Origin: Candidatus Polarisedimenticola svalbardensis
GTDB taxonomy: Bacteria; Acidobacteriota; Polarisedimenticolia; Polarisedimenticolales; Polarisedimenticolaceae
Direction of reading: 5' to 3'
Length of the DNA stretch: 41,872 nucleotides
Assembly (NCBI GenBank): GCA_014764515.1
Contig: JACXWD010000012.1
Location: 1 to 41,872, forward strand
Under the pieces are notes generated by a model. That model searched no databases. It had not been told where the DNA came from and was given only the letters and a program-made list of their open reading frames with translations. Positions 1-41,872 of the stretch are shown in pieces. Made by a program: the position numbers and the translations under genes. Every line of letters begins with the position of its first letter. Position 1 is the stretch's first letter.

Positions 1-219
1 CTCAAGGAAGCTGTGGGTGAAACCCCGGCCGTCACCATCGGTTACGGTAAATTCATCCAGGTTCTGGTGGACTTCCTGATCGTGGCGTTCGCCATCTTCA
101 TGGCGGTCCGGGCGATGAACTCCATGAAGAAGAAGGAAGAAGAAGCTCCCGCCGCACCGGCAGCCCCTCCCAAGGAAGAGGTGCTTCTCACCGAAATCCG
201 GGACCTGCTGAAGAAATAG
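1..219 (+). CDS. mscL: Large-conductance mechanosensitive channel MscL, C-terminal part (5' end outside window)
   Basis: The frame is open from base 1, so the gene begins upstream of the window. What remains is the periplasmic-loop end, the second transmembrane helix and the cytoplasmic bundle of MscL, the inner-membrane channel that opens under hypo-osmotic shock. Family signatures seen are the [12 protein letters not shown] segment before the helix, the [13 protein letters not shown] second transmembrane helix, the basic MKKKEEE linker, an Ala/Pro-rich stretch, and the terminal [12 protein letters not shown] helix that forms the cytoplasmic bundle, very close to E. coli MscL. An internal GTG at 13 is only a valine codon. 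The gene ends at TAG 217-219 and is followed at once by a strong palindromic terminator. Confidence 0.96.
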
Positions 220-223
220 GAAA

Positions 224-276
224 TAAAATGGGGACATTCCGCTTTTTCAAAAAAGCGGAATGTCCCCTATTTTTAT
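224..276. terminator. Long perfect hairpin, likely bidirectional terminator of mscL and the convergent ATPase gene
   Basis: The left arm 230-247 (GGGGACATTCCGCTTTTT) is exactly complementary to 250-267, with a 2-base centre. T-rich tracts lie outside both arms: ATTTTTAT at 268-276 on plus, and the complement of AAATAAAAT on minus. It sits between two converging genes (ends at 219 and 286), so it can terminate both. The 18-bp perfect arms are longer than a typical intrinsic terminator, which leaves open that this is a dispersed REP/MITE-like palindrome used as a terminator. Confidence 0.85.
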
Positions 277-285
277 CTCCGGTTT

Positions 286-990
286 TTAGCGCTTGCGGAC
301 GAGCAACATGGTGGTCGGGTCCAGGGCCAGCTGCATGTCGGTCACGTCGTCGCTGTCGTGATCCTTGTGCAGGCCGACATGAACGCTGCTGCCGTCGTGG
401 GCCATGGACAGGATGACGTCCAGTTCCCCTTCCAGGTGGGCGACCGGCTCCGGCACTCCGCGCTCGTTGCGCTTCGCTTCCCGGTGGGTGGTGGCTGACA
501 TCCAGACTTCGGCCTTGAGTTCCTCGGCGATGCTCCGGATGCGCTGGATGTCCTCGGTGGTCTTGGCGCCGAAATCCCATCCGTCAATGACGATGGCCAC
601 CGGCTCGAACTCACCGTGCTCCTTCATGAATTCGACCGACTCCCGCAGCTTGTCCACCGAGAACCTCTCCGGCGGATAGCAGTTGATGCGGCGGTTACGC
701 TCCATCTCGACGCGCACTTTCCAGACATCTTCCAGCTCTCGCTTGTGGGCGATCTCGGCGTAGATGTCGTCGTAGTAATCCCGGACCTTCTCCACCGAAT
801 GCTCCAGGGATACGTGCAGGACCTTGCGTCCCCTGAGAAGGTCGTCCATGGCGATCCCCACCAGGAATGCGGTCTTACCGAGACCCGGCCGGGCGACAAC
901 TACCCCGATGTTGCCGCGGCCGAGGCCGCCGTGGATCGAGTGCTCCAGGACCCGCATGGGGCTTCTCTCGTTCACTTCCTTCCGATGCAT
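286..990 (-). CDS. RecA/DnaB-like P-loop ATPase of unknown role
   Basis: A 234-residue soluble protein with a Walker A motif (ARPGLGKTA, about residues 33-41) and a Walker B strand ending in VAIVIDGWDF (about 131-140). The 'RGNIGVVVARPGLGKTAFLVG' to 'VLHVSLEHS' layout resembles the RecA-fold core of DnaB-type helicases and KaiC-like ATPases. No primase-binding or DNA-binding domain accompanies it, so helicase activity is not implied. A threonine/histidine pair (SATTH) follows the core, as in RecA-fold sensors. The ATG at 990 is preceded by AGAGGGAAACAGC, a good SD. The gene lies 19 nt behind fusA on the same strand, so it is probably co-transcribed with it. Function is unassigned; a link to translation is only inferred from position. 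Confidence 0.8.
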   Translation of the reverse strand: MHRKEVNERSPMRVLEHSIHGGLGRGNIGVVVARPGLGKTAFLVGIAMDDLLRGRKVLHVSLEHSVEKVRDYYDDIYAEIAHKRELEDVWKVRVEMERNRRINCYPPERFSVDKLRESVEFMKEHGEFEPVAIVIDGWDFGAKTTEDIQRIRSIAEELKAEVWMSATTHREAKRNERGVPEPVAHLEGELDVILSMAHDGSSVHVGLHKDHDSDDVTDMQLALDPTTMLLVRKR

Positions 991-1009
991 GCTGTTTCCC
1001 TCTTCCGGA

Positions 1010-3094
1010 TCAGGCTTTGGCCTTGGAATCTTCGTTGAACTTCTTGATCAGGTCATCCGATGCATCACCGGGCACCGGTGCGTAGCGCGAGAACTCCATC
1101 GTGTACTCCGCCTTACCTTGGCTCGCCGAACGGAGATCGGTGGAATAGCCGAACATCTCGGCCAGGGGCACGTCGGAATCGACCCTGACGAACCCTTCCT
1201 CCTCGGTAGTGCCGACGATCAGCCCGCGGCGCTGCATCACCGTTTTTACGAATGCGCCCTGGAACTCGTTGGGGCCTTCTACCGAGACCCTCATGATCGG
1301 CTCCAGAATCTGGGGCTTGGCCTTGTGGTAGGTCTCGGCGAACGCGCCTCGGGCGGCTGCCTGGAATGCGTTGTCCGACGAGTCCACCGCGTGGGTCTGA
1401 CCGTCCTGGAGAGCGACCCGCAGGCCCGTTACCGGGAACCCGATCAATTTGCCCTTTTTCATCATGGAGAGGAAACCCTTCTCCACCGACGGGATGTACT
1501 CCTGGGGGATCGACCCTCCGCGGATCTCGTTGAGGAACTCGAACTCGCCGGTTTCGAGAGGTTCGATATACCCTTCGATCCGGCCGTACTGACCGGAACC
1601 GCCGGTCTGCTTCTTGTGGGTATAGTTGAACTCGGCCCGGCGGCTGATCGCCTCGCGGTAGGCGACCTGGGGCTGGCCGGTCTCCACCACGGCGCCGTAT
1701 TCCCGCTTCATCCGTTCGACGTAGACCTCGAGGTGCAGCTCACCCATGCCCGAGATCACGGTCTGGCTCGACTCTTCGTCCACCTTGGTCCGGAAGGTCG
1801 GGTCTTCCTTGGTGAACCGGGCCAGGGCCTTGGCCACGTTCGCCTCGGTCTTGCGGTCCACGACCTTGATGGAAAGGTGGATCACCGGCTCCGGCACATG
1901 CATGGAACTCATGGAGACCCGCAGCCGGTTCTTGGTGAACGTGTCACCGGAAGCGCAGTCCACGCCGAACAGCGCCACAATGTCGCCGGCTCCGGCGCCA
2001 TCGATATCTTCCATGTCGGCGGCGTGCATCCGCACAAGGCGTCCGACCCGGACCTCTTTCTTTGTGCGGGTGTTGTAGATCGTGTCGCCCTTGTTCAGAC
2101 TGCCCTGATAGATCCGGACATAAGTCAACTGACCGAAACGGCCCTCTTCCAGCTTGAACGCCAGGGAGATCATCGGCCGGTCGGAATCGACCTCGATCGG
2201 GAAGGCCTCTTCACCCTTCTCCAGATCCATCGCCTCGTTCTCCACCTCGGTGGGATCCGGCAGGTAGCGGATAATGGCGTTCAGCAGCGGCTGTACGCCC
2301 TTGTTCTTGTAGGCGGAGCCGATGTAAACCGGCGTCAGATCACGGGACAGGGTCCCGGTCCGTACCGCCGTGTGGATCATCTCCTCGGTGGGATCCCCTT
2401 CCAGGACCGCTTCCATCAGCTCTTCGGAGAACATGGAGACCGCTTCCAGCATCTCCTCGCGCTTCTCCTCGGCCTGGGCCTGCAGCTCCGCAGGGATCGC
2501 TCCCTCCCGGATCGTTTCGCCATTGTCACCGTCGAAATACAGCGCCTTCATGGTGACCAGGTCAACCACACCCTGGTGGTCGGCCTCGAGGCCGATGGGG
2601 ATCTGCATCAGCACCGCGTTGTGCTTCAGCTTGTCGCAAAGATCTGCGGTCACCTTGAACGGGTTGGCGCCGGACCGATCCGACTTGTTCACAAAGGCGA
2701 TGCGGGGAACGTTGTACCTCCGCATCTGACGGTCCACGGTGATCGACTGGGACTGGACGCCGGCTACGGCGCACAGGACCAGAACCGCACCGTCCAGAAC
2801 CCGCAGCGACCGTTCAACCTCGATGGTGAAATCGACATGGCCCGGCGTATCGATGATGTTGATCTTGTAACCGTTCCACTCGGTATGGGTCGCCGCCGAG
2901 GCGATGGTGATGCCCCGTTCCCGTTCCAGTTCCATGGAGTCCATGGTGGCGCCTACGCCGTCCTTGCCTTTGACGTCGTGGATGGCCCGGATCCGGTCCG
3001 TGTAAAAGAGGATGCGCTCCGTCAGGGTCGTCTTGCCCGAGTCGATATGGGCGCTGATCCCGATGTTGCGCAGTTTCGTCAGGTCGGAGGTCAT
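1010..3094 (-). CDS. fusA: Elongation factor G, mitochondrial/spd-EFG1 type
   Basis: A 694-residue, full-length translational GTPase that moves tRNA and mRNA through the ribosome. G1 is AHIDSGKTT (Ser where canonical bacterial EF-G has Ala), the switch-I region contains [22 protein letters not shown]3 is DTPGH and G4 is NKSDR. The [14 protein letters not shown] and [17 protein letters not shown] signatures match mitochondrial EFG1 and the bacterial spdEFG1 group more than the canonical fusA product. The C-terminal domains IV and V are complete ([38 protein letters not shown]). The ATG at 3094 follows GAGGAAG with suitable spacing. It is not in a str operon: no rpsL, rpsG or tuf adjoins it, and an ATPase gene follows instead. 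This isolation is typical of spdEFG1 genes. Confidence 0.95.
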
Positions 3095-3123
3095 GGCTCT
3101 TCCTCAATCCATGGCTAAGCCGG

Positions 3124-3153
3124 ATTGTCTAACAGGGTTACGGCCCGCTTCAA
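3124..3153 (-). promoter_or_regulatory. Candidate sigma-70-type promoter of fusA
   Basis: On the minus strand TTGAAG (3153-3148) is followed after 18 bases by GACAAT (3129-3124), giving a predicted start about 23 nt before the fusA SD and ATG. A 6-bp inverted repeat, CCCGCT...AGCGGG (3144-3165), overlaps the -35 element and might be an operator. The match is imperfect and unsupported by data. Confidence 0.35.
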
Positions 3154-3259
3154 GAAATTAGCGGGTAACAAACGGCACACTCTAGCAGAACCGGCGTGAT
3201 AATCCACGCCGCCCCGGCCACGGGGCAGCCTTTACACCGCAAAAACCCCGAAATACGGG

Positions 3260-4423
3260 CTAAAATGCGGCCTTGCCGGTCAGCTCCCGGCCGATCACGA
3301 GTTGGTGGACCGTTTCGGTCCCCTCGTAGGTGATCACGCTCTCAAGATTCAGCATATGGCGGATGGAATGGAACTCGATGCTGATGCCGCCGGCGCCAAG
3401 CATGTCCCGGGCGTCCCGGGCGACATCCAGCGCCATGCGGACATTGTTCCACTTGGCCATGGAGACCTGGGAATGGTGCATGACCCCTTGGTCCTTCAGG
3501 CGCCCCAGCTGCAGCGAGAGCAGCCGTGCGGTGGTGATTCTCCGGCACATGTCCGCCAGGCGGAGCTGGATGGTCTGGGTCGCCGCCAGCGGCCGGCCGA
3601 ACAGGATACGGGTGGCTGTAAATTCCCGTACTTCTTCGAAACATGCGATGGCCGCCCCGATGACGCCCCAGGAAATACCGTACCGGGCCTGGGTCAGGCA
3701 ACTGAGCGGACCGGCCAGCCCCCGCACACCGGGCAACCGGTTGGCATCGGGAACCCGCACGTTGTCCAGGAACAGTTCGGAAGTTATGGACGCGCGGAGG
3801 GAATACTTTTTGAGGATGTCCCGGCTGGTGTACCCCGCCATGCCCTTCTCGACCAGGAAGCCCTGAACCCCGTCTTCGGTATCGGCCCAGACAACCGCCA
3901 CGTCGGCGATGGTTCCATTGGTGATCCACATCTTGGCGCCGTTCAGGATCCAGTCGCCGCCGTCCTGCACCGCCCGTGTTTTCATCGCCCCGGGGTCCGA
4001 GCCGCCGTCCGGTTCGGTCAGCCCGAAGCAGCCGATGATCTCTCCGGCGGCCATCCCGGGCAGCCAGCGCTGCTTTTGCTCCTCGGTGCCGTAGGTATGG
4101 ATCGGGAACATGCATAGCGAGCCCTGCACCGAAACGAAGCTCCGAAGGCCGCTGTCGGCCCGTTCCAGTTCCTGGCAGACCAGCCCGTAGCTGACATGGT
4201 TCAACCCGGCGCAGTCATAGCCGCTGAGGTTGCATCCCAGCAGTCCCATGCCGGCGATTTCTGGGATCAGCTCCTTCGGGAAGTGGTGCCGGTCGAAGGC
4301 GTCGGGGAAAACCGGGATCGCCTTTTCGTCCACGAAGCGGGCCACTGTGTCCTGAACCTGGCGCTCTTCTTCGGTGAACAGCGAGCGGACATCAAGGAAA
4401 TCGGTAGGCTCAGGGCTTGCCAT
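3260..4423 (-). CDS. gcdH: Acyl-CoA dehydrogenase, glutaryl-CoA dehydrogenase-like
   Basis: A 387-residue FAD flavoprotein of the acyl-CoA dehydrogenase family. The FAD/substrate segment CFGLTEPDGGSDPGAM, the WITNG motif and the C-terminal TYEGTETVHQL with catalytic-base Glu367 are present. The ELERADSGLRSFVSVQ segment keeps the Glu, Arg and Ser that in glutaryl-CoA dehydrogenases contact the substrate carboxylate. The enzyme would oxidise and decarboxylate glutaryl-CoA to crotonyl-CoA in lysine/tryptophan/aromatic breakdown, passing electrons to ETF. The length is normal for the family. The ATG at 4423 has GGGAGC upstream. A weak CCCG-TATTT-CGGG hairpin with a T run overlaps and follows the stop codon. 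No other pathway gene is adjacent, so the exact substrate rests on the residues named. Confidence 0.88.
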   Translation of the reverse strand: MASPEPTDFLDVRSLFTEEERQVQDTVARFVDEKAIPVFPDAFDRHHFPKELIPEIAGMGLLGCNLSGYDCAGLNHVSYGLVCQELERADSGLRSFVSVQGSLCMFPIHTYGTEEQKQRWLPGMAAGEIIGCFGLTEPDGGSDPGAMKTRAVQDGGDWILNGAKMWITNGTIADVAVVWADTEDGVQGFLVEKGMAGYTSRDILKKYSLRASITSELFLDNVRVPDANRLPGVRGLAGPLSCLTQARYGISWGVIGAAIACFEEVREFTATRILFGRPLAATQTIQLRLADMCRRITTARLLSLQLGRLKDQGVMHHSQVSMAKWNNVRMALDVARDARDMLGAGGISIEFHSIRHMLNLESVITYEGTETVHQLVIGRELTGKAAF

Positions 4424-4465
4424 GGAACTGCTCCCTTCGAGTTGGATTCCGTCTTTGTATCAGAG

Positions 4466-5416
4466 TCAACGATTCCGGGCGATCTTGATGGTGGATAAAA
4501 TCGCCTCCATAAGGTCGGCGCCGTCTTTCCTGTCCGCCACCAGGCTGACCTGAAACAGGATGCCGTTCCAGGCAACCGCCACCAGATCGCCGCGGCGTGC
4601 AACACCGTCGGAGCCGGTCCCTTCGGCAACCACCCGGACTCCGCGGCATGTCCCGATGGTCAGCGGCGCAGCCTGCGGCGCATTCACCAGGGTCAGGCTG
4701 CCCATGGACACCGGGTCCGATGTGAACCGTTCCATGATCTCCGTCTGAAGATCGCCGGAAATACCGGAGCTGCAGCCGGCGGAACCGTAGCCGGACAGTG
4801 CGGTACGCTCCACCAGGAGCCGGGTGCCGCCCCCGGCCAGTTGATCCGCCGTTTCCACCGGTTCCGGCGTGAAGCTGGTCCGACCCAGAGGCAGAACATG
4901 ATCCGAATTGATGTCCCGGCTCAAATGGAACGGGTGCCAGCCGGACGGAAAAGCGACTGCCAGCATCCGGTCCAGCGGCTCGTACGGCTCCAGGCCATCC
5001 GGAACATCAAACTGGGCGATCTTTCGGCTGCGGGCGATATCCAGAAGCAGCTCGTAGATCCCCCGGGTCTCCTGGCCGTAGCCCATCCGGTGACCGTCCC
5101 TGACCCCGACCACCGTATCCGGTTGCCCGTCTCGAAGGCCCAGGATGACCCAGTCGGTGTCTACGTCCCCTTTCATGGAGCCGAGGGAAATGATGGAGAT
5201 CCCATCCAGCGGAACCGACCAGCCGTGCTTGCGATGGACAAACTCCAGCCCGTCTTCCCGGATCGTAAGGTCCCCGCCGGCCCGGAAGACCTTGCCGAAC
5301 GGACGATTCACGCCGCGGTACCAGACCCGCTCCACCGTCTGTGGAAGCACCGGCGCCGCTTGAGGCGCCGCAGAACCCAGCACTGCCAGGATACAGAGAC
5401 TTGGTAGCCAAGACAC
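4466..5416 (-). CDS. Exported protein of unknown function with an N-terminal PH/GRAM-like beta segment
   Basis: 316 residues. An N-terminal signal peptide (MSWLPSLCILAVLGSAAPQAA) predicts export. Residues about 30-110 alternate short beta strands (DLTIREDGLEFVHRKHGWSV, ISIISLGSMKGD, WVILGLRDG), a pattern like PH/GRAM-type folds, but I cannot assign a family. The C-terminal half contains a probable disulphide region around SAGCSSGISG and GTCRGVRVV, and ends in a strand-helix unit (LFQVSLVADRKDG, MEAILSTIKIARN) seen in small secreted proteins of the 'DUF1795-like' style. It lies 42 nt upstream of the acyl-CoA dehydrogenase on the same strand, so co-transcription is possible without a functional link. 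Confidence 0.75.
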   Translation of the reverse strand: MSWLPSLCILAVLGSAAPQAAPVLPQTVERVWYRGVNRPFGKVFRAGGDLTIREDGLEFVHRKHGWSVPLDGISIISLGSMKGDVDTDWVILGLRDGQPDTVVGVRDGHRMGYGQETRGIYELLLDIARSRKIAQFDVPDGLEPYEPLDRMLAVAFPSGWHPFHLSRDINSDHVLPLGRTSFTPEPVETADQLAGGGTRLLVERTALSGYGSAGCSSGISGDLQTEIMERFTSDPVSMGSLTLVNAPQAAPLTIGTCRGVRVVAEGTGSDGVARRGDLVAVAWNGILFQVSLVADRKDGADLMEAILSTIKIARNR

Positions 5417-5481
5417 AGTCCGACCCTCCCGGATATTGCCTCTGAGATTCTACACTCGGTGCAGGTACGGGGCAGGCGGGA

Positions 5482-5637
5482 TCAGCCCAGGCTCAGGTTC
5501 CCGGCCAAGATGATCAGGCCGGAAATCGTCCCGAGGAGAATCGCTGTGACCAGGAGTCGCCAGCCGACACCGCGCCAGAGCTCGGCGTGGTCGGTGTGAT
5601 CGGCTATTTGGGTGGCAGCTCTGGCTTTTCTCGACAC
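5482..5637 (-). CDS. Small single-helix membrane protein
   Basis: I chose the GTG at 5637 because AAGGAAAGG lies about 10 nt upstream. The first in-frame ATG, at 5682, has no SD and would add 15 residues. The product is about 51 residues: a short charged cytoplasmic segment (ATQIADHTDHAELWRG), then one hydrophobic helix (WRLLVTAILLGTISGLIILAG), ending NLSLG. No family is recognised. It is divergent from the transporter gene at 5748. It could be non-coding, but the hydrophobic helix together with the SD support it. Confidence 0.45.
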   Translation of the reverse strand: MSRKARAATQIADHTDHAELWRGVGWRLLVTAILLGTISGLIILAGNLSLG

Positions 5638-5747
5638 GGTACTGAACCTTTCCTTGTGGGAACCCGTTCTAAATACGTGCATCGGTCCGAAAAGGCAAGG
5701 GATTCAACGGATTTGGCCCAAAGAAACTAGGGAAACCCTGCAAACTC

Positions 5748-8700
5748 ATGGATAATGCCCCGGTGGCAGACCAGGTAAAGCAGTATTTGCTGCGGATAAG
5801 CGCTCTCAAACCCGGGGAAGCGGGGAAAACCCTGCTCCTGGGACTGTACCTGTTCCTGGTCATCGCCACCTACCTCATCGCCAAATCAGTCCGGGACGGC
5901 CTATTCCTGGACCGCTACGGCGCATTCAAACTGCCTTACGTCATCATCGGCATCGCCGTGGCAGTGGGCATTTTCGTCGCCGTCTACATCCGGCTGGCCC
6001 GACGGATCGAACCGACCCGCCTGGTGGTCGGCACCCTGGTCCTGTTCATTTCCAACCTGGTGCTGTTCTGGTGGATGATCCGGGCCGGGGTCGGCTGGGT
6101 CTATCCGACCATCTACATCTGGGCCGGCATGTATGGCGCCATCGCACCGGCACAGGTCTGGACCCTGGCCAACGATGTCTTCACAACCCGCCAGGCCAAG
6201 AGGACATTCGGCATTGTCGGTAGCGGGGGGATACTGGGAGCGATCTTCGGCAGCTACCTCACCCGGGAATTCGCCCTCCGGATCGGGACGACGTCCCTGC
6301 TGTTGATCATGGCTCTGCTGCTCCTGCTGGCGGCGATAGTGGTGCTGGCTCTCAGCCGCCACCGCATCGCAGCCGACGCCAGGGAAGGTCGCTCCGCAGC
6401 GCCCCGTCACATGATGGACAGTCTGAAACTGATTTCGGCTTCGCCCCACCTGCGCCTGATCGCAGGACTGGTTTTCATCACGGCGCTGGCCACCACGATG
6501 GCCGATTTCCAGTTCAAGGCCGTGGCGGTGGAGAAACTGGCCGGCGACCCGGACCGGCTGACGGCGTTCTTCGGAACGTTCTACGGCACCGTCGGTGTGC
6601 TTTCTTTCGTCGTGCAGTTCCTGATCACCAGCCGGCTCCTCCGCCGACTGGGACTGGGCGGTTCCATCCTGCTGTTGCCGCTGGCCCTGTTCGCAGCGTC
6701 GATCCTCCTGATCCCGACCATGGCGCTGTACGCTGCCGTGATGCTCAAAGGCTCGGATGCCGCCATGAAGCATTCCGTTGATCGCTCCACCCGGGAACTG
6801 GCCTACCTGCCGGTGGATCGCAGGATCAAGATCCATGTCAAGTCCGCCATCGACATGGTGGTGGACCGACTGGGTGACGGCACCGGCGGCGTCATACTAC
6901 TGGTCCTGATCTCCCTCTTCGGCTTCGGACTGCGGGGTGTGATCTACGCCAACCTGGTCTTCATCGTCGCCTGGTTGTTCATCGCCGTCCGGCTGCGAGC
7001 CTCCTACCTCAGGGAACTGTCCCGTTCGATCCGTGAAGGTCGTATCGAGATCGGCTCCTGGGACGAGGCCCTGGCCGGATCCGAAATGCTGGACGCACTG
7101 GGTGATGCCCTTGAATCCGGCGACCAGCCCAGAGTTCTTGCCGCCCTGGACCTGGTGGCCAGGAACCCGTCGTGGGATTTCCGGCAGGTCCTGAACCGCC
7201 TGGCCACGAAAGGGTGCGAAGAGGTCCGGGCAAGAGCGACGGCGATCCTGCTCAGGCCTGAGGAGCCGGACCTGCCGGTGGGGATTGCAGGGACTTTCCA
7301 GGAAGAGGACCGGGCCCTGTTCAGCGAGTGCATCGATTTCATGGCTGCCGACGGCTTCGAAGAGAAAGAGGCCCTGGCGAATACGATCCTGCGCCGGGCC
7401 GGCGGCAGCGCCCGCGGGGTCTGGGTAGCGCTGATGCTGCGCCGCCTGGGAGATGAATTCCTGCCGTTCGGCCGCGCCCTGCTGGAGCACCTGGCCCACG
7501 CCGATTCCACTACCAGCTCCCGGGAGGCGGCAGCAACCGCCATCGGCATGATGCCTCTATCAAGCGACCTGTCCGCTCTGCTCCCGGACCTGCTGCAGGA
7601 CCGGGAACAGCAGGTTGTGGAAGCGGCCGCCAGCTCGGCGGGAGCGATCGGCTCCGACTCGATGTTGCGCCTGCTGGTGGAGCAACTGGGCCGCCAGGCA
7701 GGCAGGCTCGCCGCCAGACAGGCGTTCCTCGCCCGGGGAGACGAGGTTATCCCGATGCTGACGGAGTGCATTCGCGAACCGGCTCTCCCCATGGCGATCC
7801 GCCGGCACATACCATCACTCCTCGGCGCCATCGGCAGTGAGCGGGCGGTGTGCGCACTCCTCACCGTCCTGGACGACCCGGAACGATCGCTCTCGTCTGC
7901 GGCACGGGAAGCGCTTTACCGCCATCGACTCCCCCGTCCTGAAATACCGCTGGTCTCAAGGCAACGGGTGGAAGACAAGGCTATGGAACTGGCCCGGCGA
8001 TACCGGGACCTTGGGACCCACCTTGAAGAGGTGCGGCTGGTTTCTGACGGCGATCCGGCGGCTCGTGCACTGCTGGTGGACACCCTGGAGGAAGCCAGGG
8101 GCCGTGAAAGGAACGCCCTGTTCCAGGTGCTGAGCCTCTATTATCCGCCGGCCGACATCCAGAACTGCAGGCGGTCCATGCAGGAACACGACATGGAGCG
8201 GCGGTCCAACGCCGAGGAGTTGATGGACAACCTCTCTCCCGGACGGTTGTGGCACGCCATCCTTCCGATCCTGTATCCTGAAACTGCCGTCCGCCGGAAG
8301 GAGCGCCACACCGGGCCGGGTCCCGACCTGGAGCAGTCCCTGGCGGCGCTGGCCCGGGATCCGGATCCCTGGATCAGCGCCTGTGCACTGAACCTGGCGG
8401 CGGGAGGGGGACACAACCGGCTCGTCGAGATCGCCCGGGAGCGGGACATGCACCCTGACTACAGGGTGAGGGAAGCCGCCCGGCGTACCGGTGGTGGAGG
8501 ACAGAACATGGTGACCGAATCGGCCGGTGTGTTCGACAAGATCATGGCTCTGAAAAATGTCGATCTGTTCTCCGGCGCCCCCACGGAACAACTCTCTCTC
8601 ATCGCGGCGCTGGCTCGCATCGTCGAGTTTCCCGAGGGGGCCGAACTGTGCAGGCAGAACGATCCTGCCGGCGATCTGTTCATCGTGCTGTCCGGCAGCG

Positions 8701-8933
8701 CCTCCCTGCTCCGGGACGGCGAGACCCGGGGCCGGCTGATTACCGGTGAAGCTCTGGGCACCTGGGGCCTGTTCGAGGACGAGCCCAGGCAGGTCACCGT
8801 GCAGGCAGTGGAACCGATGCAGGTATTACGCATAGACCGCTGGGGCTTCGACCAGCTCCTGTTTGAACATCCGGAAGTCTCCCGTTCCCTGATACGGCTC
8901 ATGGTGAAACGGCTCAGGAATATGACGCGATGA
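5748..8933 (+). CDS. NTT-type nucleotide-transporter domain fused to HEAT repeats and a cyclic-nucleotide-binding domain
   Basis: 1061 residues in three parts. Residues about 25-430 are an MFS-like membrane domain of 10-12 hydrophobic helices, with the ATP/ADP translocase-like opening 'LLLGLYLFLVIATYLIAKSVRDGLFL' shared by NTT proteins of chlamydiae, plastids and some free-living bacteria. Residues about 440-905 are helical HEAT-type repeats (for example LLPDLLQDREQQVVEAAASSAGAIGS). Residues about 928-1061 are a cNMP-binding domain (FPEGAELCRQNDPAGDLFIVLSGSASLL, ITGEALGTWGLFEDEPRQVTVQA). Free-living bacterial NTT-HEAT fusions are known; whether they transport nucleotides is largely untested. 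The cNMP phosphate cassette here (EALGTWGLFEDEPRQVTV) lacks the canonical GE-RAA Arg-Ala-Ala, so cAMP binding is doubtful. The gene overlaps the receiver gene by 4 nt (ATGA), suggesting a membrane sensor or transporter with its own signalling partners. Confidence 0.88.
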   Translation: MDNAPVADQVKQYLLRISALKPGEAGKTLLLGLYLFLVIATYLIAKSVRDGLFLDRYGAFKLPYVIIGIAVAVGIFVAVYIRLARRIEPTRLVVGTLVLFISNLVLFWWMIRAGVGWVYPTIYIWAGMYGAIAPAQVWTLANDVFTTRQAKRTFGIVGSGGILGAIFGSYLTREFALRIGTTSLLLIMALLLLLAAIVVLALSRHRIAADAREGRSAAPRHMMDSLKLISASPHLRLIAGLVFITALATTMADFQFKAVAVEKLAGDPDRLTAFFGTFYGTVGVLSFVVQFLITSRLLRRLGLGGSILLLPLALFAASILLIPTMALYAAVMLKGSDAAMKHSVDRSTRELAYLPVDRRIKIHVKSAIDMVVDRLGDGTGGVILLVLISLFGFGLRGVIYANLVFIVAWLFIAVRLRASYLRELSRSIREGRIEIGSWDEALAGSEMLDALGDALESGDQPRVLAALDLVARNPSWDFRQVLNRLATKGCEEVRARATAILLRPEEPDLPVGIAGTFQEEDRALFSECIDFMAADGFEEKEALANTILRRAGGSARGVWVALMLRRLGDEFLPFGRALLEHLAHADSTTSSREAAATAIGMMPLSSDLSALLPDLLQDREQQVVEAAASSAGAIGSDSMLRLLVEQLGRQAGRLAARQAFLARGDEVIPMLTECIREPALPMAIRRHIPSLLGAIGSERAVCALLTVLDDPERSLSSAAREALYRHRLPRPEIPLVSRQRVEDKAMELARRYRDLGTHLEEVRLVSDGDPAARALLVDTLEEARGRERNALFQVLSLYYPPADIQNCRRSMQEHDMERRSNAEELMDNLSPGRLWHAILPILYPETAVRRKERHTGPGPDLEQSLAALARDPDPWISACALNLAAGGGHNRLVEIARERDMHPDYRVREAARRTGGGGQNMVTESAGVFDKIMALKNVDLFSGAPTEQLSLIAALARIVEFPEGAELCRQNDPAGDLFIVLSGSASLLRDGETRGRLITGEALGTWGLFEDEPRQVTVQAVEPMQVLRIDRWGFDQLLFEHPEVSRSLIRLMVKRLRNMTR

Positions 8934-9388
8934 ACGACGACTACAAACCGAAAATCCTGGTGGTGGACGACGAACCGATGGTCACCCGGACCCTGGAAGG
9001 GGTTCTCCGTATGGACGGAACCCTGGAATGCACGGCGGTGAACCGGCCGGCGGAAGGCCTGGACCACCTGGGGAAATCCCAATTCGACGTTATCCTGAGT
9101 GACTTCATCATGCCTGAACTGGACGGCCTGGAATTCCTGTCCAAGGCCCGCGAACTGCAGCCGGAAGCGTCCCGCATCCTGCTGACCGGGTATGCAGACA
9201 AGGAAAGCGCCATCCGTTCCATCAACGAAATCGGTTTGTACCAGTACATTGAGAAACCGTGGCACAACCAGCAACTGCTGATGATCCTGCGCAACGCCGC
9301 CGAGCGGACCTGCCTGCTGCGGCGACTCAACAACGGCGAGGGCTCGGATGGCGAGCTGCGCCAACAAATATGGAAGATGTTGATCTGA
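8930..9388 (+). CDS. Stand-alone receiver-domain response regulator
   Basis: 152 residues. A complete receiver fold: acidic pair D13/D14, phosphoacceptor D58 in VILSDFIMP, the switch Thr in ILLTGYAD, and Lys in YIEKPW. After the receiver only about 30 residues remain, so no DNA-binding or enzymatic output is present. The IEKPW sequence and the tail after it resemble the receiver part of HD-GYP/RpfG-type and other 'EKPW' regulators. Its start overlaps the stop of the transporter fusion (ATGA), and the kinase gene starts 2 nt after its stop. It is therefore translationally coupled in a three-gene operon and most likely receives phosphate from that kinase. Confidence 0.92.
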   Translation: MNDDYKPKILVVDDEPMVTRTLEGVLRMDGTLECTAVNRPAEGLDHLGKSQFDVILSDFIMPELDGLEFLSKARELQPEASRILLTGYADKESAIRSINEIGLYQYIEKPWHNQQLLMILRNAAERTCLLRRLNNGEGSDGELRQQIWKMLI

Positions 9389-9390
9389 TC

Positions 9391-10554
9391 ATGGCTGAAG
9401 ATTGCCCCCTTGAGCATTTCATCGACCCTTTAAGCCGCCTGGACATCGGTCGCCGGATCCTCCGGCAGAACCGGCTATCGACGGAGCGGTTCGGCGACGC
9501 CGGGGGCAGGACCTGCCACGAGGCCCATTTCAACCGTGACGAGCCGTGCGAAGGCTGCCTGTTCCAGAACGTGGTGGACGGCGGCCGGGCCGAGCGCTGG
9601 TACCTGGCCGATCGCGACGAAGACGGCAAGCCACCCTCCTATTACGAGATCAGCCTGATCCCTGTCGTCGATGAAGACGGCAAGGTCACCGCGGTACAGG
9701 AAGTGATCCGGGACGCCACCGCCACGGTGGCGGTAGAGCAACACCTGATCCAGCTGTCGGAAAATCTCGGCCACCAGACCCATAAGCTTCGCAAGGATCT
9801 GGCCGAGCTGCACAAGGCCCAGGCCGCCCTGATCCAGACCGAAAAGCTGGCGTCCCTGGGCAAGCTGGCTGCCGGCCTGACCCACGAGATCCATACGCCA
9901 CTGGGAACCCTGGTAGCCAACCTGGACGTGTTGAGGTACGAGATCAACGGCATGAAGGCCGAACTCACCGGCCAGGACGGCGTTTCGGAACGGCTCCAAC
10001 GGATGGAGGAGCTGCTGGAACTCCATGACATGGCCACGTCAAGGATTCAGACCATCATCCGTTCTCTCAGGGAGTTCGCCCACCTGGACCGGGCGGTGAT
10101 GGAAACCGTCGATCTTCACGAGGGCATCGAATCGGCACTGAACCTCCTGACCTACGAGATCAAGCAGCGGATCGAGATCGAGCGCCACTACGGCAAAATC
10201 CCGCCGGTGCAATGCCGGCCCGACGCCATGAACCAGGTGTTCATGAACCTGCTTCAGAACGCCGTGCAGGCGATCCCCGACATGGGCCGGATCCGGATCG
10301 CCACACGCCTCGAAGGCGATGGCCAGATTGTGCTGGAGTTCGAGGACGACGGCAAGGGGATTCCGGCGGACCGGCTTGAGCAGATCTTCGACCCGGGGTT
10401 CACCTCCAAACCGAGAGGGGTGGGGAGCGGCCTGGGGCTGGCCATCGCGCACCAGACCATCACCGGGCACGGTGGCACCATCGACGTGCGCAGCAAGCCT
10501 GGAGAGGGAACACGCTTTACCCTGGTGCTGCCCCTGGTTCAGGAACCGGTCTGA
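9391..10554 (+). CDS. Soluble PAS histidine kinase with a Cys-rich sensor segment
   Basis: 387 residues from the ATG at 9391; an in-frame ATG at 9370 would overlap the receiver gene. No transmembrane helix is visible, so it acts in the cytoplasm. The PAS-like N-terminus carries TCHEAHFNRDEPCEGC, a Cys-x14-Cys-x2-Cys set resembling PAS domains that may bind metal or a cofactor or sense redox. A coiled-coil follows, then the H box LTHEIHTPLG (His165), the N box NLLQNAVQAI, G1 DDGKGIP, the F box FDPGFTSK and G2 GSGLGLAIAH. All catalytic boxes are intact. It probably autophosphorylates and passes phosphate to the receiver encoded just upstream. The 3' end overlaps the convergent phosphatase-kinase gene by 16 bp. 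Confidence 0.92.
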   Translation: MAEDCPLEHFIDPLSRLDIGRRILRQNRLSTERFGDAGGRTCHEAHFNRDEPCEGCLFQNVVDGGRAERWYLADRDEDGKPPSYYEISLIPVVDEDGKVTAVQEVIRDATATVAVEQHLIQLSENLGHQTHKLRKDLAELHKAQAALIQTEKLASLGKLAAGLTHEIHTPLGTLVANLDVLRYEINGMKAELTGQDGVSERLQRMEELLELHDMATSRIQTIIRSLREFAHLDRAVMETVDLHEGIESALNLLTYEIKQRIEIERHYGKIPPVQCRPDAMNQVFMNLLQNAVQAIPDMGRIRIATRLEGDGQIVLEFEDDGKGIPADRLEQIFDPGFTSKPRGVGSGLGLAIAHQTITGHGGTIDVRSKPGEGTRFTLVLPLVQEPV

Positions 10555-12419
10555 GAACAGCCTTCAAGGAGTGCGTCCCGTCTCACTTCCACAGCCTTGA
10601 TCTGGTCCTTGTCCAGCCAGCCTCGGAGCACCTTCTTCAGGTTGCCGCTCTCCAGGTTCTTTAGAGCGGCCTCCATCTCCGGCGCCAGCACCCACCTGCC
10701 TTCAGGGAACCAGGCCTTGAGGTCGGTTTCCAGCGTAAACGCCCTGGAATGATCGATGAGGGCGATTTTGCCTTCCACCGGAATGTGGAGGATGTCGCTC
10801 TCCTTGCGGTCCATGTTCCCGATCAAGGCATCAAAAACCTTGCCGGCCTCGAGCTGCAGCTTGATCGCTTCATCGTGACCCGGCGGCAGACCGTACTCCC
10901 TTGCACCCTGGGCGTCCAAAGCGTGCTCCACAAAATACTGCAGCGAGCACGGCACGTTGACGCCGGACTTTCGCAGCACCGTGACCGGCACCAGGTTCAG
11001 ACCGAGCCTGCGGTCCAGGCGGTAGGCGGCTATTTCGTGCTGATAGCGGTCACCCGGCTCCTGGACGTTCTTGCAAACGCCTCGGACCCGCTTCTTGTCC
11101 TTGCGGAATTCCATGAGCATCGGCCGGGTGCTGCCCTTCCCCAACCGGCGAACGGATTGCACCTTGCCGGACTCCAGCAGGTTCTCGAGGACAAGGTCCG
11201 ACAGCTGGGGCACGGTGGACAGCGCCCCTTCTCCTTCAGGAGGCTCGATGGTGGCCAGGGCCAGCTCTCCGGTCCGTGCATCGAATACCCGGACCTCGTT
11301 GTCCTCGATCACCAGGGCCTGGGGGGCGCCGCCCCCGGGATAGGCCATACCGACGTCGGCGCGGAACAGTTTGCCGCCGAACCGGGACGTGATGTGCCCT
11401 TCCTTCGCGATGGAGTGCCCAACCACCATGGCCCGGCCACCCAGCGTTTCGAGACAGGCGGCTACACGCTCCCGCTCCACCCGCTCGGCTTCCAGGGAGT
11501 TGCCTCTGTACCACACCGGGCCTTCCGGGGAGACCGCCGGAGATTTCAGGATCTCGCGGAGGGCGCCGGCCGCCTCCTTCTCCACCTTGTTGGCCATTCC
11601 GGACATAACCTCTGCGGCGATCCCCATGGTCCGGCGGAAATCATCGGAAACGGTCACTTCGCCCGACTCGATGAGCACTTCGCGCAGTTTCCAGTAGTTC
11701 CGGATCCCGTTTCTAACCGACTGGTTGATCCGTTCATACCCCAACCCGGCCGTTTCCTCGGTGAGCCCCCCGTGTACGAACACAAAGCCGTTGAGACGGA
11801 GGATGACGTGCTGGTCCAGCAGCCAGTTGGAATAGACGCCGTCCGGTCCGAAGGCGGAACGTCTTGCGAAGTAGCCGGGAGGGTACGTGTCTTCAAATCT
11901 GCGCTGGAAGTTCTCCCGGTTGAGACCTTCTCCCCGGATCTGTCCGTAGAACCGCTTGGATGCTTCCCGGCGCTGGTCCGGATCCTCTTCATCAATGAAC
12001 GCTTCGTACCCTTCCTGAGGCACGTAGCGCAGGTCCTGCATCATGTTCATGACCTCGTGGTTCCCCAGGAGTACGTGAACCCGGCCATCCGCCTCTTCCG
12101 CTTCCCCCTGCAGACGGCGCACGAGATCCAGCAGCTGCCGCTCCTGCGGCCCCCGGTCGGTCATATCGCCTACGAAAACCAGGTGGGTATTTCCTCCGGC
12201 CCAGCGCAGATCCTCGTCAACAAGTTCGAGGCCGAACAGCACCAGTTGAACCTGGGCGAATCCGCCGTGAGTGTCCCCCAGGGCGACGATCCGCGGCACC
12301 CCCTCCCAGGTCCAGGGCGACGTCTCCATGGGGCCGGTGAACTCCTCCCCGGCGAACGAGGGCAGGGCCGCGATGAGCAGCAAAACGACCAACAGTACCG
12401 ATCGTCCCGGATGTCGCAA
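10539..12419 (-). CDS. Exported metallophosphoesterase fused to a Fam20/PI4K/HipA-like kinase domain
   Basis: 626 residues starting at a TTG with GAAGGAGG 6 nt upstream. A signal peptide (RSVLLVVLLLIAALPSFA, cleavage near residue 23) predicts export. Residues about 42-375 are a calcineurin-type phosphatase: GDTHGG (D49, H51), GDMTDRGP, GNHE, VHGGL and VGHS supply the two-metal site of PPP/Shewanella-like phosphatases. Residues about 415-610 look like an atypical kinase: a glycine-containing LGKGSTRP loop, candidate catalytic Lys450 in GVCKN, a Glu in the following helix (HEIAAYRLDRRLG), DALIGNMDR with Asp537, and a metal-binding Asp556 in LIDHSRAF. The usual Asn after 'GNxDRxxx' is Asp here. 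The kinase call is by motif only. If correct, one exported polypeptide carries opposing phosphorylation activities. I know of no characterised example. Confidence 0.82.
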   Translation of the reverse strand: MRHPGRSVLLVVLLLIAALPSFAGEEFTGPMETSPWTWEGVPRIVALGDTHGGFAQVQLVLFGLELVDEDLRWAGGNTHLVFVGDMTDRGPQERQLLDLVRRLQGEAEEADGRVHVLLGNHEVMNMMQDLRYVPQEGYEAFIDEEDPDQRREASKRFYGQIRGEGLNRENFQRRFEDTYPPGYFARRSAFGPDGVYSNWLLDQHVILRLNGFVFVHGGLTEETAGLGYERINQSVRNGIRNYWKLREVLIESGEVTVSDDFRRTMGIAAEVMSGMANKVEKEAAGALREILKSPAVSPEGPVWYRGNSLEAERVERERVAACLETLGGRAMVVGHSIAKEGHITSRFGGKLFRADVGMAYPGGGAPQALVIEDNEVRVFDARTGELALATIEPPEGEGALSTVPQLSDLVLENLLESGKVQSVRRLGKGSTRPMLMEFRKDKKRVRGVCKNVQEPGDRYQHEIAAYRLDRRLGLNLVPVTVLRKSGVNVPCSLQYFVEHALDAQGAREYGLPPGHDEAIKLQLEAGKVFDALIGNMDRKESDILHIPVEGKIALIDHSRAFTLETDLKAWFPEGRWVLAPEMEAALKNLESGNLKKVLRGWLDKDQIKAVEVRRDALLEGCSQTGS

Positions 12420-12516
12420 ATCAGGCCTCCTTCAATTAGCTTAATGCCTGGATCGGGAATTACGCAATCGAGACGATCCGGACGGCTCTGATAAGATCGT
12501 CCGGGGGAGCAGCTCA

Positions 12517-13140
12517 TTGACCGACGGATCTTCCAGAAAATACCGGGTCGGCAACAGCCTTCAGGACTATTGCCGGCCTTGCGGCATCAGCCGCATCCAC
12601 ACCATCCTGGCGGCATCGCCTGACGGCGTTCCGATCCGGGTGGTCTGCGACTACTGCTCCAGCCTGCACAACTACCGGGGCGACCGCCAACCCCGAACAC
12701 CCCGCACAGCCACCGGTGAACGGCCTGCCCGACAGCCACCGTCCAGCGATCCGCTGCCCCTGGTCAGCGAACGCGAAAGGAGCCTTCCGCCCATGAGCAT
12801 GGACAACAGCCCGGACCTTGAAATGATGCTGCGCCGGATCATCCGCGAGGAATCCGGCCTGACCGCCGTGGTCCCCGAGGACAAGTGGAGGGGCGGAGAA
12901 CTGGTGCTGCGCCCCGGCCGGGAAGGGGTTCAGGAGAAGAGCTGGCCGATCGATTCGTTCTTCCACAAGATCGTCATGGTCCGGAACCGGCTGCGAACGC
13001 TGGAACAACATGTCAACGGCTCGGATCTCCCCGACGACACCAAGGTCAAGCTGCAGAGCTACATCACCGGCTGCTACGGATCCCTCACCAGCTTCAACGT
13101 GCTGTTCGCCGACGAGGACGACCGCTTCACGACCAAGTGA
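12517..13140 (+). CDS. Zinc-ribbon protein of unknown function
   Basis: 207 residues from a TTG at 12517, supported by GGGGGAG about 7 nt upstream. The N-terminus carries two Cys pairs, YCRPCG (C19, C22) and CDYCSSLHNYRG (C44, C47), the spacing of a zinc ribbon. A Pro/Arg-rich linker follows (about 58-92). The C-terminal helical region (PIDSFFHKIVMVRNRLRTLEQHVN... LQSYITGCYGSLTSFNVLF) is also conserved-looking. The 'RVVCDYCSSLHNYR' style recurs in uncharacterised acidobacterial and delta-proteobacterial proteins, to my knowledge without known function. It is divergent from the phosphatase-kinase gene, with a 7-bp inverted repeat (GACGATC...GATCGTC) in the short intergenic gap. It abuts the convergent nnrU-like gene. 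Confidence 0.75.
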   Translation: MTDGSSRKYRVGNSLQDYCRPCGISRIHTILAASPDGVPIRVVCDYCSSLHNYRGDRQPRTPRTATGERPARQPPSSDPLPLVSERERSLPPMSMDNSPDLEMMLRRIIREESGLTAVVPEDKWRGGELVLRPGREGVQEKSWPIDSFFHKIVMVRNRLRTLEQHVNGSDLPDDTKVKLQSYITGCYGSLTSFNVLFADEDDRFTTK

Positions 13141-13827
13141 TCAGTACCCGCCGATCCAGAGCGGGTGGATGAACCGCATCGCCAGAAACAGCACCACCAC
13201 AATCACGGAGCTCCACCAGCGGTACTCGGCGATCCCCAGCCGCTGCCTGCCCTGCAGGATCGCCAGGAACGGCACATACGAGGTAGTCTCGTAAAATGCC
13301 GGGAACGTTTCCGCATGGGTGGTCAGGAACCGCCGGTCCTGATGCCAGGCCGACAACAGCACATACACAAGGAACCCGCCGAAGAACACCCAGTCCCCGG
13401 CGTGGGGGTTCATGATCATGTGGGCGACGGCGAACAGGCCGAAGGCGGTGTTCATCGGGTGCCGGGTGATCCGGGTGATGCGGTACGCACCCCGGGCCTG
13501 CTTCCCTGCGATTTCCGAGGCGGTGGACATCGGATTGGCGGTCAAGTACGCATGGACCAGGAAGAAGAACGCCACGAACATCAGTCCTTCAGTCACCCTG
13601 ACGAAAGAAGGCTGGTATTCGAAAAGCTCCGCACCGCTGTGCCGGTTTCCCCAGTACACCACCACCAGCGGGATGAAGGTCACCAGCGAGACCACGGAAT
13701 AAATCGCCTTGAACCCGATCAACCCGGCCCTCCCGATCAGCCAGGTCCGCACCGGCACCGTGGAGCCGAGTAGATGGGTGCCGCCGAAGGCGACCCACCA
13801 CAGGAGGATTTCTGTTTCTGGTTTCAT
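13141..13827 (-). CDS. NnrU-family integral membrane protein
   Basis: 228 residues starting at the ATG at 13827, which has GGAGGCG upstream. The reading frame stays open well upstream, but the sequence there is antisense to the exchanger gene. About six hydrophobic helices are present. NnrU-family signatures are THLLGS near the N-terminus and TRHPMNTAFGLFAVAHM in the middle, whose histidines are conserved. The family includes NnrU, linked to nitric oxide/denitrification gene clusters, and the plant 15-cis-zeta-carotene isomerase, where conserved histidines bind heme. No denitrification or carotenoid genes adjoin it, so the exact reaction is open. Confidence 0.85.
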   Translation of the reverse strand: MKPETEILLWWVAFGGTHLLGSTVPVRTWLIGRAGLIGFKAIYSVVSLVTFIPLVVVYWGNRHSGAELFEYQPSFVRVTEGLMFVAFFFLVHAYLTANPMSTASEIAGKQARGAYRITRITRHPMNTAFGLFAVAHMIMNPHAGDWVFFGGFLVYVLLSAWHQDRRFLTTHAETFPAFYETTSYVPFLAILQGRQRLGIAEYRWWSSVIVVVLFLAMRFIHPLWIGGY

Positions 13828-13888
13828 GGTTGCGCCTCCATCTACCCCATTGTACGCCAGTCCCGGCAGTTTGTTAGAATCCATACCC

Positions 13889-14845
13889 ATGAACTTCGGA
13901 CTGACATTACTGGCCGGCCTGATCGTCCTCCTGGCCGGGGGCGAACTGCTGGTGCGTGGCGCATCCGCCCTGGCAAGGAACCTGGGGGTCTCGCCCTTCG
14001 TGGTCGGGCTGACCGTGGTCGCCTTCGGCACCAGCGCTCCGGAACTGGCGGTGAACGTCTCTGCCGCCCTGAGTGGGAATAGCGACATCACCTTCGGCAA
14101 TGTCATCGGCTCCAACATCGCCAACATCGGCCTGATCATCGGACTCACAGCCCTGATGAAGGCGTTCACGGTGCGCCGATCCATCGTCAGCCGGGAGATC
14201 CCGGTGATGCTGGGGGTGACCGCACTGGGGATCGTACTGGCCCTCGATGCCCGGTTCGGCCGGGTGGACGGTGCCATCCTGCTGGTCTGTTTCGTCTGCT
14301 TCCTGTTCGTCACCACCCGGACCGCCCTGAAGGACCGGAATAAGGATCGGTTCCTGGAGGGGGCCGAGGGCGAAGAGGAAGCCCACAAGGTGATGCACTG
14401 GGCGCCGGCCTCCCTGCTCACCCTGGCCGGCCTGGCCGGGGTACTTCTGGGAAGCGACTGGACGGTGGACGGCGCCTCCGGCGTCGCCGTCAGCCTGGGG
14501 ATGAGCCAGGCAGTCATCGGCCTCACCATCGTCGCCCTGGGCACAAGCCTTCCGGAACTGACCACTTCCCTGTTCGCCGTGCGGAAAGGTCAGGCCGAAC
14601 TGGCCATCGGGAACGTGGTCGGCTCCAACATCTTCAACCTGCTGTTCATCCTGGGGGTCTCGTCGGGCATCCGGGCTGTGGAGGTGCCGCGAGGCGGATT
14701 CATGGACCTCATCGCCATGGCAATCTTCTCGGTGGTGTTGCTCCCATTCGCCATGAGCCGGCAGCGACTGGCGCGGCACGAGGGCCTGCTGCTTCTGGCC
14801 GGTTACCTGGCCTACATGGCCTGGCGGACCTTGTCCACCAGTTGA
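13889..14845 (+). CDS. Sodium/calcium exchanger family protein (YrbG-like)
   Basis: 318 residues from the ATG at 13889. Two inverted repeats of the cation/Ca2+ exchanger fold are clear. The alpha-1 repeat has VVAFGTSAPELAVNVSAA and GNVIGSNIANIGLI; the alpha-2 repeat has IVALGTSLPELTTSLFAV and GNVVGSNIFNLLFI. The Glu of each 'GTSxPEL' lies in the ion-binding site. Ten or so transmembrane helices flank a short acidic cytoplasmic loop (EGAEGEEEAHKV). It would exchange Na+ for Ca2+ across the inner membrane. It is divergent from nnrU, and its 3' end overlaps the convergent hybrid kinase by 34 bp. Confidence 0.93.
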   Translation: MNFGLTLLAGLIVLLAGGELLVRGASALARNLGVSPFVVGLTVVAFGTSAPELAVNVSAALSGNSDITFGNVIGSNIANIGLIIGLTALMKAFTVRRSIVSREIPVMLGVTALGIVLALDARFGRVDGAILLVCFVCFLFVTTRTALKDRNKDRFLEGAEGEEEAHKVMHWAPASLLTLAGLAGVLLGSDWTVDGASGVAVSLGMSQAVIGLTIVALGTSLPELTTSLFAVRKGQAELAIGNVVGSNIFNLLFILGVSSGIRAVEVPRGGFMDLIAMAIFSVVLLPFAMSRQRLARHEGLLLLAGYLAYMAWRTLSTS

Positions 14846-16380
14846 GTCGTGGAAAACGGTTTGCGCAGCAGGTGGACGTCTTCGATGGCGAAGCCGTGGC
14901 GACTCAGGATGTCGTCGGTGTAGCCGGACATGAACAGGGCCGGCAGCTCCGGCCGGTTCTCCAGGATCCTGGCGACCAGATCGGGACCGTTCATCACAGG
15001 CATCATCACATCGGTCAGGATCAGGTCCACGTCATTGCCGTCCTTCCGGAACATGCGCAATGCAGCGGCGCCGTTGCGCGCTTCCAGGACCTGGTACCCT
15101 TCCGCCTCCAGGGCCTGTTTCACCAGGCCGGCCACAGTCGGCTCATCTTCGACCACCAGCACCGTGCCGGTACCGTGTTCCCGTTCGGTGTCTTCATCAC
15201 ATGGTTCCGCCGTAACCGGCAATTCACTGCAAACCGGGAGGTAAATTTCCAGAACCGCACCTTCACCTTCCCTGGTCACCAGCTTCACATCCCCACCGCT
15301 CTGTTTGACCATGCCGTACACGCTGGACAGGCCCAGGCCGACTCCCCGACTTTCGCCTTTGGTCGTAAAGAACGGTTCAAACGCGGCGGAGGCGACTTCC
15401 GGGGACATGCCGCAGCCGCTATCCTCTACCCGCAGGCAGGCATAGTCGCCTGGTTCAAGATCCAGCCCGCTGCCGCTTTCCATCGATACCCGTGATGTAT
15501 CGACCGTCAGGGTTCCACCCTGAGGCATGGCGTCCCGGGCGTTGGTCACCAGGTGCAGGATGACCTGTTCCATCTGGCCCGGATCGACCCGCACTGGAAT
15601 CCCGCCCTTATCGTGTCGGATGCTCAGATGAATCTGCTCACCGATCAGGCGGCGGATCATTGTGTTCAGGTTGTCGACGATGGAGTGCAACTCCACCACT
15701 TTCGGCTTCAGGTCCTGCTTGCGTCCGAACGCCAGAAGATGTGAGATCAGACCTGCCGCCTCTTCACCGCCGGCCCGGATCGCCTCGACCTGCTCCAGCA
15801 GTTTCGGCGAGTTGGCCAACTGGCGGGCGAGGAGATCGGCATAGCCCAGGACGGAGACCAGGATGTTGTTGAAATCGTGGGCGACTCCCCCGGCCAGTTT
15901 GCCGATCGCCTCCATCTTCTGGGCGTGCCGGAGTTGCAGCTCCAGGTCCTTGCGCTCGGATATCTCCCGCCATACGACATGGATCAGGACCTTGTCCCCT
16001 TCGGGAACAGGCGTCAGAAGAACCTCTACCGGGAACACTTCCCCGTCGGCGCGCTGGTGGTCCCATTCGAAGCGATGGCTGCCCCGCTCCATGGCGATGG
16101 CGATCATCTCGCTGGCCTTCTCGAACGACCGCCTGCCGTCCGGCTGAAGCTGAGGGGACAGTTCGGACGGGTGGGTCTGGAGCAGTTCTTCCTTGGTCCG
16201 ATACCGAAGCATTCGAACGGTCGCCTCGTTGCAATCCACGAAGGTCTCACCATCGATAACCAGGATGGCGTCGGCGGAGCGTTCAAACAGCAGCTGGTAT
16301 TTATTCTGACGGTCCGGGCTTTCGCCGGGGTGGCGTCGGGGATGCACGTCCTCCCTGGACCCATTTTCATTCGATGCCAT
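14812..16380 (-). CDS. Hybrid sensor histidine kinase (PAS-HisKA-HATPase-receiver)
   Basis: 522 residues from the ATG at 16380, chosen because AGAGGGTTCC precedes it; an upstream TTG at 16401 has no SD. Order: PAS (about 27-145, LLFERSADAILVIDG... ISERKDLE), H box GGVAHDFNNIL (His168), HATPase with VTNARDAM, EDSGCGM, FEPFFTTK and GVGLGLSSVYG, then a C-terminal receiver with DLILTDVMMP (Asp457) and LRKPFS. The AHDFNNIL form with a 'FFTTKGExxGVGLGL' lid is typical of hybrid kinases in environmental bacteria. It has no transmembrane segment, so it is cytoplasmic. No output regulator is nearby. It lies downstream of the polysaccharide cluster on the same strand. Confidence 0.95.
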   Translation of the reverse strand: MASNENGSREDVHPRRHPGESPDRQNKYQLLFERSADAILVIDGETFVDCNEATVRMLRYRTKEELLQTHPSELSPQLQPDGRRSFEKASEMIAIAMERGSHRFEWDHQRADGEVFPVEVLLTPVPEGDKVLIHVVWREISERKDLELQLRHAQKMEAIGKLAGGVAHDFNNILVSVLGYADLLARQLANSPKLLEQVEAIRAGGEEAAGLISHLLAFGRKQDLKPKVVELHSIVDNLNTMIRRLIGEQIHLSIRHDKGGIPVRVDPGQMEQVILHLVTNARDAMPQGGTLTVDTSRVSMESGSGLDLEPGDYACLRVEDSGCGMSPEVASAAFEPFFTTKGESRGVGLGLSSVYGMVKQSGGDVKLVTREGEGAVLEIYLPVCSELPVTAEPCDEDTEREHGTGTVLVVEDEPTVAGLVKQALEAEGYQVLEARNGAAALRMFRKDGNDVDLILTDVMMPVMNGPDLVARILENRPELPALFMSGYTDDILSRHGFAIEDVHLLRKPFSTTQLVDKVRQAM

Positions 16381-16487
16381 GGAACCCTCTGTTGCGTTCA
16401 ATTTTCTGGTCTGAATAAAGATAGGTTCTGCCGCGGGGCAGGGGCCAGCGGAACCTGATTGCCGGATATAATGGCTTTATTCCGCCG

Positions 16488-17062
16488 TTATTTGAGGAGG
16501 CGCCGGAGGTTGGTAGAGGCCCGGATAACCGGCAGGCCGAGTTCCTCGCCGGCACTGAGCAGGCGGCCTGCCACCATGGCATCCAGTTCGCGATCGTCCA
16601 GATCAACATCAAAGCCCCGGACGTACAGCAGGTGGGTAAGGCGGTTCTCCTCTTGCTCCCGCTCCAGGTTCTTGAGAACGGTAAAGAACGAATCGACGCC
16701 GCCTGAGAAAAAACAGCCGACACCCTTTGAGCCGTCGGTCCCGTCAGGCTCCCGGTCAACGCCACGAACGGAGCCGAGCTTGATGCCGTACCAGTCCTGC
16801 CAGATCCTGCCTATCTGCTTGAAGTTATCGTTGAGCGCGCTGGAAACTTCGCCGTCCACCTGAAGATCGGAGCCGGTTTTGGCCGCCAGCGGCAACAACG
16901 ACGTCAGGAAAGGAGTTCCCGGTCGCTGGATCCCTCCAGCAGTCCCTCGGGGAACCGGAACCATAGCCGGAACGGATCCCCCTCCCCGGGCACGCCGTGC
17001 ACTGAGGCGGAAAGCTCCTTCTCGGAACCGACAGCCTCCAGCCGGATATCCTTGACCAGCAT
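16488..17062 (-). pseudogene. Broken PP-loop (SGGxDS) ATPase gene: one frameshift and a lost 3' end
   Basis: The first part reads from the ATG at 17062 (MLVKDIRLEAVGSEKELSAS... FRLWFRFPEGLLEGSSDR) and then hits a stop near 16915. The continuation lies in the next frame: TPFLTSLLPLAAKTGSDLQV... DWYGIKL, then GVGCFFSGGVDSFFTVLKN, the ATP-pyrophosphatase PP-loop. Joining the halves requires one extra base in a G run near 16917-16919. The frame then stops after ASTNLRRLLK at 16488, where I would expect the family's C-terminal half to continue; none of it is found downstream in other frames. Proteins of this type occur in polysaccharide clusters, which fits the pyruvyl-transferase gene 11 nt upstream. 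The frameshift could be a sequencing error; the missing 3' half could not. Confidence 0.72.
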
Positions 17063-17073
17063 CACCGGCCGGC

Positions 17074-17970
17074 CTAACTGGTCACCGGCGGGCTGCTGCT
17101 CCGCAGCCTGCGCCGCGGCAGGTGGTAGATCGCCCGCACCAGCGGTTTGCGCAGACGCATGAGCACATGGATCAATCGCATCCGGAAGCGGCTGCCGGCG
17201 GACGGCGATGCTGTCGGAGACTCCTGCCCCATGTAGCGCACATGTTCCATTCCAGAGAGTGAATGTTCATAGACCGCCCGGATCTTGTGGTAGCTGTTGT
17301 CGAAAAGAAAGGTCTTCTTGCCTGTCATGGCCGCCACGATTCCGACATGCATGCGGTCCGTGTGGACCTCGGCGAACCTGCTGACGGTATACAGCAACGG
17401 CCAGGAATCATGTTTGTCGCCGAACCGGGAGACATCGATTGTGGCAGGGGGCAGCGTTTTGCGGGCCGTCTCCGCATCGGTTCGGAAACAGACCAGCGTG
17501 CCGGTCCCGGGGTTGGCCGCCCAGGATCGATAATCACAGTGGAACGCCAGATCCTGGTCCAGCCTGAGGTTGTCCGGGAAGGTCATCACCTCGCGAGCCA
17601 TGGCGTGGCTGATCTTCTCACGGCTGTACACGGTAACGTTTGAAGGCAGCTCACCCAGGAAGGTCGCGACCTCGCTGCGGCCGGTATCGAAACTCGACGG
17701 CAGGATGATGATTTCCCGAAACCTGGGGATGTAATGCCGGCTTTCGCCAACCCGTCGTGTGGATACGCCGCCGAAACCACCGCAACCGTAAATCAGCAGC
17801 GTCTCGCCCTCGACATCCGCCGGATAGAGGAACTCCCGGGTCCTGATCCCGAGTTTCCGGAACAACCTGCGCCCGCCTTCGTGGATGAGGCCGTCACCTG
17901 CGTTCCCCGAGTTCAGGAGGACGTACACCTCCTTGCCCGAAAAGCGCTGCAGGTCCTGTTCGAGAGTCAT
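17074..17970 (-). CDS. Polysaccharide pyruvyl transferase family protein
   Basis: 298 residues from the ATG at 17970, with GGAGG upstream; the start overlaps the preceding gene's stop (ATGA). Family features are the N-terminal VYVLLNSGNAGDGLIHEGG, YGCGGFGGVSTRR, IIILPSSFDTG, VYSREKISHAMA, FPDNLRLDQDLAFHC, and the late sugar-nucleotide-site-like region VHTDRMHVGIVAAMTGKKTFLFDNSYHKIRA. Such enzymes add a ketal-linked pyruvate from PEP to extracellular or cell-wall glycans (CsaB, WcaK, exopolysaccharide types). The C-terminus is a basic Arg-rich tail. It sits in a minus-strand cluster with a MurG-like glycosyltransferase, pointing to modification of a surface glycan. Confidence 0.85.
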   Translation of the reverse strand: MTLEQDLQRFSGKEVYVLLNSGNAGDGLIHEGGRRLFRKLGIRTREFLYPADVEGETLLIYGCGGFGGVSTRRVGESRHYIPRFREIIILPSSFDTGRSEVATFLGELPSNVTVYSREKISHAMAREVMTFPDNLRLDQDLAFHCDYRSWAANPGTGTLVCFRTDAETARKTLPPATIDVSRFGDKHDSWPLLYTVSRFAEVHTDRMHVGIVAAMTGKKTFLFDNSYHKIRAVYEHSLSGMEHVRYMGQESPTASPSAGSRFRMRLIHVLMRLRKPLVRAIYHLPRRRLRSSSPPVTS

Positions 17971-19034
17971 GTCGGGCGGCCTCCGGTCTGCAGCAGCGAG
18001 CCGAGTTGATCCAGCGCCTCGCCCATACCATTTCCGAGCCCAAGCGATTGTATCCCCTTCCGCAGGCCGGCAATCCGAAGGTCGGTCAATTCTTCCCGAA
18101 CCGTGACGGCCAGCGACCCGGGATGTGCTGCGAGGCACAGCCCTTGACGGACATAGGCGGCGATCCGGGCCGGCTGATCCGGACCGATGGGAGCCGCAAC
18201 CGCCGGAACACCCAGGGCAGCCGCCTGGCCCAGCAGATCGCCGCCGCTGATCACGGCGAATCGGGCGCCGGCCAGTACGTAAGCCAGTTCGGCCCCCTCG
18301 ATGCGGGGCACGATCCGGAGGCCGGGCAGGGTCGCAAGAGTTCCGGTGTAGGACGGGCCCATGACCATGATCCCCGGGAGACCGGTGCGGCTTGCTATCT
18401 CCGATGCCGCCTCGGCAAACAGCTCGGCGCTGTTTCGCCGGTCAACCGGGGTGGCGCCGCCCCCGGCGCAACAGAAGAAGTAACCGGTCTCCGGCATCGG
18501 GAAAGCAGGAGGCCTCGGGTCGGGGAAGACCGGCCCCAGGAACGTCACCCGGGGCCTGCCGAAAAGTCGCAACTTGAACCGCTCCAGCCCGGTCAAGCCG
18601 CCATCCACGAATTCCGGCTGGACGATCCAGTGCAGATCACAGTGCCGCATGCGGCCTGGCTTGAATCCGCGCCTCCTCTTGCGGCGATGCTGGCTGATGA
18701 ACACTGTGGCCGATCCCCGGCGATCGGCATGACGCATCTGGGCGACCCGCCCGGAACAGTCGAACACGACCACGTCCGGATCGAACAGGTCGACGAAGCG
18801 GTTGACCTCCCGGATGTGGTGGGTCGGCGAACTCTCGGTCACATCTACCGCAAAAGGGTTCTGGGACAGGTACGGAGCCTGGCGGCTGAGGACGAACCGT
18901 ATCTCCGCCCCGGCCCAGCGCCCACGGACACCGCGAGCCAGGTGCAGGGATCGCATGTACTCACCGGTTCCGCCCGGACCGGAAACCGGTACGAACATCA
19001 CACGGGGAGCGAGTTGTTCTTCTTCCCGGTCCAT
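17967..19034 (-). CDS. MurG-like GT-B glycosyltransferase
   Basis: About 355 residues from the ATG at 19034; a GTG two codons earlier (19040) is also possible, and neither has a clear SD. The N-domain opens with VMFVPVSGPGGTGEYMRSLHLARG, a MurG/UgtP-style donor loop. The C-domain has GYFFCCAGGGATPVD, IMVMGPSYTG, and the late AELAYVLAGARFAVISGGDLLGQAAALGVPAVAAPIGPDQ, which matches the nucleotide-sugar binding part of GT28. A basic patch (QHRRKRRRGFKPGRMR) could contact lipid or membrane. It is coupled by ATGA overlap to the pyruvyl transferase gene, so the two probably act on the same glycan. Donor and acceptor are unknown. Confidence 0.8.
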   Translation of the reverse strand: MDREEEQLAPRVMFVPVSGPGGTGEYMRSLHLARGVRGRWAGAEIRFVLSRQAPYLSQNPFAVDVTESSPTHHIREVNRFVDLFDPDVVVFDCSGRVAQMRHADRRGSATVFISQHRRKRRRGFKPGRMRHCDLHWIVQPEFVDGGLTGLERFKLRLFGRPRVTFLGPVFPDPRPPAFPMPETGYFFCCAGGGATPVDRRNSAELFAEAASEIASRTGLPGIMVMGPSYTGTLATLPGLRIVPRIEGAELAYVLAGARFAVISGGDLLGQAAALGVPAVAAPIGPDQPARIAAYVRQGLCLAAHPGSLAVTVREELTDLRIAGLRKGIQSLGLGNGMGEALDQLGSLLQTGGRPT

Positions 19035-19061
19035 GGTCACGGGAAGGAAAGTATCATAGCT

Positions 19062-19286
19062 TCATCGTTTGCCGGCCTCGAGAGCCTCTTTCATCTCCCG
19101 CAACTGCATGGCGACAACGAACAACAGGGCGATAGCAGCCAGTTCCAGAAGCCGGGACGGCTGTACCAACCCCCTGAGGACCGTCATGCTCATGACATTG
19201 GCTGCCTTCTCTCCCATCGCCACCACCGCCATCAACAGCGCCCCGAAGAACAGGACCCGACTTGCCAGGCTGATCAATTGATTCAT
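19062..19286 (-). CDS. Small two-helix membrane protein
   Basis: 74 residues from the ATG at 19286, chosen because GAGGAGGAAG lies directly upstream. Two hydrophobic segments (VLFFGALLMAVVAMG and LLELAAIALLFVVAMQL) are joined by a short loop, and the C-terminus is a charged helix (REMKEALEAGKR). No family is recognised. It lies 13 nt after the lipoprotein gene and 27 nt before the glycosyltransferase, so it is probably part of the same transcript. Confidence 0.65.
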   Translation of the reverse strand: MNQLISLASRVLFFGALLMAVVAMGEKAANVMSMTVLRGLVQPSRLLELAAIALLFVVAMQLREMKEALEAGKR

Positions 19287-19299
19287 GGCTTCCTCCTCT

Positions 19300-19596
19300 T
19301 CACTGTCTGGCAATGGCCCGCGACGAGGTCAGCAGCGAGCGGGTTTTGTTGTCGAACACCACCAGATAGATCTCGCCAGCTTCGTTCTCGAACCAGAGCT
19401 GAAAGACATCCGGGAACTTGGAGCTGTTGCTGACTGCCGCCAGACTCCCCCATTCCGCCGGGATCGTCCTGGTGTCGGGCAGTTGCAGGACCAGCAGGCT
19501 GTCGGTCTCGTCCAGGTTGCTGCCGGGAAGCGGTGCACAGCCGGCCAGTGCCGCCATCAGCGCAACAACAGCGAGGAACACCATAGATCGCTTCAT
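19300..19596 (-). CDS. Small lipoprotein of unknown function
   Basis: 98 residues from the ATG at 19596, preceded by GGAAAGGAGGGAG, a strong SD. A type II signal peptide (MKRSMVFLAVVALMAALAGC) has the lipobox LAGC, so the mature N-terminal Cys would be lipidated. The mature part (about 78 residues) has strand-like segments (LLVLQLPD, FQLWFENEAGEIYLVVFDNKTRSLL) suggesting a small beta fold. No known family. It is first in the minus-strand cluster that includes the small membrane protein, glycosyltransferase and pyruvyl transferase. Confidence 0.7.
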   Translation of the reverse strand: MKRSMVFLAVVALMAALAGCAPLPGSNLDETDSLLVLQLPDTRTIPAEWGSLAAVSNSSKFPDVFQLWFENEAGEIYLVVFDNKTRSLLTSSRAIARQ

Positions 19597-19923
19597 ACTT
19601 CTCCCTCCTTTCCCGCCTGCCGGAGCAGGGGGTGACGTTAGGGCAAGCGGAACGACCCATGGTGGCTGACGTGTTGACATACCGTGTGGCCGTCCGGTCG
19701 CCGGACCGGGTGCTGATACCAAATAATCCTACCATCCGGCCGGTTGTGGCGCAGCGAACGGCGCCTGTTCACGTGGACTAACTGGAGATGATCATTCCGC
19801 CCGTCGGTAAAAACAGTAGTAACTTTTATAAGTATCAGGCGGCTCTCCTTGTTTTCCCGGGCTTTCGCCAACCTCGTCGGGTACCCTATCGGACAGGGTC
19901 CTGTGCGATGAGGGAACTTCATT
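19597..19923. other. Divergent intergenic region between the lipoprotein and DegP-like protease genes
   Basis: 327 bp with no convincing coding frame. It holds a short perfect hairpin GTCCGG-TCG-CCGGAC (19692-19706), a TTGACA (19674-19679) with no good -10 at the right distance, and an AT-rich TTTATAAGTATC stretch (19825-19836) that could be the -10 region of the protease gene. The protease's SD (GAGGGAA) lies at the right end. Confidence 0.5.
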
Positions 19924-21393
19924 TTGAGACGACTATCGATCTGCCTGTTCGTTTTTTGCAGTCTGGCCGCACTCCTGGCCCCTGCCCTCGGTTCCGATGA
20001 GCAACTCCTGGAGCGCTCGGTGGTGCGGATCGTAAACTATGCCCAGAGGGGCACCTGGTACACACCGTGGGACCTTTCCGGAGTGGGTGAATCTTCCGGC
20101 ACCGGGTTCGCAATCGGCAACGGTCTGGTCATGACCAACGCCCACGTGGTCAGTGACTCCCGCTATCTGCTCATTTTTGTTTACAACGACCCGGAACCCC
20201 GGCAGGCGGAAGTGGTGCATATCGCACACGACGCCGATCTGGCTCTGATCCGCCCGGTAAAGCGCGGCGCCCTGGACGATCTGCCGGCCCTGGAATTCGG
20301 AGGCATGCCGGCCCTGCGCACCACGGTGGACACCCTGGGCTATCCCGCCGGCGGCATGCGGTTGTCCTCGACGCGGGGCGTCGTTTCCCGGATCGAGGAA
20401 CAGCTCTACGTCCACTCGGGCAAGGACCTCCATCTCACGGTGCAGACCGACGCCGCCATCAACCCTGGAAACAGCGGTGGTCCCGTGGTTCAGGACGGCA
20501 AGGTGGTCGGTGTAGCCTTCCAGGGGAACGCCGGCCTGGAAAACACAGGGTTCTTTATCCCGATGGAAGTGATCCAGCGCTTCCTGAACGATGTTCAGGA
20601 CGGCCGGTACGACGGATACCCGGAGCTGGGTGCGGAGACCTCCGGGCTGGAAAACGTGGCCGCCCGGGCCCAGGCCGGAATGAAAACGGACGAAACCGGT
20701 GTAAGGGTGGACTCGGTTTACCGGGGCAGCAGTGCGGAAAACGGGCTGGAGGCAGGAGACGTCATCCTGGAGGTGGAGAACAGGACCGTGGCCAATGACG
20801 GCACGGTGGACGACGGCGGCGGCAGGATCTCCTACGGTCTCCTGGTGGACCGCAAACAGATCGGCGAGTCGGTGCCGATCCGGCTCCTGAGGGACGGCCG
20901 GCGGATCGAGGTGGACGTTCCCCTGACCAGCTTCCCCATGGGGGACGCCCACGGCCATGCCTACGACCGCCTGCCCCGCTACTACATTTACGGTGGACTG
21001 GTATTCGTTCCATTGAACCTCGAGATGCTCAAAACCTTCGGAGGTGACTGGCACGTGAAGGCCGACAAGGAAATCGTTTACGAGTTTCTGGTCCGGCCGA
21101 TGATCCAGCCGGAACTGATCCAGCAGGAGCGGGTGGTCCTGCTGCGCCGGCTCAAGCATCCGGTGAACTCGGACATGGCTTTCTACCGGAACCAGGTGGT
21201 GGAGAAGGTGAACGGCAAGACCATCACATGCCTGGAGGATCTGGTGGAAACTCTCGAGAATCACCAGGGCGACTTCCACCTGATCGAATTTTCCAACCGG
21301 CGCCGGATCGGCGTGATCAACCGCCTTGATGCAGACGCCGCACACCGTGAAATACTTGGACGGTACGGCATTCAGGAGGATCGCAACCTGTGA
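19924..21393 (+). CDS. DegP/HtrA-like exported serine protease with PDZ domain(s)
   Basis: 489 residues from a TTG at 19924 with GAGGGAA upstream; a signal peptide (LSICLFVFCSLAALLAPALG) predicts export. The trypsin-like domain has an intact triad: His74 in TNAHVV, Asp105 in DADLALI and Ser184 in NPGNSGGPV. A PDZ domain follows (about 255-330: GVRVDSVYRGSSAENGLEAGDVILEVENRTV). The rest (about 335-489) resembles the C-terminal part of plant/bacterial Deg proteases with a second, degenerate PDZ (YRNQVVEKVNGKTITCLEDLVETLENH). It would degrade or process envelope proteins. The last codons overlap the start of the next gene (GTGA), so the two are made together. Confidence 0.92.
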   Translation: MRRLSICLFVFCSLAALLAPALGSDEQLLERSVVRIVNYAQRGTWYTPWDLSGVGESSGTGFAIGNGLVMTNAHVVSDSRYLLIFVYNDPEPRQAEVVHIAHDADLALIRPVKRGALDDLPALEFGGMPALRTTVDTLGYPAGGMRLSSTRGVVSRIEEQLYVHSGKDLHLTVQTDAAINPGNSGGPVVQDGKVVGVAFQGNAGLENTGFFIPMEVIQRFLNDVQDGRYDGYPELGAETSGLENVAARAQAGMKTDETGVRVDSVYRGSSAENGLEAGDVILEVENRTVANDGTVDDGGGRISYGLLVDRKQIGESVPIRLLRDGRRIEVDVPLTSFPMGDAHGHAYDRLPRYYIYGGLVFVPLNLEMLKTFGGDWHVKADKEIVYEFLVRPMIQPELIQQERVVLLRRLKHPVNSDMAFYRNQVVEKVNGKTITCLEDLVETLENHQGDFHLIEFSNRRRIGVINRLDADAAHREILGRYGIQEDRNL

Positions 21394-22922
21394 AGATCCT
21401 GGGAACGATTATCCTCGCACTGGTCCTTTGGATGCCGGCGTATTCTGCGGAAGAAGCTGCACCCACGCCCGGCGAACCGGACGCCGATCGCTACGCCAGA
21501 AGCGTCGTCGGACTGGAAGTGACCTACCAGATGTGGGACGAGGACAGGCCGTGGGCCAAGACAACCCCTCAAAGCCGCAGTGGCTCCGCAGTACTGCTGG
21601 AAGGGTCTTACCTGCTCACCGACGCCCAGATGGTGGATCACGCCACCTTGATCCAGTTGGCTACATTCGGACGGACCCGGCCGGTGGAGCCGCGGATCGT
21701 GGCAATCGACACCGAGGTAAACCTGGCGTTGTTGCAGGTCGATGACCCTGGCGCCCTGGAAGGCCTGGAGCCGATCGCCCTGGCCGAGTCGACCCCTACA
21801 ACCGGCACCCTTATGATGGCCCGATGGCGGCGCCAGCAACTGGAAATGGCCGCCGCGAGGATCACCCGGTTCGAGGTCCGTCGCGGATGGGGTGGAGGGG
21901 TGGAGCATGCATTCCTCTACATGCGCACCGACATGGCCGGCGGAGGCTGGGGTGAGCCGGTGTTCGAAAACGGAGCCCTGGCCGGCGTCACCGTGTCCCA
22001 GTCCGAAATGTTGGGCCGGGCCGTGCCGGTGGAGATCCTGCGAGGTTTTATCGAACGGGCCAAGGCGCCGGGACCTTATATCGGCTTCCCCGCCCTGGGT
22101 GTCATGTGGCAGACCAACAGCGACCCTGCCGTCGCCAGTCTGCTGGGACAGGAAGGAGAGCCTCGGGGCATCCTGATCCGGCAGGTTCCCTGGGGAACCT
22201 CGGCATGCGGTGTTCTGAAGCCGAGGGATCTCCTGCTGGAACTGGACGGCCAGACCCTGGACGCCGAAGGCTATTACCACCATCCTCGATTCGGGCGGCT
22301 GCGATTCGGCCAGCACCTGGCGGAAAACTACCAGCTGGGCGACCAGATCCAGGTTCGGGTTTTACGGGACCGGCAGGAGCAGGAGCTGAGCATGACCCTC
22401 AGGGGGTATCCATCGGCTCTGGACCTGATCCCGTACCATCGCACCGGCCAGCCGTCCTACGTCATCGCAGGCGGACTGGTCATTCGGGAACTGGACGTAC
22501 CGTACCTGCGGACCTGGGGGAAGGACTGGGACAAGAACGGACCGATCGGACTGCTGCACTACTTCTCGGTTTCCCGCGAGGGCCAGGCGCCGGACAGCCG
22601 CAGAAAGATCATCCTCATGATGATCCTGCCGTCGGCCTATAACGCCGGTTACCAGTATTCACGGGACGACGTCATCGACAGCATCAACGGCCGTCCGGTA
22701 GACAGCATCACTGACGTGGTCGCTGCGTTCAATGAACCGATGGACGGGTTCCATGTTCTCGAACTGTCGCCGGGATCGAGCCGGCGGCAGATCGTTCTGG
22801 ATGCCGCGGCCTTCGATTCCGCAACCGAGGCGATCCTCGAGGAGTACGGCATCCCTGCAGCCCTGCACATTTCGGAACAGCCTCCAGCCGATGGCGATGG
22901 AGACTGCCCCGGAGATTTCTAG
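21390..22922 (+). CDS. DegP-like pseudoprotease, catalytic triad lost, paired with the upstream protease
   Basis: 510 residues from a GTG at 21390 with AGGAGGA upstream, overlapping the previous stop by 4 nt. A signal peptide (MKILGTIILALVLWMPAYSA) predicts export. The layout matches its neighbour: trypsin-like domain, PDZ (ILIRQVPWGTSACGVLKPRDLLLELDG), then the same Deg-type C-terminal part (YVIAGGLVIRELDVPYLRTWGKDW; YSRDDVIDSINGRPVDSITDVVAAFNEP). All three catalytic positions differ: His is Gln80 (TDAQMV), Asp is Asn111 (TEVNLALL), and the GNSGG loop is GGGWGEPV with Trp187 where Ser is expected. The frame is uninterrupted over 1.5 kb, so it is kept as a non-enzymatic partner rather than a decaying gene. 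Confidence 0.88.
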   Translation: MKILGTIILALVLWMPAYSAEEAAPTPGEPDADRYARSVVGLEVTYQMWDEDRPWAKTTPQSRSGSAVLLEGSYLLTDAQMVDHATLIQLATFGRTRPVEPRIVAIDTEVNLALLQVDDPGALEGLEPIALAESTPTTGTLMMARWRRQQLEMAAARITRFEVRRGWGGGVEHAFLYMRTDMAGGGWGEPVFENGALAGVTVSQSEMLGRAVPVEILRGFIERAKAPGPYIGFPALGVMWQTNSDPAVASLLGQEGEPRGILIRQVPWGTSACGVLKPRDLLLELDGQTLDAEGYYHHPRFGRLRFGQHLAENYQLGDQIQVRVLRDRQEQELSMTLRGYPSALDLIPYHRTGQPSYVIAGGLVIRELDVPYLRTWGKDWDKNGPIGLLHYFSVSREGQAPDSRRKIILMMILPSAYNAGYQYSRDDVIDSINGRPVDSITDVVAAFNEPMDGFHVLELSPGSSRRQIVLDAAAFDSATEAILEEYGIPAALHISEQPPADGDGDCPGDF

Positions 22923-23569
22923 TCGGCGCTTATGTCACCACTGCCGTGAACTTCCTTGTGAACTTCGGCGCTGCCGCGATGCCTGATGTCGCCGCTCCCC
23001 AGAACGCTGAGCTCCAGTGTGCCGGAAGCCTGGATATCGATATCGCCGCTTCCCTTGACCGTGGCCTCACCATGAACCGCGTCCAGCCCGAACAGCTTGA
23101 TGTCGCCGGAACCCAGGACATCCACTTCCACCCGCTCCACCGAGCCGGTCACTTCGATATCGCCCGAACCTTTGACCATCGCCTTGAAGAGGTCGCCGGA
23201 GACTCCCTCGGCCACGATGTCGCCGGAGCCGATCACCGCAACGGAGCGCAGTTCCGGTACGGTCAATGTCACGTGGATCCCTTTGCGTGTGGAGAATGAC
23301 TTTTCCGAACCGATTTCCAGGATGCCGTTCACCACCTCGGTAGTCAGCAACGGCAGGATGTTGTCCTCCGCCTCCACCGACAGGGAGGTTGGGCCGCCGA
23401 CAGTGATGGTGACATCCGGCGATCCCATCAGGCTGACGCCGTGAAAATCCCCCACCGACCGTTCTTCAATCCGTAAGTTACCCGATCCCTTGACCGATCC
23501 TGCCGCCGCCGCCCCGACTGTCAGCAGCAGCACCAGAATAAATACCCACAAAATCCGACTGTTCTTCAT
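22919..23569 (-). CDS. Exported head-GIN-domain (DUF2807) protein
   Basis: 216 residues from the ATG at 23569 with GGAGGAG upstream. A signal peptide (ILWVFILVLLLTVGAAAAG) is followed by the DUF2807 pattern: SGNLRIEERSVGDFHGVSLMGSPDVTI, then a ladder of beta turns with the motif GSGDI at six or so regular places (VIGSGDIVAEG, VKGSGDIEVTG, VLGSGDIKLFG, VKGSGDIDIQA, VLGSGDIRHRG, VHGSGDISAD). These form a right-handed beta-helix-like 'head' in the family; function is unknown. Its 3' end overlaps the convergent pseudoprotease gene by 4 nt. Confidence 0.9.
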   Translation of the reverse strand: MKNSRILWVFILVLLLTVGAAAAGSVKGSGNLRIEERSVGDFHGVSLMGSPDVTITVGGPTSLSVEAEDNILPLLTTEVVNGILEIGSEKSFSTRKGIHVTLTVPELRSVAVIGSGDIVAEGVSGDLFKAMVKGSGDIEVTGSVERVEVDVLGSGDIKLFGLDAVHGEATVKGSGDIDIQASGTLELSVLGSGDIRHRGSAEVHKEVHGSGDISAD

Positions 23570-23590
23570 GCCCGGTCTCCTCCGTTTTGC

Positions 23591-23611
23591 CGGGATGGCG
23601 TTCCCATCCCG
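23591..23611. promoter_or_regulatory. 8-bp perfect inverted repeat in a divergent promoter region
   Basis: CGGGATGG-CGTTC-CCATCCCG lies between the divergent GIN-domain gene (start 23569) and lemA (start 23673). It could be an operator shared by both or a leader hairpin. No repressor is nearby to pair it with. Confidence 0.35.
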
Positions 23612-23672
23612 TCAAGAGGGATAACGCAGAGCCAGGGGCTTTGGTTTAGCCGATTTGGGATATTATCCGGGG

Positions 23673-24242
23673 ATGAACATGACGCTACTCATCACCGCAG
23701 CCATCCTCATCGCCGGAATCGCCCTCCTTTTCAACCGTCTTGTCGGTCTCAAGAACCGGGCCTCGTCCGCCTGGTCCGACATCGACGTCCAGCTCAAGCG
23801 CCGCCATGATCTGGTGGGGAGCCTGGTGGAGGTGGTCAAGGGGTATGCCGGCCACGAGCGGGAGACTCTCAACGAGATCACCGAGATGCGGGCCAGGGCC
23901 CAGGGGGTTTTGAAGGAAGGGACTCCCGGCGAGGCCGGCAAGGCCGAGAACAGCTTCGCCCACCGGATCGGGAAACTCTTCGTGGTGGTGGAGCAGTACC
24001 CCCAGCTCAAGGCGTCGGAGAATTTCCTCAGCCTGCATCATTCCCTGGTGGAAATCGAAGACCACCTCCAGAACGCCCGTCGCTATTACAACGCGGTGGT
24101 TCGGGACCTGAACACCCGGATCCAGTCGTTCCCCGATATGCTCATAGCCGGCCTGTTCCGTTTTCAGGAACGGGAGTTTTTCGAACTGGATTCTGAAGCC
24201 GAGGCGGCAGTCCCCCGTTTCGACCTGGAGCCTCCATCATGA
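23673..24242 (+). CDS. lemA: LemA family protein
   Basis: 189 residues from the ATG at 23673; a second ATG two codons on (23679) has better spacing from CCGGGG. An N-terminal hydrophobic helix (LLITAAILIAGIALLF) anchors a four-helix-type domain with the LemA core: NRLVGLKNRASSAWSDIDVQLKRRHDLVGSLVEVVKGYAGHE, YPQLKASENF, and ARRYYNAVVRDLNTRIQSFPDMLIAGLF. LemA proteins are membrane-anchored and of unclear function, commonly paired with DUF2207 or TPM-domain partners, as here. The stop overlaps the start of the DUF2207 gene (ATGA). Confidence 0.93.
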   Translation: MNMTLLITAAILIAGIALLFNRLVGLKNRASSAWSDIDVQLKRRHDLVGSLVEVVKGYAGHERETLNEITEMRARAQGVLKEGTPGEAGKAENSFAHRIGKLFVVVEQYPQLKASENFLSLHHSLVEIEDHLQNARRYYNAVVRDLNTRIQSFPDMLIAGLFRFQEREFFELDSEAEAAVPRFDLEPPS

Positions 24243-25981
24243 AGAAGCTGCTGCTGATCTGTCTGATGCTGTGCGCCTTTCCCGCCCTGGCCGACAAGGG
24301 CGGTTACGTCATCGACCGCTTTGACGTCGACCTGGACGTCCGGCCCGATTCCGGCCTGATCGTCACCGAGCGTCTGGAAGTCCTGTTCTCCGAGCCCCGC
24401 CACGGCATTTACCGTTCCATCCCTGTGCGATTCACCGATCCCAAGGGGTTCCAGTACGCCATGAATTTCAAACTCATCGGCGTTACCGCCGACGACGGCA
24501 GCAAGTACGGCACCAAGGTCAGCAACCAGGGGGCGTACGTCAGCATCCGGATCGGCAGCCCGTCGTCCAAGGTCAGCGGAAAGGTGATCTACAACGTGCA
24601 GTACAGCATCTCCGACGCCCTGCGACATTTCGCCGAGCACGACGAACTGTACTGGAACGCCACCGGCACTGAATGGCAGGCCGGCATCAACCATACGTCG
24701 GCTACCGTCCATCTACCCGGCGCCGTGGAAGATAAGGATCTGCAGGCGGCCGGGTACACCGGCCGGTTCGGAAGCACCGAACGAGCGGTGACCATCCAGA
24801 CTCTCGACGCCGACACCATCCTGTTCACAGCCAACCGCCCGTTCCAGCCCCAGGAAGGGTTGACCGTTGCCGTAGGCTGGCCCCACGGTCTGGTGACCTT
24901 TCCCGGACCTGTAGCAAAGACGGCGAAGCTGTTCTCCAACAACCTGGCGTTGCTGGCGCCGTTCCTGGCCGGCGGCTGGCTGTGGCGGCGCTACCGTTCC
25001 CGGGGGAAGGATCCGGAAGGTCCAGGCTCGGTGGTGGTGCAGTATGAACCGCCCAAAGGGTTCAGGCCCGGCGAGATCGGCACCATCGTGGACGAGAAAG
25101 TCGATTTCCGGGACATCACCGCCACCATGATCGACCTTGCGGTCCGTGGCCACCTGATGATCGAGGTGGAGGAAAAGGAGATGCTGTTCGGTCTGCTGTC
25201 CAGCGAGGAGACGGTGTTCCAAAGGCTCCCCGGCAAAGGTGGAGATCATCTGCTGCCCTATGAGCAGACGATCCTCAGCGGCATTTTCCACGACGGAACC
25301 GACCGCATGAAGGCTTCGGACCTGGCCAACAAGTTCTACAAAACGATTCCGGCGGTGAACAAGGCGCTCTACAGCCGACTGACCGAACAGGGCCATTTTG
25401 CAGGCGACCCGTCCAAGGTCCGCACAAAATACGTCCTGGCTGGGCTTGGGGCCGGGATCGCCGTGTTCGGACTGGGCGCCCTGTGGGCAGCCAAGGGCGG
25501 CGGGATCATGCCGTACGGCATCTTCCCCTCCGCAATTGCCGGCATCGTCACCCTGGTCCTGTTCGCTTCGTTCTCCTCCGCCATGCCGAAACGGACCCGC
25601 AAAGGGGTGGAGGCCCAGGCCTGGGCCCTGGGGTTCGAAGAGTTTGCCGGCCGCGTGGAGAGCGAGAACCTGGAGATGGACCGCAAGCGCAACGTCTTTG
25701 AAACCCTGCTGCCGTACGCCATGGCCCTGGGTGTGGCGGAAAAATGGGCGAAGCAGTTCGAAGGCATATACGCCACCGGCGGTTCCCCGGGATGGTACGT
25801 CGGCGGCGGGCCCCACAACGCCGGCTTCTCCACCACCGCTTTCCACAACAGCCTCCAGACTTCCATGACCAGCGCGGCCCAGTCCATGCGAACCGCCCCC
25901 CGGTCGTCCGGCTCCAGCGGGAGCGGGGGCGGCGGCTTCTCAGGCGGCGGTGGCGGCGGCGGCGGTGGCGGTTCCTGGTAA
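24239..25981 (+). CDS. DUF2207 membrane protein, partner of LemA
   Basis: 580 residues, starting in a 4-nt ATGA overlap with lemA. A signal peptide (MKKLLLICLMLCAFPALA) precedes an extracytoplasmic DUF2207 domain (YVIDRFDVDLDVRPDSGLIVTERLEVLF, GIYRSIPVRF). A transmembrane helix lies near residue 240 (NNLALLAPFLAGGWLWRRY), a cytoplasmic region follows, two more helices lie around 400-445, and a final segment contains FEEFAGRVESENLEMDRKRN. The C-terminus is the typical Gly-rich tail GGGGFSGGGGGGGGGGSW. The family is widespread and uncharacterised; the LemA link is conserved in many bacteria, suggesting a membrane complex. Confidence 0.92.
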   Translation: MKKLLLICLMLCAFPALADKGGYVIDRFDVDLDVRPDSGLIVTERLEVLFSEPRHGIYRSIPVRFTDPKGFQYAMNFKLIGVTADDGSKYGTKVSNQGAYVSIRIGSPSSKVSGKVIYNVQYSISDALRHFAEHDELYWNATGTEWQAGINHTSATVHLPGAVEDKDLQAAGYTGRFGSTERAVTIQTLDADTILFTANRPFQPQEGLTVAVGWPHGLVTFPGPVAKTAKLFSNNLALLAPFLAGGWLWRRYRSRGKDPEGPGSVVVQYEPPKGFRPGEIGTIVDEKVDFRDITATMIDLAVRGHLMIEVEEKEMLFGLLSSEETVFQRLPGKGGDHLLPYEQTILSGIFHDGTDRMKASDLANKFYKTIPAVNKALYSRLTEQGHFAGDPSKVRTKYVLAGLGAGIAVFGLGALWAAKGGGIMPYGIFPSAIAGIVTLVLFASFSSAMPKRTRKGVEAQAWALGFEEFAGRVESENLEMDRKRNVFETLLPYAMALGVAEKWAKQFEGIYATGGSPGWYVGGGPHNAGFSTTAFHNSLQTSMTSAAQSMRTAPRSSGSSGSGGGGFSGGGGGGGGGGSW

Positions 25982-25991
25982 GGAAAAAAGA

Positions 25992-26276
25992 ATGCTTGAA
26001 GAAAAAGATGGATGGTTTGTAGTCAACGTGAAGGACGGGCACTGCCCCGCCGGTGTCAGCCACGTGTTCGTCGGGGCAGGCGACGGCCCGTGCGCCATCC
26101 TGATGATCGGCCACCATCCGGAAAAGCACGACCTGTTCTACCCGGAAAGCGAACTGGCCCGGAAGTACGGCGCCGAATCTCCCGAGTCCACACCGGACCC
26201 CCGGGTAGCCTACGCCGACGTGGAGCGACCGACGCCGATGGACCGGTCACCGGAGTGGCCGCTTAAAACTCCCTGA
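25992..26276 (+). CDS. Internally deleted cupin-like protein
   Basis: 94 residues from the ATG at 25992 with AAGGAAAAAAG upstream, 10 nt after the DUF2207 gene. The N-terminus (DGWFVVNVKDG) matches the first strands of a quercetin-dioxygenase-like cupin family. It is joined directly to the family's C-terminal part (HCPAGVSHVFVGAGDGPCAILMIGHHPE, LFYPESELARKYGAE). From memory of the family, about 80-100 residues with the metal-binding histidine motif and most of the barrel are missing. The frame is maintained, so a small product may be made, but a working cupin site is unlikely. The stop lies 6 nt from the end of the convergent CoA-binding gene. Confidence 0.65.
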   Translation: MLEEKDGWFVVNVKDGHCPAGVSHVFVGAGDGPCAILMIGHHPEKHDLFYPESELARKYGAESPESTPDPRVAYADVERPTPMDRSPEWPLKTP

Positions 26277-26281
26277 GGTTC

Positions 26282-26719
26282 TCAGTACCTGCCGGCGACC
26301 TTCATGATCCACTTGTGGATCGAGTGGTAGGTAAATCCACGGGTGAGGTACATGACGGCGCAGCTGCCGGAACGGACGTTCAGCCCGTTTTCCTTAGCCA
26401 GTTCCAGGGCTTCCGGAGTATCCCGCTGCATATGGATCCAGACGTCGCGGATGCCGGCTTTGGCCGCCCGGGCGACCCATTCCCGGGTTTCTTCCTTCGG
26501 GACTTCCAGCACCACCGCGTCCACCTTCTCCGGCAGGCAGGCAAGATCGGCGAACGCCCGGTCCCCTTCGATCTGTTTCACCGAAGGGTCCACCGGATAG
26601 ACCGTCTTGCCCAGCTTCTTGAGACCCTGGTAGGTCAGCACCGGAAAGTTTTTCCGGACCTCGTGGCCGATGACGGCGAAAGATCTGTTGTCCCAGAAGG
26701 TTTCATAGTTGGAAGCCAT
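26282..26719 (-). CDS. CoA-binding (YccU-type Rossmann) protein
   Basis: 145 residues from the ATG at 26719, preceded by GGAGGGAGG. It has the small CoA-binding Rossmann fold: RSFAVIGHEVRKNFPVLTYQGLKKLGKTVYPVDP, then VDAVVLEVPKEETREWVARAAKAGIRDVWIHM, and GLNVRSGSCAVMYL near the end, with the family's conserved Cys. These proteins bind CoA; their role is not settled. It follows ogt by 20 nt and is probably co-transcribed with it. Confidence 0.88.
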   Translation of the reverse strand: MASNYETFWDNRSFAVIGHEVRKNFPVLTYQGLKKLGKTVYPVDPSVKQIEGDRAFADLACLPEKVDAVVLEVPKEETREWVARAAKAGIRDVWIHMQRDTPEALELAKENGLNVRSGSCAVMYLTRGFTYHSIHKWIMKVAGRY

Positions 26720-26739
26720 CGTTGCACCTCCCTCCGGAA

Positions 26740-27285
26740 TCAGAACAAGGTAGCACCGCCCTTTTTGCCGGGCTGCACGCCCTCAAGAGTAAGCAGGTGC
26801 ATTTTGTTCTTCAGGCCGCCGCCGAAACCGGTGAGAGAACCGTCGGAACCGATCACACGGTGGCACGGCACGATGATCGGGATAGGGTTGGCCCCGTTGG
26901 CGGCGCCGACGGCACGAACCGCGGCCGGACGGCCGATGGACCGGGCCAGTTCGCCGTAGGTCGTGGTCCGGCCGTACCGGATCTCCCGGAGGGCGTTCCA
27001 GACCTGCAGCTGGAATTCGGTGCCCTGTGGCGCCAGAGAAACCTGGAACTCCCGCAGCTCGCCTCGGAAGTAGCGCTGCAGTTCCCGTTCCCCACCGTCC
27101 AGGATCCGGGAGGCGGGACCGCCGTCCTCCCGGGGTTCCGGCTCGCCGTTGCCACCGCCCTCCAGGAACAGGACGTGGGTCAGCCCGGCGTCGGAGGCGG
27201 CCAGGGCCAGCCTGCCCACCGGGCTCGCGACGATCCGGACCCCATCGGAAAAGGCGATGCTGCGGTGAGTACTTTTCATGACCAT
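26740..27285 (-). CDS. ogt: Methylated-DNA--protein-cysteine methyltransferase
   Basis: 181 residues from the ATG at 27285; an ATG two codons in (27279) has slightly better spacing. It repairs O6-alkylguanine by transferring the alkyl group to its own Cys141 in the IIVPCHRVIG motif. Other signatures are the FQLQVWNALREIRYGRTTTYGELA helix-turn-helix, RAVGAANGANP, and GSLTGFGGGLKNKMHLLTLEG. The N-terminal part is a short ribonuclease-H-like domain, and there is no Ada AraC domain, so it is a simple Ogt/MGMT. It is followed by the CoA-binding gene and preceded by an mscS remnant. Confidence 0.95.
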   Translation of the reverse strand: MVMKSTHRSIAFSDGVRIVASPVGRLALAASDAGLTHVLFLEGGGNGEPEPREDGGPASRILDGGERELQRYFRGELREFQVSLAPQGTEFQLQVWNALREIRYGRTTTYGELARSIGRPAAVRAVGAANGANPIPIIVPCHRVIGSDGSLTGFGGGLKNKMHLLTLEGVQPGKKGGATLF

Positions 27286-27326
27286 TCCAGAACCATGGAA
27301 CCTACTATAACGGTTCCAGGATCCTG

Positions 27327-27500
27327 CTAGGCGTCATCCGCATTGTGGATCACGATCTGGTTGAACGGGATCTCGATACCGGCAGCCGCCAGTTCGTTGT
27401 AAATGGCGATCCGGACGTTGTGCTTCATGGCCGGGAAATCGTCCGGTTTGCACCACGGCCGGGCCAGAAGATCCAGGGAGGACACCCCAAAGTCACATAT
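27327..27500 (-). pseudogene. C-terminal remnant of an MscS-type mechanosensitive channel gene
   Basis: The last 57 or so codons encode DFGVSSLDLLARPWC, KPDDFPAMKHNVRIAIYNEL and AAAGIEIPFNQIVIHN, the final alpha/beta subdomain of MscS (compare the 'GIEIPFPQ' end of MscS). Upstream of about 27497 the homology stops where the divergent peptidase gene begins; the pore helix and transmembrane part are absent. The frame happens to stay open to an ATG at 27569, but that part reads antisense to the peptidase. A deletion or insertion event removed the rest. With mscL at the left edge, the cell keeps at least one channel. Confidence 0.75.
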
Positions 27501-27514
27501 CCGTTTACAATGGC

Positions 27515-28216
27515 GTGGTGAAATCTCCCCATGCACTCCTGGTCCTGATACTCCTCTGTCTGGCGGCATCCGGTTGCGCCGCCGCGCCGAAGCAGTTGGA
27601 GGAGTTCCCGGTGCGGCCCCGAAGGCTTACGGCCGGGCCAGCCGCGGAAATCCGTCATGCTGTTCAGCCAGGGGAAACGGTCTGGGCGATTTCGAGGGCG
27701 TACGGAGTGCCGGTGGACGAGATCGTCAACGTCAACAGCCTGACCGACGTCACCGATATCCCGATCGGCAGCGAACTGCTGATCCCCGGCGCCACCGAGT
27801 TGCGGGACATACCCGAGACCGACCTGTACGGCAAATACCGCCCCGGCCCGGTTCTCCACTGGCCGCTGGCCGGCCGGGAAATCCTCTCCAGGTTCGGCGA
27901 ACAACGCAAAACCCACGTTCATGCCGGACTGGACATCAACGGCGAACACGGAGAGCCGGTACTTTCAGCTGCAGACGGTACCGTGACCTACAGCTCGGGC
28001 ATGAGGGGTTACGGCAAGACGGTGGTCATCGATCACGGCGACGGCCTCAAGACCCTGTACGGGCACAACACGGCCTTGCTGGTGAAGGTCGGCGACAAGG
28101 TGACTCGAGGCCAGCCGATCGCAAAGGTCGGCCGTACCGGCAACGCCAGCACCGACCATGTGCATTTCGAGGTCCACCGTGACGGCGTTGCCGTGGACCC
28201 GCTGAAACACCTCTAG
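27515..28216 (+). CDS. LysM-M23 peptidase lipoprotein (NlpD-like)
   Basis: 233 residues from a GTG at 27515; the next codon is also GTG and no SD is seen. A lipobox (CLAASGC) gives a lipoprotein. A LysM domain (about 48-92, HAVQPGETVWAISRAYGVPVDEIVNVNSL) binds peptidoglycan. The M23 domain has the zinc ligands His136 and Asp140 in HAGLDI and the HVH at 215-217 (DHVHFEV), plus GHN. The set is complete, so it may be an active endopeptidase, unlike degenerate NlpD. It likely acts in septal or envelope remodelling. The 3' end overlaps the convergent Cys-rich gene by 4 nt. Confidence 0.92.
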   Translation: MVKSPHALLVLILLCLAASGCAAAPKQLEEFPVRPRRLTAGPAAEIRHAVQPGETVWAISRAYGVPVDEIVNVNSLTDVTDIPIGSELLIPGATELRDIPETDLYGKYRPGPVLHWPLAGREILSRFGEQRKTHVHAGLDINGEHGEPVLSAADGTVTYSSGMRGYGKTVVIDHGDGLKTLYGHNTALLVKVGDKVTRGQPIAKVGRTGNASTDHVHFEVHRDGVAVDPLKHL

Positions 28217-28617
28217 TCGAACCTGACCGCGCATTCGGCGTATTCGACGCAGGTTTCCTTCGCCAGGCAGACCTTCATCTCCTGCAGCTTGCTCAGAGTG
28301 TCGGGGTCGGTTTCGCCCATTTTCTCGATGCACACACCCAGGGCCTGCTCCCCGGTGACCTGGCTGATGAAAGCGTTGCAGAACTCCTGGACCTTTCCGT
28401 CCAGGCCTTCGCGCATCTGGGCTCGGAAATCGGCGGGTGATGCCTCGATCTGCTCCAGCATTTTCGCCTTCAGAACGGTGGTACAGGTCTCCATCACCGC
28501 AGGGCGGCAGGTTTCGTTCCGCTGGATAAAAGGCTTGCAGACCGTCGTATCGCCTTCAGTGGAAAAACCACAGGTGACGGCAAGAGCCAACACAAACAAC
28601 GCGATCGTCGGTTTCAT
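28213..28617 (-). CDS. Cys-rich exported protein of unknown function
   Basis: 134 residues from the ATG at 28617, with AAAGGAGA upstream. A signal peptide (MKPTIALFVLALAVTCGFS) precedes a mature helical domain with about eight cysteines (C27, C37, C45 and further ones in VQEFCNAF, GVCIEK, KVCLAKETCVEYAEC), consistent with several disulphides in the periplasm. A CRPAVMETC / CLAKETCVEYAEC arrangement suggests an alpha-helical disulphide scaffold. No family is recognised. Confidence 0.7.
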   Translation of the reverse strand: MKPTIALFVLALAVTCGFSTEGDTTVCKPFIQRNETCRPAVMETCTTVLKAKMLEQIEASPADFRAQMREGLDGKVQEFCNAFISQVTGEQALGVCIEKMGETDPDTLSKLQEMKVCLAKETCVEYAECAVRFD

Positions 28618-28687
28618 GAGGAGGTCTCCTTTGGATCATCGAGAACATAGCCCAGGAATCCCCGAGAATCCAGCAGGTAGGCGACCG

Positions 28688-29908
28688 TTACGAAGCCCTG
28701 CGGCGATGGGGACGGCTGGAACGGCTCGGGCTCCGGCTCGGCCGGCCGGACTGCCTTACCGGAATGTCCATACCTTCCACCTTGCGCCTCGGGATCGCTG
28801 AACCGATCCTGCGCTCGACCTCACGGACCATCTGGCCGTCTTCGGTGGTGACGAAGGTATAGGCCTTGCCATCCCGTTCGGAACGACCCGTGCGGCCGAT
28901 ACGGTGGGTGTAGGCATCGGAAGTGTTCGGCATGTCATAGTTCACAACGTGGGTGACCTGGTCCACATCGATACCCCGGGCGGCGATGTCGGTAGCCACC
29001 AGCACGTCGTATTCCCGCTTGCGGAAACCGTCCATGGCCCGCACCCTGGCGTTCTGTGACATGTTGCCCTGAAGCGCCACTGCCCGGTGCCCGGACTTGT
29101 CCAGCTTCTGGGCAAGCCTTTTGGCGCGATGCTTGGTGCGTGTGAACACGATGGCCGACCTGAAATCATCACCGGACAGCACATGCTCCAGCATGTCGTA
29201 TTTTCGGGTTTCGTCTACCGGGTACAGGGCGTGCTCGATAGTCTCCAGCTGCTGTGTGTGGTTCAGTTCCACCACGTGGGGATTCTCCAGCAGCCGGTCC
29301 GCCAGCCGGCGGATCTCCTTCGGCATGGTGGCCGAGAACAGCAGGTTCTGCCGCTTCTCCGGGAGGGCGGCCACAATGCGCCGGATGTCCGGCAGGAAGC
29401 CCATGTCGAACATGTGATCCGCCTCGTCCAGGACCAGGCTTTCTACCGAATCGAGACGCAAGGCGTTGCGGCCGAGGAGGTCCAGCAGCCGGCCGGGACA
29501 GGCTACGACGATCTCGGGACGGTTGCGCAGTTCGGTGGTCTGGGCGTTGATGGAAACGCCGCCGAATACGGTAGCAACCTTGATCCGGGTAAAACGGGCC
29601 AGGGAGCGGATCTCTTCGCCGATCTGGGTCGCCAGCTCCCGGGTGGGAGCTACGATCAGCACTCGCGGGTCATGGCCGCCTCGTCTGGAAAGAAGTCGTT
29701 CCAGAACCGGGAGTGCGAAGGCGGCGGTTTTCCCGGTGCCGGTCTGGGCCAGACCAAGGATATCCCGGCCTTCAAGGGCGGCAGGTATGGCCTGGTCCTG
29801 GATCGGTCGGGGCTCGGTGAAGCCGGCGGCGGCGATGCCGCGCTGGATCGAAGGGCCCAGATCGAAAGCGTTGAATCCGGTTCCGGATTCCTGTTTGGAG
29901 TCATGCAT
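28688..29908 (-). CDS. rhlE: DEAD-box RNA helicase, RhlE type
   Basis: 406 residues from the ATG at 29908. Every family motif is intact: Q motif (PIQDQAIP), I AQTGTGKT, Ia PTRELA, II DEAD, III SAT, IV IVFTRTKH, V ATDIAARGIDV, VI HRIGRTGR. A short basic Ser/Arg tail (SGRPSRSPSRSSRPHRRRAS) likely aids RNA binding. It remodels RNA, with roles in ribosome assembly and cold adaptation in this family. There is no SD; TATATAT directly precedes the ATG. A hairpin with arms GTCGG/CCGAC and CGGC/GCCG (29925-29950) lies in the leader, as is common for autoregulated helicase mRNAs (inference). Confidence 0.94.
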   Translation of the reverse strand: MHDSKQESGTGFNAFDLGPSIQRGIAAAGFTEPRPIQDQAIPAALEGRDILGLAQTGTGKTAAFALPVLERLLSRRGGHDPRVLIVAPTRELATQIGEEIRSLARFTRIKVATVFGGVSINAQTTELRNRPEIVVACPGRLLDLLGRNALRLDSVESLVLDEADHMFDMGFLPDIRRIVAALPEKRQNLLFSATMPKEIRRLADRLLENPHVVELNHTQQLETIEHALYPVDETRKYDMLEHVLSGDDFRSAIVFTRTKHRAKRLAQKLDKSGHRAVALQGNMSQNARVRAMDGFRKREYDVLVATDIAARGIDVDQVTHVVNYDMPNTSDAYTHRIGRTGRSERDGKAYTFVTTEDGQMVREVERRIGSAIPRRKVEGMDIPVRQSGRPSRSPSRSSRPHRRRAS

Positions 29909-30279
29909 ATATATAGATTGCCTCGTCGGCGGCTGTTGCCGCTTTCCGACCTACACAACAGTAATAGGAGGGGGTTTGTTTGCGAGCGACGCGATCCTTG
30001 GCAGGAATTCCTGTTGTGCGCCGCCGGGCCGAAGAGATCGGCCGTTCAGATTTGCCACAAGGAACATAACAGCCGACAGACGCCGACGCCATGGGCCGCC
30101 AGCTTCCGGCGCAGTCTGTGGAGCCTGATGGAAATTATTTTTGCTGAAAATGACCAAGAATAAGACGGCTACCTTCATATACAAAACTGTGCTTTATCCA
30201 ATTATAAGAAAGCGGGCATGTCGAGAATTGACGACTCTAAGTATCTGTCTACATTGTACTTTACGGGACATATATATAT
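29909..30279. other. AT-rich divergent intergenic region between rhlE and the Ig-domain protein gene
   Basis: 371 bp with no supported gene. It contains the leader hairpin of rhlE (29925-29950), a perfect 12-bp palindrome CAGGAATTCCTG (30002-30013), an 8-bp inverted pair CACAACAG/CTGTTGTG (29954-29961, 30011-30018), and a markedly AT-rich half (about 30120-30280). Both flanking genes begin directly after a TATATAT run, without an SD. Confidence 0.6.
30228..30255 (+). promoter_or_regulatory. Candidate promoter of the Ig-domain protein gene
   Basis: TTGACG (30228-30233), a 16-base spacer and TACATT (30250-30255) give a predicted start near 30262, about 18 nt before the ATG at 30280. The match to the sigma-70 consensus is moderate (5/6 and 4/6). 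Confidence 0.4.
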
Positions 30280-32043
30280 ATGCGATTTTACATAGTCATT
30301 ATTGCTGCCGTACTTGCCGGACTGCTGGCCTTGGCCGGCACCTCCTCTTCCGCCATGGCTGCGGAACAGATCTGGTATCTCCACGGCGAAGATCTGCCGC
30401 TGGCAACCATGTCCCCTGTCGCTCCGACGGCCCCGGCACTGACCAATAACGATCCCGGCCGCGATGATGCCCTCGGCCTGCTGGTCGCCAAGGGCGGCGC
30501 CGGCATGGCCGAGACCAACCCGGTCAAATACCAGCAATGGGTCACCGCACCTGGAACCGTCACCCTGGACCGGTCCGCCGGTCTGGTGTTCTGGGCTGCC
30601 ATGAAAAATTTTGCTACGCCCAGGCGAGGGATCGTGGAAGCCTACCTGATGGACTGTGAACCGTCCGGCGGAGGCTGCGTCGAGATAGCCCACGGGACCC
30701 GGGACATCCAGGACTGGTCCAACGGTCTGGGGTTCTGGAGCAAGCACTCCATCGACTTCGGTCTGGTTAGCCATACCATCGCAGCAGACCGTTCCCTGGC
30801 GGTCCGGATCGTGGTCGGCGCCAACTCGGACGACGACATGATGTTCGCATACGATACCGCTGGATTCCCCAGTCACCTCACCGGCAACGCACGGGGGGAT
30901 ATCGGGATCGACTGCGATTTCTCCGACTGGGGCAACGGCGAAGGAACGGAATTCATCCTGGCAGACCAGGGCGGCCCCGATGACTACCGCAGCCCGACCC
31001 GCCTGGACCTGACCCAGGTCGCCGTGGCAACCAACCTCGTGGACGCCCTGCAGTTCCTGATCGCCTTCGACGATATCCCGGTAGCCGGTGGCACCGCCGG
31101 CACCCTGTTCGACACCAATCTGGACGGCAACGTGAACTTTGCGCTGGTTGCCAGCGTCGATGACGCCGAGGTGGTGCTGGAGCTGTATGCCTGCGACGAC
31201 TCCATGACCGAGGGCTGCGGCTCAGCCGGCCTGTTGCGAACCTACGATGACACGAGCTACTGCGCCGGGACCGGTATGGGACCCTGGAACAACGATACGC
31301 TGATCGAGGCGGACATCCCGTTCGCCGACCTGGCGACCGGCGGAAGCCCGATGTTCATCACCTCCCTGATCTCCTACGCCGCAGCCAGTTTGCTGACATC
31401 CCCCAAGGACTCGGTGTTCGGCACAGGCGACGAGAATTACCAGGCTTCGATCTATTTCGACCCGCTCCAGGGGTTCGCACAGATCGTAGGTTCGGTCGGC
31501 ACCGGATTCACGGTCCGCCGTTCAGGTGACCCCGCAACGGTGCGTACGGCGGTTGACCACGCAACAACAACCATTTCGCCCTATGACGATCTTCCCGGCA
31601 CACTGGATGATGGCGAGATCTACTTCTACGTCGTGGATAAGACCGGTGGTATGCCGGTTCCCCTGTCCGCCGACTCCAACCGGTACGACAGCGCGATCCG
31701 GCTCGGTTTCGACGACGAGAACGGGCTGAGCGCGGCGGTGGACCCGCTGGCCTCACAGGCGGCCCTGGATCGGACCAGCGTCACCGCCGACGGCACCAGT
31801 TACGCCACGCTGACGATAACGCCCCGTGACTCCCACGGTGTGGCCATCGGCGCCGGATGCGACATCGAGTTCAGCTCCATAGCCCTCTCGCCGGGAGCCG
31901 CAGCGGCACCGCTGAAGGACAACCGGGACGGGGCCTACACGCTGCTCATCGCCGCCACCGGTCCAGGGACCGGCCAACTCGTGGTAACGGTGGAGGGCAT
32001 CACCCTGACCGACCGACCAACGGTCACCTTCACCAACCCGTAG
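30280..32043 (+). CDS. Secreted protein with a C-terminal bacterial Ig-like domain
   Basis: 587 residues. A signal peptide (FYIVIIAAVLAGLLALAGTSSSAMA) predicts export. The N-terminal 370 residues are beta-rich with Asp/Asn-rich loops (DTNLDGNVNFALVAS, DNDTLIE-like turns) and a few cysteines, of no family I recognise. A middle region (TISPYDDLPGTLDDGEIYFYVVDKTG) resembles a fibronectin-type or dockerin-like joint. The last 95 residues are an invasin-type Ig domain (DRTSVTADGTSYATLTITPRDSHGVAIG... LVVTVEGITLTDRPTVTFTNP). No enzyme motif is seen. It is the first of the extracellular-protein genes. Confidence 0.8.
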   Translation: MRFYIVIIAAVLAGLLALAGTSSSAMAAEQIWYLHGEDLPLATMSPVAPTAPALTNNDPGRDDALGLLVAKGGAGMAETNPVKYQQWVTAPGTVTLDRSAGLVFWAAMKNFATPRRGIVEAYLMDCEPSGGGCVEIAHGTRDIQDWSNGLGFWSKHSIDFGLVSHTIAADRSLAVRIVVGANSDDDMMFAYDTAGFPSHLTGNARGDIGIDCDFSDWGNGEGTEFILADQGGPDDYRSPTRLDLTQVAVATNLVDALQFLIAFDDIPVAGGTAGTLFDTNLDGNVNFALVASVDDAEVVLELYACDDSMTEGCGSAGLLRTYDDTSYCAGTGMGPWNNDTLIEADIPFADLATGGSPMFITSLISYAAASLLTSPKDSVFGTGDENYQASIYFDPLQGFAQIVGSVGTGFTVRRSGDPATVRTAVDHATTTISPYDDLPGTLDDGEIYFYVVDKTGGMPVPLSADSNRYDSAIRLGFDDENGLSAAVDPLASQAALDRTSVTADGTSYATLTITPRDSHGVAIGAGCDIEFSSIALSPGAAAAPLKDNRDGAYTLLIAATGPGTGQLVVTVEGITLTDRPTVTFTNP

Positions 32044-32386
32044 AGCCGATCCATACGAACTAGCGGGTTACCTGGAACGTCGTGGTAGCTCTCATTCCGC
32101 GCCTTCAGGGGAGCGAGACGGTAGTCCGCTCCGAAACCGGCGGTGTTCCGCTGAGCGATGGTCATACGGCCCTGGGGATCCAGGTACGGCAGGCGGAAGA
32201 TTCTGTCCCCTGGAGGAACGTTGATTTCGGAATGACCTCGAGAGAACCAACGATCGTTGACTCCTTATAACGAATTGGTAAACCGTTCCACGATACCGGA
32301 TTTTCCGTTTTTAAATAGCTCACGAATCCGCAGGGTTTCTCCTGGCACCGCTCCTGCAACTGTGCAGGCGGAGGCCCGGGAGAACC
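32044..32386. other. Intergenic region upstream of the metalloprotease gene
   Basis: 343 bp without a supported gene. It holds a palindrome AACGATCGTT (32249-32258) overlapping a TTGACT, a weak CGGA-TTT-TCCG hairpin with a T run (32297-32312), and, at its right end, the structured leader annotated separately. Nothing recognisable was found in 32044-32240. Confidence 0.5.
32334..32386 (+). promoter_or_regulatory. Structured RNA leader abutting the metalloprotease start codon
   Basis: The outer stem pairs 32334-32345 with 32376-32386 (GGTT-CTCC-GG against CC-GGAG-AACC, one bulged T, one G.T pair). The inner hairpin CCTGCA-ACTG-TGCAGG (32353-32368) sits on CCG/CGG (32348-32350 with 32369-32371). 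The fold ends exactly at ATG 32387 and encloses both SD candidates (GGAGG 32370-32374, GGGAG 32378-32382), so it could block ribosome entry until opened. The loop CAACTGT is reminiscent of cobalamin elements, but the remaining conserved boxes are absent. Confidence 0.5.
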
Positions 32387-34399
32387 ATGAAGATCAACCG
32401 ACCCAGACATGGGATCACTGTTCGATGCCGGATCGTCGTACAGACGGCTTTTCGCGCCTCCGTCCTGCTTGCCCTTCTCCTCCTGACCTCCATGGTGGTC
32501 GTCGCCGCATCCACTCCACCGGCTCAGGACCGACCGGTCAGGGAGCGCGTCGAACAGGCCGCCCGTGCGACCTATATCCACGGCATGACTGCCGAAATCG
32601 CCCGGCGTGAGATCGGTCCCGACGGCCTCCCGATTCTGCTGGAACTTCTGGAGGATCCAGCCTTCCCGAGACATGACAATGTCGTCGCGTTCATGACTTT
32701 CCTCGGCGGCAGCAACGCAACCCGGGCGCTGGAATCGTTCCTGCGCGTCCCGCCTGCGGCGACCCACAGACCGGCGGAGCAGCGGGCGTTGTTGCTGGCA
32801 CCCCAGGCTCTCGGACAGATCGCGTCACGAGGCGACAGAACCGCTCTCGATCTGCTGATGGAGATCACCGATCCGGCTTCAGGAAACGACCTGCTGCGGC
32901 AGGCTTCAACCTTGGATCGCCAGCCTGCCCGCCTCCACGCCGACCTTCTCAGGATGGCGTTCCGCGGTCTCGCATATTCGGAGACGGAGACCGCCAATCA
33001 GCGACTTCTCGATTTTGCAAGAGGCGAACTTAGAGTATCGGCTCTCCCTGACAGCCACGAGACCGCCCGGTCCGCGCTGGCTCTCCGAAACGAACTTGGG
33101 TCCAGGTCCGAGACCCTGGAACCGACCGCCGGAGGGTACGATCCCCCGAATACGACGGCCGGAGGCGTCCTGGACAGCGCCGGCCGTGTACATGACACCG
33201 GCCTGACCTACGCCAATCACGTCGACGTCGGCGACCCGATGGACGACGCCCGGCTCGACGTTGTACTCGGAATCGCCTCGTTCCGCACCGGGTGCGGCGA
33301 CGATCCCGCCGACATCGCCTGCTGTGTCACCTTTTCCAGATTGAATTCCGCAGCTTCCTTCGGCGCCCCCGGGGACGGCCTGGACACCATCGATGACAGC
33401 GCTGAAATGACCTCCGTTCTCAGCGACACGTCGGCCCGGTTCAAGGTCGTCCGCGCAATCAACTACTGCGGGGGTCCGGGCATCAATATCATCGGCTGCG
33501 CGTGGCAGCCGGGGAATGGCGGCGCCGTGGTCCGGATGACCGCCGCTGAAAGCGAATCGGTACTGTGGGTTCACGAGTATGGACACAACACCGGCCTTGA
33601 CCACAGCAACAACGGTTCACGCTACCTGATGTACGGAACGAATTACGGAACGAACGACCTTCTGGACCAGCAGGAGTGCGACTCGTTCCACACTCCCCAC
33701 TCCTGGGCGGAGATCGTTCCCGACGACATCGGGGCCTGCAACGATACAGACGGCGACTTGATCCATGACGCGACCGACAACTGTCCCGCTATATCGAACT
33801 ACGATCAGCTCGATTCCGACGGGGACGGCATTGGCGACGCCTGCCAGACTTCTTCTTGCGGCAACGGCGTGATCGACGCAGGCGAGGAATGCGACGGGAT
33901 CAATCTTGGCATCCATACCTGCGCAACCGAAGGATACCGTGAAGGGCTGCTGGCATGTGACGGTTTCTGCCGTCTCGACCGCACCGGCTGTGCATGCATG
34001 GATACCGACGCAGACCAGAAGGGCGACGAAGCGATCCCACTGGGCGCCTGCGCATCGGATTGCAACGACGGCGACAGCCTGATCTGGGACACTCCTGGTG
34101 AAATTCCTACCCTGATTTTTTCCGCCGTTCTGGCAACCCTTGAATGGATCGAACCGGTTGATCCTGGCGGTTCGACATCCACGCTGGTCTTCGACGTTTT
34201 GCGTTCCACCGATCCGGCCGACTTCGAAACCGGGTCGATCTGTGTCGAATCCGATGACGGTGCGGATACCCTGGCGGTAGATCCGGAAATTCCAGGATCT
34301 GGTATCGTGTTCTATTACCTGGTCCGAGCCGAAAACGCCTGCCCCAAAGGCTCCGGACCGCTGGGATCCGGCCGGTCAGGCAGAACCTGCGGTTCCTGA
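32387..34399 (+). CDS. Secreted metzincin-like zinc metalloprotease with Ca-binding and MopE-like repeats
   Basis: 670 residues. A long n-region precedes a signal helix (SVLLALLLLTSMVVVAAS). Residues about 55-230 are helical, HEAT-like. The catalytic motif HEYGHNTGLDH (His396, Glu397, His400, His406) is the zinc site of metzincin-type proteases, with a possible Met-turn in RYLMYGTN. C-terminal modules follow: a thrombospondin-3-like DTDGDLIHDATDNCP... DSDGDGIGDAC, a CGNGVIDAGEECDG Cys-rich motif, a MopE-like ACASDCNDGDSLIWD, a fibronectin-like stretch, and a final FYYLVRAENACPKGSGPLG module shared with the next gene. It likely acts outside the cell. Expression may be controlled by its leader hairpin. 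Confidence 0.88.
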   Translation: MKINRPRHGITVRCRIVVQTAFRASVLLALLLLTSMVVVAASTPPAQDRPVRERVEQAARATYIHGMTAEIARREIGPDGLPILLELLEDPAFPRHDNVVAFMTFLGGSNATRALESFLRVPPAATHRPAEQRALLLAPQALGQIASRGDRTALDLLMEITDPASGNDLLRQASTLDRQPARLHADLLRMAFRGLAYSETETANQRLLDFARGELRVSALPDSHETARSALALRNELGSRSETLEPTAGGYDPPNTTAGGVLDSAGRVHDTGLTYANHVDVGDPMDDARLDVVLGIASFRTGCGDDPADIACCVTFSRLNSAASFGAPGDGLDTIDDSAEMTSVLSDTSARFKVVRAINYCGGPGINIIGCAWQPGNGGAVVRMTAAESESVLWVHEYGHNTGLDHSNNGSRYLMYGTNYGTNDLLDQQECDSFHTPHSWAEIVPDDIGACNDTDGDLIHDATDNCPAISNYDQLDSDGDGIGDACQTSSCGNGVIDAGEECDGINLGIHTCATEGYREGLLACDGFCRLDRTGCACMDTDADQKGDEAIPLGACASDCNDGDSLIWDTPGEIPTLIFSAVLATLEWIEPVDPGGSTSTLVFDVLRSTDPADFETGSICVESDDGADTLAVDPEIPGSGIVFYYLVRAENACPKGSGPLGSGRSGRTCGS

Positions 34400-34471
34400 C
34401 AAAAGCCGTACGGCCGATCCCCGCCCTCACCGTGATAAAATCAGCGTATATTCAGGGGTTATAGACTCACC

Positions 34472-34498
34472 TCGCCCCTTTCGCTGGGGCGATTTTGT
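34472..34498 (+). terminator. Intrinsic terminator after the metalloprotease gene
   Basis: TCGCCCC (34472-34478) pairs with GGGGCGA (34486-34492) around a 7-nt loop and is followed by TTTTG. It lies 73 nt after the metalloprotease stop and ends 18 nt before the next start codon, so it could equally act as an attenuator for the propeller gene. Confidence 0.7.
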
Positions 34499-34515
34499 CA
34501 AAGGCAGGGGGCATC

Positions 34516-37500
34516 ATGAACCGGTGGTCCGATCCGCGAAAACTCGTTTTTGCGTTATTGCTGTTCCTTCTGCCTCTGTGCGCTCTCGCGGCGTCCACAG
34601 CAGAATCCGACCGCGAGGTCCTTTTACAACCGGCCGGCGGGCCCGAATCGATTCCCGAACGATATCAGGAACGCATTCTGCCGTATCTCCGACTCAAACC
34701 CTCGCCTGGCGCACCTTCCCGCCCGGCCGAAGGCGGTACCGACGGCTTGCCGTTCCAGGACCTGGCCAGCGATGAAATTCAAATCGACCTCGGTCTCCCT
34801 ACGTCCGGAGGGCTGGACCACTCCGTCATCGTTCTCGGCGGCGGAGTTGGAGCGATCTGCGTACTCGAACTGGAAAACTACCTGCTCCGTTCCCTGCGGT
34901 CCGCTGACGGGGGGCAATCGTTCGATGGCGAACTCGATGTCACCGGAGGCCCGGGCGCCGGAGCCGTTCTGGCCTATGCCGCCGATCTCGCTGTGGATGA
35001 TGCCGTCCATGTCGCTCTGGTGGTCGCGGACCCGAGCGGCGATCGGGGGCTGCGATTCGTCCGCAGTCCCGATCGCTGCCAGAGTTGGGATGCTCCGGTC
35101 GATCTGATCATGAGCGCAGATCCCGCACATGGTGTAACCGCTGTAGCGGTCGGATCCGGCGGCGCCGGATTTGCCTCCGTCGCGTTCATCGGCCGGGACG
35201 GGCTGGCTCCTTACGCCATCACCACCGCCAACGGCGGCTCGACCTGGACCGCCCCGGTCCGTCTCGATCCCGGAAACGGCGGGACGTTCGCAACGACTCC
35301 CTCGATCAGCCTTGATGTCGATGCGGCCGGCAACACCGTCTATGCCGCCTGGGACCAGGACCGTGGCTCCGGCTCACAGATCTGGACGACGCGCTCCACC
35401 GATGGAGGTGCGACCTTCGTCGTCGAGCAAAATCTGGACCCGGTGACACCTTTCCGAGGTGAATCGAGCCGACCCTCGGTTCAGGTGGTGGAGGGCGGCG
35501 AGCTGCTCATCGCATACTGGGACATCTCCAGCGGAAACCGGATGTTCGTCGCCCAATCGAAGAACCAGGGCACGACATTCTCCTCAACCTACGAGGAGAA
35601 TGTCGGTGGTGGGGACGCACTGGGAGTGCCGACATTCTGTTATGTAACCGGTGACACGACGCTGCACCTGTTCTGGACGATCAGCGATAGCTTGTGGCAC
35701 TCGCGTTCGGCCAACAACGGCGACTCATTCGACGACGGCTCCACCCTCTCGACTACCGCCGATGCCGACCCCGACAATTGGCGCCCCGCCACCCGGGTCC
35801 AGTGCGCCAAGATCGGAAACCGCGCCTGGGTGGTCGGATCGTCCGATTACCGCAACGATACTTACGCCGGAACCCGCACCGACGTGTACGTACACCGCAG
35901 CACCGATGACGGCGTCACCTGGCTCCCCGCCGAGCGGGCCGATACCGACGGTGCAGGTGGAGCGGAGTCATCGTTCGGAGGACTGGTTGCAACGACAGGT
36001 GGCGATTTCTTCACCGCCTGGAGCGACCGCCGCGATGACGCCGGCCGTGGGGAAAACCTGTACGGCATCGTCTACAGTGATGGCGTCGGCTTCGCCCTTT
36101 CGGATGCCAGGATCGACTCGGACGCCGGCGTGGCCTCCGCCGCCACCCTGCAGGAGCCGGTGGTCGCCTCGGACGGCGCCACGGGCGTCTACGTGGCGTT
36201 TTCCGGCCGAGGGCACGGTCACGAACACGACATCTGGGTCACCCGCAGCGCCGACGGAGGGTACACCTTCGACTCCGCGGTACGGGCCAGCACCACGCCG
36301 GCCGGCGACCGTGTTCAGTTCGTGCCTTACCTGGCGGCAACCCCGGACGGCAACGTCTACCTCGCCTGGCTGGCCGACGACCCGATCTCCGGCCAGCGCC
36401 AGCTCCGGTTCAACCGCTCGTCCGACTTCGGCGCCACATGGCAGCCGGTGGACCAGGTCCTGGATGCCATATCCCACCCGGTCGGTTACTTCCTCGAGTC
36501 GTTCGACTTCCCGAACATCCAGCTGCGGGCGGTGGACGGCGGGTTGGTGTACGTCGCCTGGTCGGACCTCGCCACCGTGTTCCTGGCCCGTTCGGAGAAC
36601 GGAGGCGCATCATTCACCATTGAAGACGTCGACCAGGATTCCCGGAATTTCAACCGGTACCCGGCGCTGTGCGCCCAGGGTGACCAGGTCGTACTGGCCA
36701 TCATGTCCCCCGACACCGCCTTCATAGACTTCAGCGTGTGGGGCACGGTCAGCGCCGACCGGGGCGCCACATGGACCACCATGGAGCAACTCAGGAGCGA
36801 ATCAACACCGGAACGAGGCATTTTCCCCGTACTCTCCTGCGACGGCGGGAGCGGGGCCCTGGTCGTGTGGGGCGACCTCCGAAACAATTCGACATGGCAG
36901 TTGTTCTCCAACCGCTGGGACGGAGCCTGGCAGGGCGACGTGGTCGTCAACGGGCCGGCTGCACTGGACCACTTCTGGCCCACCGTCGCCAGAGCAGGTA
37001 CGAGCGACGTCGTCGTCTCGTACCAGGACTTCGACGGTGCCGTCTACGCCGCCCGCTCCCAGGACGGCGGCGCCACCTTCCCTGCCCACGTCCGCCTCGA
37101 CAACGCAGCTCCCGAACCGGCCGCCGTTTCGGAGAGCCCGCGAATCACGGGGGACGGGGACGACCTGTGGGTATTCTGGATGGACGACAGTTCCGGCGAC
37201 CGCTCCATTGCGGTGCGGTGGTCCCGGGACGGCGGCGGTGCGTGGAGCCCCGCCCGGCGCGTCAATCGCGAAACACCGGACGGGGCGCTGCCCAACGGCT
37301 ACTACCCGATCAACGCAACCGCAGCCGCGCTTCCGGATGCAGGTTTCCTGGCCTGGGGCGGTGACCGCAACGACCCGGGAGGCGACGTCCTGACCAACGC
37401 CGCCGACCTCACAGACGGCGACCGGGACACGGTCGATGCTGGCGCGGATTGTGACGATACCGACCCGACAGCCTGGGCGATTCCAACACCTGTGGCGAAT

Positions 37501-37821
37501 ATCAGCGTCGTGCTTGTCTCAAACGATGTTCATCTGGATTGGGAAAGCCAGACCGGCTCTACAGGTCCGGGGACAATATACGATGTAGCGACAGGCCTTC
37601 TTTCGGACCTACTGGCGGGCGGAACATATGTCGCATCCAGCTGCCTCGCAGCGGACCTCCCTCAGCCGGGCTACGACGATACCCGGGGAAACCCGGCGAC
37701 CGGAGATGCGGATTACTACCTGATCCGCTCCCGCAACGGCTGCGGCGCAGGCGGCTACGGCGATTCCGGATTGAGCCCGGACCCGAGGGACGGACTGGAC
37801 GCCGCGAGCCCGTGTCCTTGA
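34516..37821 (+). CDS. Secreted beta-propeller (BNR/Asp-box) protein with MopE-like C-terminus
   Basis: 1101 residues from the ATG at 34516, with GCAGGGGG upstream. A signal peptide (LVFALLLFLLPLCALAAS) predicts export. At least 13 Asp-box motifs (S-x-D-x-G-x-[TS]-[WF], for example STDGGATF, STDDGVTW, SSDFGATW, SADRGATW, SRDGGGAW) are spaced through residues about 130-930, the sign of sialidase-type beta propellers; 13 motifs imply two propellers. The catalytic Arg triad and Tyr of true sialidases could not be confirmed, so binding may be the role. The C-terminus has a MopE-like GADCDDTDPTAW segment, then a fibronectin-like stretch and a YYLIRSRNGCGAGGYGDSG ending similar to the preceding gene. 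Confidence 0.85.
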   Translation: MNRWSDPRKLVFALLLFLLPLCALAASTAESDREVLLQPAGGPESIPERYQERILPYLRLKPSPGAPSRPAEGGTDGLPFQDLASDEIQIDLGLPTSGGLDHSVIVLGGGVGAICVLELENYLLRSLRSADGGQSFDGELDVTGGPGAGAVLAYAADLAVDDAVHVALVVADPSGDRGLRFVRSPDRCQSWDAPVDLIMSADPAHGVTAVAVGSGGAGFASVAFIGRDGLAPYAITTANGGSTWTAPVRLDPGNGGTFATTPSISLDVDAAGNTVYAAWDQDRGSGSQIWTTRSTDGGATFVVEQNLDPVTPFRGESSRPSVQVVEGGELLIAYWDISSGNRMFVAQSKNQGTTFSSTYEENVGGGDALGVPTFCYVTGDTTLHLFWTISDSLWHSRSANNGDSFDDGSTLSTTADADPDNWRPATRVQCAKIGNRAWVVGSSDYRNDTYAGTRTDVYVHRSTDDGVTWLPAERADTDGAGGAESSFGGLVATTGGDFFTAWSDRRDDAGRGENLYGIVYSDGVGFALSDARIDSDAGVASAATLQEPVVASDGATGVYVAFSGRGHGHEHDIWVTRSADGGYTFDSAVRASTTPAGDRVQFVPYLAATPDGNVYLAWLADDPISGQRQLRFNRSSDFGATWQPVDQVLDAISHPVGYFLESFDFPNIQLRAVDGGLVYVAWSDLATVFLARSENGGASFTIEDVDQDSRNFNRYPALCAQGDQVVLAIMSPDTAFIDFSVWGTVSADRGATWTTMEQLRSESTPERGIFPVLSCDGGSGALVVWGDLRNNSTWQLFSNRWDGAWQGDVVVNGPAALDHFWPTVARAGTSDVVVSYQDFDGAVYAARSQDGGATFPAHVRLDNAAPEPAAVSESPRITGDGDDLWVFWMDDSSGDRSIAVRWSRDGGGAWSPARRVNRETPDGALPNGYYPINATAAALPDAGFLAWGGDRNDPGGDVLTNAADLTDGDRDTVDAGADCDDTDPTAWAIPTPVANISVVLVSNDVHLDWESQTGSTGPGTIYDVATGLLSDLLAGGTYVASSCLAADLPQPGYDDTRGNPATGDADYYLIRSRNGCGAGGYGDSGLSPDPRDGLDAASPCP

Positions 37822-38988
37822 CTAGAACTCGAACCCCTGTGCCTCCGCACGCTCACGAACGGTACGCCTGACCAGGCGGCGCAGGTCGTCGCCGGTAGCC
37901 TTGACGCCGGCCGCTCGGCTCGACTCGATATGGCGCTCCCGCTGCTCTCCAAGAGACCGGATGCGGTCCTTCAGCTCCCGGCGCCGGTCTGCAAGACGGA
38001 ACAGGTAGTCATCCCGCTCCGCCGGGGTCATGGCCTGCATGATTGCCGGAAGGTCCTCCTCCGGAACATCCTCCAGGAACACCCGGCCCGAATCGACTGC
38101 GTCCACCAGGTCCCAGTCGCCCTGGTACAGCGGCCCGGCCTTGGTGATCGCCCGACTGGCCGCCACGGATACTCCCAAAGACTCCACATTCTGGTCCTGG
38201 AGTATCTGGTTCTCCGCCGCCTCGGCGCCATTCTCGCCGTACGGGACGTACGTCGCACTGAGTTCCTGTCCGCTGGAGGCCAGTTCCCGGTCGAACGGGC
38301 TGGCCGGTCCCTCCGGCCGCTTGCCGGGCCTCAGGGTGGCAACCTGGACGCCCAGGGTCTCACTCAGCGACCGCCAGGTCTGGTAATTCCTTCCGCCGCC
38401 CCCCCCGACATAAATCGGATGGACCGCAATTTCACGACGCCCCGCGTCCAGCGCCAGATCTTCGGGATCAATCGCCTGGTCCTGGTCGGCCTCCTCGTTT
38501 CCCATCACGAAGATCATGCGCACGGCCTGATCTTCCTCCGACCACTCGAGCTGATCCAAGGCCACCCGGACCACCCGCTCGACGTACTCTTCCGATCCGC
38601 CGGTCCGGAGTTCGAACAGCGACCGGGAGACGGCGTCCAGGTCATCGGTGAGTGGGCGGTTGATCCGGATCCATCCGGACTCTCTGGGGTTGCGGCTGTT
38701 CCCGTACGACAGCAGCGCCACCCTCAGGCGTGGCGTCGGTTCTAGACGGGACAGGTCGTCCACGATCCCCCATAGATGGATCCGGGCTTCATCGATAGAG
38801 GCGTTCATCGATCCGCTGGTATCGAGGCAGATGGCGAGTTCGATGACAGGTGGACCGTCCTGTGCCGTGGCGGTGGGAAAGAAAAACCCGCCCAGCAGAA
38901 AGAAGACGGCAACCGGGGCGAGGCGTCGTAGCCCCGCCCCGGTGGTGTTATGCGTCGGTCGTATCGCCCGACAGGTCATCGGGCTCAC
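37822..38988 (-). CDS. Exported von Willebrand factor A domain protein
   Basis: 388 residues from a GTG at 38988 that overlaps the stop of the adhesin gene (GTGA); an ATG three codons in is possible. A signal peptide with a long n-region (RRLAPVAVFFLLGGFFFPTATAQ) precedes a VWA domain (about 48-230) with the metal-ion-dependent adhesion site DTSGSMN (Asp56, Ser58, Ser60) and a later RMIFVMGNEEADQD strand. The C-terminal 150 residues are a charged helical region (MQAMTPAERDDYLFRLADRRRELKDRIRSLGEQRERHIESSR), likely coiled coil. It is co-translated with the adhesin-like protein, so it may bind it or assemble with it. The stop directly abuts the convergent propeller gene. Confidence 0.87.
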   Translation of the reverse strand: MSPMTCRAIRPTHNTTGAGLRRLAPVAVFFLLGGFFFPTATAQDGPPVIELAICLDTSGSMNASIDEARIHLWGIVDDLSRLEPTPRLRVALLSYGNSRNPRESGWIRINRPLTDDLDAVSRSLFELRTGGSEEYVERVVRVALDQLEWSEEDQAVRMIFVMGNEEADQDQAIDPEDLALDAGRREIAVHPIYVGGGGGRNYQTWRSLSETLGVQVATLRPGKRPEGPASPFDRELASSGQELSATYVPYGENGAEAAENQILQDQNVESLGVSVAASRAITKAGPLYQGDWDLVDAVDSGRVFLEDVPEEDLPAIMQAMTPAERDDYLFRLADRRRELKDRIRSLGEQRERHIESSRAAGVKATGDDLRRLVRRTVRERAEAQGFEF

Positions 38989-41872
38989 GGTCCCGGGAAA
39001 CTGCTCGGGCCGGTCCTGCAGGTATCGGGCTGTTGGAAGAAGTTGACCTCTTCGAATTCGTTACCTTTCAGGTTGACGATCTGTTCGGAGTTCTCGCAAT
39101 TGGGATCAGCGACGTCGCTGTCCTGGTCCACGACAATCGCCATCCGGAAGTCGGTCGGCTTGCCCTTGTGCTTGTACACGACCTGGTAGTAGCCGTCGTC
39201 GTCCATCATGGAACGTCCGACCTCGCACCACTCCTGATCGCAGCCCTTCTTCGGATTGTACGGTCTGTACAGCTTGACCCACTTGTCCTTGGCCGGCTCA
39301 CCGTTCTCGGGAACGATGGTCGGATCGACATTGCCGAACTCGTCCTTCGGCTTGTGGGCGCCGCGACCTGCAACGCCCGGGTTCTTCTTGAATTCGTTGT
39401 CGTTCTGGACCGCGTCGCAACCGAGCTCGTCCAGGGTGTCTCCCAGAGAGTCCCAGCCGATGTAGGAGCAGAACGTGTGATCCACAAGCTCCGGAATCAC
39501 GATGACCGGGTTGCCGGCCGTTCCAGGCTCGATGGCCACATCGTCAAGGCCCGCGTCGTAGCGATCGCCGAGACCATCGCCGTCGGCATCAACATGCCGC
39601 CCCTTGAGCCCATCGTCCATGTGCTGGTTGATGTATGCGAACCCGGTAGACGGGATCGTGATCTGGATCTCGATATCAACCAGCACCGGGCTACCGTCCG
39701 GGTTGTATCCGGTAACGGTACCGCCGGCAGGCAGGGTCGTGTAGTCGCCCAACACCACAACCTGGTTGATCGCCTGGCTCTCGTCACCAGGCAGGTAGCA
39801 CGTTTCGCCCGAGTCGTTGACGTACAGGCTGACACCGTCGTAGACGTGGAGCGCCCTTGCACCCTGTGTCACGAACGGCCATGGCAGGGACAAGGTGATA
39901 TTGACGATTTCACCCGGAGTTCCACTGACACTGAGGTTGTAGAAGAACTGTCCGGGGTTCGTTGCGTTGAACTTGAAGCTCGGCATGTTCTGGTGGTCCT
40001 GAGTGAACAGCCTCCGCCACTGGCGTCCGTTGGTGTCGTCACCGTCGTTGTCGAAGATGCACAGCGAGGAGTTCGTCACCGAGATCGGCGGCGAGATCGT
40101 CACTGTAGCGTCATCGCTGTCCGAAACCGGGTTGCCTTCGTCATCCGTACCGCTCGCGGTGACGGTATCGGTCTCCTCTCCAAAGACCTCTCCGGCCACG
40201 AGACCGACGAACGCAACGAAGTTGCAGGTGTATGTCTCTCCCGGCAGGATCGTGATCAGCGCGCAATCCGTGCTGACCTGATCCTTGATCGTGCCGCCCT
40301 CACCGGTAAGGATGAGGATGTCGCCGTAGATGTCATCGGTCAGGCTCGTCAGAGTCACCGGGTCGGTGCTGACGCTGTCGTTGGTGATCTCTATGACGAA
40401 GGTGACATTCTCCCCTGGCGCCACCACGTTGTTGGGATTGGCGGTCTTGACGACAGTGATGGCCGGCAACGCGCCGGTTACGGTCACCACGGCGTCATCG
40501 GTGAGGGTGAAGGCTGCCCCGTCGTCATCTACACCGGTCGCCGAAACCACATCGGTCTCGACGAGTCCGGCGTTGCCGTCCACGAAAGCGGTGAACTGGC
40601 AGGTGTAGGTGGCATTGGGCAGGATTGTCTGCGGAACCACGCAGTCGGTGGCTACGATCCCGTCATGTCCGATCGTTGTGATGTCGTTGTAGATCGAATC
40701 GGTCAGTGACTGAAGTGTCAGCGTGTCGAAGCTCGAGCCGTTGAACAGGCCGACCGTGAACGTGACGTTTCCACCCGGTTCGAGAACCGTGAGGGGACTG
40801 GCTGTCTTTGTCAGCTCGGCGTATTCCGAGGGTACGATGTTCCGGACCTGCACAATCGCGTTATCGCTGTTCGGATCCGACTGATCGCTGTCCGCAACCG
40901 CCGTGTTGTTTATTTCATCGCCGGAATTGAATTCACCGGCGGCGACTACCCGAGTCGCGGTGTAGGTCCAGGTTTCGTCGAGATCCAGCTCGCCGTCATT
41001 GTCGGTATCACCGCCAACGAAGGTCGGACTGAAGTCGTCCGAGTTGTCTCCTGGTGTGGCGTTGTCGTCAATTACCGTGACGTTGGTCAGTGTCACGTTA
41101 CCAGCGTTGGTCACGCTGTAACTGTAGGTGATCGTCCCGCCGTCCTCGAAGATAAAGGTCGGATTCGCTGTTTTGACGATCCGGATCGCCGGGTTCTGAG
41201 GCAGCGCTACCGTCTCGTCGTCGATGACCGGGTCGGTCTCAGCGCTGTCCGCAGTCGCCACGTTGGCACGGCTGCCGGCATCGATATCAGCCTGGGTCAC
41301 CGAGTACGACCCGCTGCACGTCTCACTGGCACCTACCGCCAGCGACGGGATCGGGTTACCACTCGGACACGTGATCACAGGCACCAGCGGGTCCGTCACG
41401 CTCACGTTCGTCAGCGTCACGTTACCGCCGTTCGACACCAGGAAGCTGTAGGCGATCGTCTCGCCCAACTGGGCAAAGCCGTCGCCGTTCTCGTCGTTGA
41501 ATGTACCGGTCTTCACTATCGTAAGCACCGGGTTCTGAGGCAGCGCTACCGTCTCGTCGTCGATGACCGGGTCGGTCTCAGCGCTGTCCGCAGTCGCCAC
41601 GTTGGCACGGCTGCCGGCATCGATATCAGCCTGGGTCACCGAGTACGACCCGCTGCACGTCTCACTGGCACCTACCGCCAGCGACGGGATCGGGTTACCA
41701 CTCGGACACGTGATCACAGGCACCAGCGGGTCCGTCACGCTCACGTTCGTCAGCGTCACGTTACCGCCGTTCGACACCAGGAAGCTGTAGGCGATCGTCT
41801 CGCCCAACTGGGCAAAGCCGTCGCCGTTCTCGTCGTTGAATGTACCGGTCTTCACTATCGTAAGCACCGGGT
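38985..41872 (-). CDS. Large adhesin-like surface protein with DUF11-type repeats (5' end outside window)
   Basis: At least 962 residues; the N-terminus lies beyond 41872. Two identical 113-residue repeats (LTIVKTGTFNDENGDGFAQL... VIDDETVALPQNP) open the visible part, followed by three diverged DUF11-type domains (each starting near xIxVVKTANP or LTKTASP, with VTLTNVxVxD-type strands). A domain of unknown family comes next (SSLCIFDNDGDDTNGRQWRRLF... ALHVYDGVSLYVND) with DADGDGLGDRYD. The last part contains KDKWVKLYRPYNPKKGCDQEWCEVG and DGYYQVVYKHKGKPTDFRMAIVVDQ, similar to an SdrD-B-like or prealbumin-like fold. No LPXTG, PEP-CTERM or type-9 sorting signal is visible at the C-terminus. The VWA gene follows with a 4-nt overlap. 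Confidence 0.85.
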   Translation of the reverse strand, partial: PVLTIVKTGTFNDENGDGFAQLGETIAYSFLVSNGGNVTLTNVSVTDPLVPVITCPSGNPIPSLAVGASETCSGSYSVTQADIDAGSRANVATADSAETDPVIDDETVALPQNPVLTIVKTGTFNDENGDGFAQLGETIAYSFLVSNGGNVTLTNVSVTDPLVPVITCPSGNPIPSLAVGASETCSGSYSVTQADIDAGSRANVATADSAETDPVIDDETVALPQNPAIRIVKTANPTFIFEDGGTITYSYSVTNAGNVTLTNVTVIDDNATPGDNSDDFSPTFVGGDTDNDGELDLDETWTYTATRVVAAGEFNSGDEINNTAVADSDQSDPNSDNAIVQVRNIVPSEYAELTKTASPLTVLEPGGNVTFTVGLFNGSSFDTLTLQSLTDSIYNDITTIGHDGIVATDCVVPQTILPNATYTCQFTAFVDGNAGLVETDVVSATGVDDDGAAFTLTDDAVVTVTGALPAITVVKTANPNNVVAPGENVTFVIEITNDSVSTDPVTLTSLTDDIYGDILILTGEGGTIKDQVSTDCALITILPGETYTCNFVAFVGLVAGEVFGEETDTVTASGTDDEGNPVSDSDDATVTISPPISVTNSSLCIFDNDGDDTNGRQWRRLFTQDHQNMPSFKFNATNPGQFFYNLSVSGTPGEIVNITLSLPWPFVTQGARALHVYDGVSLYVNDSGETCYLPGDESQAINQVVVLGDYTTLPAGGTVTGYNPDGSPVLVDIEIQITIPSTGFAYINQHMDDGLKGRHVDADGDGLGDRYDAGLDDVAIEPGTAGNPVIVIPELVDHTFCSYIGWDSLGDTLDELGCDAVQNDNEFKKNPGVAGRGAHKPKDEFGNVDPTIVPENGEPAKDKWVKLYRPYNPKKGCDQEWCEVGRSMMDDDGYYQVVYKHKGKPTDFRMAIVVDQDSDVADPNCENSEQIVNLKGNEFEEVNFFQQPDTCRTGPSSFPGP
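41191..41872. repeat. Perfect 339-bp tandem repeats within the adhesin gene
   Basis: Bases 41191-41529 and 41530-41868 are identical at every base I compared, and the last bases of the window begin a third copy. The unit is 339 bp, i.e. 113 codons, so the reading frame is preserved. Complete identity, including third codon positions, means recent duplication or gene conversion. The window ending inside the array suggests a contig break at an unresolved repeat. Confidence 0.97.

Follow-up and report, generated by a model that had tools for sequence, protein, structure and literature searches.

A receiver and a histidine kinase encoded with an NTT-HEAT-cNBD membrane protein in Acidobacteriota and other bacterial phyla

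The membrane protein considered here has the fold of the ATP/ADP translocators AtNTT1 and Chlamydia NTT1 (9j3m, 9j3l, 9j3n), and mutants of AtNTT1 point to a part for K155 in ADP binding, for E245 in translocation and for K527 in ATP binding (PMC3306366). The NTT-HEAT-cNBD architecture has also been published from free-living hosts, with the cNBD either fused or encoded by an adjacent gene (Major et al. 2017, PMC5381601); control by cAMP is proposed there, and the portions of that paper on which we draw do not report two-component genes, a changed cassette or secreted-kinase neighbours. Transporter-like proteins are known to take part in signalling in other families, as UhpC is a transporter-like sensor that works with the kinase UhpB and CbrA is an SLC5 transporter fused to a PAS-kinase (both PMC8871633). 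The operon described here is similar to UhpABC in that a kinase and a receiver accompany an MFS-fold protein, but its receiver has no DNA-binding domain, its kinase is soluble and its membrane protein carries a HEAT-cNBD tail. As in CbrA a transporter module seems to be coupled to PAS-histidine-kinase signalling, although the transporter family is another one and the coupling is by separate genes. In several bacterial phyla a relative of the chloroplast and Chlamydia ATP/ADP carriers is encoded together with a phosphorylation switch of its own. The fusion itself is known; what appears to be new with respect to the searchable literature is the dedicated receiver and kinase, the cassette switch and the association of NTTs with secreted kinases, as a search of the openly accessible literature turned up no paper that joins NTT-HEAT proteins to two-component genes, or NTTs to FAM20-like kinases.

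The window, by which we mean the whole stretch of 41,872 nucleotides that was analysed, is the start of a contig in an Acidobacteriota MAG of 3.69 Mb and 180 contigs. Positions 5748-10554 hold an operon of three plus-strand genes, encoding an NTT-HEAT-cNBD fusion of 1061 aa (5748-8933), a stand-alone receiver (REC) of 152 aa (8930-9388) and a soluble PAS histidine kinase of 387 aa that starts at the ATG at 9391 and ends at 10554. The fusion and REC genes share an ATGA overlap and a gap of 2 nt separates REC from the kinase, so the coordinates and junctions given in the earlier note were correct when the ORFs were checked. Upstream the operon is bounded by divergent minus-strand genes, the nearest being a 51-codon ORF (5482-5637) followed by a gene at 4466-5416, and downstream by a convergent minus-strand gene (about 10539/10542-12419) whose stop overlaps the kinase gene; scans for promoters and terminators gave nothing convincing. 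The 51-codon ORF has one hydrophobic segment and is also conserved in the sister species (L039). In that species the three operon proteins are 87, 84 and 82% identical with the same junctions, and a dN/dS of 0.13-0.15 shows each of the genes to be under purifying selection. Among named relatives, the fusion is closest to those of the uncultured Acidobacteria CALZKF01 (at 87% identity) and of Acidobacteria bacterium Mor1 (at 47%).

The membrane domain of the fusion (residues ~10-430, 5775-7037) matches the TLC/NTT family PF03219 (E 1.5e-25, 90.4 bits, with the curated cut-off at 21), and is followed in the same chain by a HEAT-repeat region (residues ~445-916, 7080-8495; HEAT_2, PF13646, 3.2e-11), which is all-helical in the AF2 model (mean pLDDT 83.6), and by a cNBD with a CRP-like fold (residues ~934-1061, 8547-8930; cNMP_binding, PF00027, 4.2e-15). 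All of the membrane-type hydropathy lies within the NTT part, with a best 19-residue value of 3.39 that compares with 0.97 in REC and 0.81 in the kinase; neither of the latter has a membrane segment, and the fusion is the only membrane component of the operon, as had been proposed. The NTT fold is clear in the model, where residues 10-425 superimpose on AtNTT1 (9j3m) with Z 45.2 and an rmsd of 2.2 A over 410 aligned residues, unrelated MFS proteins reaching Z of only about 30. When the AtNTT1 sites are mapped with one constant numbering offset for the solved chain, which gives K, E, E and K at the four sites, K155, E245, E385 and K527 correspond to I66, G127, D253 and D377 in the window fusion, so that three of the four charged residues needed for ATP/ADP exchange are replaced and acidity is kept only at the E385 position. 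The same is seen more widely, with no Glu at the E245 position in 31 REC-linked members and a basic residue at the K155 position in one of 31; members with a canonical cNBD, on the other hand, have Glu or Gln at the E245 position in 23 of 23. Given these replacements classical ATP/ADP exchange by the REC-linked fusions is unlikely, and the window protein does not look like a canonical exchanger, although loss of these residues does not equate to an absence of transport, and the fusions may transport in some other way or act as sensors. The same genome has a second, stand-alone NTT of 421 aa without HEAT or cNBD (G000:C6:4212-5444, L058), in which the four positions are F, A, Y and D. An NTT 82% identical to that of the window is encoded on a contig that is filed as Gammaproteobacteria (L105, CAMYIN010000026.1) and is probably a mis-binned Acidobacteriota contig.

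The REC protein matches Response_reg (PF00072, E 2.1e-22) and has the residues of a two-component receiver, D13, D14, D58, T86 and K109 being invariant in 15 relatives and Asp58 (9101-9103) the predicted phospho-acceptor. No Pfam domain follows residue 120, where there is only a conserved tail that across the subfamily ends in motifs like KAFM, which bears out the claim that the receiver has no output domain. By score it is a discrete subfamily, since its Acidobacteriota members reach 215-243 bits and the next matches are a REC-kinase at 179 bits and then longer proteins at 120 bits or less. Another two-component gene lies 4 kb from the operon on the minus strand (14812-16401) and encodes a PAS-hybrid histidine kinase with a C-terminal receiver that falls outside this subfamily.

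We searched the genomes of 60 relatives, 297 Acidobacteriota, the 20 genomes behind named loci and 82 from the phylum to which a KSB1 MAG belongs, and read the neighbourhoods of the genes found. Of 35 genes of the REC subfamily, 33 adjoin a cNBD gene, 31 of these with NTT-HEAT, and for the remaining two the contig stops at the cluster. The Acidobacteriota have 13 such genes, 11 beside NTT-HEAT/cNBD and two (G159, G235) with a contig end immediately upstream; all 17 in the KSB1 phylum are linked, and the five others lie beside NTT-HEAT and cNBD (G308, G311, G313) or beside a cNBD only (G312, G316). A weaker REC relative in G309 adjoins a stand-alone NTT (L258). The linkage recurs at the level of genus, family, order, class and phylum as well as in other phyla, with gene order changed and the cNBD split or fused, and in two cases (L255/L112 and L256/L127) NTT-HEAT has moved away with cNBD and REC still together. 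This is far beyond chance, and in a control none of 40 generic REC matches lies on a listed NTT contig. The view that the three genes make up a genuine and conserved unit is supported. The dependence is, however, asymmetric, as receivers of this subfamily are missing from the vicinity of many NTT-HEAT(-cNBD) genes of Vicinamibacteria, Myxococcota, Marinimicrobia, Gemmatimonadota, Nitrospira and Bacteroidota. The neighbourhood test set in the earlier note therefore comes out differently on its two sides, the fusion often occurring without kinase or receiver, and REC not being found outside a cNBD/NTT-HEAT context among 35 genes, two of them at contig edges; the receiver thus implies the fusion and not the reverse. 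A single linked clade was considered and rejected, for the linkage label needs 9 changes on the NTT-HEAT tree, at least 5 of them forced by supported branches, when L112 and L127, whose cNBD-REC lies elsewhere, are counted as unlinked; such a pattern suits an old module that has been lost in places or has spread more than once.

The cNBDs of the linked members share a further feature. In the window protein the phosphate-binding cassette is GTWGLFEDEPR (residues 1004-1014, 8757-8789), in which the canonical Glu is missing and the Arg is present, so that the Glu and Arg pair of a cNMP-binding cNBD is incomplete. A GxWxL[FLI][DE] cassette without the ligand Glu is found in all 32 readable REC-linked cNBDs, the window included, with the ribose-binding Glu replaced by T, V, A, N or R beside an invariant Trp. 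Among 78 unlinked cNBD stretches only 5 have Trp there (L086, L128, L096, L129 in its second domain, and L110, which lies at the end of a contig), and REC-less members from Myxococcota, Bdellovibrionota and Marinimicrobia have the canonical FGEMA[IL]LDxEPRSAS. The correlation is made without regard to kinship, and as the linked and canonical groups are separate on the tree it represents few branches; Nitrospira L086 and L128, with a GxW cassette but no nearby REC, are counter-cases. We infer that the input of the cNBD has changed from a cyclic nucleotide to the receiver. Loss of the ligand Glu in every readable linked member argues against the suggestion that the C-terminal domain binds cAMP or cGMP, and the published proposal of cAMP control, in the portions we draw on, does not fit these members; taken with the replaced exchange residues it favours the phosphorylated receiver over a cyclic nucleotide as the regulator of HEAT-cNBD.

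The best explanation of the operon would seem to be one signalling unit built around a membrane protein derived from a nucleotide transporter. In the reading that we prefer, tentatively and with a probability of roughly 0.45, the phosphorylated receiver acts on the HEAT-cNBD tail of the fusion. The soluble kinase, tuned by its PAS domain and possibly also by contact with the membrane protein, would phosphorylate Asp58 of REC, which would then dock on the tail where cyclic nucleotides act in related cNBDs and switch the state of the NTT domain, so that REC would regulate the fusion and not DNA. The points counted for this reading are the discrete REC subfamily, its missing output domain together with its conserved active site and tail, the retention of cNBD with REC, the GxWxL cassette, the loss of exchange residues and the secreted-kinase neighbourhood. 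The earlier note had regarded the fusion as either sensor or target, a pairing that the results support, and linkage alone gives no direction of control.

The window kinase (9391-10554) matches PAS_4 (3.2e-5), HisKA (6.2e-6, at 26.6 bits just under the cut-off of 26.9) and HATPase_c (1.2e-27), and the predicted phospho-donor His165 (9883-9885) and N290 are invariant in 12 kinases, which identifies it as a histidine kinase. Its PAS domain has a C-x10-C-x2-C motif (C42, C53 and C56, 9514-9558) that is kept throughout the window clade (window, L039, L040, L043, L044, L045) and is absent from L048, L049 and L087; the proposed link to redox may therefore hold within this clade, where redox would perhaps tune the kinase, but it is lineage-specific. 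Elsewhere the kinase is the variable part of the system, its input domain differing between lineages or its gene being missing. The PAS lacks the Cys motif in L049 and L189, GAF-PAS is found in L093 and L115 (these four assignments being read from the sequence by eye), GAF in L300 and a membrane kinase in L054, the L087 kinase is a bare core of 260 aa with no sensor domain, and clusters L290, L291, L298 and L299 have no kinase gene. Best kinase matches elsewhere in the genomes were set aside as generic kinase cores, mostly of 33-44% identity, that are not orthologues by context. As the kinase varies or is missing and REC, cNBD and NTT-HEAT persist, the latter are the constant core, which is what is expected if REC acts on HEAT-cNBD.

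The kinase of L087, being bare, might just as well be driven by the membrane protein. The strongest rival builds on this and on the UhpC precedent: a non-transporting NTT-fold sensor of external or periplasmic nucleotide would control the kinase through its HEAT tail, with the partner of the phosphorylated receiver elsewhere. Loss of the translocation and binding residues would suit such a sensor, as would the several KSB1-type operons that encode a stand-alone NTT together with NTT-HEAT, reminiscent of UhpT with UhpC. Against this, the four clusters without a kinase keep their REC, no part of the system is conserved less well than the kinase, and it is REC and not the kinase that is tied to the cNBD; we regard this sensor as unlikely, though it is the rival to be taken most seriously. 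That the fusion is an active nucleotide transporter merely sharing an operon with unrelated two-component genes is more doubtful still, as the clear NTT fold and the many genomes with a fusion but no REC or kinase have to be set against a REC that is not found outside a cNBD context, a linkage kept despite reshuffled gene order and a GxW signature that tracks it. It is just as improbable that the cNBD, with its altered cassette, goes on binding a cyclic nucleotide or other small ligand and that REC acts elsewhere, since the Arg retained by the window protein and by most of those linked to REC and a fold that is intact in the model are outweighed by a ribose-binding Glu gone from 32 of 32 readable linked members.

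Action of the receiver on the fusion may also be part of a pathway with further targets, given that an additional REC, fused to a SpoIIE-type phosphatase, is encoded in L111, L292 and L294. Beside NTT-HEAT/cNBD/REC clusters of the KSB1 phylum there are in addition PDZ-GAF-SpoIIE phosphatases of ~940 aa (L295:3446-6253, L302:9056-11896, L303:10569-13409), the architecture being read directly in L303 and by similarity in the other two.

Finally, these operons have a context of secreted kinase-like and phosphatase genes that the earlier note did not mention. The convergent neighbour in the window (minus strand, about 10539/10542-12419) is a predicted secreted phosphoesterase, with an N-terminal hydrophobic segment read as a signal peptide, a calcineurin-like domain (PF00149, 4.8e-12) and a C-terminal FAM20-like kinase domain, KinA8 (10563-11216), whose profile finds FAM20A (hmmsearch 7.8e-11), FAM20C (8.3e-9) and FAM20B (3.5e-8) in the PDB and then PI4K (0.0015). 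It thus shares a kinase-domain profile with the FAM20 secretory-pathway kinases and would likewise be extracytoplasmic, but it is bacterial and fused to a phosphoesterase, and its kinase role is predicted. Genes for secreted phosphoesterases, for Omp85 barrels and for two families of kinase-like proteins flank the REC-linked clusters, and in L040, L049, L087, L291, L298 and L299 some of them share the strand of the cluster and are spaced tightly enough for one operon. The second family, KinA7, gave no credible match in the PDB or Pfam and is read as kinase-like from its motifs. By a rough hydropathy rule 13 of 17 complete N-termini of KinA8 proteins, the window's included, and 28 of 39 of KinA7 proteins look secreted.

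Among 297 Acidobacteriota genomes KinA8 is found in 58, all of which have an NTT, compared with 61 of the 239 that lack KinA8 (Fisher 1.6e-28); for KinA7 the figures are 46 of 49 and 73 of 248 (Fisher 5.9e-18). An NTT lies within 5 kb of at least 36 of 150 listed KinA8 copies (25 genomes), with 0.85 expected, and of at least 16 of 68 listed KinA7 copies, with 0.37 expected. The expected numbers are for genes placed at random in 4-Mb genomes, and the copies are non-independent, shared phylogeny being left in. Loci of Nitrospira, Gemmatimonadota and KSB1 likewise have these families next to NTT-HEAT. The NTT domain might then, and here the inference is weaker, move or sense nucleotide that serves the neighbouring extracytoplasmic kinase/phosphoesterase. 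A more general form of this idea, which is speculative and on balance doubtful, is that NTT-type carriers in free-living bacteria supply secreted kinases, FAM20-like and related ones, with nucleotide moved through the inner membrane, or else take it back, and that in the window lineage they are gated by the receiver/kinase pair through a cNBD switched from cyclic nucleotides to the phosphorylated receiver. Two handles on the role of NTT-HEAT(-cNBD) proteins are gained, namely a dedicated receiver that may have taken over regulation from a cyclic nucleotide, and an association, statistically strong, of nucleotide carriers with secreted kinase-like enzymes that otherwise have no obvious ATP source outside the cytoplasm, and the recurrence of the latter suggests a testable role for such carriers in free-living bacteria.

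Several other features of these genomes may be recorded. An Omp85 barrel and KinA7 recur as a pair next to NTT-HEAT in four phyla (L086, L128, L089, L117, L049, L087). The window also encodes, on the minus strand at 38985-41867, a large surface-type protein with near-identical tandem repeats. Two more genes for FAM20-like kinase domains are present in the same genome (G000:C164:27645-28307 and G000:C156:58805-59482), and in two other genomes four-gene arrays of FAM20-like kinases adjoin genes for two NTT proteins that are greatly extended at the C-terminus (G200:C19:187063-198789 and G247:C35:76937-88691).

Follow-up and report, generated by a model that had tools for sequence, protein, structure and literature searches.

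The exported Fam20 kinases, the PI4KII lipid kinases, the Shewanella-like PPP phosphatases and the NTT nucleotide transporters are the described proteins closest to the locus presented here. Conserved cysteines form the disulfides of Fam20. The bacterial periplasm is usually taken to be without ATP, so the phosphate donor of an exported bacterial kinase is in question. In parasites and plastids, NTT proteins carry nucleotides, ATP/ADP among them. The NTT-HEAT(-cNBD) proteins of free-living bacteria have been described but await characterisation (Major et al., 2017, PMC5381601), and that paper gives them neither a function nor a link to an exported kinase or phosphatase. In the literature searched, no paper ties Fam20-like proteins, bacterial ones included, to nucleotide transporters.

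The window, a stretch of 41,872 nucleotides from Candidatus Polarisedimenticola svalbardensis, encodes a protein in which a phosphatase and a kinase-fold domain are fused, convergent to an operon that begins with an NTT-HEAT-cNBD gene (Table 1). This looks like one arrangement of a three-part set, made up of an exported Shewanella-like PPP phosphatase, exported Fam20/PI4KII-like kinases, and a membrane protein of the NTT type, in most cases NTT-HEAT(-cNBD). The module itself looks undescribed and devoted to phosphorylation outside the cytoplasm. The parts of the set are known and their arrangement is new; a role in extracytoplasmic phosphorylation can be tested.

Table 1. Features of the phosphatase-kinase locus and of the neighbouring NTT operon (positions in the window).
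Feature	Position	Strand	Evidence
NTT-HEAT-cNBD membrane protein, 1061 aa	5748..8933	+	Pfam TLC 1.5e-25, HEAT_2, cNMP_binding; AtNTT1 2.6e-18; co-occurrence, clustering
Response regulator receiver protein, NTT operon	8930..9388	+	PF00072; gene order alike in L035, L041, L044
PAS-HisKA-HATPase sensor histidine kinase, NTT operon	9259..10554	+	Pfam; gene order alike in L035, L041, L044
CDS, exported phosphatase-kinase fusion, 626 aa	10539..12419	-	Open frame, homologues, family matches
Fam20/PI4KII-like kinase-fold domain, about residues 404-620	10560..11210	-	Fam20 profile, fold, conservation
PPP/Shewanella-like phosphatase domain, residues 34-390	11250..12320	-	PF00149 E 5e-12; 2zbm E 7e-25; Z 34.3 to 1v73; conservation
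Signal peptide, residues 1-24, cleavage near SFA|GEE	12348..12419	-	Sequence; hydrophobic N-termini of homologues
Shine-Dalgarno AAGGAGG, six bases upstream of TTG	12426..12432	-	Read from sequence

The fusion gene lies on the minus strand, which the initial annotation had left unsaid. It starts with a TTG codon (12419-12417), and its 3' end overlaps by 16 nt that of the convergent histidine-kinase gene, whose true start probably lies downstream of the listed GTG. Because a copy with 75% identity is found in the same genus (L005/L034) and homologues with 32-40% identity occur across the class, the open frame is a real gene. The possibility of a shadow or misread ORF is ruled out, as this minus-strand protein is conserved and has known domains; it is the opposite-strand frame at 10749-12491 that is the shadow. 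The initial annotation had taken the protein to be exported, and we agree: read by eye, the N-terminus MRHPGRSVLLVVLLLIAALPSFAGEE appears to be a Sec-type signal, which would place both domains outside the cytoplasm. The N-termini of the homologues are alike in hydrophobicity, with 56 of 66 phosphatase/kinase proteins passing a crude test and several of the ten failures being proteins incomplete at contig ends.

The N-terminal half is, as first annotated, a PPP-type phosphatase with all its metal motifs. GDxHG, GDxxDRG and GNHE, together with the His of VHGG and GHS, are complete here and in most relatives, and the metal and catalytic residues D49, H51, D85, R89, N120, H121, H216 and H335 are all in place. 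In the AlphaFold model of the fusion protein (pLDDT 89.6), this domain superposes on 1v73 with a Z-score of 34 (rmsd 2.4, 271 residues), whereas PP1 and PP5 fit it less well (Z 21). Judging from its residues, the phosphatase half is probably active.

Because a structure search with the whole protein was filled by phosphatases, the C-terminal domain was folded and searched alone. The AlphaFold model (pLDDT 92) has the kinase fold that had been predicted for it; in the PDB it comes closest to PI4KII (Z 17.9-19.1) and Fam20 (Z 16.4-18.4), with HipA (Z 10-13) well behind. The alignment confirms the positions assigned to Lys450, Asp537 (in GNMDR) and Asp556 (in LIDHS), to which E462, the alphaC Glu, and D542 can be added as key residues. 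Among solved structures, a profile built from 27 relatives finds Fam20A (7e-14), Fam20C (1e-10) and Fam20B (1e-8), then PI4KII (1e-4). The kinship first proposed, to HipA, Fam20 and PI4K, thus stands for Fam20 by fold and profile and for PI4KII by fold. HipA as nearest relative is disfavoured by its lower Z-scores and by its absence from the profile matches of the 27 relatives; Pfam HipA_2 shows weakly, under its cut-off. The kinase half reaches none of the curated kinase-family cut-offs. Pfam Fam20C scores 15.1 bits with the whole protein and 18 bits with the domain alone (cut-off 26.8), and PF00454 gives no match to the window domain at E 0.01. TIGR03843, whose named control match sits in Corynebacterium glutamicum, is the only NCBIfam model to match all 27 relatives (E below 0.001, down to 8e-21), and it scores 49-53 bits (46 bits in the genome search) against a curated cut-off of 172.4 bits. 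No cysteine occupies an invariant or near-invariant column of the 27 aligned relatives. Since every curated kinase model was missed, this is a family undescribed in the searched libraries. By sequence and predicted fold, its place is in the protein-kinase-like clan, close to Fam20, PI4KII and SCO1664.

The initial annotation had proposed looking for the same fusion in other genomes. It is present at ten further loci of the class, two of which are in genome G023 and two incomplete at a contig end, as well as in L075, L078 and L079, which come from other families of the phylum; a one-off fusion of the window genome is thereby ruled out. In a tree of 50 kinase domains the fusions are scattered over several clades. 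Separate exported kinases and separate exported phosphatases occur too. In the named genome contigs scanned, the sole relative is a phosphatase-only Acidobacteria locus (L033), and plasmid sequences gave only weak metallophosphoesterase matches. Within the genus there is a second exported phosphatase gene, at G000:C65:3-881 (L047) and on G001:C61 (L046); as L046 continues into a kinase domain before the contig breaks off, the window genome probably has a second fusion. At G004:C1:5262646-5263623 (L026, L061), a kinase gene is preceded by the remains of a phosphatase with three in-frame stops; this seems to be a former fusion that has decayed, the kinase part of which persists as a separate frame. 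Exported kinase genes also occur in arrays, with up to four at L077:7918-14743 and three domains at G023:C34:2243-6158 (L037), suggesting local expansion, perhaps with differing substrates.

Across the 50 kinase domains the metal Asp (D556) is invariant, Glu or Asp occupies position 462 in 46, and D537 is kept in 44; the position of K450 carries Lys in 32 domains and Arg in another 13. D537 is lost six times, always in a phosphatase-linked domain, either fused (L037, L042, L079) or with the phosphatase gene adjacent (L067, L070, L077), and these losses fall in two separate clades. The window protein groups with three other fusions, L034, L042 and L037, in a clade that has support of 100/99 and a long stem branch. 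D537 is kept in the window and in L034, and replaced by Ser in L042 and Gln in L037. At the metal-site Asn position (D537+5, D542 in the window), all four have Asp where most relatives have Asn, and the window and L034 have the altered loop DRxESD in common. This exchange, which the initial annotation suggested may alter the choice of metal or nucleotide, is real but not clearly exotic: the aligned Fam20C and Fam20A sequences have Glu there (DRHHYE), and an acidic residue at 542 is compatible with Fam20-type catalysis. The two stand-alone exported kinases of the window genome (L053, L054) have the canonical loops DRNTGN and DRNLGN. Decay affects the other half as well: in the fusions L038 and L043 the phosphatase motifs are broken and the kinase loop is canonical, and G023 has one fusion with broken phosphatase motifs and one that has lost D537. 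Elsewhere in the tree, a clade of stand-alone exported kinases (L050, L055-L060) has Arg for the beta-3 Lys, and the clade of L066, L072 and L074 has Gln for this Lys and Asn for the alphaC Glu; both keep the catalytic and metal Asp.

The TLC/NTT domain of the partner protein scores 90.4 bits against a Pfam cut-off of 21, and its only PDB matches are AtNTT1 and chlamydial NTT1. Lys155, Glu245 and Lys527 of AtNTT1 correspond here to Arg, a residue other than Glu, and Asp. In AtNTT1, K527 is required for ATP binding, and the K155R mutant no longer binds ADP and has lost most of its ATP binding (PMC3306366). A canonical ATP/ADP exchanger is not supported for the partner by these key residues, which it keeps only in part. 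In the window the fusion gene is outside the NTT operon; in L035 and L041 the NTT, response regulator, histidine kinase and fusion genes follow each other in one direction, and in L044 a kinase-less phosphatase takes the last place. In other families, L067, L070 and L077 have a phosphatase-kinase-NTT-kinase order with overlapping or abutting genes, and the NTT gene adjoins a stand-alone kinase in L066, L068, L069, L072 and L076. The window holds a second two-component gene near the operon, a hybrid PAS-histidine kinase-receiver at 14812-16401 on the minus strand. Further along are two adjoining trypsin-like/PDZ_3 proteases (19924-22922; protease-domain E 9e-25, the second weaker at 7e-7) and a run of surface-type genes at 30280-41867, encoding an Invasin_D3 protein, a BNR-repeat protein and a DUF7507/DUF11 repeat protein.

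Co-occurrence was counted in 396 genomes of the phylum, from lists of up to about 150 matches. Among the matches listed, a strong kinase match occurs in 77 genomes, every one of which has an NTT match too, as do 79 of the 319 genomes without the kinase (Fisher 2e-38). Relatedness is handled by the genus count only, in which, among the matches listed, the 49 genera with a kinase all fall within the 93 of 210 that have an NTT protein (3e-22). Of the 77 kinase genomes, 63 also have the phosphatase, which only four other genomes share (again among the matches listed). The genes also cluster: assuming an average genome size of 4.5 Mb, and among the matches listed, an NTT gene lies no more than 10 kb from 28 of 150 kinase genes (about 1 expected) and from 23 of 75 phosphatases (0.4 expected), and 39 of 75 phosphatases are as close as this to a kinase, fusions included (0.7 expected). 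NTT-kinase linkage is found in about 20 families of the phylum, with varied gene orders and orientations.

We give an even chance to the reading in which the window carries the three-part set with an active phosphatase half and a weak or pseudo-kinase half. The kinases would phosphorylate extracytoplasmic targets and the phosphatase would dephosphorylate them. The C-terminal half of the window protein, which keeps its presumed nucleotide- and metal-binding residues, would more likely sense nucleotide, dock the substrate or pair with partner kinases, since the catalytic loop of its lineage is decaying; most phosphorylation may then be done by the canonical stand-alone paralogues of the same genome. 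The kinase activity of the window protein is uncertain because two of the four clade members have lost D537 and all four have Asp for Asn, and sequence comparison makes a regulatory pseudokinase a serious possibility. The kinase may nevertheless be active, since D537, K450, E462 and D556 are all present. The initial annotation had proposed a bifunctional phospho-switch, of which the export and the two folds stand. That both halves are active and set the phosphorylation of a single extracytoplasmic substrate seems doubtful to us. All the phosphatase residues are there along with these four kinase residues and D542, and the kinase loop is canonical in seven other fusions of the class, of which five (L035, L036, L039, L040, L041) have an intact phosphatase too. 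Against this are the loss of D537 in the nearest relatives L042 and L037 and the altered loop and long stem of the whole clade. The phosphatase decay in L038 and L043, with the D537 losses elsewhere, further indicates that activity is not always retained in both halves at once, so in the window protein the kinase-like domain may be regulatory and the enzyme a phosphatase.

The substrate could also be other than a protein, the kinase half acting on a lipid, a glycan (as Fam20B does) or a small molecule, or for example AMPylating, and the phosphatase removing the same phosphate. PI4KII ties with Fam20 in structure (Z 19.1 and 18.4), and Fam20B is a sugar kinase, as 5xom is named; the profile, however, puts Fam20A/C ten orders of magnitude ahead of PI4KII, and the phosphatase linked to this half is nearest to a protein tyrosine phosphatase. 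Neither this preference nor this kinship fixes the substrate, and we regard such a target as rather improbable. As to the NTT partner of the three-part set, its role at the inner membrane may be to supply nucleotide or to sense it. Supply would be an attractive reading since NTT genes cluster with exported kinase genes, but the window NTT protein lacks residues on which this exchange depends in AtNTT1. A complete and dedicated reversible system, with exported Fam20-like kinases, an exported PPP phosphatase either fused to these or clustered with them, and an NTT-HEAT protein putting nucleotide into the periplasm, is a tentative proposal that we would not favour at present. If true, this route would solve the problem of the phosphate donor of exported kinases and give the NTT-HEAT family a role; as an NTT match is found in every kinase genome (among the matches listed), often adjoining, both are testable. 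The link could instead reflect shared ancestry and neighbourhood only, with no functional tie to nucleotide supply. The 79 NTT-positive genomes without the kinase (among the matches listed), the convergent orientation of the window fusion and the key NTT residues that are not kept are in line with this. The NTT protein in 77 of 77 kinase genomes (among the matches listed) argues against it, and a single inherited neighbourhood fails to explain linkage in so many families and gene orders. We consider it unlikely.

Compared with known systems, the phosphatase half is like the Shewanella-like PPP phosphatases (cold-active protein tyrosine phosphatase, 1v73/2z72/2zbm), with an E-value of 7e-25, a Z-score of 34 and every metal residue, and plant RLPH2 (5vjv) is remoter. 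The solved Shewanella-like enzymes have no kinase-fold domain, whereas the window phosphatase is exported and fused to one. Fam20A, Fam20B and Fam20C resemble the window domain as the best profile matches among solved structures (Z 16-18), in being exported, and in the order Lys, Glu, GNMDR Asp, metal Asp. The window family differs from them in staying below the Pfam Fam20C cut-off, in its want of invariant cysteines, in its fusion to a phosphatase and in the loss of the catalytic Asp in some members. With the PI4KII lipid kinases the fold is common (Z 18-19), but the window protein is exported, the profile E-value is only 1e-4 and there is no PI3_PI4_kinase match. All 27 relatives match the TIGR03843/SCO1664 family, yet at 49-53 bits for a cut-off of 172 bits. 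The partner gene has exactly the architecture of the NTT-HEAT-cNBD proteins of free-living bacteria (PMC5381601). Finally, in mixing intact with decayed halves, these bacterial proteins parallel the pair formed by Fam20A, a pseudokinase, and the kinase Fam20C.
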